The notes beneath the pieces are model-generated. The model ran no database searches and was not told the DNA's origin. It saw only the letters and a program-made list of their open reading frames with translations. DNA of 64,000 nt from Gaertneriomyces semiglobifer (lineage: Eukaryota; Chytridiomycota; Chytridiomycetes; Spizellomycetales; Spizellomycetaceae): the NCBI GenBank assembly GCA_025558075.1, contig JAHLKF010000015.1, positions 1 to 64,000 of the forward strand. Direction: 5' to 3'. A program made the position numbers and the translations under genes. Below, one piece after another: positions 1 through 64,000 of the stretch; the first letter of the stretch is position 1; each line of letters begins with the position of its first letter.

Positions 1-81
1 GGTTCCACGGCACCTCCGGTTGACCAACGGGTTCCAGACGATTTTCCGCCGTGCGACCGGACACAGTAACGTGACACTGTC

Positions 82-729
82 ATGGGCATCGATAACGTTA
101 CCGTGTACGCACCACGCAGACCGATAGAACGTGTGAATGTTGGAAGTTGCGGAACCCGTTACTTTCCCGTTGCCAACTGGCGAGAACATCGTACCCGTAC
201 TACCATTGCAAAAACCATTTATCAAGACTTCCGGAAATCCGATGTCAAGGCGGTGATACAAGCCCCTTACCCTTTTGGAAGATTTCATACGTTGGCCGCT
301 CAAACCGATTCAACCATGAAACGTACTCCTGCATCTGTGAGACTCCGACAACCCCCACATGGAACGACACCTGTCATTGCTGGACGTTCGGAAGGTCCTC
401 CAAACGCATTTTACGGTGGTAACGTTGATCAAATTCGCAAGGTTACCTATCAAGACGATCCTATGGAGGGTATCGAGTACCGCACAGGTAAAATAATGAA
501 AGGTGGTGTGCTTAACTTGAAGACCTCCTCTCCTAGTGACAAGTGGATGAAATACCGAACGACCCGTTTGGTTGGCCCCACAGGGCGTCATCACGGTCCA
601 CCATCACAGGGAACCAGTGTGACGGAACGTCGAGCGTCGAGTAGCAGCGCTTCATCTGGTGGAGTGGTGATCCCTCATGCGGCGGCGGGGTCTGTTGGGT
701 CGCTCCTTGATGAAATGAAAGGATTATGA
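82..729 (+). CDS. uncharacterised protein of virus-like cluster
   Basis: ORF of 215 residues starting at an ATG. I recognise no family. The protein is basic and soluble, without a signal peptide or membrane segment. It ends in a Ser-rich linker (around residues 184-195) and a short Ala/Gly-rich tail. It is the first gene of a compact intron-free cluster that includes a packaging-type ATPase (4243-5097) and an HNH protein (2082-4127), so a structural or accessory role in a viral or virus-derived element is possible, but that rests on context alone. A perfect palindrome lies 122 bp downstream and could form its mRNA 3' end. An antisense ORF over 310-594 looks like a shadow. Confidence 0.5.
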   Translation: MGIDNVTVYAPRRPIERVNVGSCGTRYFPVANWREHRTRTTIAKTIYQDFRKSDVKAVIQAPYPFGRFHTLAAQTDSTMKRTPASVRLRQPPHGTTPVIAGRSEGPPNAFYGGNVDQIRKVTYQDDPMEGIEYRTGKIMKGGVLNLKTSSPSDKWMKYRTTRLVGPTGRHHGPPSQGTSVTERRASSSSASSGGVVIPHAAAGSVGSLLDEMKGL

Positions 730-850
730 GATAGTGTGCACCTCATACTGTACCTTACACCCTCACACGACCGTCCGACGCAATAGATACCTCGTTTTCT
801 TTTTTCTTCTTGTGCACACTTGATTATTCATTCTTTTTGTGTAGACGCCT

Positions 851-900
851 GACACAGTGCGAAAAAATAAGCTGTACAGCTTATTTTTTCGCACTGTGTC
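851..900. repeat. perfect 50-bp palindrome between two tandem genes
   Basis: Bases 851-875 are the exact reverse complement of 876-900. The outer arm begins GACACAGTGCG and the centre is GCTGTACAGC, with an A-rich stretch in one arm and the matching T-rich stretch in the other. It would form a loop-free 25-bp cruciform or RNA hairpin. It lies after the stop of the gene at 82-729 and 14 bp before the ATG at 915. Hairpin mRNA 3'-end signals between genes are known in mimivirus and its virophages, so a transcript-end role is plausible, but this is inference. Confidence 0.9.
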
Positions 901-914
901 AACGCCGCTCCACC

Positions 915-1625
915 ATGCCAAAGTCAGCTGCACCTACCAAGACTTCCCCATCCTTGTATGTCGCTTCGGCCCAGTCGATGGGCCCACCTACGAAACTGGA
1001 TGAGACATCATCAGCGTCAGTTGAAACGAAACCTAAGCGGACTCTTTCAGAGGAACAAAAACAAAAGATGAAGGAAGCTCGCGAGAAACGCCGCCAAGAG
1101 AAACTAGCCGAAGAACAAAAATGTCGTGAGGAAGAACTTTTAAAAGTAAAAGCCGAAGAAGAAGCTGCTAATGCTGCCAAGGCTAGAAAGGAAGCCGCGA
1201 ACGCGAAACGCCGTGAAGCCCACAAACGGAAGCAAGAAACCGTCACCGAAAACGAAAACAGTGACACCAAGTCGGACCCTTGTTCCGAAACCGAAACCGA
1301 AGGACGTTCGGACCAAGTGTCGTCTCCCCCGACAGAGACCGTGAGCAACGGTGTTAGTAAACCAAAACGTGTCCGCAAACCAAAGAGTGAACCTAATTTG
1401 GATCCTTCAGAGGACAAGCCCCCAACCTGGTTCACCAAGTTTGTCACCTCCATTGTGAAGGAGCAAGAAGAGCAAAAAGGTGCCAAGATGACCAAGAAGG
1501 AACTGAAAGAGTTGGCAAACCATGAGGTTGAACAAAGATGGCATGATGGGTACACTCGTGAACGTGTGCGTGGAGCTGTAGATAACCATGTCGCATCCAT
1601 GTATTCGATGATGATTTTTGGTTAA
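915..1625 (+). CDS. Lys/Glu-rich coiled-coil protein of virus-like cluster
   Basis: The reading frame is open from 810, but the first ATG is at 915 in a good eukaryotic context (caccATGcc), giving 236 residues. The frame upstream would run through the palindrome and is probably not translated. Residues about 35-110 form a highly charged helix (LSEEQKQKMKEAREKRRQEK and onward), probably a coiled coil. An acidic Ser/Thr-rich linker and a short conserved-looking C-terminal helix follow. No family is recognised. Short basic proteins with a similar motif occur in large DNA viruses, but the composition bias makes similarity weak evidence. The Ser-rich antisense ORF at 899-1600 is a mirror of this composition. 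Confidence 0.5.
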   Translation: MPKSAAPTKTSPSLYVASAQSMGPPTKLDETSSASVETKPKRTLSEEQKQKMKEAREKRRQEKLAEEQKCREEELLKVKAEEEAANAAKARKEAANAKRREAHKRKQETVTENENSDTKSDPCSETETEGRSDQVSSPPTETVSNGVSKPKRVRKPKSEPNLDPSEDKPPTWFTKFVTSIVKEQEEQKGAKMTKKELKELANHEVEQRWHDGYTRERVRGAVDNHVASMYSMMIFG

Positions 1626-1642
1626 CAATATATGTACGTCTT

Positions 1643-2049
1643 TTATTCATCTATACGTACATGAAGCAAAACATTTTGACGATGAATGGGAAGCAACCCT
1701 GTCAACATTGATTCAAACACTGAATCCTCATTGTAGAGTAAAAACAGTTCAGCGTCATCACAGCTGAGTTTGACAAGTTCAGCGAAGCGGCACCATTTGA
1801 TCCAGTTTTCGCCATACTTGTAAGGTATACGTTGCGAAACCCGACGACAATACACGGATGCATTAGGTGCTTGACTGGTTCCATTGTCACATGAGATGAG
1901 GTCGTGTCGATGTGGGGTTGATTCGGCCCGTAGGAACGTTCGTACAATACGGTAGTGCCAATGGAACCCGCTCCCCATCCCAAGGATTTAAAACGCATGG
2001 GGCCTGCCGCACCATAACCTGTAGGACGTTCCCGCACTCGAATCATCAT
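1643..2049 (-). pseudogene. small hypothetical gene, probably frameshifted
   Basis: Two overlapping minus-strand frames each look protein-like over different parts. The first opens at 2049 and reads plausibly to about 1850. The second carries a plausible C-terminal half (for example YKYGENWIKW, then FAELVKLSCDDAELFLLYNEDS) and ends at 1643. A single frameshift near 1840-1860 would join them. The 5' end lies 32 bp after the stop of the HNH gene on the same strand, as expected for a compact viral gene array. No family is recognised. An intron is possible but I see no convincing splice pair. Confidence 0.3.
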
Positions 2050-2081
2050 CTTTATATTTTGCCCACCCCATCTAACAGTTT

Positions 2082-4127
2082 TCAGTTTCTATAGACTTTA
2101 TCAACAGCCTTGATGAGATCGGGATGATGCTTCTTCATCCAATCGGCGGCAGTCTTGTTCTTCGCAAATTCTTGGTACAGTTCCCACGTGGGTTCCCACG
2201 TGCGATTCGTAGAGGGTTGCCAGTCGACAAGGACCCAAATGCGTTTCTTCTCATCCACCTTGGCATCGAGCAACTGTTTCCATGTCCAACGTTTGGTACT
2301 GGTGTACTCGACATCAATGGACCGCCTTCGAGCGGCGGTAGCAAGTTTGGATGACGTCTTCTTGATCCTGCATTTTGCGAGCTCCAAACGCTCCGAACGA
2401 CGAAAAGCGCCACGATTCACCGACTGAACAGAAAGCGCGGCAGCCTTGTCCTTATTACGTTTACGACGCCACTCACGTTTGTACCGATTCTGTTCAGCGC
2501 TTGTAGCCCACCGAAGGTTGTAGAGGTAGTTGTTGTGCGTGTTGCATTGATCAATGTGATCCACTGACAGACCGTACTTCTTAGCATTTGCACGCTGCTT
2601 AGGTGTCGAAAATGCCTCCATCACCAAACGATGCACTGTGTGACGTTCCAATCGAGATGAGTCGTGGACATTGGTAGGGACATTTGCGTACAGATAGTTG
2701 GAGTCGTCCCCCTGGAGTGGAATCAGTGCACCGGTTTTGGCGTCACGAATGTTTCCGAAAGATGAGCACTCAACCTGACGCAATCTTGGGTGGATTTTCC
2801 ATTCTTCTTCGTCACATGCTGGACGTGCGTGTTCAATGAGACGGTACTTGTCTTTGAAGACAAGAACATCCAAAGCATCGGAAAGGACTTCTTCAGTCAC
2901 AGCGTCCGGATCGTCGAACAAACCCTTGACATATGGCAGCGCATCGGTAAAACCCTTGTCCCATATGGCATACACTTTTTCATAGTCGTCCTTATCGACG
3001 AGCGCGACGTGTTTATCTTGATATCGAGGGTACGGTTGTTGATCGGCTTCTTCGACCATCCGCTCAATCATGGCAACACCTGTATGGATGGGCATCAACT
3101 CATATTCCATGTTTGCACGTTCAAAGTCGGTACGAGGAACAATATCTTGGGTCATTGGGAAAGAATGAGCCGTTACACCCATGGATACTCCAGTACAGTC
3201 GAGCGTATCGTTTGTGTACGCAGAGTGCGGTACCATAGGTACGAGTTCACCAGGTTCTCTTGGCACCCTCACCACAGTCAGGTCGTGCATGACAAATTCA
3301 GGTGGAGCAGACTGGTCTGCATCCTTCCCATCCCTTGACGCATCGTCGTTGGTGTCGTTGGTGATTTCCATGGGGGAAACCTCTTCCATTTCGTTGTTTG
3401 CGTCGGCATCCAAAGAAATCAAGGCAAGAGGCTGCGCCAACGAGACATCGGTTTCCATTTCTACGATGTTCTCTAGGCTCTGAGTCTGAGACTCGCGTTC
3501 CAACAAAGCGGCTGCACCAGGCAAGGAAGAAGATTCCATAAAGCTAAGCGTACTCGCACCAGGCAACAAGAGCGGCCGTTCAGCCTTTAACAGGAACCCA
3601 AACAGTTCATAAGGCGTCTCCACTTGGGGGTAATCGTAGCAATGTTGGTACCACTTTTGAAGTGTTTGCGGACCAGGTCGGTGCCATTCTTGGATAGGTA
3701 CCAGAGGATAGAACGGCAGCAGCGACCAGTACATTTGCGAAACATCGATGAGGGGTGTGTTACCGATACGACTCTTTGGGATCCGACTGGTGGTGTATAT
3801 TTTGCGGAGAACGCCTGGAGTGGTAATGAAACAGGAACGTCCACCGGTTTTACGATCCGCTTGAAAGTATTCCGTCAGGTAGGGCGGCTGCTGGCTAGCC
3901 TGGGTGTAACGAAAGCATTTGGCTGACGATATCCAAACAGCTTGACATTCAATGGATATGTCAATCGGGTTGACCGGATCATTGACTACCAGAACAAGAG
4001 TGATGTCTTCCAAGTAGCCACCCACACTCGGGTGGTAGCGGTGCGTCTCATGGATCCAAAGACGATCGGGAAAGGCTGGATAGGGGTGAGGCCAAACGCA
4101 AGAGTCGTCAGCGGGAAGGGAAGACAT
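2082..4127 (-). CDS. HNH endonuclease-like protein with C-terminal chromodomain-like module
   Basis: 681 residues from the ATG at 4127; the frame is open further to a GTG at 4184 but no ATG lies there. The N-terminal 200 residues match nothing I know. An acidic linker follows. Around residues 460-540 there is an HNH_3-type region with VDHIDQCNTHNNYLYNLRWA, showing the His and Asn residues of the nuclease fold. Around 600-645 the sequence VLVDWQPSTNRTWEPTWEL matches the core of a chromodomain, whose typical form is xVKWxGxxxxxxTWEP. HNH proteins of this type are common in large DNA viruses and mobile elements as homing nucleases; a chromodomain partner is unusual and suggests histone-directed targeting. 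It shares a divergent promoter region with the ATPase at 4243. Confidence 0.7.
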   Translation of the reverse strand: MSSLPADDSCVWPHPYPAFPDRLWIHETHRYHPSVGGYLEDITLVLVVNDPVNPIDISIECQAVWISSAKCFRYTQASQQPPYLTEYFQADRKTGGRSCFITTPGVLRKIYTTSRIPKSRIGNTPLIDVSQMYWSLLPFYPLVPIQEWHRPGPQTLQKWYQHCYDYPQVETPYELFGFLLKAERPLLLPGASTLSFMESSSLPGAAALLERESQTQSLENIVEMETDVSLAQPLALISLDADANNEMEEVSPMEITNDTNDDASRDGKDADQSAPPEFVMHDLTVVRVPREPGELVPMVPHSAYTNDTLDCTGVSMGVTAHSFPMTQDIVPRTDFERANMEYELMPIHTGVAMIERMVEEADQQPYPRYQDKHVALVDKDDYEKVYAIWDKGFTDALPYVKGLFDDPDAVTEEVLSDALDVLVFKDKYRLIEHARPACDEEEWKIHPRLRQVECSSFGNIRDAKTGALIPLQGDDSNYLYANVPTNVHDSSRLERHTVHRLVMEAFSTPKQRANAKKYGLSVDHIDQCNTHNNYLYNLRWATSAEQNRYKREWRRKRNKDKAAALSVQSVNRGAFRRSERLELAKCRIKKTSSKLATAARRRSIDVEYTSTKRWTWKQLLDAKVDEKKRIWVLVDWQPSTNRTWEPTWELYQEFAKNKTAADWMKKHHPDLIKAVDKVYRN

Positions 4128-4191
4128 GTTGGCGTTGGTTCTATGAGTCAACGAAGGACACCGAGTGGGAGGGGCCCAACACACCCCTCCC

Positions 4192-4199
4192 CTTTTATA
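4192..4199 (-). promoter_or_regulatory. TATA box in divergent promoter
   Basis: The 115 bp between the divergent ATGs at 4127 (minus) and 4243 (plus) contain CTTTTATA on the plus strand, which reads TATAAAAG on the minus strand, 65 bp before the HNH-gene ATG. The adjacent TTATAA could also serve the ATPase gene, about 40 bp before its ATG. A shared promoter fits the compact cluster. Confidence 0.45.
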
Positions 4200-4242
4200 A
4201 CCAACTAGTGTGTATGTTTACAATGAACCAAAACACAGGGGG

Positions 4243-5097
4243 ATGGCAAGAAAAAGAAAAGACGCAAACATGCCAAGGCCACTCAAAATTAGGCCGGTTC
4301 CGGTTCCCGTGACGTCTCAGCATCCGCCTATTCCAGTGGATGCCGAGGTGTTACCACGCCATGAGTTTACGGCCGGTTTGATTGCTCCAAAGGGGTCAGG
4401 GAAGACCACGCTGATTTGCAACCTCTTGGACTTTTACTCTGGGTACTTTCACACAATCACGATTTTCTCACCTACCATCAACTCGGATGACAAATGGAAG
4501 ACCGTACGGCGTAAACCGCTTTTAGCAGAAAACATCGCATTGAAAAAGTGGTTGGAAAATAAAGGTCAAACCGATAACCCCGTGGTCGGCCGTAAAACGG
4601 TGATTGAGCTTGCAACCAATTTCGACCCAAAGATCCTCGAGGACCATTTTCTCACTCAATACAACGAAGCCACCTTGGCAACCATGATGGAGCAACAGTT
4701 GGAAGTCATCGAGACCTTGAAAGGGATGGGCGGAAGCAAACACTTGTCGAACTGTTGGTGGATCATTTTCGATAACCTAGTGGGGAGTTCATTATTCAAC
4801 AATCGACGTGACAACGCATTCAAAAAACTGAATACCACTCATCGGCATCACTCGGCATCCTTGATTTTCGTCACACAAGCGTATCAGAAAATCCCTCTAA
4901 GAAGGTTCCTTCTCGTCCGTTCATTGTGGTTTCGGGAAACTGACCTCCTACTTTTTCCACATTGGATAGATCTACCAGTGGATCCTCTTACACACTTTCC
5001 ATTCAATTTCCTCATACTCCACATCAAGACGTACAAAAATGTTCGGGAGCACATTTTACCAGACAATAACAAGTCAAGAATAGATGGAATGTGGTGA
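4243..5097 (+). CDS. A32-like DNA-packaging ATPase (FtsK/HerA superfamily)
   Basis: 284 residues from the ATG at 4243; a GTG-started extension to 4210 is unlikely. The Walker A motif is APKGSGKTTL (about residues 40-49). A strand and FSPT follow, as in viral packaging ATPases. Walker B-like CWWIIFDNL lies near 170-178, then LIFVTQAYQKIP, the position of the sensor motif in A32-type enzymes. These enzymes pump genomic DNA into capsids in nucleocytoplasmic large DNA viruses, virophages and Polinton-like elements. The stretch after QKIP (4900-4970) fits the family poorly, while the C-terminal FNFLILHIKTYKNVREH fits again, so a short internal change or loss is possible. A cellular P-loop ATPase is less likely given the neighbours. 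Confidence 0.65.
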   Translation: MARKRKDANMPRPLKIRPVPVPVTSQHPPIPVDAEVLPRHEFTAGLIAPKGSGKTTLICNLLDFYSGYFHTITIFSPTINSDDKWKTVRRKPLLAENIALKKWLENKGQTDNPVVGRKTVIELATNFDPKILEDHFLTQYNEATLATMMEQQLEVIETLKGMGGSKHLSNCWWIIFDNLVGSSLFNNRRDNAFKKLNTTHRHHSASLIFVTQAYQKIPLRRFLLVRSLWFRETDLLLFPHWIDLPVDPLTHFPFNFLILHIKTYKNVREHILPDNNKSRIDGMW

Positions 5098-6398
5098 ATG
5101 TTTTGAAAAGCTGGAACCTACCGAAGTACGACGGGTGAAGAAAAGCAACAGTATCTTGGATGTAGATGGGTTATTGGCAGTGGGGATCTTAATACAACAA
5201 ATGATGTTCTCATCTGGAAAACCATCCAACATGTGGACAAAGATGTCTTCCAAGATATCAATGTCACATCTAAAGTGTCTGGATGGGTGGACAAGGTTCT
5301 CAAGACAACTACAGTGAGTGGGTTGAAAATTGCAAGTGTCCGAGTCAGAAGAATAAAAATTCCCAAAATGGATGACAAGTTTGCATCATGCCACGGTCAA
5401 AAAGCTACTGTCAGAATCATTTGTTGACAAGAAGACATACCATTTTCGTCGAGTGAAATGATTCCGCACATCATCATCAATTTTCATACAATCCCTTTTT
5501 GTATAGCGATTGGCCTTCGCATTGAATTTGTTACGGGCAAGAAAGGTACCTTCACCGGAAACAGGCATTTCAGTTCAAGGATACCATTCCAATAAGTTTC
5601 CGTCGAGAAGATATGTGATGGGTTGGATTTGTTTTTTGGATTCATTGGAGAAATGTTAAACGCTGAGAAATTTGTAGGACCTGTTTAGTACACATGTGTA
5701 AAGCACATAGCATTGGACAAGATTCATTGGCGATCCAGAGGACCTGTGCAGATCCTAACGACACAGCCTGTGGAAGGTCGGTCAAGAAATAGAGGTCTGC
5801 ATTTTGGAAAGATGGAGAGAGACTGTTTTATTTCACATGTGGCAGCCTCTTTTCTCCGTGAGAGCTTGTTAGACTCTAGTAACAAGTACATGACTCATAC
5901 TTGCAACAATGGTGAAATGTTTGCCACTTCAAAATAGCGGGTAAAGACGTGTTTAGATGTACGGGCTTGCGGTACCACTGATACATTGTTGTTGACCATT
6001 CCATACGTGTGCAAATGGCTATTCCAAGCGCTGGCTGTGATGAACATATGAACATATATATATCTGGACATAGATTGAGGGAATTTATCGATAAAATATG
6101 TTTGTCTGTGTGTTTAGTTTTCTTTTGTGCATCTTCGATGACCCCTTGAGATTGGAGAACAAGATCACCTTTAAGTGGTGATATTTTTCGCGCGCGGCAG
6201 CCTCTTGTTTTGGTACATTCTTGTGCCACCTTCCAGACGTTTCACATCGCTTGTGTCTCTCCGTTGCCACGAAAAGAGAATATTGTCCAAACACTTGCTG
6301 AGCACAGAAAAACATTTAAATAACGCAACAAGAGCATTGTATATTCTTCTTACCAACATATCAACACTCTTCCACCAGTACCCTCCCTACGAGACGAC
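5098..6398. other. no intact gene; possible decayed coding remnants
   Basis: 1.3 kb after the packaging ATPase. Frame 1 is open from 5107 to 5427 (about 106 codons) with protein-like composition but no start codon until 5233; I cannot name it. A minus-strand frame at 5386-5568, with an open stretch upstream broken by one stop, also looks like a remnant. The rest is AT-rich, including a TATATATA tract near 6055. This may be the decayed flank of the virus-like cluster. Confidence 0.35.
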
Positions 6399-6668
6399 AT
6401 GGATTCATTTCTTGATTTACTATCCCTAGCGGTTTCCTCGGCAGCTCACCTCTTTTGCCTACGGTTCGTTCTTCTATCCTCCACACTCAATATATCAACT
6501 GTGGCAATCAATTGCCTTATACACCTTTTGTCAGCTTGGAGTTATGCTTACGAACTTTTCAATGGGACTGGGGTGAAGGAAGTAGATGGTGACATGGAAG
6601 ATATGGAAGCGGTCATTTTTACAGGCCTTTTTTTTATTGCAGTAATTGTGGGAATCGTAGCTAGTTTC

Positions 6669-6873
6669 TGTTGCAGAGGAACCTGCTGATGCTCTTATCC
6701 TTCTTATAAGCTCTGTTATCTCTCAAGTCTAAGGTTCTAAGTTCTAAACTGACGGTTGCGTTAAGCGCTTCCCGACAGAAAAGATCATGTGACTTAGGGC
6801 AGTGCTGACATAGCAGTTACCGATAACGGGGTAACCCCAATGGCGTGTATGCCACCGGGATCCTATTACACCA
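6669..6873 (-). repeat. 3' LTR of miniature element
   Basis: 205-bp terminal repeat beginning TGTTGCAGAGG and ending TTACACCA, where the partner copy ends TTACAACA. It is related to, but distinct from, the 278-bp LTR of the copia element at 37448-42811. Confidence 0.9.
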
Positions 6874-6891
6874 CTCCCCCCTCGGTGCATA

Positions 6892-7131
6892 CACGACATT
6901 TCGGTACACGGATGGATCCAGTTCCAGGGCGACAGCTTGTAAGATGTCAAGGGTCTGCTTGTCAGCGGCAACTCGATTGCGAATGCGGTCACGAACAGAC
7001 GGTTTGAGGCCGCATATGTACGTGAGGCACACGGCGTCGGATTCCAGGTTTGGCAGTCGTTCAGCGAACAGTGACGGAGGGTTGTCGGGGGCCGAGAATT
7101 CCTCCTTGGCACTACGGGTCGAGCGGGCCAT
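6892..7131 (-). pseudogene. internally deleted gag ORF of miniature element
   Basis: On the minus strand the ORF starts with MARSTRSAKEEFSAPDNPPS, nearly identical to the gag start of the full copia element (42242). It jumps after SLFAERL to PNLESDAVCLTYICGLKPS, losing most of the capsid region, and then runs out through SVYRN into sequence bordering the polypurine tract. The two deletion joins show how the miniature element arose from a full-length parent. Confidence 0.75.
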
Positions 7132-7139
7132 CTTAAAAA

Positions 7140-7569
7140 AGTGTTATACACAGGCAAGGTGTTCAATAAGCAGTCGTCGTTGATCGCAGGCAGGGGGATC
7201 AACGGTCCGGGGGTGTAAGCAGTTGATCGCAGACAGGGGGATCAATAAGTGTCGGGCGTCGTTAATCGCTGGCAGGGGGATCAACGGTCCGGGGGTGTAA
7301 GCAGTTGAACACAGGCAGGGTGTTCAATAGCAGTCGTCGTTGATCGCAGGCAGGGGGATCAATAAGTGTCAGGCGTCGTTAATCGCTGGCAGGGGGATCA
7401 ACGGTCCGGGGGTGTAAGCAGTTGATCGCTGGCAGAGGGATTAACGGTGTCGGGAGCGTCGTATGTCGGGAAAACAGCGTGATCGCTCGGGCAAGTGAGG
7501 AATCGTCGGTAACGGGCCGTTCCACCCGGAGACTGAGAGGCAGATCATAAGCAGGCAGCTGTTGATGCC
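7140..7569 (-). repeat. tandem-repeat leader of miniature LTR element
   Basis: Repeated units containing GATCGCAGGCAGGGGGATCAA and TTAATCGCTGGCAGGGGGATC variants, several copies with different spacing, between the primer-binding site and gag. A shorter version of the same repeat block lies at 42257-42400 in the full copia element. Units are degenerate and adjacent, not separated by unique spacers, so this is not a CRISPR array. It may be the packaging or leader region. Confidence 0.7.
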
Positions 7570-7582
7570 GGGGCTCATAACC

Positions 7583-7787
7583 TGTTGCAGAGGAACCTGC
7601 TGATGCTCTTATCCTTCTTATAAGCTCTGTTATCTCTCAAGTCTAAGGTTCTAAGTTCTAAACTGACGGTTCCGTTAAGCGCTTCCCGAAAGAAAAGATC
7701 ATGTGACTTAGGGCAGTGCTGACATAGCAGTTACCGATAACGGGGTAACCCCAATGGCGTATATGCCACCGGGATCCTATTACAACA
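7583..7787 (-). repeat. 5' LTR of miniature element
   Basis: 205-bp terminal repeat, TGTTGCAG...TTACAACA in plus-strand orientation, immediately followed by the target duplication GTTTC. The partner LTR is at 6669-6873. Confidence 0.9.
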
Positions 7788-7927
7788 GTTTCTTCAATTT
7801 CTGTGACTTCAAGAGTTCCAGAAATCATAGCACTCATGTTGCAACATATCTGTTTGTAATGGGCATTTGTGCACCTTTCATCTTCTTTGTTGATCCAATT
7901 GATTATATATGTATGTTAGTTCTGTAA

Positions 7928-9090
7928 GTTTTGTAATAATCATTCTTTCATGTCTTCTTCTTTATTGCTTTCAAGTGTCAAGGGAGGTTCTATTGACTGT
8001 TTTTGTAAAATTGGTTCTGGTTCCCTTGGTCCATTCCGGTTCTGGTATCAGCAATCTCACAAATTCTTTGATTCCTCTTCATGTTCCACTAGATTTCAAT
8101 AATTGATATGGTCCTTACTGACATCAGTGAGTCCCATGTGACTTTCGGGGGGAGGTATGTCCACATCCAGAGTACGGACGTTACCCAATCATTAATCAAA
8201 TCTTTTACCATGCGCATGAAACATTTTGTCTTGGCATTGATGGTACCACAAAAAGTATCTTTGCAGAATCCTGCAGCACTGGTGAGTACGTTTTTCGGGT
8301 CCACATAGTCTTTTGGAGCCAGCCCCTGATGGTCGCCACCAACAAACTTAGCCAGCTTGACAGGGTGGAACTTTGATCTTGTCCCTGTATGCACGCGCGA
8401 AGAAAGTTGATCTTTCTTTTTGTTATTCAGTGCCTTGCAGCGGGTGCTTTTATATGAATTTGCCCCCGGACCCCATTGAATATTTATTCCGTCAGCCCAA
8501 TAGGGCCGGAGAAGTGAATGCTTTTGGCTCATGATAGTTATGGACATTCATTAATCCAAGCCTTTGGGTACATGTTCTGTTCTTGAACTTTAGTGAATTT
8601 TGGAACTGAATTTGAATGAAGCCGAGCAACACTTCCGAGCTGAATTCAAGCGGAGCAGAACCAATGTTTAATTGAAGTTTAGCTTAATGGTAATATCCAG
8701 CTGTCCTCGCCGGGCCGAAAAAATTACCACGAGCTCGACATCTGTGAACGATATCATACGCAATACCCGTTTTTCATGGTTAACGACCAGCATAGGAGCC
8801 GGTCGTTGCATCCCATTCTGAATGTAATGGTGCATCATGCCTAGAGTTTTAATGGGAAGTGAATGAAACGTAACACTTTCGTCTTTCCTTGGTTTTACTA
8901 AGTCTTCATTGTCCTTGCTGTGGCGGGTATCGTTTTCATGCAGGGATTCCATGTCGACTTCATTCTCATTGGAACGGGAAGACCTTGTCAGTGGAAGAGC
9001 TACTTTATATTAGCTCTGTTCCTTCTGCGCTGGGTATTGTTCGTACCCTTTCTGACCATGGGTGTCACACAAGGCTGAGACGCCTCACCA
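7928..9090. other. no recognised gene
   Basis: Plus-strand frames are open over 7975-8106 after an acceptor-like TTTCAAG and could be a last exon of the interrupted membrane gene. A 152-codon minus-strand frame covers 8089-8547, starts with non-specific sequence and resembles nothing known. A 46-codon plus-strand ORF at 8940-9080 encodes a hydrophobic stretch (YFILALFLLRWVLFVPFL) and might be an upstream exon of the membrane gene at 9091. None is firm. Confidence 0.3.
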
Positions 9091-9414
9091 ATGAGTTACT
9101 ACGGATTCTGGTTCCTCATCGCCGCATTGTTGGACACACCTTTCAGCATCGAGATTCTGCGTATCACAGCTATTCAGGCTGTAAGGTTGAACCGGTATGA
9201 CAGTCTCACCGTGACCACGATCAAACCATTGACGTGGCAGAATAAGATTGCTGCAGTAGCACAACTAGTGGCAGATATATTCTTTCTGAGTGTGTGGGTC
9301 GGCATCAAACTGAGAGGGCAGATAGGGTATTCGCTGAGCTACCTTTGTATTATTGCGGTACTGTTGCAGGTAGTTTCTCTGATTCACGTTATCAGGATTT
9401 TGAGGAAGGCATGA
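9091..9414 (+). CDS. small multi-pass membrane protein
   Basis: 107 residues from an ATG. About four hydrophobic segments are visible: YYGFWFLIAALLDTPF near the N-terminus, a weak one after it, IAAVAQLVADIFFLSVWVGI near residues 59-78, and SLSYLCIIAVLLQVVSLIHVI near 82-102. A short basic tail ends RILRKA. No family is recognised. It lies in gene-poor accessory DNA; a hydrophobic ORF immediately upstream (8940-9080) may be another exon. Function unknown. Confidence 0.4.
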   Translation: MSYYGFWFLIAALLDTPFSIEILRITAIQAVRLNRYDSLTVTTIKPLTWQNKIAAVAQLVADIFFLSVWVGIKLRGQIGYSLSYLCIIAVLLQVVSLIHVIRILRKA

Positions 9415-9879
9415 CAGGTGCTGCATGCCACGGCGGTGAAGAAGAAGCAAAGTGTGCCAAACAGACCCAGTACCGTGGTTTCGGCAACTGGACGGATGGA
9501 GTCGGCCGTTGTGCGCTCCGATAGTTATGCACCTGTTGCTAGGCTGACAAGGTCCACTGCTGATAAATAGTGGTAGGCTAAGACGATGCAGACCACAGAC
9601 CAGGGACCACAGCACGGAATTGCTCATTGGAAGGAACTGACAGTGTTTCGTACCCATACCACGACAAATCCCAAACCTCCATCATCCACATGCGGTAGAC
9701 AGATGCTACCAGCACGTAATGCAGCCATGGTCCATACGTGCAGAGGTTGTAAGGCCAAGCCATTATAGAGCGATGATGAAGCAATCTATGTGACTTATCT
9801 GAGTGTTATGTCACTTGTACGGTTCTTACACCACTGAGTCTATCTTGACCAGAAGCCTAATATGCGAAGGTCTGATACC

Positions 9880-10070
9880 CGATGCCCAGTTGATTCTTCA
9901 CTACCGGTGTTCTCGTGACCGCAAATTTCGGCTCCCTGTGCCCGATTGATTCCTCACCACCGGCGTCCCCGTTGCCACAGAGTTCTGATTTTCGGCGCTC
10001 CATTGGTTCTTCACCACCGGCTTTCCTTTTGACGAAAACTTCTGATTTCTGGCTCCCAATGTGTAGGTCG
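9880..10070. repeat. short minisatellite, about 60-bp unit, about three copies
   Basis: Units share GATTCTTCACTACCGG / GATTCCTCACCACCGG / GGTTCTTCACCACCGG followed by variable stretches, with a period of roughly 57-60 bp. Open frames on both strands across it are a product of the repetition. Confidence 0.7.
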
Positions 10071-10554
10071 CAACTAGTGGTCTCGTCGCCATTGGTACAG
10101 AGTAAGCGGAACGTCAAACTCTGAGCACTAAGAAGTTTGCCAGTGGTTGTGCCTTTTAGTGAACATTCAGACTAAGGTTGCAAGATTGATATACAATTGA
10201 GTGCGTACTTACAATAGGCTGTTCCATGGTGGACATGTATTGCTTTAGGGTGCACATTTGGTGCAAGGAAAAAGACGTCAACCGAATCGCCTTTGCTATA
10301 ACCTATCTATTTTATGTCCCCCGGGAGGCGAAAGCAATAGCGACACCCAAAAATACAAGGTTCGTTGTCTATTGATTTGTTCAATAGTGGGAAGATAGCT
10401 CAACACAGTAAATCTGTTTTCGGATGACGATAGGACCGCCAGAGATTACCAAATAGAGGGTGGTTCTCTTGGGAAGGACCCATCGAATAGTTACGAGGCC
10501 ATAGTCCACTAGAGGCTGTGTCAACTGGACGGTTATGGGTATGAATACTTTTCC

Positions 10555-10556
10555 GT

Positions 10557-10591
<35 letters not shown>
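10555..10591. repeat. GT dinucleotide microsatellite
   Basis: Nearly uninterrupted (GT)n of about 37 bp with one C near its 5' side. It produces a Thr/His-alternating frame on the minus strand that is not a real protein. Confidence 0.95.
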
Positions 10592-10592
<1 letters not shown>

Positions 10593-11433
10593 ACTGTGTC
10601 GATCTCCCTATGTGATATGTGTCCTGTTGCTTGGGTCTCGAGAGGGTGAAATTGCGGCAGAGTGGAACTGATGTCCTACGGGCATACTTCAAAGAGACGC
10701 ATGGGACACGCAGCGCTGAAAGCGAATAAACCATTTCGTAAAAATGCGTTTGCTCAAAGGTGAGGTCAGCGGCTCATTGACTGACTGAAATTTTCGATGT
10801 GGTAGTTCAGCGGCTGAAAGAGGAACTCCTCCGTGAGGAAAGGGACCTGGTTCGGGAGTTTGACCGTGGTCCTGTATCCTGCCGCGTATAGGATGAGATG
10901 ACCTTTCGTGGGTGCCCGCATGCAGGAGTCGGCTGTGATTGAATGTTTCATGGATTATGAGGATCGTTTGATTTGGACTGTACCGTTAATTGTCTGTTGT
11001 TGGCTGGAGTACTAATCTGAAGCTACTGTAATTGTGGTCGTTGTCTTTGCATCGAATGACTCTTCGAGTCGATGGTCCATTTTGTCGTTGACGTGTGCTT
11101 TGTTGGCAACAATGAGCTTGGAGGTATCTTTAACTATGGTTGCGATCTTCAGAATCTCCATGGCTTTCAGCCCTTTTGGTTCACTTATTCACACCCTTTT
11201 ATTTATTTATTTTTTTCTTTATTTTTATACTGCAAGTTTCTGCTCTACCACACGTCTTCCCTCGGTACACTTCACTATCCACAAAAACTCTCAACTGGAG
11301 TACTCAAACCATAAATCCTAGTGCGGGTTAATGTTAATCTGATTGCAGGCGACGGCAAAGATGTGGAGGCGGCACAAAAATACGTTGGTGATAAAGTTCA
11401 GAAACAGTTTGACTGTAAGGAACATGGGAAAGT

Positions 11434-11817
11434 TCATGGTCCTGTTGGTTGATACACATTCGGGCGCTTGGAAAACGATATGATGTGAATGTTGCAGTTT
11501 CTCGCGCTCGCATGGTGGTATTGTTGAGGGTTGACCAGACAGAAGAACGACTTCGGTATCCCACCATCGATGACCAATCCGAACCTCTTGATCAATGGGC
11601 TAGAACTTTGGTAGGAATTCGGTAAGACTTGGGCCGCTTGGTTCAGTCGTCGAATCCCTTGAGCGAACTTCTTTGATGGGCAAGTTAAAAGCCAGGAGAT
11701 ACCAGGCAGAAGTCGTTCTTGTGGCAATGTCGAACGACCGGTATTGGATTGGCTCGATGGGAACCCCATAGTTGGGGTGGCTTCTGATGAGGTTGCGTTA
11801 AGGCTCCGAGACAACAT
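11434..11817 (-). pseudogene. possible decayed PIF/Harbinger-type transposase fragment
   Basis: The 127-codon minus-strand frame contains VIDGGIP followed about 12 residues later by NPQQYHH and RNCNIHIISF. In Harbinger-type transposases the first catalytic Asp lies in VIDGTHI, followed by an NP...YYNRKG...SINxQ stretch, so the spacing is suggestive. No second or third catalytic motif is readable and no terminal repeats were found. This is a weak call. Confidence 0.25.
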
Positions 11818-12786
11818 AGTATTCCATCAGCGCAGCCGCGTCCAAGATTTCTACCGATGGAGGAACCATGTTCCCGTCATACGCGGCGACAGCAGCGAAC
11901 TCCCGCTAGGTGACCTGGATCTGATTTGGGTGCCGGTCTGGGACAAACTGGTCAGCGGTAAGCCCGCAGAGAGGCTGCAGTTGAACCAGAACTGCATAGA
12001 GCATAGATGTCCTGCGGTTGCGGCGCAGACAGAGGTGGGACAGCGACGGAATCGTATCTACCGACCTGTTGCCAGCGCAGTACCTGGTCATCACCGTCGG
12101 CCGCAGAATCCAACGTATCATGATGTCCAGGAACACTCCCCTGTGCTCAGGTATAGGCACGTCACCGATTCAGACTTGCACTGAATCGATCATGACATAG
12201 CCGATCATGTTTGTCCAGCCAAGGTATGACAAATCCGATGTTTCTTCACGCGTCAACTCAGGTAGCCGGAAGCATAGGTATATCTTCTGCACCATATGCC
12301 CACGGAACGGGAGTGTGACGGTTGCTGCTCTCCCAAAGTCGACTTCTGAGCAAGTGCGCTCAACACATGCTTACCAAATGGGGTGATGCACCTGAAGGAA
12401 GCGGGTGCATAAGGATGCATGGTCATTGGTGTTTGTGCTGGTCCCGTTGTCTTGAAAGTGAGCGACAGCAAGGGAATCCATCACGACAATGAACGCGAAG
12501 AAAAGGGAAAGAGAGAAAACAGAAGCTTGTATTCGGGTGAAGAAGATGACTAGGATTTCGTAGATACTTAGAGATGACATGTATGGCACAGTCATTTAAA
12601 TTATCGTGTGATCCAAGTCATTTTCAAGTGAGCCTGGCGCGTGTGCTATGAGCCACGAGCCATTTTTACACCTCTACTTTGGGTGTCGCAAAGCTCATCC
12701 GTAATTCGTTAAAGCTCGTAAATAAGTAAATTCATTCTGACGATTCCCTGCAAGCAGTGGACTCATCGATCAACATAGAGCACGTC

Positions 12787-13023
12787 ATGTCTTTTAGGAA
12801 GATGACAGCGCAGGCTGCATCTCGTATTCAGTCATCTCAGGCCAAGAAGGGCTTGGACATGTCCTCAGGAGGTTTCGCATCTCGAGCACAATGGGCAGCT
12901 GCCAGAAACATGGTACATGGTGACACGTCAGCTGCCAGAGGCGGACGTTGCCGTTGCTTTGGCCATGCATTGATATTGGGAATTGCTGTGGGCTTCGTCA
13001 TTTGGCTGTATTCCTACCTATGA
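12787..13023 (+). CDS. small SMP-like protein with C-terminal membrane anchor
   Basis: 78 residues from the ATG at 12787 (an in-frame ATG at 12757 is also possible). The N-terminal half reads AASRIQSSQAKKGLDMSSGGF then ASRAQWAAARN, which resembles the seed-maturation-protein (SMP) motif found in small fungal stress proteins. A basic CRCFGH stretch and one C-terminal hydrophobic segment (ALILGIAVGFVIWLYSYL, residues about 58-75) suggest a tail-anchored protein. SMP-type proteins usually lack such an anchor. The family call rests on remembered motif shape only. Confidence 0.5.
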   Translation: MSFRKMTAQAASRIQSSQAKKGLDMSSGGFASRAQWAAARNMVHGDTSAARGGRCRCFGHALILGIAVGFVIWLYSYL

Positions 13024-13799
13024 ACATCATAAGTTGATGCACGCGTGACTTGGGTTGGCTGGAAAGGCCCACGACCCTACAATTGAATGGAACTCGGATT
13101 GGGCTATCGCGAAAGGGAATGTCGGTGTCCTTACAGTGATGGAAGGAGAGCGGGTGGAACTAGAGGTATGACGCGCTTGGGTTCAGAATTACCATAGGAA
13201 ATTGTATTTTTGTAGTGTTATAGGGTGGGTGTGAAGCCTCCCATTGAAGATGCGTCATGTGATGAACGTTTTCCTCCAGGGCTTGACGCAGAGGAATGTG
13301 GTGTGTTGGAGTGGCAATCTCTCAGGAACTTCGTCAGACTCATCTTTATCATCCTTTGCAGAATGCAAAGATGTGTCTTGAAAATCACCACTTTTGCTGG
13401 GATCTTTATCGTGCTTTCTCACGTGGAGTATCTCAACTGCCCGTTTCCTTTTGTTCGGTAGGTAGTCAGGGCAGGTCTGAGCACTACATCGAGAGTGAAA
13501 CTTGGCATCTTCAGGCGCTCGGCCAGTATTGATGGTTGTTGGGCAAAACTTGTTGTTCGTCGCCTCTGAAGCTTGGCTCCTCTCACGGCTAGAAGCAGCA
13601 TCTTCTGTCTTTCCCAGGATAGCCAATCATGGAAGAGTGAGGTCAAGGTGGCTCCAAAGAACGGTGGTACTTTTACCAGCGGATTCTCCAACTTGATCCG
13701 TTTCGAATTACCAGCACAAGGATGTCTCAATATACGCCAATCTGGGTTCATTTTGGACGTCACCCTGAACAAATCTCTTGCTAACTTGCGACTCTCAAA
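13024..13799. other. no recognised gene
   Basis: Several medium ORFs overlap on both strands without clear family features. One plus-strand stretch at about 13630-13799 is noted in the findings because its composition resembles a viral jelly-roll capsid fragment. Confidence 0.3.
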
Positions 13800-14471
13800 A
13801 TGATGCAGTGTCCATCATCAAACGTGCTCGTCTACTTCACGGCTGACTCGGATGTCATTGCGGTAATAGGCACCTCGTACTTCAGTGTTTTGGCTCTACG
13901 CAACTTGTACTGTACACAAAACCCCAAGGTTCGCAAGATCAAATGTTTTTACCGTCACCCATTGAAATACGCTGTATGCGAGGGCGATTGGATATAACAT
14001 GATAACACTGGACTGAAAGGTGTAGCTGCGGAGTGGGCTTGGGAGTATCTTGATGACAATGTAGCGCAGCGCTCCAGAAAAATTGAACAATTTTGCTTAC
14101 TCGATCCGGCCGGCAAGCAAAATCCAGCGTGGGAGCATAGCATTTGCATGAAAAGCCTCAGAGACTGCAGCAGAATTGTGTACGCCATTGGATTCACGGC
14201 TAACAAGCTGCGGACCGTTCACATTAATGGCATGGCAATTCCCCCCAGACAGCTGGAATATAACCATCAACAATGCACTTTTCTTCTCGGCGGGTGTACC
14301 ATTCCATCTTCGTACGGATGTGGAATTGCTTTTCCAGAGCTAGTTAGGGACCGAGCTGGAAATGTTGAATTGGCGGTCGGTCTTTGGAAGTTTATGAGGC
14401 TTACTAAACGGGTGGCTAGGGAAGAATGGATCTATATGCCGGCTTTAACCAAATGTAACAGTGGGATCTAA
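13800..14471 (+). pseudogene. FAD/NAD(P)-dependent oxidoreductase fragment with nonsense codon
   Basis: The frame encodes VIAVIGTSYFSVLALRNL (a GxS-type Rossmann turn), then FYRHPLKYA, DNTGLKG, IVYAIGF, and near the end GIAFPELV and VGLWKFM. These together recall the pyridine-nucleotide-disulfide oxidoreductase-like FAD proteins of fungi and bacteria. One in-frame TAA at 13995-13997 lies just before DNTGLKG, and the frame continues unbroken to 14471. The N-terminal FAD-binding part is missing. It is probably a 5'-truncated pseudogene beside another decayed gene (AsnA). Confidence 0.45.
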
Positions 14472-14528
14472 GCTGGTGACTATCGTTCATCCAGAACAAT
14501 ATTTCGCTTAGGGTATTCTACACTAGAT

Positions 14529-15323
14529 CTACAAAAGAGTGACACTCCGTTCCATCCAGTGTGCTCTTTCTTGTTCCGTCCAGGGGCTAACCTGTACCTG
14601 ACCGATATGCATGGCACGCAAAAGCAGCATATAAACCCGGCTCTGTCCGACACCCCCGCCTATACAAGACGGAAACCTGTCACCCATCACTTCCTTTTGA
14701 AACTGGCAGTTCATCAACCGCTTTAAATCAATCTGCTCTCGTCCAACTTCTGTACTGACTTCAGCAGTACGATTTATGAGTTCTTCAAACTGTAGGCGGC
14801 AAGTACGACTGTCCACACGGATACCCATCGACGATAACTCTAACCTTTCATCACGTAACGGATTATGCTCCAGGAGATCCCCATTCAGTCTCCGGTAACC
14901 ATTGCCTGTCTCGGTCATCCCATCATCATAATCGGGGGCACGCTGCTCATACGGCTTCCCGTTAGACAGATTGGAGCCAATTCCAATGAGGAATATGGCG
15001 CCATGCTTTTTGACCATGTTATACTCGTGTTCATGGGAGGATGAATCGGGGTATTCGCAAAGAACATCGTCTGCATGTACAAACGTAATGTCATCAGGCA
15101 ACAACGGCAAATGAGCAAAGTGTTCCTGGATGCTTGGGATAGCGCCGCGAAGAGCGGCATAGAGGGCACACACATGATGCTTGAGAGTATCGAGCGTTTT
15201 CTGGCTATCATCAATGACACATTCCCAGTCCCATTGGCCCAACGTGACGGAGTGCAACGCCTCCAAGGCATAATCCAGCCGTAGCACACGCAGGTCTGTC
15301 CAAACGCCCATTCCGGCACTCAA
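14529..15323 (-). pseudogene. asnA: aspartate-ammonia ligase (AsnA-type asparagine synthetase), N-terminally truncated
   Basis: The reading frame matches AsnA over most of its length: SAGMGVWTD, LGQWDWE, PDDITFVHADD, GAIFLIGIGSNLSNGKP, RAPDYDD, LNGDLLEHNP, ELSSMGIRVD and IGGGVGQSR near the C-terminus. AsnA is a class II tRNA-synthetase-like enzyme making asparagine from aspartate, ammonia and ATP, found mainly in bacteria and some protists. About 75 N-terminal residues are absent, including the region with the Asp required for catalysis in the E. coli enzyme. The frame has no good ATG (opens with TTG). A short upstream match (LIKIEAP, near 15337-15357) followed by stops shows an internal deletion. 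Likely a decayed gene, plausibly of bacterial origin. Confidence 0.8.
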
Positions 15324-15655
15324 CTCATATTCTCTAATTGCGAGGCGCTTCTATTTTGATGAGACCTGAATGGATTCTACCTCTAGGTCGGCTGCATGCT
15401 TGAGGCATATCCTGGCTTTTTGATGCCGTCCAACTCATTGTTGGTACCAGCCGCCGTCGGCAGGAGTAGGGGGCAGCGGATGTGGGTTAATCCAAAGTCC
15501 AATTTCAGTCACCGTGTAAGGAAGGATTTGATGTGGTTGATTGCTCTAATGGTGTCGAATGGAGACAGAGCCGGGTTCTAAGTAGTTGGCCGTCATCAAA
15601 GGCATAATTAGGGCTTTGTGGGGAACCTTGGGCTTTACCGGTGTCAAAATATATA
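15324..15655. other. remnant 5' region of AsnA and flank of transposon
   Basis: The minus strand carries LIKIEAPRN-like coding sequence next to the AsnA frame, interrupted by stop codons, and then unrecognised sequence up to the TA target dinucleotide of the transposon at 15656. Confidence 0.45.
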
Positions 15656-15683
15656 GTGCGGAGCCGACAGATTTTGGCACTAG
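15656..15683 (+). repeat. left terminal inverted repeat
   Basis: Matches the reverse complement of 18867-18894 at 27 of 28 positions; preceded by TA at 15654-15655. Confidence 0.92.
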
Positions 15684-15855
15684 TGTACGCGATTCAAATG
15701 TGGTTTAGTGCACGTAACACATGTTCAACACAAGGGATCCTCTCGGCTTAAACACATTTTCTTCGCCCTTTCTCTATCTCAGTCCAAATCTCATACGCAA
15801 CCTGCAAAGGATATTGAAGTGAGTATTTAAAGACAACAGTTCTCTTATTATCATT

Positions 15856-16758
15856 ATGCTCAACCTACGTTCAGGGGACTCCGACAATCATCGATTGAAA
15901 ATGGATCCAATTCGAGATTGGCAGCAGCAGTCGTTACTGCCACCGCTTACCCTTGAGGACAAAACAGTCAACGTGCGCTCCACCCAATTGTCTGTCCATG
16001 TCCACAGAATGCATACCGCGAGTTATGGGACGTTTCCGAAACTTGAAAAAGGGAACGAATTCGAATACGAAGCAGACAACATCCATATTAAGCATTATCC
16101 GGACGGTGCACCTGTGGATTGTGGAATATCCGTATTCGCCATTTCTGCTTTTCCGCACCTGTATTCTCACCGTGATGGAACGGAATGTTGCGTCTCTGCA
16201 GTCAATGGTGCTCCGCCGCTACCTATCAATCTTCCAGTCAGGTTAAGCATTGTGTCGAAAAACACCTGGACGCTCCGTTGGTACCAAAACAACTCTGTTA
16301 AGAATTGGGTCGCTCAAAAAGCATTGCACTTTATGGTGTTTGCTAACTCTCCTGGCCTAACGGTGGATGATTTCCGTGCGCGTTTCAATCAAATTGGTTG
16401 GGAAGAGTGTCATCTTGCTGCGGCTGCGGAGCCAGCGGAACTAGTTAAATTGCCGGATGATCTTCATGGCATCGAAGATGACCGTATTCGCCTCTTATAT
16501 CGAACCCTTGACCATTGGTTTCTTGAAACAAGCGATCCCATGGATAAGTTCGAGGCAAACGGGTTGCATACATGGATCGCGATGAAGAAACCGTCATTCT
16601 CTCAACTACTTGAAGATCGATTTTGCGCCAGACGGATTTTCCTGATTTTATTGCGACATAACGAGCCTAATATGTCAACTGGAACAAGGTTGAGTAGCAT
16701 CGCAGATGAGATTGCGGAGGCATATGGCTGGGAATGGCAAGACTTGCGTGAGGTATAG
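15856..16758 (+). CDS. passenger protein 1 of mariner-like element, unknown family
   Basis: 300 residues from ATG (a second ATG at residue 16, MDPIRDWQQQS, is also plausible). It is a soluble, Trp-rich protein without a signal peptide or membrane segment. The middle reads like a beta-rich domain (FPKLEKGNEFEYEADNIHI, LPVRLSIVSKNTWTLRWYQN) and the C-terminal half is helical. No catalytic motif or known domain is recognised. It is intact between the terminal repeats, 172 bp inside the left end, so it probably moves with the element. Function unknown. Confidence 0.6.
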   Translation: MLNLRSGDSDNHRLKMDPIRDWQQQSLLPPLTLEDKTVNVRSTQLSVHVHRMHTASYGTFPKLEKGNEFEYEADNIHIKHYPDGAPVDCGISVFAISAFPHLYSHRDGTECCVSAVNGAPPLPINLPVRLSIVSKNTWTLRWYQNNSVKNWVAQKALHFMVFANSPGLTVDDFRARFNQIGWEECHLAAAAEPAELVKLPDDLHGIEDDRIRLLYRTLDHWFLETSDPMDKFEANGLHTWIAMKKPSFSQLLEDRFCARRIFLILLRHNEPNMSTGTRLSSIADEIAEAYGWEWQDLREV

Positions 16759-16952
16759 TGGCAAGGAATTTAGAATATTTTATTCGATAAGAATGCGTCC
16801 TCTTCCTAATAAAATGTGATCACTAGCGGCTTGATGTGAAAGAAGGTAAGTATTGGTGCGTGCATGCGTCACGAGACAGAAGCTTAGATTTCATCATAGA
16901 ACTTGCTGAACTGTCCAACTTGAACCTTGGGGAGGAAACTCATTGTAGTCAC

Positions 16953-17480
16953 ATGGCTAAGAAACAAGTTACGGATGATACCGACATTGGTAAAGACGAC
17001 AATAAAGCAACAAGTGCTCTCAACCAAGATTTGCAGACGGCATTACAAGCGCTACAGTTGACGCGAAATTTTTGGAAAGCATCTCCAGGCTCAAAAACAT
17101 TTGCAGCTATAACCAGAATTGATGCGTTTCTTAGAGAGCTTGACGCTGGCTTGAAACTGGAAAATCGGCGACCTCAGGAACCGATCGAGTCTGCTTTAAG
17201 ACTCATCCGTCAAGTGAACGTTCCTGAAATGAAACAGCAAGGCGACAAAAGTTTTCGATTAAAAAAGGATATTCCTACCACCGAGAAAGATGTCTTCTTA
17301 CGAGCCCGCAACGCATTTGAGGAGGCTGTACAAGGACTTGAAAATGATATGAATGCTGCTTGGCTCGAACAAGTTGAGGTAATTGGAAAGAAATTTGATA
17401 TCATGGTTGCAGTACAAGTGACAGAAACGGTACTCCAGTCATATGATAACATTTCGCCCAAGCGGCGATGTGTTGGATGA
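16953..17480 (+). CDS. passenger protein 2 of mariner-like element, unknown family
   Basis: 175 residues from the ATG at 16953; the frame is open upstream to a GTG at 16836. The protein is strongly helical and charged (for example ALNQDLQTALQALQLTRNF, FLRELDAGLKLENRRP, FEEAVQGLENDMNAAWLEQ), suggesting a helical bundle or coiled coil. It has no known domain. It lies about 195 bp after passenger gene 1 on the same strand and converges on the transposase. Confidence 0.55.
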   Translation: MAKKQVTDDTDIGKDDNKATSALNQDLQTALQALQLTRNFWKASPGSKTFAAITRIDAFLRELDAGLKLENRRPQEPIESALRLIRQVNVPEMKQQGDKSFRLKKDIPTTEKDVFLRARNAFEEAVQGLENDMNAAWLEQVEVIGKKFDIMVAVQVTETVLQSYDNISPKRRCVG

Positions 17481-17632
17481 GATCAGTTTCTATAAGCGAT
17501 TGTTGGGCAAGGCGATTCTGAAAATATTGTGAATGCAGGGAAGGCGACACAACAAGACAAAACAACGCTACCATCTGGGGTTTGGGGAATTTGTGTAGAT
17601 CAGTTGCGAGAACATTCGCAATTGTATCTGAG

Positions 17633-18702
17633 TTAAGATAAGTCTATACGAGGATACAAAGAATAAAATCCTCTTTCGGTTCCTCTTTCTCTAAAAAAAC
17701 CCTCTAGCTGTAACGTCCCAATTTGCTCTACCGCATATTGCAAGTCCGCCATTAATTCCGCTGCAGTTCGAGGACGTTGTTCTATGCAAGCTACACTTCT
17801 CGTATATCTATTTCGTAGATGAGTCTTGAGAGTTCCAAATACCAACTCAATAGGGTTAAATAGCTTTCCTTTTGGCGGTAGGAACAGTTTCTGACATTGC
17901 TTTTCCTCGATCAGTTGTTTCACGCCGGGGTTAAAATGTTGCTTCGATGGATTAGCACAGCGACCAGCTTTGCCTAATCGATCCCATATGACAACTTCAT
18001 TGGGACGTAAATTCGGGACGAGAAAACGCCATACGTAATGATAGAAGTTAACATCATCGGCTGCTTCTGCATCTAAGATCGGTGCATGAACAAAACCATC
18101 CTCGCGAATGGCTGCATAGACAGTCCAGCGTTTCCCGTGACGGGATCGCACTCTCGGTATTCGTTCACCCCGCAAGCTACGTCCTCGTTTCGGTGCTTCA
18201 TTGTCATACACAAAACTTTCGTCTACGTAGACGCGACGAGATGTAGGAATGCTTCTTATGGTGACGCAATAATCTTTAACAAGTTGAATCGCACTTTCGT
18301 TTGTGTATGTTTCCTGCTCGTCGCTGAACAGCTTGCGCGAATATCCACAACGTTTCAGATAGTCAGACACCGTCCGATGGTTGATCCGATTATCGAATAT
18401 TGCTGCCGCTTGTGCATTCGTCAAACTCGGACATCTATCGAACTCGACCAACAGCCGCTGTTGTTCGTCTGGAGTCAATTTGAACTTGGTCCTTTGCTTT
18501 TTAGCGGTGATAGATCGTGCTTGTTCTCCCATTGGGCTTTCCATCGGAAAAGGCTCCGTCTGCTGACTTTGAAACCTTTGCACACTTCGGAGGCTGTCGA
18601 TGTCTTTAACGCTCGCACTGCTGCAATGCGGGTCTCAAAGCGTCTCATTCGGCATTTAGTTTCCTCTATGAGCGCTTGTGAGAGAGAACTTCCAGCTTCC
18701 AT
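17633..18702 (-). pseudogene. Tc1/mariner (IS630-like) DDE transposase, split by a -1 frame change
   Basis: Frame A (18702-18475) starts MEAGSSLSQALIEETKCRMR and carries a helix-turn-helix (ASEVCKGFKVSRRSLFRWK). Frame B, open to 17633, carries a second helix-turn-helix (LTNAQAAAIFDNRINHRTVS) and the DDE motifs: VYVDESFVY, then VVIWDRLGKAG, then FNPIELVFGTLK. The two are joined by a -1 change at a run of five A residues near 18490-18495. This could be a homopolymer indel or ribosomal slippage on AAA. The second motif has DRLGKAG where most relatives have DN and a His. Catalytic D, D and E positions are present. Confidence 0.8.
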
Positions 18703-18866
18703 GTTGTCAAAAGTAGAATGGAAGGCGCAAAAAATGCTTGACCAGTGAGCGGAGAAACAACACATGAACTGAAACAAATCTATCTCCTAGGTGGCTGGTA
18801 TCTTAATTTTTCTCTGTTCGTATGTTCCGCCGTCGCACAAACCAATTCGACCCATTAGTTACGCTC

Positions 18867-18894
18867 CTAATGCCAAAATCTGTCGGCTCCGCAC
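18867..18894 (-). repeat. right terminal inverted repeat
   Basis: Reverse complement matches the left repeat at 15656-15683 with one mismatch; followed by TA at 18895-18896. Confidence 0.92.
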
Positions 18895-18896
18895 TA

Positions 18897-19984
18897 GGAA
18901 AAGGAAGTCTCGCACCCCTGCAGTTGGAAAGTAACGACAACAATTACGCCATCCACTAAATGTATAGCCTCGCGCATGGCAGCCACATGTCCATGTCGAA
19001 CAATCCCGCCGCGGTCATACGTCAGATTAACATGCAGATGGTGTGAGTCTCATTAGGTCACGTGGATACTGACGTCGTGACGAGTGCTGCCGATGTGGAA
19101 GGGTTCAAATGAGCACGTAACTGCGTTCAGCTGATACAGTCGATGATGAGAGTGCATTAGCCTTGATCAAGCTCGAATTGGACATGACGACTGACCATGA
19201 TCAACAGGCAACACGACATCCAGAGTCATTGAATGCTCAAACAAGACTTCAATATCAACATGCCGCAGATGTGGGAGCATGGCAAATTGAGTTCTCTATC
19301 TTTGATTCGCACACATTGCTTGCTGCGTCCGAGCCACAGGCAGTGAAAGCTGTGCAAGAAGGACAGTTTGCAAACAATCGTAGCACATGCTTTGGCCACA
19401 CGTAAGGATCGCGAAACACAACCACGTGCCACTCTTAGATTGCATTAAGAGCGAAAATCCAGTAAGAGTTTGAGGACGTGCATGATTTTGTCAATTTCGG
19501 AATGGCAAGACGACGAGCATGTGCGTGGGGTGCACTGTACAGGTGCCCCAAATCCTACGTTTTGAAACGTTAGTTCCCTTCCTCCCCGATTCAACTCCAT
19601 TCATGATGGCCATGTTCATGCTGACTTGGAAGCTAACTTGTCTTTAGTAAGTGTGTTACCTCTGTAGGTGCGCTAGGGAGTGATTGTTCAGGTGCATAAC
19701 ATCTTAATATTTGACGTTGTCCGAGACCAACAATTAATATTCCGATATCATAACTGAACGTGATGCAATGCATATATTGAATTCGTGCTACAACCCTGCT
19801 CCAAGCCATAACTCAGGAACTGACTGTGGCACTTGACAATTCTCCTACATAAACCTTTCGGCGTTAAGATCCATATCTCTTGACTCATTCCTACAACTTG
19901 GGGTGTCTTTCCTGTTTTCAATTATCTTCTACAAATCAACCACGATCACCAAAGCCGCTATCTTTGGAAACCATAGTAAAGCTA
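18897..19984. other. no gene seen
   Basis: Only short overlapping ORFs on both strands, none with recognisable features. Confidence 0.5.
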
Positions 19985-20416
19985 ATGACTTTTAAATCTG
20001 AAAACCACGCTCATTCAAGTAAAGCAGATGCAGAAGAGACCGGTTCTGCATGCTCGGCAGCAAGCGACATCATTTCTACACATGGATATGCTTACAAACA
20101 ACCGGCCGACAGGACCAAATTGCGGATCAGGAAAGGTATTCTCACAGACATTTTGCAGGAAGGGAGCTTGCCGCTTTCTCTGCTGAGCCTGATTACTAAT
20201 AAGAAAGAGTTGAAACGGTGTGCGTTGTTACGCTTTTGCAGTACTTCATACGCTGATTTTGAATGCCTGAAAGCTCAACAAACCGCCTTTAGAGACTTGT
20301 CAGAAGTTGCAACTCATAAAGTCCCAGTATTGCAACAATCCATACGCGCATGTTACTGTGGCTTTCGAAATAACGACCGTCGGGTGATTGATTCGGTAAG
20401 CACCAGAGAGGGCTGA
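19985..20416 (+). CDS. hypothetical protein
   Basis: 143 residues from the ATG at 19985; the frame opens earlier at 19880 without an ATG. Residues about 55-110 are helical and charged (RKGILTDILQEGSLPLSLLS, KKELKRCALLRFC). No domain is recognised. It lies alone in gene-poor DNA, so it may be spurious. Confidence 0.25.
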   Translation: MTFKSENHAHSSKADAEETGSACSAASDIISTHGYAYKQPADRTKLRIRKGILTDILQEGSLPLSLLSLITNKKELKRCALLRFCSTSYADFECLKAQQTAFRDLSEVATHKVPVLQQSIRACYCGFRNNDRRVIDSVSTREG

Positions 20417-22259
20417 AAAGTACACTTCCGATTGTCAATCAGTAACTGAATTACCCTCAGTCGCCAGTGGTGGAACTCACGCTCTTAGATGCCAAATCCT
20501 GTCCGCTACCACCCCACGACATGCCGTGACTTATCCTTCATGCGGCGCTCTATGATGAAACCGGGACTGACGATCGAAGTCTTGTTCAAGATCCATGTGA
20601 CCAACCCCCAGAAACGGTAAACGCTATCACTGGAACCCACTGCGGGACACAACAACCGTTAAAGGACGAGCATGGATCGTTGCGATTTGTTTTTGTTTTC
20701 ACCAATATCAGCGTGCGGGTTCCAGGTATATGGAGATTGATGTTCCCCTTGTGCAATCTTGAATTTGGGTACGTGCTGCATCTATCTTAGAATGCAGTGC
20801 TGAATTGACGGATTCCGGATGAGGACGAAGATTCGTTACGCCCTTCGTTGGTCGCCATTTTTTAGGAATAGACCGGTGCTTGCGACATGTATGACAGATC
20901 CATTTAAAAGCTTTCGCCCCAAATTATTCACAGGCGCCTTAGAAGTAGGTTGAGATGAAGTTAGCGGGATATTCAAGGCTCACCAGTCGTGCATCAGACC
21001 ACGGAGCTTTCGCGTGCGCTGGCTTAACAAGGGATGGTTGAAATCCGAGTTCGGCGGTGATACAGTCTGCCGTCACCCCTAAAGTGCCACAACCCCACAC
21101 GAGTGTGAACGTTCTTTCTTTAACAGAATTTTGACATGAGCGCAGTCATAGCTCGTGGAAAGTACACTATGTACGACTGCACAGACTGAGGTAGTTTTAT
21201 TGTTGATGTTAGTATTGGAAGGTTGAGATTAGGCTTCACTGAACAAATTCACGTATTGAAGTTCTCATGAGGTTGTCCGTTCGTGAGAAAATGGCCTAGT
21301 CATGCTGGACCATGGAATTATTCCTTCACTTCGACATGGACAATGTAGGGCAGGGGCGTTCCCCGGCATGCCACATGCCACTGTTTGCCGAGCACTTGAT
21401 CAATCTTATAAGGAAGTAAGGGTATGGTGAAAATCTATTGTGGGGCAACCTCACATAATGGTCTGCAACAAACTGTCTAAACAAACAGAGTATAGGTGGT
21501 TACTTGGTTTCCTTTGACTACCGGTTGAGGCACTGAAAACATCTGATCAGCCACTATGCAACTTGGTCACCGTTCCAATGACTCATCGTTTTGCGCTCTG
21601 ATCCTTGTCAAATTTGTTCCAGTAGTTTGTTTCAATCTGTATAAGCATCATTATTTCTTTCACATCATGCCGTGCGACCGAGCACTTTGCACTAGCAAGT
21701 TAAACAGCAGCCCGTTTTGATGTCTTGCGAACCTACTACTAATGTTCCTGTCCAATGGTGTCTTCAACACAAGATCTTCCCCTTTTGTATGAGACTTTCG
21801 CCTGTATCGTATCAACGTCTTACATAGAGATACCATATTGAGGTCTACCGTACAGCAGCCTTAGCCTGCTTAATTTTCAAGTCGTTGGTTGTTTTCCGTG
21901 TCATGGCCGTGGCGTATTAATGCCATATCACGCCACTAACAATCATAAACCGGACATTGCCGAACAGAGTATCCATTAGACACTTAGAAAGACAAAATTA
22001 GCGTAGCGAATCATGGCAGGGTAGCTTGATGTTGCATCGTATAGTATTGTCCAGCAGGTAGGGTAAGGGTCAAGCCGTGTACAAGACAGAATCTCAATGT
22101 ATTCAAGCGTCAAAATGCACATGCTGCATTCCATTCTCTCGCTGTCGGGTGACGAATGCGCGCAACAGCGGGTAACTGCGTGCGTTCGTTTCTTCAAGAA
22201 AGGTTAAAAGCAAGTCCAATTTATCCAGAGATGGCTCCCGGCTCCTATTATGTCGAAGA
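20417..22259. other. no gene seen
   Basis: No ORF beyond about 75 codons and no repeats that I could detect. It resembles decayed or intergenic accessory DNA. Confidence 0.5.
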
Positions 22260-22525
22260 TGCATCCAAATGGAACGATGTCTTCACATAAAGTGATACTT
22301 CGGAAGATAGATGTTCCAACTAAAGTTTTCCTCACGAAGCAATTCTAGTTCGACGAGAATGCTGTTTGCCGCAGGATTGCTGATGTATCCAAAATATTGC
22401 TCAGTGATCACCTTTGCAGGCAGACCCTTAGCGTTGGCCCTTTCTGAAGGTACCTACATGGCATCAAACATCTCCAAGAGAAAAGGACAATATTCATCCT
22501 TGACCCACGAGGTGCCTGATCCAGA
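22260..22525 (-). pseudogene. decayed paralogue of the gene at 24074-24499
   Basis: The minus strand reads LLEMFDAM, a stop, then VPSERANAKGLPAKVITEQY and FGYISNPAANSILVELELL, closely matching LLEVFDALWVPSQRVNPKRL, PAKAITEKF and FGYIGNPAANKILIELELL of the gene at 24074. Stop codons replace W both after FDAM and near PKYHFM. It is a broken inverted copy about 1.6 kb upstream. Confidence 0.75.
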
Positions 22526-23391
22526 AACCCTGCGCTAGCCATGTTCACCGCTGGATTGTAAAATGCCTATTCGACAGATGATACTTCGTAGCTATTTCAG
22601 TGCTTGACCTCCTGTGATTCTTCGAACTTACAAAAATCAATCGTCGTGTCTGCAAACTTTGCTCGTCATTATAACCCATATGTGCAGTGGTCGGAAATCA
22701 AGAATTTCCCTTACCGAAACGGGCCCCAGTGGCACAGTAGTGCACTTTCCCATCTTCCATCATAACTCTAATGTCAGCTTCTAAAGTATGACTCAACAGC
22801 TGACCTCATTCTAGTGGCCCATACTGCTTGCAAAGAACCCGATTTATGAAAGCACACTCTGCCCGGCTCCCACTTGCCCTTGAACATATTTAGTTGAATG
22901 TCTCGCCTGCTAGAAAGACAACTCTTTGCCCATTCCCCACTCGGGCCCCATCAAGTCACAATATTTTCAACTTGGATTCCCGTTATTACCATGGCAGTGT
23001 CAGAAAATTTGGTAATGAGTCTTCAAAGCTTTGCATGTATGTGCGGAGAACGCAAAGGTGTGAATCCTCTCCATGGGCGTTAAGCCCTATGCCTCATCGT
23101 TTTTGTATTTCGAAAAGCAATACCCTGATTGATTTTCCCAAAGATCTCAGATTTACAGGGTGTATAAAATTTCAACACAACATCCTAAAAGCTCTTGGGG
23201 TCACAAGCACAGTTCCCTTTGAACGGAAAATTTCAGCACTTGAACAACGGCACTAGAAGAACAGGAAAAGATTAACAACTCAACCAAGACGCTTTGCAAG
23301 GCTTGCAACGCTACCTTGCTAACTCTTCGAGAAGCGTTGCGATCATCGGTCTTTTAAACCCATTCAGTTCTGCCGACACTTTGAGCATCGC
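22526..23391. other. no recognised gene
   Basis: A 120-codon plus-strand frame at 22894-23256 and a shorter overlapping one lack recognisable motifs. Nothing firm. Confidence 0.4.
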
Positions 23392-23736
23392 ATGGTCTTG
23401 GTCAAGCATACCCGTCGTACCCTTCAGCTCCACACCTACCGAGTGATGGATGGTACCATTTTCTTTCTCCCAATGGCTGAACCTTTGCCAGATGACTTCA
23501 TTACGAATTTGAATACACTGTTTGGCCCAGACGTAGGAACAGAGTGGAACCAAACCATTGACAATGCCTACAGCAGGGTATGTGGATTGTTTAGGCACAC
23601 GACTGCGGCTGATGGCTTCTACCAACGTGATCTCACCAATAAGGAGTTTAAGCCTGTATTGTACTTCGAAGGTACAACGCCCAGTTGCCTGGAAAAAGTG
23701 CTCAACAACTGCCTTCGAACTATGTCGCAAGCCTAG
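23392..23736 (+). CDS. doubtful hypothetical ORF
   Basis: 114 residues from an ATG, with balanced composition (LPDDFITNLNTLFGPDVGTE). An antisense ORF of 165 codons covers 23311-23808, so either, both or neither may be real. No family is recognised. Confidence 0.22.
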   Translation: MVLVKHTRRTLQLHTYRVMDGTIFFLPMAEPLPDDFITNLNTLFGPDVGTEWNQTIDNAYSRVCGLFRHTTAADGFYQRDLTNKEFKPVLYFEGTTPSCLEKVLNNCLRTMSQA

Positions 23737-23990
23737 CCAGAGCTGTACCTGAGGACACAACACAAAGTGCTGTTGGTGTAAGCACGCTTCACTATCAGCT
23801 CGCAGCATGTGAAGATGTCAGCATAAATCAAGCGTTTTGTTACCTTCACAATGAAATACCCGCAGGCGTTCCATCTGTGCCTCGTAAACACATAACTCTA
23901 CTTATCGATATACACTCCACCACGCGTTTCCTCGTTGACTCATAGAAGAGGTTCATAACCCTACCCCTAACATGTCTAAATGAAGTTCAC

Positions 23991-24013
23991 ACCGGCACAG
24001 TCATAGGAATTTA
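23991..24013 (+). repeat. 23-bp direct repeat, left copy
   Basis: ACCGGCACAGTCATAGG and following bases are identical to 24747-24769. The two copies bracket the small gene at 24074-24499. Confidence 0.85.
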
Positions 24014-24073
24014 ACTTATGTGACAACTTGCATTCCCATCTTCGATTAGTGACGAGCGAGTGTCCGACCAAAC

Positions 24074-24499
24074 ATGACCAGCACAGATTCTGTCAAAGAG
24101 GAGTATCGTTCCCTTCTTCTGGAGGTCTTTGACGCACTTTGGGTACCTTCCCAAAGGGTCAACCCGAAGCGTCTCCCAGCCAAGGCAATCACCGAAAAGT
24201 TTTTCGGATACATTGGCAATCCTGCAGCGAACAAGATACTCATCGAATTAGAGTTGCTTCGGAAAGAAAACTTCGATCAAGATATCTACTATCCGAAGTA
24301 TCACTACGCCTGGAGAGATGTTTCGATCTTCAGATATTTTCAACATCCCCGTGGCCCCGGACCAGGCCCCTCTGTGGAGAAGCTGGAAGCGCTTTTAACC
24401 TTTCTTGAAACAACAAATGGTTGCAGTTACCCGCTGTTGCGTGCGTTCATTACCGAAAAACAACTGAGTGGAAATAAGCATGTGAATTTCCATGCTTGA
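24074..24499 (+). CDS. small protein of unknown, locally duplicated family
   Basis: 141 residues from ATG. The N-terminal two thirds, with conserved blocks LPAKAITEKFFGYIGNPAAN and YYPKYHYAWRD, are conserved in a broken copy at 22260-22525, which supports real coding. A PRGPGPGP linker separates a short helical C-terminal part. No known domain. It lies between two 23-bp direct repeats, and the right repeat directly abuts the truncated copia element, so the segment may have been duplicated or moved as a unit. Confidence 0.5.
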   Translation: MTSTDSVKEEYRSLLLEVFDALWVPSQRVNPKRLPAKAITEKFFGYIGNPAANKILIELELLRKENFDQDIYYPKYHYAWRDVSIFRYFQHPRGPGPGPSVEKLEALLTFLETTNGCSYPLLRAFITEKQLSGNKHVNFHA

Positions 24500-24746
24500 C
24501 TGCGGTAGGATCTCTATAGTATACATCACGTTTAATACATCATATACTGTACCGCAACATATGTTACAACATGCCGGACTATGTCCGAAAGCATTCGGAC
24601 AATTTTAAGGTTGACGCGCACCGCTACCTTGACTCATCGAAGCCACCGCCACTCTGCTTATGTAATCGCCTCAGCCGCTAACACAACTGTGCCAGTCACG
24701 TGTATTGGTCGCAAACCCAGAATTTCCACTGTCGAAGCGCGTTCAA

Positions 24747-24769
24747 ACCGGCACAGTCATAGGAATTTA
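24747..24769 (+). repeat. 23-bp direct repeat, right copy
   Basis: Identical to 23991-24013; lies four bases before the copia fragment begins at about 24774. Confidence 0.85.
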
Positions 24770-24846
24770 CTTACCGATGATGAAGTCTTTGAAGTCGAGT
24801 CAGGTATTCTGAACCTGAATGGAACGACGCGTTCAACTTACACGGC

Positions 24847-26694
24847 TTGCCCGTTGTTGATGAATATTTCGCTCGTAAGCACCAATCCCCGGAAATTGCA
24901 CCTACAGTCGAGGCATTAGTAGCATCCGCTCTCGACGGTCCCAGTGCCCGGGAACCCGTCACTTATAAGCAGGCACTGCGCTCACCTGACCGTCATGCCT
25001 GGCAGCAGGCCATCGATAAAGAACTCCAATCCTTGCTCGCTAATCAGACCTGGATGCCCGTCGACGCCTTGCCGTCTGATGCTTATGCCATCGATTTTAA
25101 ATGGGTTTTCAAGATTAAACATCACCCGGACGGGTCCATCAAGAAGTGTAAGGCCCGCCTTGTTGCCCGTGGGTTTACCCAGCGCCCGGGTCTCGATTTC
25201 AATGAAACCTATGCCCCGGTTGTCAAGTTCAGCACGCTCCGCCTGTTTTTGGCTCTCTCTCAGCTCTTCGGCCTTGTCGTCCACCAAATGGATGTCCTCA
25301 CGGCATTCCTGAACGCTGTAATCGACACCGTCATTCATATGCAACTCCCCGACGGGTCGTACGTTAAACTCCTATGTTCGATCTATGGGTTAAAGCAGTC
25401 ACCGCGCTTATGGAACCAAACCCTTGACACTTATCTGAAGTCCGTTGGTTTCCAACCTACGGTTCTTGACACCGCGCTGTACATTCGCCCTGCTGCCGGC
25501 GGCACACCTGACATCATCGCCCTGTACGTTGATGACCTCACCATCTGCTCCACGACGGCCCGCATACAGTCCATTAAGGATGGTCTTGCCCGGCGATTCG
25601 TGATGGAGGACATGGGGGAGATTTCATACATTCTTGGCATTGAAGTCACACGCACTGCTGATACACTGACACTGAACCAAGGCAAATACATTGATGACAT
25701 GCTCCTTCGCTATGGCCTTGTCGATGCCGCACCTGTCACTGTTCCACTGTCGCCAAGTTTATCGCTTGTCGCTGCGTCCGAAACCGATGTCCTGGCCGAT
25801 CAAAAGCTTTATCAGTCAATAATTGGAAGCTTGATGTACCTTACCATCGCTACGCGGCCCGATCTTGCCTTCGCAATCTCCAAATTGTCCCGCTTCTTGT
25901 CGAAACCCACTGAACAGCATCTGAACGCTGCACGTCGGGTTCTCTGCTATGTAAAAGGCACCCGAAACCTTAAGCTCCACTATGGCTCTCGAGACGGGGG
26001 AGCAAACTGTTCATTGCACGGTTATTCTGATGCCGATTTCGCTGCAAATGCCGAGAACCGACGTTCGACGTCGGCGTACCTTTTCCTCCTGAACGGAGGC
26101 GCTATTTCATGGGCATCCAAGCTCCAGAACTGCACGGCGCAATCTACAGCAGAAGCAGAATACATTGCGTTAGCTGAGGCCGCTAAGGAAGGGGTATGGC
26201 TCCGTCGACTGATGATTGCGCTCCTCGAGCACTTTCCACGCACTGACACCACACGGTCCATCCTCCCCGGCACTGAACCCGGCACATATGGTGCTCTGAC
26301 AGTGTACGAGGACAACCAGGCAGCCATCAAACTTGTCAACAACCCAGTCAATCACAACGGTACTAAGCACATAGATCTCCGTCATCACTTCATCCGCGAA
26401 AAGGTCCATCAGACCCAGGAAATCGTTCTCCGCTATGTATCCACCAATGATCAGCTTGCTGACGGACTTACCAAGGCCCTAGCAGCACCTGCTCTGAACA
26501 GCATGCTTCCCTGCATGGGTTTCCGCACGTTCGATGCTTCTGACAAGTTGTTGACAGCGTCCGACACTGCTGACAAGCTGATGACAGTGTCTGACAAGGT
26601 GCTGAAGGTGTCTGACACTGCTGACAGGTTGCTGACAATGCCTGACACTGCTGACAAGCTGCTGAAGGTGTCGAACACTGACAATAAGCACTGA
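24847..26694 (+). pseudogene. copia pol fragment: reverse transcriptase and RNase H
   Basis: 615-codon frame that begins inside pol (no true start). It carries the reverse transcriptase domain (SKWVFK-equivalent, ARLVARGFTQ, YAPVVKFSTLR, IYGLKQSPRLWNQ, YVDDLTIC) and the RNase H domain (YSDADFAAN, TAEAEYIAL, EDNQAAIKL, HIDLRHHFIREKV). It ends in the degenerate Ser/Asp/Thr/Ala/Asp/Lys/Leu repeat tail seen in the intact copy. Cut off from a promoter and from integrase, it is a remnant. Confidence 0.9.
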
Positions 26695-26754
26695 ACAGTT
26701 GCTGAAGGTGTCGGGCAGTTTGCAGGAAATGTCGTGCATGCACCGAGGGGGGAG

Positions 26755-27031
26755 TGTTGTAAGGGGGTCCCGGTGACATACATGTCATAGGGATACCCTA
26801 ACCAGGGCGCGCGCTATGACATGGGTTCTTATCCATATCAGCACACACACGTTCGTCATGTGCCCATGAGCACGTGACCCATGTGACTGGGCGCCCCAAC
26901 ACCTGACACGTGATTTTTTCCGTCGGGTGGTTCTCTTATGCCGGGCATTCAACTGTACTCTTAGAACCTTGGACTTGAATACACATAAGCTTATTAGAAG
27001 GACCAGAGCCTCAGCAGGATCCTCTGCAACA
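26755..27031 (+). repeat. copia LTR (277 bp)
   Basis: Starts TGTTGTAAGGGGGTCC, directly after the polypurine tract CGAGGGGGGAG, and ends TCCTCTGCAACA. Same family as the LTRs at 37448-37725, 42534-42811 and 44713-44989. Confidence 0.92.
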
Positions 27032-27161
27032 ATCTTTAGTAGAATGAGGACATAGTTTGAGCTTTAGATCATTACTTTCTCCAGGGCGGTTACATGCCAC
27101 TCTAGCCGCAAATACCTCTGGCGTGGTGGCGTGCGAATGCACGTTCATCCGTTACTAGTAC
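27032..27161 (+). pseudogene. 3' tail and right end of a second Fanzor element
   Basis: These 130 bp match 45160-45293 except for a 4-bp gap and one C/T change. They include the last codons of the Fanzor reading frame (to the TAG) and the downstream right-end sequence up to ACTAGTAC, after which the two loci diverge. The body of this Fanzor copy was lost or replaced by the copia element ending at 27031. Confidence 0.85.
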
Positions 27162-27542
27162 ACGACTGCTGCCTTCAAGCCCTTTTTTACGGTCGCGTCA
27201 AAGAAAATCTCTAAACATTCTGCTAACCCGGGTATGCACAGTATTGAACAAGCATTAGCGTCCAAAAGCGGCTTTACACCGTGCAATAACATTTAACTAT
27301 ACGGATCCTGACGATCCGCTCGTAACTATGAGATGTAGGCGTTTTGCCAATGTCGCCAGCAGGTGCTTGCGCTGAATATTCTTAATGTACATACTCCAAT
27401 AGCTTGCCCACAAGTTTCCCTGCCTGTGGTACAGCCATGTTGGGCTGCTATTCCTTCCCACCTCTGAGGCCCTCGCGAAGATAAGACCTCAAGCTATTGA
27501 GCTTTCGACGAATACCTTTGTTATTGAGACGCCTACGCACTA
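27162..27542. other. intergenic, no gene seen
   Basis: 381 bp between the Fanzor right end and the start of the APH-fold gene; presumably holds that gene's promoter. No clear TATA box. Confidence 0.5.
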
Positions 27543-28717
27543 ATGGCAGACGCCCAGCTGGTAGAAAGTGTTCTGAAACACCTGGAGGATACTGATGTCG
27601 CCTGCACATCGCTGACACCGCTTTGTATCGGAATGGCCAATCTCACTTGGCGAGGGGTTCTGGCGAACCCTACGCCGAATGGTGCGAAAACAGTTATAGT
27701 CAAGCATGCCATGACGCTCTCTTTGGCTCAGGACCTACAACTGCTTCCAGCGAGACAGGTAATGGCTAGCACTCGAATGAGTCCGAGTCAGAAGCACTAA
27801 TCGCTGCCTTAAACCAGGATCATGAAGCGCTAGTGATGAGGGCAATGTATCCGAATGCACGAGCCACCATCGAGAAGGATGCGGTAGCCCTGACGATCAG
27901 CGTACCCAAAGTCCTCCACCAAGATCCCGCTACCCACATTTTGGTCGTGGAAGACGCTGGCCAGGAATCATCGAACTTAAAGCAGCTGTTTCAAACGTCT
28001 GTCCCGCCGGAAGTGGCGGCAGCAATTGGAGAGGCGTTGGGAGTATTCGCAGGTCGAATCCACAACTTACAAGCCGACGTTGCCTTGGAGCAAGCTCTGA
28101 TATCAGAAGAGAATCAAGCGTGCCGTGTCTCGATATTTGCTTGTTACGATCGACTGGTGGAGACCATTGGATTGGCGCAGCATGTCAACCTGGAGCCGTA
28201 CCGCCAGATTTTCCACCGCGTGGAAACTCAATTGAAGGAAGAGATGTTGAGAGGCGAAGGTGCCCGGGTGCTGCATGGTGACTACTGGACCGGAAATGTG
28301 CTTGCGAGTGCTGCTCCCGGCGAAAACAATGTGCGGACTCAGCAGCTGTACGTCATTGACTGGGAAATTGCAAAGATTGCACCCCCTTTCTTCGATATCG
28401 CTCAAATGGCAGCGGAGCTTTTCTTGCTGCATTTCTTCAAAGGTAGTGCAACCGCACTGTCTGCGCTTGATTCATTTCTCGCAGCCTACCCGCAAGAGAA
28501 TTGGCCAAGACGCATGATATTCAGAACAGCGGTTCACTTTGGGGTCCACTTAACGGTGTGGCCTATTCGAATTGCGGATTGGGGAGCAGACAGCATCCGT
28601 GAGTCCTGTGCCCTTCTGGGCGCTGAGTATGTAAAACGGGGCATGGATGAGGACATCCAGTGGCTCAAAAGCAGCGCATTAAAGGCCCTCTTTAACTCGA
28701 GCTTGAAGCAACAATAG
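27543..28717 (+). CDS. APH-fold phosphotransferase (aminoglycoside phosphotransferase family)
   Basis: Two exons, 27543-27758 and 27818-28717, joined in phase across a 59-bp GT-AG intron, give 371 residues. The C-terminal lobe has the Brenner-type motif LHGDYWTGNVLA with the catalytic Asp and Asn, and VIDWEIAKIAPPFFDIAQM with the metal-binding Asp. The N-terminal lobe (MANLTWRG, TVIVKHA) fits the nucleotide-binding part with the Lys. Fungal members phosphorylate small molecules (choline, methylthioribose, homoserine or unknown alcohols); the substrate cannot be told from sequence. Antibiotic resistance is not implied. Confidence 0.85.
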
Positions 28718-28847
28718 CCTTTTGTGGAATACACTGTAGGCCATTCATCGTTGTTCCTTATGTATAATATAGAGCGATACAGTTTCCCAATTCAGTTTGC
28801 TGCAAAGTTGCCGCTGCTCGATTCGTCCTTGTGCCATTACAAACACT
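28718..28847. other. short intergenic spacer
   Basis: 3' flank of the APH-fold gene; ATGTATAATATAGAG near 28760 is AT-rich. No gene seen. Confidence 0.4.
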
Positions 28848-29090
28848 TCATTGGTTGGAGGATGTGCGTTTGGGATTGTTACTTGTACTCGTGCTCACAG
28901 TCGACATCGCATCCTGCTCATCGCCTTGGTCGTCGTTGGCCAAAAATTCGTCCATGTAAAAGACTTTCCAAACACCTCCGTCAAAGACGGGGAACTGAGC
29001 CCGCTTTGAATCCTCTTTCACATCTTTCGTCCGGTTTCCTGATTGTGCATTTGGGCGACGTTGCGCTCGGGGTGGTGTTGGGGTGGACAT
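28848..29090 (-). CDS. small Ser/Thr-rich hypothetical protein
   Basis: 80-codon ORF starting MSTPTPPRAQRRPNAQSGNR at an ATG. Composition is protein-like with an aromatic core (FPVFDGGVWKVFYMDEFL) and a disordered tail. It may be a complete small protein or the first exon of a larger one. No family is recognised. A longer overlapping minus-strand frame at 28981-29514 is less convincing. Confidence 0.35.
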   Translation of the reverse strand: MSTPTPPRAQRRPNAQSGNRTKDVKEDSKRAQFPVFDGGVWKVFYMDEFLANDDQGDEQDAMSTVSTSTSNNPKRTSSNQ

Positions 29091-29335
29091 GTCGAAAACA
29101 AAACTCCTCTCCTCTCCAGCGGTCGGGTATAGACTTCTCGGATTCGGTGATCACTCGTGCTGTTCTGTTAGGAGTTCCGTTCTTATGCGTGATTCCTCGC
29201 TGCCGTCGTTCTAGTTCATCGCAGGGGAAGTGAGATAATTTGCTTGTCACATTGATTGCTAAGAAACCCAGTATATGGATACCCACACCAAGCAGCTTCC
29301 TCAGGAGGGATAGAGAACAAGAGCTGGAACTGGCG

Positions 29336-29491
29336 ATGTCGCAATACCAACTTCGTTCGAGCGCCGCCTTGACTTGCGTTGTAAGAACGAAGGATGAGCG
29401 AACTTTTGATGTAGAGGTTTTCTCCCCATGTTCCCAGACGATATGTACCTCTGAGAACACCACCGACGAAAAAGTGGTCAAGGCATTATAG
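29336..29491 (+). CDS. doubtful small ORF
   Basis: 51 residues beginning MSQYQLRSSAALTCVVRTKD at the second ATG of an 83-codon frame. Beta-strand-like alternation (ALTCVVRTKDERTFDVEVFS) hints at real coding, possibly one exon of a small gene, but I cannot place it in a family. Confidence 0.25.
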   Translation: MSQYQLRSSAALTCVVRTKDERTFDVEVFSPCSQTICTSENTTDEKVVKAL

Positions 29492-29732
29492 GCCAGCTTT
29501 CTCACTGACGGCACTTAAAATGACATGGACGACCGGCGACATGAAGCTCAAGGTACAGTCAACTACGGAACTAGCACCCCGAATCTTGGTGAGTAGTGAG
29601 ACAGGTCATAGTCTAGACTACCGCTGTATTGCCTTGTAGACGTCCCGCCTCTGACTTATGAGACAGGGTTTTCACACACGAAGCACGTTCTATCAAAGAT
29701 CTAACGAAACTATCGTAAAGCTTCTCGCCCCC

Positions 29733-30628
<896 letters not shown>

Positions 30629-31021
30629 CTTCTTTTGGACCACACTGTGTGATGATACTTGAAACAGCAGCGTAATCGCAACTAGAATGCCAACCGCGTG
30701 GTGACGCCCTCAAGGTCAACGAGAGCACAGAGTCGAAGAGACACGCTGGCGTTTACGATCCAAGCTCTGCCAGCGCTTTTGTAATCGCAATTGCAGAGCT
30801 AGATCGCCGGGGACAACCCAGGCCTTTATCAACCAAAATTACCGCTCTAAAAAGGGGATAATGTCAAGTCTCCTAACTGCTTGGGAGGCAACGCGTTTTT
30901 AGTATCCGCAGAAGTTCATGAGTTTGTAAACAGCTATTTTTATCCAGTACGAATTAGACTTTTTCCGTTGGAGCCACACGTTTTCTTGTCAGGCAGTCAT
31001 ATTCATTGAAAATGTATGGTG
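30629..31021. other. intergenic, no gene seen
   Basis: 393 bp between the 5' end of AMMECR1 and the 3' end of the next minus-strand gene. No ORF or repeat stands out. Confidence 0.5.
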
Positions 31022-32651
31022 TCATCCCTCGTTAAAGTAAGACTCGCAGACGGCTCGCACGACGCTGTTGTACCACACCAGCTCACTTCCTTCTCTGGCA
31101 AACAGTGCGAATGGATCCACCTTCACCATCCGGTCGATGGCGCGTTCGTCTTCATCGCTCAAGCCTTCCTCACCGTCCTCAAACCCATATTTTTTGAGCG
31201 TTTCTCTACTCTCGCGTCGTCGCATTCTCCCATCTCTCCAACGTAGAAAGTTCGCTTCCAACAGCGAAGCGAGTACAGCAATCTGATGTCTTTCAAGATG
31301 ATACACTGGTAAGCAGCCGTTGCGCATGATCAGAGACAAGATGACGTCGCGCAATACTGCTTCGGAATGCTTGGGAATGTATGTTCGCAGCTGTGATGCA
31401 TAGTCTTGAGCGCGACTTTGGATATAGGCGTCCATCGGTAGCGGTGAGGAGATGTAGCGTTTGAGTTCACTAAGGTTTCCGTTAAAGGCGTTTACAAATT
31501 CATCCGCGGAGTCTTGCGTAAATGGTTTCTCGGGTATAATGGGATTGATATCGTTGAGAAGGTATGATACGATGAGGTCGTCTGCAACTGGCTCTAGGAG
31601 TCTGTATTGCAGGGTTCGTTCATACGGACGAACTAGTAAGGGTAGTGAGAAAAGTCAGCAAGTGCAGCGGCATTTTATGCAACCAATGATCTGGAAACTC
31701 ACGACTACGGAGAGCGGCTAACACACTCTTGTCGGACGAGCAAAAAACCAAATCTAACAAGCCTTCTTGTTCGCATTTCGCCATCCAATCAAAGGCCTCT
31801 CTAATTCCCAAGTACACTTCAGTTAAAGGTAAATGATCATGGAATAGTAATTGGACATCGTCAATAACAAGGAGTGGCGGGGAAGATTGCTGAGCTTGCT
31901 TAATCAACCGTAGTGCTTGTTCAATAGATGAAAAGGCAGCAGAGTAATCCTGTTCCACCGTCGCGTCCACTGCGGATAGCTTCCCATATCGCTTTCCGTG
32001 CAGGCCGAAGGCGCGCTGCAAGGCGAGAAGGAAGGCTGGACAAGGGTACTCTGATATTAAAGTCGCATCGTCGTCCGTTTCAATATCCTCTGCAGTATCA
32101 GGGTCTTCCAATTGCGCCCAGGAACCGTGACTCTTGTTGAGATCTTCCGATAGTCTCACGTACATCGCTGGCCTGTGAATGGCCTCACTTTCCACCCAAG
32201 CTCGAAGGGAAAAAGCCTTGCCTATCCCAGGGGCGCCCTCAACTAATAACGGTGCTCCAGACCTCTTTGCGTTGCGCACTTCCGCTATGAGGTGCTGTAC
32301 CTGAGCAACAAGCTGTGGTAATTCTAAGCTCGCCTCACATGGCGCCGTCGCCTGCATTCCATTTGCGGATTCTGGCACAGTGGAGAGGGTTTTCAGGACT
32401 TGCAGCAGGACTTCGTCGTGGGTCAGCTCAGACCAATCCAAGTTCAGTCGTAGTTTGGAAGTAGCTGTCTTGGCTGTTCTGCCATGTTTTCGCCTGTCCT
32501 GCTGGGAATGTAAAGGTATCCCCAACGGCCTAGGTAAGTTATCCCAATTTACCCATAGGAATGTCGCAAATGCAGCCCCTCCCAAAAGCAAGAGGACTTT
32601 GGCGTCAACGTTGACTGACCGAATAGGTGGAATCGCAGCACCTCTGTACAT
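31022..32651 (-). CDS. membrane-anchored P-loop ATPase
   Basis: Two exons, 31703-32651 and 31022-31632, with a GT-AG intron give 519 residues from the ATG at 32651. An N-terminal hydrophobic segment (VLLLLGGAAFATFLWV, about residues 19-34) suggests membrane anchoring, possibly mitochondrial. The ATPase core has Walker A EGAPGIGKAF (about 140) and Walker B LLVIDDVQLL (about 265), then a sensor-like LVFCSSD. This resembles the archaeal-ATPase/STAND-like group of AAA proteins seen in fungal genomes. In Walker A the usual Ser/Thr after Lys is Ala, which could weaken magnesium binding. The C-terminal 200 residues are helical. Exact family unknown. Confidence 0.75.
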
Positions 32652-33575
32652 GGCCGTCTCAGTGCTGGGGCTCAACCGAAACCTTCATGCGTGCAGTCAA
32701 CAAGGAAGAGGTTATGGGAAGTCTTCAATCAAGCGGCGTGTTTGCCAAAGGCAAGGAAAGGAACCTCACACACATTTATGTCGCTCAATCGACGACGATG
32801 ACTGTACGAAATTACGAACTACAATGATGTTCTGGCCAGCAGCCGCCATTCAACACTGTGGTGGGATGCATCAAAACCGCTGCTCGGAGAGGAAAAGAAT
32901 CGACCACATGGAATGGCCATGCAGAATACACGCTCACATAAGTAACCACTCATGCTCTAGGCATGTAATGGTAGGCAACCAAGGTCCGAAGCGCATATAC
33001 CATATCCACTTCCTCATGTGAAAGGCGCCATCTCCACCCGGCTTCTACGCCGAGTAAAAGAAAGCATGCGGATCCTACCACACAGGACGAGTGGCACTGG
33101 CAGCATCAAGATGTCAAAGGTCATACATAGTCTTGGATCAGCACAGTCCATCTAGCACAGCGGGTACAGTGCTCTAAAATGCAAATACGTGTCTTCGCTT
33201 GTCTGCAAAGGTGTACCGCATGTCGGTTGTTGTCTGTGGAAGTTGCAACCCTCTGCACCTAAGACCAATCAACCGAAGACAATACCCCAAGATCAATCCA
33301 CACAAACCCCTCAACGGGCAACAGGGCAACCAGACGCTGCCATGAGTTCAGTGTCAGCGACGATTATTGGCACAATGTCCTGCGATCGTTGCTCGAACGT
33401 ACTTTTATAAGTCGCTGCGTTGCTCAATGCCGAACACGTGACCACTCGGCCGAGAGCCTCGCCGTCGCGATCTGAGCATCTTCGTCCACCCGTCGAGTAC
33501 GCTTTCTATGAAGGAAGACCTGAGGTGTCTTTTCCCAACACTCAAGCATCATCCGCCCGTCGGCTTCTCGCAAGA
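32652..33575. other. divergent intergenic region
   Basis: 924 bp between the divergent starts of the P-loop ATPase and PEX16. Frames at 32380-33021 are shadows or chance ORFs. The frame preceding the PEX16 ATG is open from 33420 and could hold an upstream exon or a non-AUG start. Confidence 0.4.
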
Positions 33576-35012
33576 ATGCTACAGTTAGTGGATAAGTACG
33601 AGCAATTTGTCCTCAAAAATGCCCCTCAAATTAGCGGTATTGAGAGTGGTATTCGGTCACTGACCTACATTTTGCCGGGTGAGTTATCGTTGATAGATGT
33701 ATTGTTCTTCTGGCTTCCCATGCTAATACTACCAGTGCAGGTCGGTTCAACGATGCCGACATGGCCTCCGAAGCGAGTACGTTTGCCTACTTATCGTCTG
33801 CTTGATTTCACCTTTTGACAGTGACCTATCCGTAGTCTTCGCGGCCGTGAATCTCATGTCCCTTTACCATGACTCCATCCTCGCCGAGGCCGCACTTGCA
33901 CAACAACCGGAAGCTCCAGTGACTCGCTTCAACCGTTACACCCGGCACATGCTGCGAAACGGCAGCCTGTACAGGACAGTTGCTTATGCTTTGACCTTGA
34001 CACAATTATCAGAAGCGCTCATGGAAATGGTTGCAACGAAAGTGGGAGGTCACAAAGGACGAGGGAGAGCAATTATTGGCATTGAAGCCGCAAAGTGGGT
34101 ACCCGCACCAGAATGAACTCGAGCAGATGGGCATGTACCAACTGGCGCTTTTAGGGTTGTCTGCCGGATAATGCTGTTACGACTATCACGTGGCCGAATG
34201 CTGTTGCATTCAAATGTGCCAGAACGAGACTATGACATGTCAACGGTGAAGCCGTTAGATGCGGAGACGCCGTCAGGGCGCTGGGTAGGGAAAAGAACTG
34301 GAAGAGAACATCTACATGTAGACGTTATTGCTCGGAAGGATAAAGGTGGATATGAGCATGCCATGCAATATCTTCTGTCAAAGGCGCTCGTGGACTCTGC
34401 TCGGACACCGATAGATCTTCTCAAAGTGATGAACGCTTGGCGGACGTTTGGAGATTATCTCTTTGCCTTGCGCCCTCTCGTTTACGGTATGTTCAACTGC
34501 TTATTTTACTTCTGATGTATACACTGTAGTGATACTAATGATACTCTGTGCTTAGTGCTTGCCTTGAAGAAGTACGGACGTAGATCGTGGAAGCCTTTGA
34601 TTATCTCACTGGTGACCGAGCTGTTGAGCTTAAGCACGTCGCTTAGTTCCAAGCCTTTTGGCTTCCGAGAGGATCTAACACCATTGGAGAAAGACGAATA
34701 CAAACGGAGATGCTGGTACATTCTCTACTACTTATTGCGGAATCCTCTTTACGATAAGTACACCAAGTCTGTGTCCGAGCCATCTTTGCTTGTACCAATG
34801 ATACTATGCTCACCACGTATTTCCTCAGGGACAGACTGGATGGATTCATAACTTCGGCCTCGGAGAAGCCACTAATATCTCTTATTGCTGGTAAGTTCTT
34901 CATTCAGCTTGACAAAAACGATGCCCGGTTACCAACAGTCACGACTGCAGGCGTGTTGCGAGATTATCAACCCTTATGGGAAAAATGGCATTTCTACACC
35001 AGTGCCTATTAA
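33576..35012 (+). CDS. PEX16: peroxin PEX16 (peroxisomal membrane protein)
   Basis: Multi-exon gene. Characteristic blocks in order: YEQFVLKNAPQISGIESGIR and LTYILPG, GRFNDADMASEA, LSVVFAAVNLMSLYHDSIL, a helix TLTQLSEALMEMVATKVGG, GRAIIGIEAAK, LFALRPLVY, LALKKYGRRSWKPLIISLV, EYKRRCWYILYYLLRNPLYD, and EKWHFYTSAY before the TAA at 35012. Several short GT-AG introns interrupt it. PEX16 sits in the ER and peroxisomal membrane and recruits PEX3 during early peroxisome formation. The start at 33576 is the first in-frame ATG; exact exon borders are by eye. It converges on PDK1 with only 52 bp between stop codons. Confidence 0.88.
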
Positions 35013-35064
35013 TTAGTCATAATTTCATTGTTACAACCCTGCTTTTCCGCCACCTATTGGGCAT

Positions 35065-36800
35065 TCATTTCTTCGACATAGTCGTCTTATGTACAGAACA
35101 TATACATTCCACCCAACGCTTCGCGTCCACATCTCCTTTGGCACACTTGAATGAATTAACGGCTTTAGAAAATGGGGCTTTCGAGCACGCACAAAGTCTA
35201 TCATACCTCAAGATAGTAAGTTCGTTTTGGTGTGTGTACAAAGAAGTGTCTCCCGCCTTTGAGTTCCACTGTGAGCTTATCCGACCACGGAATCTCAGAC
35301 TTGGGTTCCATTTTAGACTCATCATAGAACATCAGCCGTGGCAAGTCTGTTAGTACCAGGCCGCGCTTCTTAGAGAAAAGCCCTTTGCGCTATCGCACTG
35401 TTTTAGAGAACGTCCTACGCGGCGCAAACGAAAACACCAGGCACTTGAGGACTCACTTTATGAACCATTCCGCTCAAAACAATCAACTCGCCATGAGCCA
35501 AAAATCTCCTCAGTGGAGAACTAGCTTGTTGCGCCAATTTGATGTCCCTCTCACTGTTAGCACTGCTTTGTCGGTTCATTACTTCCGCAAATGGATCTCG
35601 CGTGGCGGCATCCACATCACCGTGAAACTGTCCAGTCCCCACAGTCATTTGATCCATATCACTGGTAAGGTCAACAATATTGTGATCCGATGTTGCCGGG
35701 AGGAATGGTCGTAGCACAGGGGCGGCCTGAGACGGCAGGTCTGTCCAATCAAAGCCCGAAAAGAATGCATGCGTTCGGATTTGTGGAATCGTCAGGCGCT
35801 TCGCTGGATCAAGGACCAGGATGCGGCTCACAAGATCTTGAGCGACTTCTGGAAATCCATCCGGAAAGCAATAGTCAAGTTTCGTGATTTTTTGAAAAGT
35901 CTGATATTCATTTGGGCCCTTAAAAGGTGGCTTCCCTGACAGTAGGTGGTACAGGATACACCCTAGTGCCCAGACATCCGACTCTTTCGAGGCCGCACGA
36001 TCATTAAGTAGCTCCGGAGAGCAATACTCCGCCGTGCCCACAAACGAATTTCGCTTTGCAGACTTGTCGCTGCCGTCCATGGTAGGTTCTGACGCACTCT
36101 CCAATATCTTTGCTGTCCCAAAGTCGGTGACCTACATCGCCATGCCATCAGTCTTCACGAGACAGATGATGTGCTCGCGTTGCGCACTACCTTTATGTGG
36201 CGGTGTTCGTCCAGCAAGATGTTCTGCACAATGATGGGAAGTAACTCGGATCCTCTTGCAAGGTAGATGTGATCGAAGGCTTACCTCGGGCTTCAAGTCC
36301 CGATGAATGATGCCCATCTGGTGCATATAGTCCACCGCTTCAATTATCTCAGCAATGTAGAATCGTGCCCCGCTCAATTCGAATGACCCCAGCTTTCGTA
36401 TATAACCCAACAAGTCCCCATCTTTTGCCAGTTCCAACACAAAGTATAATGATCTTGCATCCTGAAATGTGTAATAAAGCTTGACAATAAACGGGTGACA
36501 TAGGCGGTTGAGGACGTCTTTTTCGATGTTCACGTACTTGACCTTCTTCTCCTTGACGATATGCCTCTTATCAAGCGTTTTGACCGCAAACTCCTTGCCT
36601 GTACTTTTTTCGCAAGCGTAAACCACCGTAGAATAGGAGCCCTCGCCAAGGAGCCGGCCAAATTCAAAGTCTGCAGGCGTCCTTTTCTGCAATGCGTTGT
36701 CTGACGGGGTGGATGGCCGACTTCCACGAGGCGAAGCTGGATTGCTGGAGCGGCTGGTGTTTCCGTCGACTCCAGCAAGTGCAGCATCTGATCCTGACAT
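35065..36800 (-). CDS. PDK1: 3-phosphoinositide-dependent protein kinase 1
   Basis: Five exons: 36285-36800, 36191-36223, 35457-36131, 35207-35389 and 35065-35145, giving 495 residues. Kinase motifs: glycine loop GEGSYSTVV, catalytic Lys in FAVKTLDK, HRDLKPEN, DFGTAK, and the activation segment SFVGTAEYCSPELL whose Ser is the autophosphorylated site in the family. A C-terminal PH domain of the PDK1 type follows (KGLFSKKRGLVLTDLPRLMF, KLTVELKGGRHFFVHTPKRT, AKRWVECI). PDK1 phosphorylates the activation loop of AGC kinases (AKT, S6K, SGK; Pkh1/2 targets in yeast). The 11-codon exon NILLDEHRHIK lies between two short introns. Confidence 0.95.
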
Positions 36801-37356
36801 GAATACCGTTCCGCTGGCCCGCCCAAGAGCGGTTGACTATCGCTTGATTGCAACCTTATTTGCCTCACTTTGTCCACTGAGAGAATGGGAGCTGTCTCTG
36901 ACATCTCACACGCGTGTTGCCAATGGCATTAACAGAACTTCTGATACAATTTGTACACACATGAATCTAAATATAATAAGGAGATAGTTGTCCGTCCGTG
37001 TGTCCACGTGATCGCGTCGCTTATGTAACAACTCCGCTTCCTGCCGTAGGATGCTGCGTGTTGCCCCCATTTGCCTCTTTGCTCTTTTGCCAACGTTAAC
37101 AAACATCCCGGTGGCAAGTCAGGTGAATTGAAAGATGAGATCTCATCAGATAAACCAGATGAAATATGGCTGGAGCATAACCTCTATAAAAAGGGAGGAG
37201 GTCAGGCAGCGCTCTTTCCTTTGCCTCATTACCAGTCGGGCATGGGCTCTTTTTGAAGGCCCTAGCTCTCTGAATCTTTTTCCCTCTCGGCTTCGGCTCT
37301 TGACTTCTTTATTTTCATTTCAGTATTGACAGACATCAGTTTATGGCTTCAACATC
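36801..37356. other. intergenic region with left part of Fanzor element
   Basis: 556 bp between the divergent starts of PDK1 and the Fanzor gene. The left end of the Fanzor element should lie here but I could not find an inverted match to the right end at 45293. Confidence 0.4.
37185..37192 (+). promoter_or_regulatory. TATA box upstream of Fanzor gene
   Basis: TATAAAAA in the context CCTCTATAAAAAGGGAGG, 165 bp before the ATG at 37357. Position and sequence fit a core promoter; activity unproven. Confidence 0.45.
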
Positions 37357-37447
37357 ATGGCGAGGCAACTTAAAAAAAAGCGAAAGATGGATGTACTATC
37401 ACCTCAGAGTAATACGTTATTGAATTACTTTGCTACTGCGTCTACAC

Positions 37448-37725
37448 TGTTGCAGAAGGATCCTGCTGATGCTCTGATCCTTCTAATAAGCTTATGTGTA
37501 TTCAAATCTAAGGTTCTAAGAGTACAGTTGAATGCCCGGCATAAGAGAACCACCCGACGGAAAAGGTCACGTGTCGGGTGTTAGGGCACCCAGTCACATG
37601 GGTCACGTGCTCATGGGCACATGACGCACGTGTATGCACTGATATGGATAAGAACCCATGTCATAGCGCGCGCCCTGGTTAGGGTATCCCTATGACGTGT
37701 ATGTCACCGGGACCCCCTTACAACA
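37448..37725 (-). repeat. 3' LTR of copia element
   Basis: 278 bp, TGTTGCAGAAGG...CTTACAACA on the plus strand; three differences from 42534-42811. Confidence 0.95.
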
Positions 37726-37737
37726 CTCCCCCCTCGG
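37726..37737 (-). other. polypurine tract of copia element
   Basis: CCGAGGGGGGAG on the minus strand directly abutting the 3' LTR, the expected site of plus-strand DNA priming. Confidence 0.85.
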
Positions 37738-37785
37738 TGCATGCACGACATTTCCTGCAAACTGCCCGACACCTTCAGCAGCTGT

Positions 37786-40700
37786 TTAGTGCTTATTTTC
37801 AGTGTTCGACACCTTCAGCAGCTTGTCAGCAGTGTCAGGCATTGTCAGCAACCTGTCAGCAGTGTCAGACACCTTGTCAGGCACTGTCAGCAGCTTGTCA
37901 GCAGTGTCGGGCGCTGTCAGCAACTTGTCAGAAGCGTCGGACATATGGAGACCCATGCGAGAATGCATGCTATTCAGAGCAGGTGCTGCTAGGGCCTTGG
38001 TAAGTCTGTCAGCAAGCTGATCATTGGTGGATACATAGCGGAGAGCGATTTCCTGGGTCTGATGGACCTTTTCGCGGATGAAGTGATGACGGAGATCAAT
38101 GTGCTTGGTGCGATTGTGATTAACTGGGTTGTTGACAAGTTTGATGGCTGCCTGGTTGTCCTCGTACACTGTTAGAGCGCCGTGCGTGTCGGGGCCATGT
38201 TCAGTGCCCGGGAGAATGGACTTGTGGGTGCTATTTTGTGAAAAGTGCTCAAGGAGCGCGATCATCAGTCGACGGAGCCATACTGCCTCCTTAGCGGCCT
38301 CTGCTAACGCAATGTATTCTGCTTCTGCTGTAGATTGCGCCGTGCAGTTCTGGAGCTTGGATGCCCATGAAATAGCGCCTCCGTTCAGGAGGAAAAGGTA
38401 CGCCGACGTCGAACGTCGGTTCTCGGCATTTGCAGCGAAATCGGCATCAGAATAACCGTGCAATGAACAGTTTGCTCCCCCGTCTCGAGAGCCATAGTGG
38501 AGCTTAAGGTTTCGGGTGCCTTTTACATAGCAGAGAACCCGACGTGCAGCGTTCAGATGCTGTTCAGTGGGTTTCGACAAGAAGCGGGACAATTTGGAGA
38601 TTGCGAAGGCAAGATCGGGCCGCGTAGCGATGGTAAGGTACATCAAGCTTCCAATTATTGACTGATAAAGCTTTTGATCGGCCAGGACATCGGTTTCGGA
38701 CGCAGCGACAAGCGATAAACTTGGCGACAGTGGAACAGTGACAGGTGCGGCATCGACAAGGCCATAGCGAAGGAGCATGTCATCAATGTATTTGCCTTGG
38801 TTCAGTGTCAATGTATCGACAGTGCGCGTGACTTCAATGCCCAGGATGTACGAAAGCTCCCCCATGTCCTCCATCGCGAACCGCCGGGCAAGACCATGCT
38901 TAATGAACTGTATGCGGGCCGTCGTGGAGCAGATGGTGAGGTCATCAACGTACAGGGCGACAATGTCAGGTGTGCCGCCGGCAGCAGGGCGAATGTACAG
39001 CGCGGTGTCGAGAACCGTGGGTTGGAAACCAACGGACTTCAGATAAGTGTCAAGGGTTTGGTTCCATAAGCGCGGTGACTGCTTTAACCCATAAATCGAA
39101 CGTAGGAGTTTAACGTACGACCCGTCGGGGAGTTGCATATGAATGTCGGTGTCGATTACAGCGTTCAGGAATGCAGTGAGGACATCCATTTGGTGGACGA
39201 CAAGGCCGAAGAGCTGACAGAGAGCCAATAGCAGGCGGAGCGTGCTGAACTTGACGACCGGGGCATAGGTTTCATTGAAATCGAGACCCGGGCGCTGGGT
39301 AAACCCACGGGCAACAAGGCGGGCCTTATACTTCTTGATGGACCCGTCCGGGTGATGTTTAATTTTGAAAACCCATTTAGAATCGATGGCATAAGCATCA
39401 GACGGCAAGGCATCGACGGGCATCCACGTCTGATTGTCAAGCAGGGATTGGAGTTCCTTATCGATGGCCTGCTGCCAGGCATGACGATCAGGTGAGCGCA
39501 GCGCCTGCTTATAAGTGACGGGTTCCCGGGCACGGGGGCCGTCGAGAGCGGATGCTACTAATGCCTCGACTGTAGGTGCAATTTCCGGGGATTGGTGCGT
39601 ACGAGCGAAATATTCATCAACAACGGGCAAGCCGTGTAAGTTGAACGCGTCGTTCCATTCAGGTTCAGAATACCCGACATACTTAACAAAATATTGATGC
39701 TCCCCCGGCGGTGCGATCCGTTCATCAACAATGTACTCGACTTCAAAAACTTCATCATCGGGAGCGTCGGGAGCGGGATCGACATAGTTGGTTTCATCGA
39801 ACGTGACGTCGCGGGACCGATGAATGCGCTGTGTCAGGGGATCGTAGAAACGGTAACCTGCGGAGTCAGTGTACCCGATCAGTTTCATGCGACGGGCCCG
39901 GGGTTCGAGCTTTTTATGGGGACGGCGTTCGACGGGGATATGAACATAAGCGTCGGACCACAAGACCCGCAGGTTCGCCACGTCCGCGGGAGAACCGTGC
40001 CATTTTTTGTATGGAGTTGCATTGCCGATGGCGCGGGACAGCGTGCGCTGACAGAGGTAGTTGACAGCAACGACGATTTCCCCCCACAGGTGCTGAGGTA
40101 TGTGACTCGACAGCATGACCGCCCGGGTTTGTGTCATTAACGTCTGATTATAACGCTCGGCGATGCCGTTTTGTGCCGGAGAGTATGCGTGGGTGGGACG
40201 AACCCGGGTGCCGTGCTGCCGAAGATCGCCGACAAGGGCATGACTCAGGTATTCGCCGCCGTTGTCGCATCGCAGTTCAAGGATTTTGCATCCATGGAGG
40301 TTTTCAGCATGTTGGCGGAAAGCGTGGAATTCGGCGGGGACATCGTGTTTATTTTTGATGATGGCGACATGTGCGTATCGAGTAAGTTCGTCGATGAACG
40401 TGACAAGGTACGGGCAGTGATCGAGGGTGTCATGCTCGACTGACTGCACGTCACTGTGGATGCGACCGAGGATGCAGGTGGCAGGTTGGGGGTTGTCATG
40501 ATTGAATGGAGAGCGTCGGGACTTAGCGACACGACACCCAACGCATGTCGCAAGGGTGCCGGGCGCGGAAATGCCGTATGCGCGAAGCGCTAGTTGGAGA
40601 TTAGCAGCGCTCGGATGACCGAAACGTAGATGCCAGAGCTTAAGGGTGACAGAGTCGGCGGAACTAGGAACAGGGTCAGCGATAACATGTGAAGTAGGCG

Positions 40701-41991
40701 GTATATTTTGTGAATAAGCAGTGTCAGCAGCCGCAATCGCAGGTGTCGAAGGTGTCGGAGGTGTCGGCGGTGCCGACGGTGTCGACTCGGTCGAATTGGT
40801 CGATTCCGGTCGATTTGTCGGAAAGTGCTGTGCCATCGTGTCGGACGCGTGAAGTTGCTGTGCCATCGGAGGCGCAGTGACAGCAGCAGGGGGCGCAGTC
40901 ACGGACGAATCGTGGGTGTACCGGGATGGGCGACGCGCGGTACATGCGGACCTGCGGCGGGGATGACTGGTGTAGGCTTCATATTCAGCCGGAGAGGCGG
41001 TTGTGTACCCGGCAATAAAATAAAGTTTATTGCGACGTATGACATCAGCTACACGAGCACCCGACTTGCGATGAGTAATCCACCCGGCACTAAGATCAGC
41101 CGAGAAGTCTAAGGCATAACGAGACTGGGCCAATGATGCAAAGGAGAGCAGGTTCCGCGGACATTCGGGAGCATAGAGCACGTCAGTAAGCTTAAGGAAA
41201 CCGTGACGTGTGTTGATGATTAAGGTTCCCTTGCCGTAAGCAGCGCACGTGCCAATGCCGGAGATTTGTCGAGCCGAGGGAAAAGCTTGAAATTCCGTCA
41301 GAAGGAAGCGATCGTGAATGATGCTATGTGTGGCGCCCGAATCGAGAGCGATGGAGTGCGGCGAGTCACGGTCAGTCGATAAGACAAGGAAGGCCTCGGG
41401 ATCGGAGTCGGTGTCAGTGTCGGAGTCGGGCGGGCCGGAGTCCTCGTCGTCGTGTGCAAGTTCAGCGGCATGTGCGGCCGGGTGGGACTGAGCGCGTTTC
41501 TTGGCGTCAATGACAAGGGGACAGTCACGAACATAGTGGGTTCCTTGGGTGCAGATGTCACAAGGATGGGCCGCCGGCCTGGGACGGCGACGGGGGTGCG
41601 TGGCCGCGGTGGCAGCGGCAAAGGCTTCAGGAGTCCGAGGTTTTGTGTATACTGACGCATCCAGGTCCAGTGCGGCAACTTGTAAGGCGTCGAGGGTCTG
41701 GGTGTCAGCGGCAACTCGATTTCGAATGCGATCACGAACCGAGGGTTTGAGACCGCAGATGTAAGTAAGGCAAACATCGTCAGAGTCCATGTTTGGCAGG
41801 GTTAAGCGAATTTTCTCGAAAGCAGAGTTGTATTCGCCGACGGTACCGGTTTGAGAAAGGTTTCGCAGGGCAAGGCATTGGGAGTCCAGATATGCAGCAG
41901 GAATGAAGCGTTGATGGAGCGCACGACGGTGGGGTTCCACTGAGTAATAACGTCGGCTTTTGCGGCAGAGCGGTTCCAGTCTTCCAGCCAT
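37786..41991 (-). CDS. copia Gag-Pol polyprotein (frame from mid-gag to RNase H)
   Basis: 1401-codon frame (no true start; it continues gag after a frame change). Domains in order: end of capsid (CLTYICGLKPSVRDRI), zinc knuckle CDICTQGTHYVRDC (CX2CX4HX4C), aspartic protease ALDSGATHSI, HHCC zinc region (WHLRFGHPS ... CVGCRVAKS), integrase core with HSDVQS, RCDNGGEY and NGIAERYN, a chromodomain (VFEVEYIVDERI ... YFVKYVGYSEPEWNDA) encoded near 39630-39770, reverse transcriptase with YVDDLTIC, and RNase H with YSDADFA, AEAEYIAL and DNQAAIK. The tail is a degenerate repeat of SDTADKLL-like units. Chromodomains are a hallmark of Ty3/gypsy chromoviruses, not of copia. Confidence 0.93.
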   Translation of the reverse strand: MAGRLEPLCRKSRRYYSVEPHRRALHQRFIPAAYLDSQCLALRNLSQTGTVGEYNSAFEKIRLTLPNMDSDDVCLTYICGLKPSVRDRIRNRVAADTQTLDALQVAALDLDASVYTKPRTPEAFAAATAATHPRRRPRPAAHPCDICTQGTHYVRDCPLVIDAKKRAQSHPAAHAAELAHDDEDSGPPDSDTDTDSDPEAFLVLSTDRDSPHSIALDSGATHSIIHDRFLLTEFQAFPSARQISGIGTCAAYGKGTLIINTRHGFLKLTDVLYAPECPRNLLSFASLAQSRYALDFSADLSAGWITHRKSGARVADVIRRNKLYFIAGYTTASPAEYEAYTSHPRRRSACTARRPSRYTHDSSVTAPPAAVTAPPMAQQLHASDTMAQHFPTNRPESTNSTESTPSAPPTPPTPSTPAIAAADTAYSQNIPPTSHVIADPVPSSADSVTLKLWHLRFGHPSAANLQLALRAYGISAPGTLATCVGCRVAKSRRSPFNHDNPQPATCILGRIHSDVQSVEHDTLDHCPYLVTFIDELTRYAHVAIIKNKHDVPAEFHAFRQHAENLHGCKILELRCDNGGEYLSHALVGDLRQHGTRVRPTHAYSPAQNGIAERYNQTLMTQTRAVMLSSHIPQHLWGEIVVAVNYLCQRTLSRAIGNATPYKKWHGSPADVANLRVLWSDAYVHIPVERRPHKKLEPRARRMKLIGYTDSAGYRFYDPLTQRIHRSRDVTFDETNYVDPAPDAPDDEVFEVEYIVDERIAPPGEHQYFVKYVGYSEPEWNDAFNLHGLPVVDEYFARTHQSPEIAPTVEALVASALDGPRAREPVTYKQALRSPDRHAWQQAIDKELQSLLDNQTWMPVDALPSDAYAIDSKWVFKIKHHPDGSIKKYKARLVARGFTQRPGLDFNETYAPVVKFSTLRLLLALCQLFGLVVHQMDVLTAFLNAVIDTDIHMQLPDGSYVKLLRSIYGLKQSPRLWNQTLDTYLKSVGFQPTVLDTALYIRPAAGGTPDIVALYVDDLTICSTTARIQFIKHGLARRFAMEDMGELSYILGIEVTRTVDTLTLNQGKYIDDMLLRYGLVDAAPVTVPLSPSLSLVAASETDVLADQKLYQSIIGSLMYLTIATRPDLAFAISKLSRFLSKPTEQHLNAARRVLCYVKGTRNLKLHYGSRDGGANCSLHGYSDADFAANAENRRSTSAYLFLLNGGAISWASKLQNCTAQSTAEAEYIALAEAAKEAVWLRRLMIALLEHFSQNSTHKSILPGTEHGPDTHGALTVYEDNQAAIKLVNNPVNHNRTKHIDLRHHFIREKVHQTQEIALRYVSTNDQLADRLTKALAAPALNSMHSRMGLHMSDASDKLLTAPDTADKLLTVPDKVSDTADRLLTMPDTADKLLKVSNTENKH

Positions 41992-42242
41992 GTAAGGGCA
42001 TGGTCGCGGAGATTGCAGACAGCGACTAAGAAAAGGTCCTCCTCAGTTAGATCGGGGCGTAAGGTGTGAATCATGTTGATGGAGCGGATGAAGGTCAACA
42101 GCCGGGGGGCGGCATCCTGGGGATTGCCGTCGAACAGGGTGATTTTCTTAAGCGTGTCGGTTAACAGTCGTTCAGCGAACAGTGACGGAGGGTTGTCGGG
42201 GGCCGAGAATTCCTTCTTGGCACTGCAGGTCGAGCGGGCCAT
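41910..42242 (-). CDS. copia gag N-terminal part
   Basis: Starts MARSTCSAKKEFSAPDNPPS at the ATG at 42242. Capsid-like sequence (ITLFDGNPQDAAPRLLTF, LRDHALTWLEDW) reaches TQWNPTVVRS, after which the continuation HQRFIPAAYLDSQCLALRN is in another frame (the 37786-41991 ORF). The break falls in mid-capsid, not at the gag-pol border, so it is a mutation rather than programmed frameshifting. The miniature element at 6669 begins with nearly the same residues. Confidence 0.85.
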
Positions 42243-42256
42243 CTAAAAAAAAGTGT

Positions 42257-42520
42257 TATACACAGGCAAGGTGCAATAAGGGTCAGTTGTCGTTGAACAC
42301 AGGCGGGGTGTTCAATAAGCAGTTGTCGTTGATCGCAGGCAGGGGGATCAATAAGTGTCAGGCGTCGTTAATCGCTGGCAGAGGGATTAACGGTGTCGGG
42401 AGCGTCGTATGTCGGGAAAACAGCGTGATCGCTCGGGCAAGTGAGGAATCGTCGGTAACGGGCCGTTCCACCCGGAGACTGAAGGGCAGAGGATAAGCAG
42501 GTAACAGCTATCGATGCCAA
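42257..42520 (-). repeat. copia 5' leader with short tandem repeats
   Basis: Untranslated leader between primer-binding site and gag. Contains units such as CGTTGATCGCAGGCAGGGGG, related to the expanded block at 7140-7569 of the miniature element. Confidence 0.7.
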
Positions 42521-42533
42521 GGGGCTCATAACC
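42521..42533 (-). other. primer-binding site complementary to initiator tRNA-Met anticodon arm
   Basis: The plus strand reads GGGGCTCATAACC next to the 5' LTR. Eukaryotic initiator tRNA-Met contains GGGCUCAUAACC around its CAU anticodon, so a tRNA cut in the anticodon loop could prime here, as shown for Drosophila copia and yeast Ty5. The same 13 bases sit beside the 5' LTR of the miniature element (7570-7582). Confidence 0.75.
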
Positions 42534-42811
42534 TGTTGCAGAGGGATCCTGCTGATGCTCTGATCCTTCTAATAAGCTTATGTGTATTCAAGTCTAAGGT
42601 TCTAAGAGTACAGTTGAATGCCCGGCATAAGAGAACCACCCGACGGAAAAGGTCACGTGTCGGGTGTTAGGGCACCCAGTCACATGGGTCACGTGCTCAT
42701 GGGCACATGACGCACGTGTATGCACTGATATGGATAAGAACCCATGTCATAGCGCGCGCCCTGGTTAGGGTATCCCTATGACGTGTATGTCATCGGGACC
42801 CCCTTACAACA
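42534..42811 (-). repeat. 5' LTR of copia element
   Basis: 278 bp, TGTTGCAGAGGG...CTTACAACA on the plus strand, followed by TACAC duplication. Confidence 0.95.
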
Positions 42812-42985
42812 TACACCAGCACCAACACCAACACCAGTACCACCACCAGTACCACCACCAGTACCACCACCAACACCAGCATCAGTACCAACCTCAACAC
42901 CAGCATCAGTACCAACACCAACACCAGTACCACCACCAACACCAGTACCACCACCAACACCAGCATCAGTACCGGCACCAGCACA
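42812..42985 (+). repeat. CCA-rich coding repeat in Fanzor N-terminus
   Basis: Degenerate CACCAACACCAGTACCACCA-type units encode a Pro/Thr/Val/Ala-rich tract in the Fanzor frame, with internal larger-unit duplication. Other frames give His/Gln-rich or, on the minus strand, Leu/Val-rich artefacts. Confidence 0.85.
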
Positions 42986-44712
42986 AAAGCATTCCAGCAT
43001 CAAGTGCTCCTTATTGGCCATTCTCAAAGACGGTTATCATGTACCGATCAATGCCTTCATTCGTACTGCAGGCAATCTTGCCTGACACACCACATTTTTC
43101 CTAAAGTACTGGCTGGCCCATTATGACACATCACTTTACAATGCGGACTTTCCATCGATCACTAACAAGCACGTATGGATGGCTTTCCAGTTGCTTAACA
43201 AGGGACCAACCGTACAAAGGTCTGAAGAATCGCAGTGGATTCAGGAAGAACTCTGGCCGTTTGTCAATGGATATTGTGCCATTTTTGGTTTTCAACATCC
43301 ACACCTCAAGTACGATCAACAGACAGCACATTATATTGGGGACAGCATCCTGACAAACATCAAAGTCAACGTGCAAGAGCATTTTATGCAGATGTACTTT
43401 CAGTATATCAACATGCGCTTAGCATTTAAACAAACGGTCCAAACACTCAAGGCACAATCTGATGGAGACGAACAGATCCAACTCTTTTATAACTGTGTGC
43501 GTCAGTTCAAAGGGTACGCCACATTTCAAGTGATACCGACCCAAGATGATTGTGACAACCTACCTGCACCAGAATGGGATCTCTTGCAGGAGCTGTGGAG
43601 CCTCTTTCCACCACAAGACGACTGTTTACAATACAAAATCGTTGCCGACCCTCTTGCCTACATAGGACCCTATTGTGGACTGTCGCGACTTTTTGAGCAA
43701 AATGGCATGCCATTATTCAGTGCGATCCCACTCCGTCAAAGTAGAGTACAATCATCGATCCATATTGACACTGTAATCCTGGCAACACATATTCTTGGAC
43801 TATCTCGCTCACACATCGGCGCAATCACCAAGGAACGAAAGGAAGAGCTATGGGAACAAGTGTTGCGCTTAGAAAAGAAGGTCTTCAAGCACCGAAAACA
43901 TCTTGGCCTAGAGTTTGACTACTCAATTACAACAAATGGGTACAGCGCATCCATCCACCTGAAGCATCCGGCTCTGCGCTACGGCTATAAGCGTCCACAT
44001 CGGTCCAAAGCCGCACTGCAGCAAGAAGTGAAAGGCCTCTATGTCGAGAACCACATGAAAGAGCTACAACATGCACCAAATATTGTAGTCATTGACCCGA
44101 ACAAGCGAGACATGCTTTTTTGTTGAGATATCAAAGAAGGACTTTCATTTCGTTACACATCCAACCAACGGGCATTTGAAACCAAGTCACGTGTGTTCAG
44201 ACGAGAACTAGAAGCCCTCAAAACAGACGTCGGTGTTCAGGATGTCGAGACAGCCATTTCTAGCCACAAAAGCATTGACGTTGAATCATTTGCCGCGTTT
44301 ATTGCATTCTTTCAAGCAAGCACTACGACACTGCAACCTTTCTATGATCAGTCAGTTCACCTGAAGAATCGATTCAAGGCGTATTCACTGAGGCAAAGAT
44401 CTGAAAAGCAAGCTGATCAAGAACATGCGCAAACAGTATGGCAAACGGTTTACTGTGGTTCTTGGAGACTGAAATGATGCCGGACGAACAATGCGATTCC
44501 AGACCTCGAGCAAAACAGTCGGCTTTCGCAAACTGTTCAGCAGAAATAGGATCCCGTGCTTTTTATTGGACGAATATCGAACCTCCTCCCGCTGTCTGTA
44601 CTGTGAAGGCGAGTTGGTCAAAAATTTTGAGACACGTCCCCATTCTCGACCTTGGCAACGTGCACAAGGAGCCACGGAAAAAGTCCACGGCTTGCTGGGT
44701 TGTCCCAACCCT

Positions 44713-44989
44713 TGTTGTAAGGGGGTCCCGGTGATATACACGTCATAGGGATACCCTAACCAGGGCGCGCGCTATGATATGGGTTCTTATCCATATCAGC
44801 ACGCACACGTGCGTCATTTGCCCATGAGCATGTGACCCATGTGACTGGGTGCCCTAACACCTGACACGTGATCTTTTCCGTCGGGTGGTTCTCTTATGCC
44901 GGGCATTCAACTGTACTCTTAGAACCTTAGACTTGAATACACATAAGCTTATTAGAAGGACCAGAGCCTCAGCAGGATCCTCTGCAACA
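44713..44989 (+). repeat. solo LTR of copia family
   Basis: 277 bp, TGTTGTAAGG...CTCTGCAACA, flanked by ACCCT (44708-44712 and 44990-44994). No internal element sequence: a product of LTR-LTR recombination. It splits the Fanzor zinc-finger region (LLGCPNP / DCTKQ). Confidence 0.95.
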
Positions 44990-45159
44990 ACCCTGATTGT
45001 ACAAAGCAAGACTGGCCTCTCCGTCGGGTTCCCAAGCCTGGCTGCAGCGATGTCCGCAGACTCATGAAGATGAAGCTGTTCAACCGAGACGTGCTTAGCA
45101 CCCACAACATGGTCAAGATTGTTCAATTCATGCTGGATCACGATGGACATCGACCCCCT

Positions 45160-45293
45160 ATCTTTAGTAGAATGAGGACATAGTTTGAGCTTTAGATCAT
45201 TACTTTCTCCAGGGCGGTTACATGCCACTCTAGCCGCAAATACCTCTGGCGTGGTGGGTGGCGTGCGAATGCACGTTCATCCGTCACTAGTAC
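45160..45293 (+). ncRNA. Fanzor right end and candidate guide-RNA scaffold
   Basis: Covers the last Fanzor codons, the TAG at 45181, and 110 bp of downstream sequence conserved in the second copy at 27032-27161, ending at ACTAGTAC in both. It can form nested stems: CCAG...CTGG outside GCGG...CCGC between about 45212 and 45250. In characterised Fanzor elements the guide RNA is transcribed from the 3' end of the element and overlaps the end of the ORF, so this is the expected place. RNA status is inferred only. Confidence 0.45.
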
Positions 45294-45296
45294 TAT

Positions 45297-48200
45297 CTAG
45301 TCAACTTTCAGATACAGATCTCCTATCCTGCGCAGAAACTCCCCTATTGCGGTTCGAACCTCTGGCCTGTCCACACTGAGCATGCCGACTACCAACTGGT
45401 AGTACTCAGGAATATGTTGGATAAGTTGACTACGGGTCGCAGGCGCATCTGCAGGCGCTGTAACTGGAAGGGAAATCCAGAGTTCCTCAACGGTCAAAAG
45501 CTCATTCAGCACCTGAACTACCACGGGGCTCCACAACCCAATGTGCAATTCATTTCTTTGAGGCTCTTTCAGAAAGCCCGCATAGCGGCGGAAGAAGTCT
45601 AATGTCTCACGAACGAGATCGCCAACCGACTCGTCGTCATTGCGTTGCTCACTTGGAATACGATAGATAGCAAATAGGACTTTTAGGTAAGTTCCAAAGC
45701 TGACCGTCTCCTGCTTCACCAAATGCGGTAATTGCGGCACGAGACCTCGTCGGAAAATCGCATATCGTAGCTCGTTTTCTTCATTGAACGCCCTTGCAAC
45801 TGCATAACTGTTGTATAAGCATCGTAGCCAGGACCGTCTGTTCGCAGGCGGTATTATGTTGACGGCGAATAGGATGGAGCGCTCAGGATCAGGGAGCTGC
45901 GATTGTGACGTTTGATTATTCACAGCGGGAGCAGGAGTATCACCTTCAATGTAAAGACTCGCGTCGCTTCCCCTCCGTCCGGTACCAACCAGCTTAGTGA
46001 AAGCGATGTCACGCATTGCTTGGACCAGTTCAAGATGTGTGACACATTTAATCAACGTGTGTTCGAAATCCAACGTATCCAACGTCACTGTGATCCCCGA
46101 CGCTCTCGCAGCATCGTACCCTGCCACCAACGCTTGCTTGCCGGTATCACTGTCATCTGTCGGAATCGGTTTTAATCCCTTCCCATAATCACAGCATAGA
46201 AGTTCCACAGGTAGTGTAATTGCAAAAGCCTTTTCGAGCTGTTCAGTGATTAAGTCCCACGCACCGCATTTGCCGAACTTGCCGAGGTTATCTTTCACGA
46301 AGCCATGTAGAAAGATGCCTCCAGTAGTTGCAAGTTTCTCGTCTCTGCGTTGTAGCATGCCAGTCAATAATTCTAAGAGACCTTTTAAAGAATCACCGCG
46401 ACTCTCGCTTGCGAGCCGCACGAATAATGACGTCGTCAGGTCAACCAATAGCCGCAATCCGTGGACCCATATCGCAGTATCCGTTTCCTTGCCACGTGCT
46501 CGGCGCGGCTCTTGAGAATCAGAATCTGTCCGTTCGCTCAAATCCGCAAAGATTGGAAAAATCACGCCGCGTTGGATTTTCTTCCAGTAATCAACGGAGA
46601 ACATATGACCGCTGATTTTGAGGGTATCAAACAAGGTATCCATCGCTCGAGTTCTGACAAGTGAACTGTCAGAGTCAATAATAACACGTGAGAACGCTGA
46701 CAGAATGGGGAACCATTTCAAAAAGAAATGATCTTCGCTCACGGTCCCATCTGGAAGCAGATACGGTTGTGATGAAACTCTCAAAGTAGGTGCAGGCACG
46801 GGCGGGAGCCCATTAACCTGAAGGGTCGGAGTCACAGACTTGATTGCCTCAACTTCACCTTGTGACAGCCTTCTTGGCTTGTTGTCAAAGGTCTCAACCC
46901 CGCGCTTGACGAGATAGCTGGCGCATGCCTGCAGCAATTGAATGCTGCCCATAACTACATCATCCGGGGCAAAGTTGGCATCGAGTAAAGCAAACTCGGC
47001 CAGGCAGGAGATATAGTCCACAAAGGCCCCTGCATTCATAACCGCATCAAAGTGCTCTTTGAAGACGTTCTGAACAATGCCGAAGGCCATCTTCACTAGT
47101 TTACCGTCCCCTGTACTCGTCTGGGCAGCTTTTGCGAGCACTACGAAGATGCTGCGCCAGCCGCTTCGAATGCTTCGCGCCCGAGCGGTGATCATTTGAG
47201 ACATGCTACTCAATATTAGCTCGCGGATGTTCGGATTCGTGTTATGCTTCATGATCCATTCAAAACTTCTCAAGAACTCGTTTTGAGCCGAATAATGCCC
47301 TAATTCTTCTCTCTCAAGGAATTTCATGCTCAATTGGCGCAGAGAGTCCACCGCAAATGTCGACACCATGGGATTCGGGTGGCAGGCAACAGTATTGAAA
47401 TATGGTTGCAATATTCGCCAAATCTGGGTCCATTCAAAACGAATGCGGGGCATATTATAGTACGCAATCTCGACAATCTTCTGTAGTAGGTACATTCTTG
47501 GCATTGCGGTCGACAGTATTCTCGGAATATGTCCTGATGGCGTTGATGGGTCTAAGCCAACCTCTTCCATGGACACATGGCATAAGCAGCGGAAGAAGTG
47601 TATAATGGCAGTTGCTGACAAGTTGAGTGTGTTGGTGAAAATCCGATCTACTGCAACCACTGTTTCCTGCGAATGAAATTCTGCAATGAGCTTTCCTACG
47701 GCGGCATTAGGTTTAGAATTGCTGGTCAAGTCTTCAATGGTACGATAGCCGCCACGAGACGGCAGCGATTTGTCATTGTAAAAATCCTGGTTGTTATCCT
47801 CCGAGTTACGAAAGTCAGAGTCGTTGCTGGTCCTGGCTGTGCGACCAAAGGAAGCATGGTTCGCAATCAATTGAAGCCGCTCGAGCTGTGATATAGCTTT
47901 CAATACCTGCATCCAACTAGACTCCAGATATTCGCCGAGTGCGTTGGCAATCTTTATTAAAGTCTTGATGGCTCGTACATTCTTGGGCTTGATGTCGTGA
48001 ATGTGAGAAAGGCCTGTGAGTTTGGATAATGATGTGACAAAAGCATCTCGTTCAGTCTCCATACGGAAGATACTGGCCAAACGGATAGAGCCCGAGAACC
48101 CTTCAAGGCAGAGATCTACCGGTCGTGGATCGGTAGAAGACGATATGGTGAAGCCATCCACATCCTCCTCCTCAGGGACTGCTTCAAAGGCGAGACTAAA

Positions 48201-51200
48201 GACAGCCATCAACGGCCAAGAAGCTCTCCCAAACATTGGACGCGCTAGCTCTGGACTCATCGCAGTGCGGAACGGCGCAACAGCTCGCTGCGCATTCTGG
48301 ATAAGCTGCTGACTTTTTTGTTGAACGTGTTGAATTTCTCGTCTATAAAGCTCCATCCGTTGACGGTCGTTTAAATCCCCTGCTCCCCATCCGATGGCCA
48401 TCTGTGCTAATTTTCCAACATGCTCTTCCTCCATGATGATCTCGTTAGCAGCTACCTCATCAAAGATGGCCTCAAGGTACTCCTGTGGTAAGTCACCGTC
48501 GTCGTTGATTCCATGGTTATTCTTCACAAACGCAGCCTTGTCCATAGGGTGTTTGATTTGCGGCGAGTGCTGATCAGTATTTAACATAATCACTGAAAAT
48601 GCGAGTGTATAGGCTGCATCAGCTTTAGCAAAGACGTCGGGATTTGTCTCAAAGTAACGGTCGGCAAATTTCTCCATTATGCGGTCAATCTTCTGAGCTT
48701 CGCCGGGTAATCGAAATGTTTGTAAAAATGCGCGAAGCGCAGCTACGAAACCCATGCCTGTGAAGTCTAGCATGTCAATAAATGCGTGCATGACATCTAC
48801 ATTGAAAGCATCGCCCTCGCCCAAATACTCTCCAATGGCAGCTTTGGTAAGAGATTCGTTGTTTCTGAGAAACTGTGCGATTGACATGACATCGTCCTCT
48901 ATGAACCCATGCTGGACCAGCGCGCCCACACCTTTCTTTGGTTTCAGGTTGAACTGTCGGATACATTCACGCAAAAGTTCCTTGCGGGATGCCATGTTCT
49001 CAATCGCGTAGGATTCCTCCTCTGGGGTTACAGCGTCAAAGGAATCCACTGAAGCGCTGCGCCGTGGAAGTCCATATGGCGTCTAAAAGCAGAATATTTA
49101 ACATTAAAGAAAGGGAAGTAACTCAATACAACGGATGCTTACATGCTCCATGGACACTGCTCTTAATGGATTCTTGTTCACCAACACAGGATGAGCCTGT
49201 TTAGTTGCAGATAAAGCGTCCAAAAATGTAGCGGCTGGGTTTTCCGCAGCCGGTTGTGTCGGGGTACTGTCGGATGGGCTTGACGCAGTCGGCTTCTCCT
49301 CACCAAGCGAGGTTCGTGGAATCATGTCCCCAGCACCATAGGTGCTGGATTTTCGGGTATCAAAGCTGCCTCTAATCTTTCTCTTCTCAACAGGCAACCA
49401 TGGCGCGACATCCACACTCCATTCAACTAATGACTGGACAAGTGCAGCCAGACAACAGAGACCCATCAACTTTAACCGTTTCTCTTGCGTCTTAACCATC
49501 TGCTCTCGAGTGTCGAGCCCGGCAGCACTGACGGCGAAACCAACCAGACCTCCTGCCATATTTGCGGAGCTGTTTTCGCGCCCTTGAGAGACACGACTGC
49601 AGACAGTCACAATTCTTTCAAATAAAGATACCATGGCTATGTCGCAATCATAGTTAACATAAAGGTCAGCTAGGGTCTACAAGGCGCCAAAAATCAGTAC
49701 TTGCGGAAACGTACCAAGACATTCAAACGTACCTGAGGATTTTCACAGATCTTCAACAATCCCTGCAGAACCATGCGTTTCTGACTATACGTTGAATTTC
49801 CCATTTCGACAATATGCAAGTAAATGGTATTCAGAAGGACCTCCATCTCCGGTTTGAGTCTGCTACGATAATATCTCATGACCATTAGGAAGATCGAGAG
49901 ACTCAGCTCGAAAAGAACTGGGTTCGTAGTGACACTGTTGCGAGATATCGAAACGCACAGGCTCTGCCTTATAAGGCCCATGTACAACTCGTCCGTTTGG
50001 AATACGGAACCACAATTATTCATGATAGACAGAATCAGCTCCAACGCGAGCTGTCTCGCTTTAACCGCTTGAGTTGATAACTCGCCCATCGGCAAAGCTG
50101 CGACTTCCTTCATAGACGCCACGCTGGAGGCGCTGCTAGGTCCGTGAGGGTTGTCCGACGTGACGGATGCGCGGCACAGAAGTCGGAAGACTATAAAAAC
50201 GTCCTTGCGCAGCAGCTCGTTGTAATGGGCGATAGTCGGATTGTAGGGGTTATTCGCTTCAACAGTGGTGGGCTCCCCGGGCGATTGCGGAGTCGGACTA
50301 GTAGACGATTCGTGATTCGCAACCGTATCTTCGGTGCTATGGGCGGGTTCCGTAACTTCCTCGTCTCCCGTTTCTGCGGGCTCATGGGAGTCTGTGCCAT
50401 GGGCTTCAAGCTCATTACTTCCGTTGGGAACAATGGTAGGCAAAAGTGCATGTGCAGTGTCAAGGTCAGGACTGTCTGGTGTTTCCTCAATCTGCGTTGC
50501 GTGTTTTGCCAGGTCATCAGTAGCCGATGTATCATCACCAGGACTTGCAACCTCATTGATGGATGTATCGCTTGCGAGCGTATCCGATGTCAACGACTTG
50601 GAGTCCGTTGGAAGAATAGCTTCGGTGCCGGTATCGCTTTTTTGCGATGACCTCATGGAATCGTTGGCAACAGATTCTGCAGCCGATTTACTATCTGATG
50701 TGGCCTGCACAATCGTCTCCGGCGTTGATGACAGTCCGGTCCGTATACCAATTAACTTTTCTATTTCCGCCATTGAACCAGTCTCGCGGCTTCGTGCGAG
50801 CACCTGAGAGTATCGTTCCATGCGTGAAAAGATCAAATTGATCATCTGCGTCAGTGACGCCTTTGCGGTCATCTGGTTCACCTGCACCTTGGAGTACAGA
50901 TAAATGTTGAAGCAAGTTTGGACCACTTTCAACAAGGAAACGTCATGGATTTCGCAAGTGGTGGATGTGACAGCAGTAAGCAAGACTTTGAGGACCTGCA
51001 GTTGAACGGCTTCATCCGTCTGTCCACCCAAAAACGTGGTACATACGGTATGTATGATCTCATCTATGAGAAAGGGCTTCGGCGGGTAGTGAGGAGCATC
51101 GGGCACCAAGAGAGAAGAAGACCTTTCCGTGAATATGGGTGGAGCGGAAAGACTCGATGCACCTTCAACGCCGTTTCCACCGTCTGCTTCCGGCGTTGAT

Positions 51201-51568
51201 GCATCAAGTTGTGTCAGTTCTAAACCAGGAGTGGTGGTTGAGCGCCCAGCGTTGGTTCCGCTGTCCTTCGCGTGGGTTATTGGAATCGCACCCCTCAGCA
51301 GGTTGTGGGCGATCAGCTTTTGCAGACAGTCTAAGGCTATTTCCCGCGTTTTAGTGGACTGGCTTGGCTGGCACGCTATCTTGAAAGGTGTCCAATAGCG
51401 ATCAGCACTCAGACTTTCGCTTCCATCGGCGCCAGATCCCTTCTCAAGTGCCAGATTTTGAAGCGCATCCTCAACTGCCTCACGCAATTCCTTGTTGCGG
51501 CCACATTCAGCTTGTAAGCGCTCAAGAGAGGATTGCAGCAATCCCGCTGTCATAGTCGCATCGGGCAT
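45297..51568 (-). CDS. SEC7: SEC7/BIG-family guanine nucleotide exchange factor for ARF
   Basis: Three exons, 49733-51568, 49143-49676 and 45297-49082, with two GT-AG introns give 2051 residues. N-terminal DCB and HUS regions (ALDCLQKLIAHNLLRG; DVFIVFRLLCRASV; QALVKARQLALELILSIMNN-like helix) flank an acidic linker. The Sec7 catalytic domain begins near residue 818: KKGVGALVQHGFIEDD, IGEYLGEGDAFNVDVMHAFI, TFRLPGEAQKIDRIMEKFA with the catalytic Glu, and SVIMLNTDQHSPQIKHPM. HDS repeats follow. These proteins activate ARF1 at the trans-Golgi to build transport vesicles. The ATG at 51568 is the first in frame. The stop TAG lies three bases from the right end of the Fanzor element. Confidence 0.95.
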
Positions 51569-52001
51569 CTTCCATGTCGTGTTCGTGTACAATCCGTTTT
51601 ACCACAATGCACCTCGACTCATTCGCCTACACGTTCCAAGTGCCAGCACAATGCACTCCAGGTATACTTCGTACTAGAATCACAGCAGCCACCCGACAAA
51701 GGATGGACTCTGCAACAAGCCTTGCGTCCAACCGCTCGTTGGAACTTTGATGGGCAAAGGGCTGGTTTCCCCCAACGCGAACATGACTGTGCCACGCGCC
51801 TAGCTCTGCTAGTAGACGCGCACGCAACTTGGTGAGTTTCCAGCGTTTGCGAACACTTGAGCATTGGAAGGAGGATAGAGAAAGCAAGCGCACTCACGCA
51901 CGCACACGAGGGGAACAGCATCTGCAACTTCTAATTGCTTGAAGAGAAGCGATCTTGACAACCCTTTCAAGTCGCGTTTTTCAACAAGAAGCTCCGTCAA
52001 C
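51569..52001. promoter_or_regulatory. divergent promoter region SEC7 / PSMA4
   Basis: 433 bp between the two ATGs. No TATA box stands out. ORFs seen here on both strands are short and unsupported. Confidence 0.4.
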
Positions 52002-52976
52002 ATGGCTCGCCGTTACGACTCACGAACAACGATTTTCTCACCCGAAGGTGGGTATTGGCTGCCAGTTCATGGCCAGTGACTCTGAATACCTTCTTACTCC
52101 TATGTTGTACCAAAGGTCGCTTGTACCAGGTGGAATATGCCATGGAAGCCATCTCTCATGCAGGGACTTGCTTGGGGATCTGGACCAGCGAGGGCGTCGT
52201 ATTGGCGGCAGAGAAGAAGGTCACTAGCAAACTCTTGGAGCAGACTGCCAGTTCTGAAAAGATTTATCAGCTTAGCGAGTGAGTACGGTGGTTATACGGT
52301 CACACGTACTCTTGGGATTCGGCGATGGCCGAGTTGTGCTGACGGTTCTTTTCCTCCTTGCCAGTCATGCGTGCTGTGCTGTAGCCGGTATCACCGCAGA
52401 TGCAAACACTCTCATAAACTACTCCCGAGTGGAGGCGCAAAAGTACCTTCTTACCTACAATGAGCTAATACCCATCGAGCAACTTGTCCAACGATTGTGT
52501 GATCTGAAGCAAGGCTACACGCAATATGGTGGTCTCCGACCTTTCGGTGTATCGTTTTTATACGCCGGGTGGGATCAACATGTTGGATTTCAACTGTATT
52601 ACTCCGACCCCTCTGGGAACTACAGTGGATGGAAGGCTACCTGTATCGGTGCCAACTCGACGAACGCTCAAAGCATTCTCAAGTCGGATTACAAGGAAGA
52701 GATGACATTGAAGGAGGCTAAAGCCTTGGCGATTAAGGTTTTGGCAAAGATAATGGATACAGCGAAGATGGGAAGCGACCAGCGTATGTATAATCAGCCA
52801 CACAGTCGCTGTTACTGTTCCTAACTATATTCTGCGCAGTCGAATTCGCCACGCTGCACAAACGCGAGGATGGCAAGGTCGTTTACCAATTATACAACCC
52901 TGGTGAGATTGAGGAGATGCTCAAAGATCAAGGCGTACTTAACACGGAGACAACGGAAAGTACCTCAACTGTATAA
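52002..52976 (+). CDS. PSMA4: 20S proteasome subunit alpha type-4 (alpha3)
   Basis: Four exons, 52002-52047, 52116-52278, 52365-52783 and 52840-52976, give 254 residues with all GT-AG introns. The N-terminus has the alpha-subunit signature [14 protein letters not shown] then [20 protein letters not shown]. Downstream: [61 protein letters not shown] and [19 protein letters not shown]. It is the yeast Pre9 counterpart, a non-catalytic subunit of the outer ring gating the proteasome channel. The family's charged C-terminal tail is short here. Confidence 0.96.
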
Positions 52977-53041
52977 TTTACGATTTTGAAAAGATCGGTG
53001 GTATATAGCACTCTTGCAATGGATATGTATATCAGTAACTT

Positions 53042-55140
53042 TTAGTGCTGCCCAAGAGCCCCGTCGCCAGATTCTCCAGATCCCGCTGCTTTTGTAGCTG
53101 TGTCAGAATCTGGAAAAACGGTCGCACGTTTAACGGACAACCAACCAGGTTTTTAATCGAGACAAAACCTTACCATGATGAAGCCGCCACTTGCTAGGGC
53201 ACTTATTAGAAAGATGACATCGAACCATCTGTGGTAAAAGTCGAACTCTATTCGACCCAATACATCGGTGATGATTGTGCGGTACTGCGGAGGCACGCTC
53301 ATTCTCATCATCAAGACTGTGCTGAGAAAGTACATTCCCATGACGTGGGCAAGAAAGAGTACGATATTATTCGGTGAGAGAGAAGATGAAAAGGCTCTGA
53401 AGAACTATGTGTCGCTTGTTAGATATGTGTGTGCACCATTCGTGACGGGGAGCTTACCTTCATGAACTGGATGAGCAATCCTCGGATGGAACAAACAACC
53501 ATTACCCCAACGAAAACGAAGGAGAGTTGCGGAGCCCAGAAGGTAACATCCATCTCGATACCAAAGCGGTGTATTAGGACGTTCAGTCCGTGTGTAACTG
53601 GATCGGTACCACCAACTCGATTGAATATAATATTGATCGTCGACTATTAGAGGTTCGATGAGCACACGAATCCTTCATGCCGGTACATCTGGCCAGACGC
53701 TCGTACCGTAACGACTTTCCAAACACAATAGATGGAAAAGATATATCCAAGCGCATTGAAGTAATGGCCTTTCAATGTCTGCGAATATTTGATCCGTTCC
53801 TACACACGAATATCAATACTCACTTGTTTGAGCTAATGTAGGCAAAGTCGCTTACCCTCTCCAAATTTAAGTCGTCCAGATCCAGGAACAACTGGCGCAT
53901 CACCGTCTCCAATGCTTGAATCTCGTGGGTCATATGGTTGATACCTATACCATCGTAAAGGGCATCAGGCTTCCTGATTTGGCGATTCAATGGATTTGAG
54001 CACGCCAATAATATTCTCACATACTTTCGCCGCCAGTGCTGAATCCACTAGTAACTTTGGCAAACATGCTGCGCACGAATCCCCCAGCCCGTCCGGTGGG
54101 CTGACATAAAGAATCTCAATGGTAAGTGAGGGTAGCGGAGATAGCGTGTGTATGCTGGGCCTCGTACATCTTCTGCTCCTTTTAAGCGTAATCGCGCCAG
54201 TAAAAGTTTCTTCCGTTTACTTAGGAGCATGTCCATTGAATGAATGAACCTCTTCTCTGCCGCTGCAACGTCTGCATCCGTGACTTCCCTATGATCACTT
54301 TCAGTTACGGTTTCTTCCACGCGTTTCACGAAGGCGCTGAAAATACCTCAAAAAGAAAAATAAAGTCGTATAAGGACTGTTAACCGCCCCAAATCCCGAA
54401 AGGATTGCCATGATAGTGACTCCGATTACGCCCACTCTGCCTAATCCACTCTCGATACCAAAAAAGCCTGCAAGGGGCGTCAATAAGAAGTAAAACTCGA
54501 GCGAATGGGTTCGAGAGGGATCGCCTACCGCGCTGCCCGCTGTGTTGCGCTGTTTTGATTGGGAACTGATCACCAATTTTCCAAAAGAAATACATGTAGA
54601 GTGTCCAGCAAACAGAGGCTAAGGACCATCTATGTCGTCTGATCCAAGCTAGGTTTGGGTGTTAGACAACGTTTGCGGCCATGAAGGATGGCCCCTAATC
54701 CTACCGTTGTCGCGCTCGGCAAACCAAACGAAAAACTGATAAAATGGGAGCAAAACTATCACGTTGAACAGCATCAGGTAAAGGGTAATCGTCCAATGCA
54801 ATCGCCGCGAGCTGACACACAGAAGGAGTTTACTATTGGCGCTGGGCTTTAAAACTTCATCAGTGACCAACCTGGCGTCCAGGACATCCCCAATTTCAAA
54901 AATGACCATCTCAAACAGGGTGCAGCTTGCAGCAAATGTTGCTGCGAAGACTGCCCTGACTAACCCTGTCTTGACCTCATAGTCTCTGAATAGCTTCTCC
55001 ACCACAAATACCCAACCCACCCCAAAGAACAAAAGCTGAGAGCCCCATATTACGAAGGACGATTGCACTAAATTGGAAGCAACCGGAACGTTTGAAAGGA
55101 CACCAGTGGGCGCATAGGCGGTTATCGGCTCGGAGGACAT
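53042..55140 (-). CDS. GPR89: Golgi pH regulator GPHR / GPR89 / COLD1 family membrane protein
   Basis: Multi-exon gene. First exon from the ATG at 55140: [53 protein letters not shown]. Next: [23 protein letters not shown] and AVNSPYT, the diagnostic motif of the family. A cytosolic coiled region follows (54048-54329), then [51 protein letters not shown], and a last exon ending at 53042. GPHR proteins are Golgi/ER multi-pass anion channels needed for Golgi acidification; plant relatives were proposed as abscisic-acid or cold sensors. Exon borders in the 3' half are approximate. Confidence 0.88.
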
Positions 55141-55492
55141 CAACGTTGCCTTCCTCGTGCTCGGATGGACATTGGCGACGTTTTAAGTATGCGCCGCAAA
55201 AGGATACCGATGCGAAGTTCAAGAATACCTCACTCTAATATCCAGACCAAAAGAGCTACTAAGCAACACTCGTCGGCGACAAAAGCTTCATCGCCTGCAT
55301 GAAGAAACTGTCGTTCGTCGCCAAGTTCTTAACGCGACTGGTCGAGGGCGAGATCCTACGCGTTAGGGGCGCGATTAGGGTTGTTGCTATCCCGCACTCG
55401 AGTTTCCTGGGCACATCGCTCGACGAACAACCGACAAACGACCTGAACGAGACGATCAACGGAAGGACAGCCTCGACAGCTAGGACCTGGCG
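55141..55492. promoter_or_regulatory. divergent promoter region GPR89 / mS45
   Basis: 352 bp between ATGs. A 65-codon plus-strand frame at 55299-55496 is open and Arg/Thr-rich but unsupported. Confidence 0.35.
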
Positions 55493-56512
55493 ATGACTTT
55501 TAGATCGACGAGGGCATTGGGGTGCGTGAGCTCTGGGAGGCTATTGGGCTTACGCAGCTTCCATATAAGTTCCGTTGTGCGGGAAGCAGGCAAAGTTGAA
55601 GCAACCAAACGACAAGCAACCTTCATTCGCGAGTCGGCAAAGCAAGAAGCTGATGCATGGTTGAAAAGACATGAAGACAGATACAAACATGTAACTACTG
55701 CCGTATATGTTGGAGGGAAAGACACGGTATGTTTTCGAACATCCATAGCTTGCGACAGGACTGCTAGGGCCGAGACTGACGCTCTTCACATCACCCAGCC
55801 GTTTCCCATGAATCCCTTTTTCAAACCAAAACCACCCATTAGCGATGCCACAAGAAGCGCAATTTACGCGCTGTATGAAGAAGACCCACACACATGGACT
55901 CCCAGGCTACTAGCGACACGATTTGGACTTTCCATTGTTCGTGTGCAGGCTGTTATCAGATTGAAAGCTTTGGAAGCGCAATGGAAAGAACAGAACAAAC
56001 CCTTGCAAACCGAGCTCCGGGCAGGAATGGAAAGGTTCTTGAAAGCGGATACGATCGAGCCGAAGGAAAATCAAGTTCCCCGGGAAAAGCTGAGGTCTTT
56101 GCCGGCAAAGCGCTTGAACCCCTTCTTTCGAATGATGAATGAGGAGGAGGTTTTTACACCCGAAGATGCTGCCGCACTGATGAAGATGGAGCCATATGCT
56201 AACCTACAACGCAAGCTTGATGAGGCTGCTGACCATACCGTGCAATTGGCACCTGAGAAGGAGACTGTTGCGCCCGCTGCTATCAATGAAGATTCCCGGC
56301 AAGGCGGCCGGCATCAGTTCATGGTTGTGGATACAGGCAACTTGGAGGTAAGCATATTGCTTGAAATATGGCCACGCGGCACTGGCTGATATTCATTACT
56401 ACCCCAGAGCAAGACCAAAGTGCTGGTGCGAGATACGACAGGAAGATTACGCCCGGCTACTGCGGAAGAGCGCTTCAGGCGCACGCATCAAAGACCAAAG
56501 TTCACCATGTGA
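55493..56512 (+). CDS. mitochondrial small-subunit ribosomal protein mS45 (Bot1/MRPS35-type)
   Basis: Two exons, 55493-56347 and 56408-56512, give 319 residues. The basic, Ser/Arg-rich N-terminus (MTFRSTRALGCVSSGRLLGL) looks like a mitochondrial presequence. The core NPFFKPKPPISDATRSAIYA, TPRLLATRFGLSIVRVQAVI and RLKALEAQWKEQ matches the fungal 'eukaryotic mitochondrial regulator' (Bot1p) domain. The C-terminal exon ends EERFRRTHQRPKFTM. It would act in the mitochondrial small ribosomal subunit. Confidence 0.82.
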
Positions 56513-56713
56513 AATTGTTCACACGCCTATATAGGGTGATATAGTTGAACTTCACGCTCTGGCGTGGCGGGGGTACCCGCGGGTGCGTCGACTTGACTGA
56601 TACTGCGATAGAACAGAATACTTAGAACATGATATGGATGCATGCCCACGGCATTGGCCATTATATTGGCATTAACCGAACAAAACGATCACTGTATATA
56701 TCTACCGTGGAAG

Positions 56714-57857
56714 CTACCGCTCACCGCGATACGTAGACAGACCAACGTTAGCTGCTCCTCCTGCAATTTCGTGAGATTCATCGGCGTCTTCTTTGAGTCG
56801 ATACAACGTTATCTGGTGCTTGCTGATGAGGGACATGCATTTTTTTAAACGAACGCAAAGACATTACCTCTTGTTGCTTGAAATACCGCCGCCCCTCCTC
56901 ATCCACAAGGACCAAGTTCAGATAGTACCTTGTCGAAAAACGTTTGTTGACGTCCCGATACGTTGGTGTCAGCTCAAATCCGCTCAGGAACAAGCGGATA
57001 GGGATGACTTCGCCTTTCACCGGAGCACCATCCATAATCTCGAACTTCGTTACTGTTTCGCTTTCTACATATTGATTTGGTGCAGCGCCGGTGGTTTCTC
57101 TCCGAATTATAGATAATTCCATGTACTTGATCTTAATCCGTACAAGCAAAAAGTAAATCTTTCCAACGATGACGTCTCTTAGATGATATTTGCTCTTGTT
57201 GTACTCAAACTCAATATGCAGGCAGTCTTCAATTCCAACTTCCATCTTAATGGCCGTGTTGACTTCCGGCGGAACGGCATTCCGATATGCATGCACCCAA
57301 ACATCCTTCTCCTTGATGATGTCGCTGAGTCGGCGGGATATGCTCACGCGAAGGAAGTATCGCAGCTTTACATTGATGCCATGGTAAGACTCAAACGCTT
57401 TTTCGACAGCTCGGAAGGAGAATGGAAACGTTGTACTCGCGCGGAGCTCGCCGGGAGCCGCAAGCTCGTGGGATAGGGAGGTGAAGGGAAGATGATGTCC
57501 CCGGTCATAAAAGACTTCTATATGGCCTATCCATTCGATCTTGATACCTTGATGCTCGATCCGCTTCCCATCGCGGACTCGTATCTGGACCTGCCACAAG
57601 CATCAGGATGACTTTTTCACACACACCGCCGGGTCTATTACAATGTACCTTCCCACTGACGCTCTCTCCATCAAAGTAAAGCGGAAACTTGGCTTTTCGA
57701 TCTTTCTCAACCTTTACCTCCACCAGTTTTCGCTGATTCTCGCCATCGAGAAGAATCTCGATATCTGCCGATGAGCCAAGATTGAAGAAGCTCTAAAACA
57801 ACGGCGGTATCTATCATCCGTACTTGAACAAGCTGAACGTATCTGACTTACCGCCAT
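56714..57857 (-). CDS. VPS26: retromer subunit VPS26
   Basis: Four exons, 57852-57857 (two codons), 57649-57792, 56868-57590 and 56714-56812, give 323 residues. Arrestin-like fold motifs: [149 protein letters not shown]26 bridges VPS35 and sorting nexins in the retromer coat for endosome-to-Golgi recycling. The initial two-codon exon is supported by a GT-AG intron and the family's MxxFF start. Confidence 0.95.
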
Positions 57858-58242
57858 GGTTGGTCCTTCCCAAACCTAACGTTAAGCGAGTGGAGGTGTG
57901 TGCGCCAAGGAAACGCGTGTATGCTTCGATGCAGATGAGGTCGAGCAGATAGGATCAAGATGTTGATGCAACTGACGGTCCCCTTTGTTCTTCCAAAGCT
58001 CCCTTTTAACAAGAAGATGAACTACTCTGGCATAGCAGTGGTTGCTGTCGGAATTAGTGTGCACATAAGTGTGTCAACTCAACTGGAAAATCCCCCAAGA
58101 CGCTGGCGGTTCGTCAATTAATGAAATGTTTGAAATATTTCAGTGGCACAGCGAGCAATAGCCTCAAAAATTTCCATAACTCGTTTTAAGATCTTTGGCA
58201 TTCAAAACTGGTTGGGACCACTATTAGGAAAACAAGGTAACA
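57858..58242. promoter_or_regulatory. divergent promoter region VPS26 / RRP40
   Basis: 385 bp between the two ATGs. No coding evidence; no clear TATA box. Confidence 0.4.
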
Positions 58243-59164
58243 ATGGGCAAGCGGAAGACAAAAGCAACAGCAGAAAGTGAAGGGGGAACGACGCCAGTTG
58301 GTGGTTCTGAAATTCCTGGGCTGGGACTTTCGTCAATTGTTATACCCGGGGATGAGGTTTCTTTGGAAATCCCCACCTCAGGCTCAACGAAAAAGGTACA
58401 GCTAGGCCCAGGCTTACAGCGAGAAAATGGAAAGACCGTGGCGGTAAAGACTGGTGTGCTGAGAACTTCACCAAGGGGGTCGTTGGTGGATGGGTCACAG
58501 AGGCGGGTGGGTGTCACTTTTTCAATAGCGAAACCTGTGGCAATGGCCTAAATCACTTCTTTGTTTGGCTCAGTACGTTCCGGCAGTCAGTGACTCGGTG
58601 ATAGGTGTAATAACATCGAAAGGATCAGACTATTACAAGGTCGACATAGGATCGGCACAGCCGGCTCTTCTGGGAACGCTGGCTTTTGAAGGGGCCACGA
58701 AGAAGACCAAACCGAATCTGGATGTGGGGACTCTGGTTTACGCTCGAGTTTCTGTCGCTAACAAAGATATGGATCCTGAATTGGAATGTATCCACCCGTC
58801 AACGGGGAGAGCGAGCGGGTATGGCGAGTTAAAGGGTGGATTCCTGGTCAAGTGCTCTCTGGGCCTTGCACGTCGGTAAGTAATGTTTGCTTGTGGATTC
58901 ATGCAAGCTCGTCTCTGATTGTTACCTTCGTTCCGTAGCCTGCTCTCGCCTCATTCTCCCATTCTTACGCGCTTGGCGGATTCCTTCTCGTTTGAAGTGT
59001 CCATCGGCATGAACGGCCGTGTGTGGATCAACGCCACAAGCCCTATCCAAGTGATAACTGTCGCCAAAGCGATACAAGTCGCAGATGGCGCAAAAGCAAG
59101 CACAGTTCCGAAAAAGGTGGACTTGGTATTGAGTGCGATGGAACAAGCACTGGAAATGAGTTGA
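58243..59164 (+). CDS. RRP40: exosome complex cap subunit RRP40 (EXOSC3)
   Basis: Three exons, 58243-58506, 58574-58875 and 58939-59164, give 263 residues. N-terminal domain ends LRTSPRGSLVDGSQRR; S1 domain YVPAVSDSVIGVITSKGSDY, KVDIGSAQPALLGTLAFEGA, DVGTLVYARVSVANKDMDPE; KH domain with ISIGMNGRVWI-type GMNGRVWI signature. RRP40 sits with RRP4 and CSL4 on top of the RNA exosome ring and binds RNA entering for 3'-5' decay. The protein ends with MEQALEMS and a TGA. Confidence 0.94.
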
Positions 59165-59283
59165 CGGCCCGCCAATCAGCAATAGCACACTATCTGACCT
59201 ACACTAGTCATCTACGGGCCAGAATTTCTAAAGTATGATGTAAATATTGATAATTGAATTGAGCAGGTGCGCACGAGGCACCA

Positions 59284-60777
59284 TCATGTCCATTTTTTGA
59301 TTGGACTTTTTGCTTTACTGGCCCACTCAGACCAAGATCCGTCATACAGCTTAACGCCGGTCCTTTTCCCAATTACGTCCAACGCAAGGAATAAAGTGGA
59401 AGCAGTGACGCCGCTCCCTATACCACGCAAAGTCAGTCCTTCCGCCATCCCGATATCGCAGGAAAGATGCTTACCACACATAGTGACGATCGGCCGCTCC
59501 AGGTCAACGCTCTCCCTTGCAAACCTTTCCAAAATGTCATCCGGTGGCAACAAAGTCTTACTATCCGGATCGACTAGCTCTGGTTGGGGAATGTTGATAG
59601 CGCCTGGAATGTAGCCCGCTGGCAAATTAGGTCGAGGTTCTGGCTGAAAGCCTGCAAATCTAGAAAGGCATGGAAAAATTGGTGACAAACAGCGTTTCGC
59701 ACGGCAAATGGTGCATTCCATACCTCCCACGGGGTCTTGCGTCCACTATCGTGAAGTTTTTCGCATACATGAAGTCGGAAACATGCATCATTAACGTCTG
59801 GTAATCAATGACCAGATCGTCTTTGAAAACGGCTTGATACTTCGTGGGTTGAATGGTAGGAGCGTGTGAGCTCACCGGCCGGCCCTCTTGAAGCCATTTA
59901 GGGAGGCCGCCATCCAGGACGCTGACCTTGTCGTGCCCAAATACCTTGAAGGTCCACCAAACACGCGGAGAAGAGAAGATACCGTGGGAGTCGTAAATGA
60001 CAACGTGATCAGAATTATCAATGCCCAAATTCCCTATACCGTGTAACGAGGTCAGACGGTTTGACAGATGAATGCTGTTGCTTAGCAAATTACTATACCC
60101 ATTTGGTCTGCAAAGTCCTCCGCACTCGGTAACATGTGAGGCAAGGAGTTGAGCTTGTCAGAAATCTCGTCAATGTCGAAGAACCTGGCGCCCTATTGGC
60201 CGAATTAGTTTGCAGACTACAACAGTTGGAATGAACACCGCAGGCCCGAGGATTACCTCTATATGTCTTTCTTCATATTCCTTGCGCGCGTCTCGTACCG
60301 GTTGTTGCTTGACCAGGCCTTTCGCGGCGTCGATAGCCCAGTCGTTATTTTTGTTGGTCCCCAGAGAAACTTGCGGATTCAGATACCATGTAGCGTCAAT
60401 GGGAACAACCTTAGAAAGGTTAGACGCAAGCCAAGAGGTTGATACAAGGGATGGAACTTTAGTGGTATAAGTTCAGCAGGAGATCCGCGCGACGAACAAG
60501 CGATTACGTTCTTACCAGCCTGCGTCGTATCACCATGAGCCGCTCGTGTAGAATAGGCCTTCTTGAAGCCCAGATCTCGCATGCCCACAGTGTCCGCACA
60601 CATCCTGACGGGTCGTAGGCCTATGCGGAGGAGAGCTTCTGGCGTTTTAGCCTGTCGCTGGGTCAGCAGCGACCTCAATGGTCCTGGCACGCAACGTGTT
60701 GAATGGGCTCGACTCCCACCAATCTTGAGAGGTGATACCAGACCGCTGAGACGAAGACCCTGTTTAATACAAACCAT
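59284..60777 (-). CDS. 3-mercaptopyruvate/thiosulfate sulfurtransferase (tandem rhodanese)
   Basis: Multi-exon gene from the ATG at 60777. The long basic N-terminus is probably a mitochondrial presequence. First rhodanese domain: SLVSTSWLASNLSKVVPIDA and TWYLN, then YEERHIEGARFFDID, DHVVIYDSHGIFSSPRVWWT, VSVLDGGLPKWLQEG. Second: FTIVDARPRGR, LPAGYIPGAINIPQPELV, RPIVTMC joined by an intron to GSGVTAS. The assembled active-site loop CGSGVTA is that of mercaptopyruvate-type enzymes rather than CRKGVTA rhodaneses. It transfers sulfur to thiols or cyanide. It converges on RRP40. Confidence 0.9.
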
Positions 60778-61007
60778 GATCTGTCACCACCCTTGTCCTG
60801 CCTGATCCTCAAGCGTTGTGTGTCGGCCTTTGAACTCGTTCGTTCGCAGAACATGCGAGGACGCGGCTAGTTTGGCTTATTGATTACATGGTTGGTATGA
60901 TGACTGTGCCACCAAGATCGTGAGGGTCTTTCCAGCGACCACTTAAGAAGGAATCATTCCCAACAGCGAAGCAGCAATTCCGCAACCAACTAAGCAAAGA
61001 GTGTAAG
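60778..61007. promoter_or_regulatory. divergent promoter region sulfurtransferase / FIP1
   Basis: 230 bp between two ATGs; no coding evidence. Confidence 0.4.
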
Positions 61008-62271
61008 ATGGAGATTGAAGACGAGGTGGACGAGTTTTTGTACGGCGGCACAACAGCGAATCAAGGCGGAAATTCTGGGTCAACTGCTGGTAGTACGACG
61101 TTACGATTTGGTCTCGGGGTGAAACTCAAGCTCATGACATCGTCTGAATCTAGCGGAGGACATTTCCGATACAGACCAACAGGGCGATCAAGATGCTCCG
61201 TATGAGCCCCCGGAAGTCGATTCTCCGTATGAGCCTCCAGACGATGATGTCGATGCAGATGGCGGTAGACCAAAGTCAGTATCCGCAGAAGAGACAAATG
61301 AAGATGATGAGGAAGCAGATGACGACAGTGACGATGTATGTTGGGCCCTCTCCCAGCCTGCACCTGTGTCGGTACTTCTGTAACCAACGGGTTGACACTC
61401 TATGCAGGATATTGAAATCGTTTTGGACACTGCTGCCCCGGCACCACCTCAATCAGGACTGCAAGGACATCGCGGCAATGACCAAGTACATATGCAACAC
61501 GCTCTCAGTGCACCGCAGTCTGTCCCACAGGCGCAGAGCACCTCAGCAGTAATTACTGCAACAGAAAAGTATGCTAATAATTTAATGTTGGCGCTTGTAC
61601 TGCTGATCCCTTACTGCATCTGCTTCCTAGGCCAAATCCGGTTACTCGTGTCATATCGAAGATCACACAACCCTTGCAAAGGACTGGTAAGTTGAATTAC
61701 AGCAGCTCGCTTCTGATCATACCCATGTCTCACATCGGTACATTTAGATGGTACGTTGGCTCCAGAACCTACCGCCACGTCAAATCCGCCCTCAGCTGTA
61801 TCCCTTGACCCGACGCCATCTACATACGATATTGACCTGGACACAATTCTGGATAAACCGTGGACGAGACCTGGTGCAGATATCACGGATTATTTCAATT
61901 ACGGCTTCAATGAAGTTATATGGAAAGCTTACGTTGAGAAGCAAAAGGGAATACGGAAGGATATCACCTCCACTGAAGGGCAAGTAGAGACCTATAACCA
62001 GAATGGAAAAAGGCCGCGTGAGCTGGAAGATGGCGGGTTAGATGGGATGAATGATGAGAGGTTTGCTCAGGGGCCATATGGCGACTTTGGGCCAATGGGA
62101 CCGATGGGACATATGTATCCTCCGCCGGATTTCCCGCCATTCCCACCGGAGCACATGGGTGGACCACCATTCGACATGTACCACAGAAGAGGGATGCCAC
62201 CGGGGCCTCCGATGCGGCGAGGCCCACCACCGCCAAGTGCTTACAGATACCCCCGTGGATACGAGGGATAA
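61008..62271 (+). CDS. FIP1: polyadenylation factor FIP1
   Basis: Multi-exon gene starting [14 protein letters not shown], the acidic N-terminus typical of the family. Acidic exon sequence follows near 61190-61400. The Fip1 motif in the last exon reads [20 protein letters not shown] then [10 protein letters not shown]. The C-terminus is Pro/Gly/Met-rich ([18 protein letters not shown]). FIP1 links poly(A) polymerase to the cleavage and polyadenylation factor. Exons before 61750 are only roughly placed. Stop at 62271. Confidence 0.88.
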
Positions 62272-62533
62272 CCGACATACTCCTTAACGTTGTATATACA
62301 TTAAATAATCCACCAATTATTTGGCCAGTAATCGCCACTAGCCGGCGTATAGGTTCGAGTCTGTCGGGATCCCATTCCATTGTTCATGCAATGGGGAAAG
62401 AGATGCAGTGGAGGCGGTCCAGGATAGCGAGTGACTTCGACGTTATGCTGAAACGGATGCAGTCCTAGGCACAGCTACACGACATCGATCGGCTATGTGT
62501 TTTGGCATGCGAGACACACGGTTGCTGGCGTTG

Positions 62534-63969
62534 TTACGCGGGCTCTTTCTTCGTTGCCCCTGCCTTTTTCGTAGCGCCAGACGTTGGCTGCGATGGTCGT
62601 TTGCCATGTTTGATGGCATTCCGCACTCGTGTCACCCGCGCCTGATGTTCCTTTATTATCTCGGGATTTTTTATCGCGTCTCGCTCTGAATCCGACTCCT
62701 CGCGCTCTCCAGTCTCGTTTCCGAATCCGGGGACCCGTATGCCCCAGTCCATCTCTGCGGAAATGACGAATCAGCTTTACCAGCCGTGAGATATAGTACC
62801 ATGTACCCGCAACTGACCTAGTGGAAGACGGGCGTCTTTCACCTCGACGGTATCCGAGCCGCGATGTCGAGCTAATTGACACGCTCTTTCTGTCACCCTT
62901 GAGATGAAATCGCCGGCCAATTCCAAGATCAACTATCAACCACAGCAGTCAGCGTCACATGATGCAGGTTCAAACTGTAATGACCCATGTTTGACTCACT
63001 TCTTCCACATCATTTTCAAGCACCTGTGACGGATCTATTTGCGTAACAACTTGTCGTACGCGCTCCTTGGTCACTAAAGGTGCCATGTCGGTTGGTGACG
63101 GTTCAGACGGTATCAAGTTGACAGAGCGTGGTGGTTGAAAGGCATGTGACATGGCACCAACGGTCAAGGGTGATGGTGAATGTCCTTTGGTATACCGTTG
63201 GCTGACAGGATTCAACGACAATGATGGTGAGGTAAGAATGCTTGCCGTCGACGTAGGCCCAGTGACCAAACCCGGCTGTGTTATTAATCCTAGGAGAAGT
63301 TCATAATAAATGAGTCTAAACGTGGCCGCAGCAGCGAGACATGGGAAAGCGTTCTGTCATACCAGGTCGCGGCGGAACGAAAGTACCCTTCGGCACAGAA
63401 TTTCGGGATTGCTCTGATAGAGAACCTTGTCGTATAGGTGTCGTTTGCGGTATTGTAGCAGCATTAATCTTGTGGTCGGCGGTCGGTATCGGCTGAGTCA
63501 GCGAGGGATAGGTGGGCTTCAAGCCTGGGGATCCATGTGGAGAGGTAACAGGTGATCCACCAGTAGAACCACCGGTTACAGCATACTGTTGCATGTAGAA
63601 CTGGAGGGCAGCCATATAAGTGTGATACTGCGGATGGGAAGGATTGTACGTAGTTGCAGGGTTTGTCGCGCCGGCTTGTGCTGCACCCTGAAGGATGGCA
63701 GCGGCCGATAGAGCAGGTGAGGCACTAGCAGCAGATTGGGCTAATGAGTTGCCGAGCACGAACGGTGGTTGAGCAGCTCCGTTTGTGGCCATCAGTAGAT
63801 TCGCTGCTGTTGAGGTGGTGGGCAATGTTGATGACGGTACAGGTGACGCAAGATTCGTCACCGTCGGCGGCCTACCAACGCTGGCCACTGAAGTCGAGCT
63901 ACTCGTTCTACTCATAGCTCTCCCTCGTCCTCTACCCCGTCCACGACCCGTCGTCGGCTGTTGAGACAT
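62534..63969 (-). CDS. TAF12: TFIID/SAGA subunit TAF12
   Basis: Starts MSQQPTTGRGRGRGRGRAMS at 63969, followed by a long low-complexity Ser/Thr/Pro/Ala/Gln-rich region. The histone-fold domain is spread over the last exons: VTKERVRQVVTQIDPSQVLE, NDVEE joined to LILELAGDFISRVTERACQL and ARHRGSDTVEVKDARLPL, then EMDWGIRVPGFGNE. ARHRxSDTxExKD and WxIRVPGFG are the family signature. TAF12 pairs with TAF4 in TFIID and ADA1 in SAGA. An acidic/basic tail ends at the TAA at 62534. It converges on FIP1 with about 260 bp between stops. Confidence 0.9.
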
Positions 63970-64000
63970 GGTTAAAAAGATCGTCGATCACGGCAGGCAA

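Follow-up and report, generated by a model that had tools for sequence, protein, structure and literature searches.

A Fanzor1 gene of the chytrid Gaertneriomyces semiglobifer broken by stop codons, a frameshift and a copia family that inserted twice

Introduction

How did a gene for a Fanzor nuclease come to lie in pieces in Gaertneriomyces semiglobifer, and why have other mobile elements gathered in its remains? Fanzors are RNA-guided DNA-cutting enzymes, and G. semiglobifer is a soil chytrid fungus. The window that we analyzed is the first 64,000 nucleotides of contig JAHLKF010000015.1 (GenBank assembly GCA_025558075.1), and positions 37357–45183 of its forward strand are a broken Fanzor1 gene, running from an ATG (37357–37359) to a TAG (45181–45183). 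The original prediction, made from the letters of this DNA, described a Fanzor frame interrupted by a full-length copia element and a solo LTR, decayed by stop codons and a frameshift, with catalytic residues still readable. As a whole account, we assign a probability of about 0.93 to a mobile Fanzor1 element of the SpuFz1 type that was killed by point mutations, an indel, and two insertions of a chromodomain-bearing copia family.

Results

Multiple comparisons identify the gene as a Fanzor1

First, four coding pieces matched SpuFz1 of Spizellomyces punctatus (PDB 8gkh), a Fanzor1 with biochemical proof of function, in collinear order, namely 43086–44126 (E 1.1e-75), 44127–44412 (E 3.1e-13), 44473–44712 (E 6.2e-32), and 44990–45183 (E 1.6e-4); because these pieces align in order to one solved protein, the likeness is not a matter of chance. 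Second, the main piece also matched the Fz1 protein of P. parasitica (9cf0; E 3.4e-10), and three pieces were collinear with Fanzors of Fimicolochytrium. Third, in a tree, 43086–44123 and a genomic paralogue (P0001) nested among Fanzor1 proteins and grouped with the Fimicolochytrium sequences with support of 99/98. Fourth, the RuvC catalytic residues of SpuFz1 are given as D383, E541, and D606 in the part of the source used here (PMC10432273), and codons for the RuvC Asp, Glu, and Asp are kept in our gene at 44094–44096, 44572–44574, and 45088–45090. Finally, a zinc finger in the nuclease lobe could be recognized by eye in alignments with SpuFz1 and the Fimicolochytrium protein P0004, with two cysteines ahead of the solo LTR and a cysteine pair around it. 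The predicted Fanzor identity, surviving catalytic residues, and zinc-finger remnant were thus all recovered.

Family profiles weigh on the other side. Hmmscan of the four pieces returned no Fanzor or TnpB family; the pieces are short, and a Pfam match is not required for membership. The homologues take their name from PF26935, a precomputed assignment in 26 of 27 cases that was nevertheless absent from the hmmscan output for the pieces here, and a search of the fungus's own genome with Cas12f1-like_TNB (PF07282) did not report the gene.

The closest named relatives outside the species are Fanzor1 proteins of Fimicolochytrium jonesii (P0002–P0005; 51–55% identity), which form the sister group. 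Fimicolochytrium belongs to the Powellomycetaceae and the present host to the Spizellomycetaceae. We considered horizontal transfer from Fimicolochytrium, as the tree conflicts with family taxonomy, but rejected it; an S. punctatus sequence (P0017) also lies within the wider group and makes old paralogy sufficient.

The reading frame carries three stop codons and a frameshift in addition to two inserts

All pieces of the Fanzor ORF lie on the plus strand. The first (37357–37447; MARQLKKKRKMD...) is basic and, by eye, resembles a nuclear-localization signal; it had no sequence match to any Fanzor, and we assign it to the gene from a second genomic copy (copy B), where it runs on into the remaining ORF without a break. 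The next piece (42812–43085) contains a Pro/Thr-rich repeat and the N-terminal domain, recurs in copy B with no copia element, and ends at the first TGA (43083–43085). The main piece (43086–44126) includes the first RuvC Asp and ends at the second TGA (44124–44126). The following piece (44127–44412) has a frameshift near its end, at about 44400–44413: 44127–44408 resembles residues 312–404 of P0004, and 44413–44469, in another frame, resembles residues 407–425. The shifted frame continues through 44413–44712, with the third TGA (44470–44472), the RuvC Glu, and the first half of the zinc finger. The end piece (44990–45183) holds the second copy of the target-site duplication (TSD) of the solo LTR, the second half of the zinc finger, the last RuvC Asp, and the stop codon, and was 47% identical to P0004 over 62 aa (E 2e-13). 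Decay of the predicted kind is therefore present: three TGA codons, the last of them in the shifted frame, and one frameshift.

Both inserts belong to one copia family

A full-length Ty1/copia element of 5,364 bp occupies 37448–42811 on the minus strand, with 278-bp LTRs (37448–37725 and 42534–42811) that show 3 differences over 278 aligned sites and a TSD (TACAC) at 37443–37447 and 42812–42816. Its class features are the LTRs, the short TSD, and an integrase ahead of an RVT_2 reverse transcriptase; Pfam domains rve, SH3, Chromo, and RVT_2 mark a polyprotein ORF of 1418 aa (37786–42042, minus strand), and a second frame (41802–42242, minus strand) carries the first 146 aa, starting from an ATG. 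The gag resembles Retrotrans_gag (PF03732) at a score under the cut-off.

The second insert is a 277-bp solo LTR (44713–44989, plus strand), opposite in orientation to the full element and flanked by ACCCT at 44708–44712 and 44990–44994. Aligned with either LTR of the full element, it shows 13 differences over 277 sites and a 1-bp gap. LTR comparison and flanks thus confirmed two insertions of one family and both TSDs. The two inserts belong to different LTR subgroups of that family, however, and their mutual divergence is therefore no measure of the solo LTR's age. An earlier arrival of the solo LTR, as originally proposed, is suggested by its end branch in the LTR comparison (0.0153), which is longer than half the distance between the paired LTRs (~0.005), although this difference amounts to about four changes versus three.

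Other copies in the genome lack each insert and are also broken

The paralogue search called for by the original prediction did find other copies, none of them intact. Besides the window copy (A), we found copy B in pieces on three contigs (C1, C63, and C15 at 27 kb), which probably derive from one former copy; a 5'-truncated fragment on C7 (copy C); and a copy on C43 with four TGA and two TAA codons. The gene is broken, as predicted, but the loss concerns a mobile-element gene decaying in every copy found rather than a single host gene.

On C1, copy B runs straight through the copia site with no element there, and the frame across that site is unbroken (4647–5217 of locus L012, inside an open frame at 4601–5263), which bears out collinearity across the copia. 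Copy C spans the solo-LTR site without an LTR, but with a small deletion there. A and B are 97–98% identical; their 1430 aligned sites contain 24 non-synonymous and 9 synonymous changes, giving a dN/dS of 0.79 that is indistinguishable from neutrality (Fisher p 0.53). Ten of 35 differences are of the CpG type and 28 of 35 are transitions, as counts taken without a background rate. Kept catalytic codons and an otherwise collinear frame could be read as signs of a working locus in which the copia and LTR are spliced out and the stops read through; with three TGA codons and a frameshift besides the inserts, and dN/dS near 1, we regard such function as scarcely credible.

Copy B has also been interrupted, once by an element of 27.8 kb and once by a virus-like element that joins it at the equivalent of 43304 with no visible target duplication. 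PHROGs matched none of seven ORFs of the virus-like element, and Pfam and PDB gave nothing of note for its 535-aa ORF; two of its ORFs may bear some likeness to capsid and penton proteins. A junction of this kind might be expected had breaks made by the Fanzor nuclease itself attracted the insertions. Both inserts in the window, by contrast, carry the 5-bp TSDs that signal an integrase at work, and self-inflicted breakage is very improbable.

The element has a shared left part and 3' tail

Upstream of the ORF, 36966–37356 (plus strand) is the left part of the Fanzor element, a 5' flank shared with copy B (98% over 394 bp, C1:693927–694321). Its first ~30–70 bp recur in short matches on C2, C8, C7, C25, and C10, and the left-end pattern occurred at 7 genomic places with up to 3 mismatches, versus 2 for a reversed control. 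Downstream, 45184–45293 (plus strand) is a 3' non-coding tail common to three copies (88% mean column identity); in an alignment of A, the B tail, and the C7 copy, similarity stops at the same point in all three. A second tail in the window (27032–27161, plus strand) adjoins a truncated copia (24799–27031) and is 96.3% identical over 134 columns to 45160–45293.

By position, 45184–45293 would be the place of the guide-RNA scaffold in loci of the SpuFz1 type. We rejected a conserved guide-RNA fold, as the tails of A, B, and C fold weakly and differently (the four cuts of A gave z-scores of −1.45, −1.80, −2.12, and −1.29; B gave −0.33, and C gave −3.94 with another fold). Rfam gave no matches over 35000–47000.

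A search of the element ends for terminal inverted repeats like those of SpuFz1 found none, and similarity between the left end and the reversed right end did not exceed that of shuffles (471 and 172 of 500 shuffles were as good). The left boundary reads CATA in copy B and CATG in the window copy; the right end is followed by TA in A and B and by CA in the C7 copy. Helitron-like ends (5' TC, 3' CTAG, hairpin near the right end) were considered, since copies of the left end occur with no reversed counterpart, but the genome has only one decayed Helitron_like_N match.

The inserting copia family carries a chromodomain

A chromodomain lies between the integrase and the reverse transcriptase of the polyprotein (aa 766–812; 39607–39747, minus strand). 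In the window element PF00385 scored 22.7 bits (E 9.6e-5), below the cut-off of 25.1; 27 of 28 PDB matches to the region were chromodomain proteins (best E 7.9e-4). The domain scored above the cut-off in all four copia relatives scanned and was absent from two of two other copia elements. The window element falls in a single group of copia elements that bear the domain, a group in which Powellomyces hirtus is represented. Beyond the two inserts described above, the same family occupies two other sites, in the Fanzor DNA of another copy.

Does this domain explain the insertions? Chromodomains are said to direct chromovirus integration to heterochromatin (cited in the portion of PMC5348765 used here), and a putative tether of the copia integrase to silenced chromatin would make silenced Fanzor copies a magnet. 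Besides this parallel, and the presence of the domain in the window polyprotein and throughout one copia group, the attraction of the idea lies in numbers. A landing survey fetched 30 LTR loci, among 41 matches listed and 145 first-look candidates. Three of the 30 (L019, L035, and L040) lie in Fanzor DNA, besides the full element in the window; the Fanzor DNA of A and B adds up to some 5 kb in a genome of 20.86 Mb, or about 0.02%. This excess is relative to uniform landing rather than to matched neutral DNA, and the link came to notice because the starting observation concerned Fanzor.

The flanks gave targeting no support in this small survey. Among 20 LTR loci, the longest outer ORFs had Pfam matches at three, all host-like (APH, Cyclin_D1_bind, and RdRP) and none from transposons, and most outer 600-bp flanks matched no other sequence compared. 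Moreover, selection purges genic insertions, so survivors will gather in dead DNA without any targeting. We consider it probable that dead mobile DNA simply tolerates insertions, several of which persist by chance and lack of selection. The A/B dN/dS that does not differ from 1, the 27.8-kb and virus-like elements in copy B, and landing sites that adjoin host genes all fit this passive accumulation, against which stands the excess over uniform landing. Targeting by the chromodomain is unlikely.

Discussion

We propose the following history. A mobile Fanzor1 element landed between a gene for a protein kinase and one of the Sec7 family. It encoded an RNA-guided nuclease of the SpuFz1 type, whose past activity we infer, with a guide RNA presumably drawn from its 3' tail. 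Point mutations would then account for the three TGA codons and a small indel for the frameshift. The chromodomain-bearing Ty1/copia family would have inserted twice through its own integrase, leaving 5-bp TSDs, one insert remaining full length and the other probably reduced to a solo LTR by LTR–LTR recombination.

SpuFz1/SPu-1 of S. punctatus shares with our gene its protein family, catalytic residues, and single ORF. The 3' non-coding tail is shared as well, measuring ~107 nt from stop codon to element end in SpuFz1 loci according to the excerpts of PMC10432273 and PMC3627910 used here. SPu-1 elements end in terminal inverted repeats of 30–33 nt, duplicate a TA target, and have CA ahead of the left end (CATA). 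In G. semiglobifer, by contrast, none of the copies found is unbroken, a chromodomain copia did the inserting, the search for 30-nt inverted repeats came up empty, and a Pro/Thr-rich repeat lies near the N-terminus of the protein. Gypsy/Ty3 LTR elements are already known inside Spizellomyces Fz loci (same excerpts), so the interruption is familiar in kind. Fanzor death by insertion is a real but familiar event, to which the unusual chromodomain of the inserter adds interest.

The chromodomain-bearing copia is the most novel point of the locus. The diatom elements CoDi-A and CoDi-I are likewise Ty1/copia with a chromodomain after the integrase, as described in the portions of PMC2774666 and PMC5348765 used here; they differ in host kingdom, and the gag seen here is Retrotrans_gag-like. 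Whether a copia lineage of chytrids and metagenome sources gained its chromodomain once and inserts into silenced mobile DNA, so extinguishing Fanzor, seems doubtful.

The Fanzor1 family seems to be dying out or already dead in this chytrid, whereas its relatives remain multi-copy in Spizellomyces, and the locus offers nested insertions together with genomic copies in which each insert is missing. Were the chromodomain link true, it would extend chromodomain-bearing copia beyond diatoms and provide a case, open to testing, in which one mobile element steers another towards extinction.

Fanzor identity of the window gene

The gene at 37357–45183 was originally predicted to encode a Fanzor nuclease, and several searches bear this out. 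First, its coding pieces matched the solved Spizellomyces punctatus Fanzor SpuFz1 (8gkh) in order (43086–44126, E 1.1e-75; 44127–44477, E 3.1e-13; 44473–44712, E 6.2e-32; 44992–45180, E 1.6e-4) and were also collinear with the Fimicolochytrium jonesii Fanzor P0004; in the same solved-structure search, 43086–44126, an open piece, matched Parasitella Fanzor1 (9cf0, E 3.4e-10). Second, the predicted RuvC Asp, Glu, and Asp remain readable as codons at 44094, 44572, and 45088, in the places of D383, E541, and D606, given as the RuvC residues of SpuFz1 (PMC10432273). The sole evidence counted against this identity came from profile scans: Pfam reported no Fanzor family in four pieces, and a PF07282 search of the genome did not report the window gene, although PF26935 is present in 26 of 27 homologues. 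A protein of Gaertneriomyces semiglobifer (Spizellomycetales), P0001, is 95% identical to the window Fanzor, and a search of the genome (20.86 Mb in 66 contigs; the window is bases 1–64000 of C15) found 94% identity at C63:1814–2650. A separate TnpB/Fanzor-like gene (C13:268953–270302) has an uninterrupted 450-residue frame and matched PF07282 (54.9 bits) and a TnpB-like entry (L79, E 3e-11); genes related to it on C10, C25, and C7 show decay or are incomplete.

The predicted lesions were all located. The reading frame contains a copia element at 37448–42811 (5,364 bp, target-site duplication TACAC), a solo LTR at 44713–44989 (277 bp, duplication ACCCT), and TGA codons at 43083, 44124, and 44470; it also shifts near 44400–44413. 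At each TGA site, some other copy has a sense codon.

Other Fanzor copies and element ends

Copy B, 97–98% identical to the window gene, lies in pieces: a 5′ flank (C1:693927–694321), the next part on C1 (locus L012, 4647–5217), a middle on C63 (locus L011, 1831–2693), and a 3′ tail at window 27032–27161, which is taken to belong to it. Insertions divide this copy: a 27.8-kb element sits just 3′ of the start codon, a virus-like element at the position corresponding to 43304, and copia elements of the family found in the window gene at the positions corresponding to 44166 and 45159. A third copy, on C7 (locus L063), is 5′-truncated and 84–86% identical, and a distant copy on C43 (34–35% identity) has four TGA and two TAA codons. 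Further copies thus exist, but no intact Fanzor1 was found among the best-scoring candidates covered by our searches.

The tail 3′ of the stop codon (45184–45293) is common to the window gene, the copy B tail, and the C7 copy (88% mean column identity), and similarity among the three stops at one common point. The left end also occurs at a few other genomic places. In SpuFz1 loci, the guide RNA is described as made from the stretch between stop codon and right end (PMC10432273). We infer by position only that the window tail might yield a guide RNA, because comparison of the tails revealed no common fold and inverted repeats were sought at the element ends of the window gene and not found. A Sec7-family gene (45297–49082) has its stop codon within a few bases of the right end, and the BIG2_C domain of that gene was matched through to its end; a protein-kinase gene (35415–36836) flanks the other side.

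The 27.8-kb element (C1:694322–722145, ends in loci L050 and L012) has inverted arms of 347 bp that are 98.6% identical, and a near-duplication of ~5 bp marks its insertion into copy B. The virus-like element (L012 from 5218; L011 1–1830; L018 985–8097) occurs on C1 and C63 in inverted orientation; it holds a tRNA-Asp and has weak VLTF3-like and adenovirus-fibre-like matches, both below cut-off. A DNA_pol_B_2 match lies 11 kb further on (C1:734079), and we infer that these parts form one element; PF03175 had 14 matches across the genome. Within window 24618–27161, the virus-like element ends beside a truncated copia, which in turn adjoins a Fanzor 3′ tail.

Selection and order of insertion

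The window gene and copy B differ at 35 of 1,430 aligned sites; in stop-free codons, 24 of the changes are non-synonymous and 9 are synonymous. Because dN (0.022) and dS (0.028) give a ratio of 0.79 (Fisher p 0.53), there has been no detectable protein constraint since the two split. The LTRs of the full copia differ at 3 of 278 sites, and this distance (~0.011), being smaller than that between the Fanzor copies (~0.024), is in line with entry of the element after the split. The C1 part of copy B spans the copia site without copia, and the C7 copy crosses the solo-LTR site without an LTR, with a small deletion there. The solo LTR is separated from either LTR of the full element by 13 differences in 277 sites and a 1-bp gap. 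In a tree of 32 LTRs, it and the full element fall in different subgroups, and its end branch is 0.0153 long. The originally predicted late arrival of the full element is consistent with these data relative to the split; prior insertion of the solo LTR is plausible but not established, at four changes versus three. In copy B, one copia (loci L035 and L018, C63) has a left LTR similar to the full window element (2/277) and a right LTR from the other subgroup, as if by recombination.

A chromodomain copia family in Fanzor DNA

Residues 766–812 of the copia polyprotein (window 39607–39747, minus strand) matched a chromodomain at 22.7 bits, below the Pfam cut-off of 25.1, and 27 of 28 solved-structure matches were chromodomain proteins (best E 7.9e-4). 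From 8,000 candidates scored, 2,830 relatives passed E 1e-20; 18 of the best 120 carry Chromo, one from Powellomyces hirtus. The domain scored above cut-off in all four chromodomain relatives scanned and was absent from both controls. A 48-row tree held the window copy, all 18 Chromo relatives, and 29 others (30 from 77 length-filtered sequences offered, one dropped for coverage). With midpoint rooting, the 19 chromodomain rows form one side of a branch (SH-aLRT 99), and the domain may have been gained once in this group. Copia chromodomains are described solely from diatom CoDi elements in the 2009 and 2017 accounts (PMC2774666, PMC5348765); our literature searches found no paper on a chromodomain Ty1/copia in a chytrid or on Fanzor in Gaertneriomyces, and others may exist. 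The same family forms a tandem array at C6:49417–61434, with LTRs at 49417, 53331, 57245, and 61158 (spacing ~3,914 bp).

By default, these insertions are taken to have accumulated passively in dead DNA; a bolder alternative is that the chromodomain guides copia to Fanzor DNA. Besides the full window element, 3 of 30 fetched LTR loci (41 listed, 145 candidates; several from one element or tandem array) lie in Fanzor DNA, which exceeds expectation for uniform landing across the genome and may point to targeting. Against targeting, the longest outer open reading frames of 20 LTR loci gave three Pfam matches, all host-like.

Eleven Spizellomyces Fz loci are reported with further embedded genes, including Gypsy/Ty3 within or close to the Fz gene (PMC10432273). 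Retroelements inside Fanzor loci are thus already known from Spizellomyces, and the window gene adds another case, in which the inserted LTR elements are Ty1/copia rather than Gypsy/Ty3.
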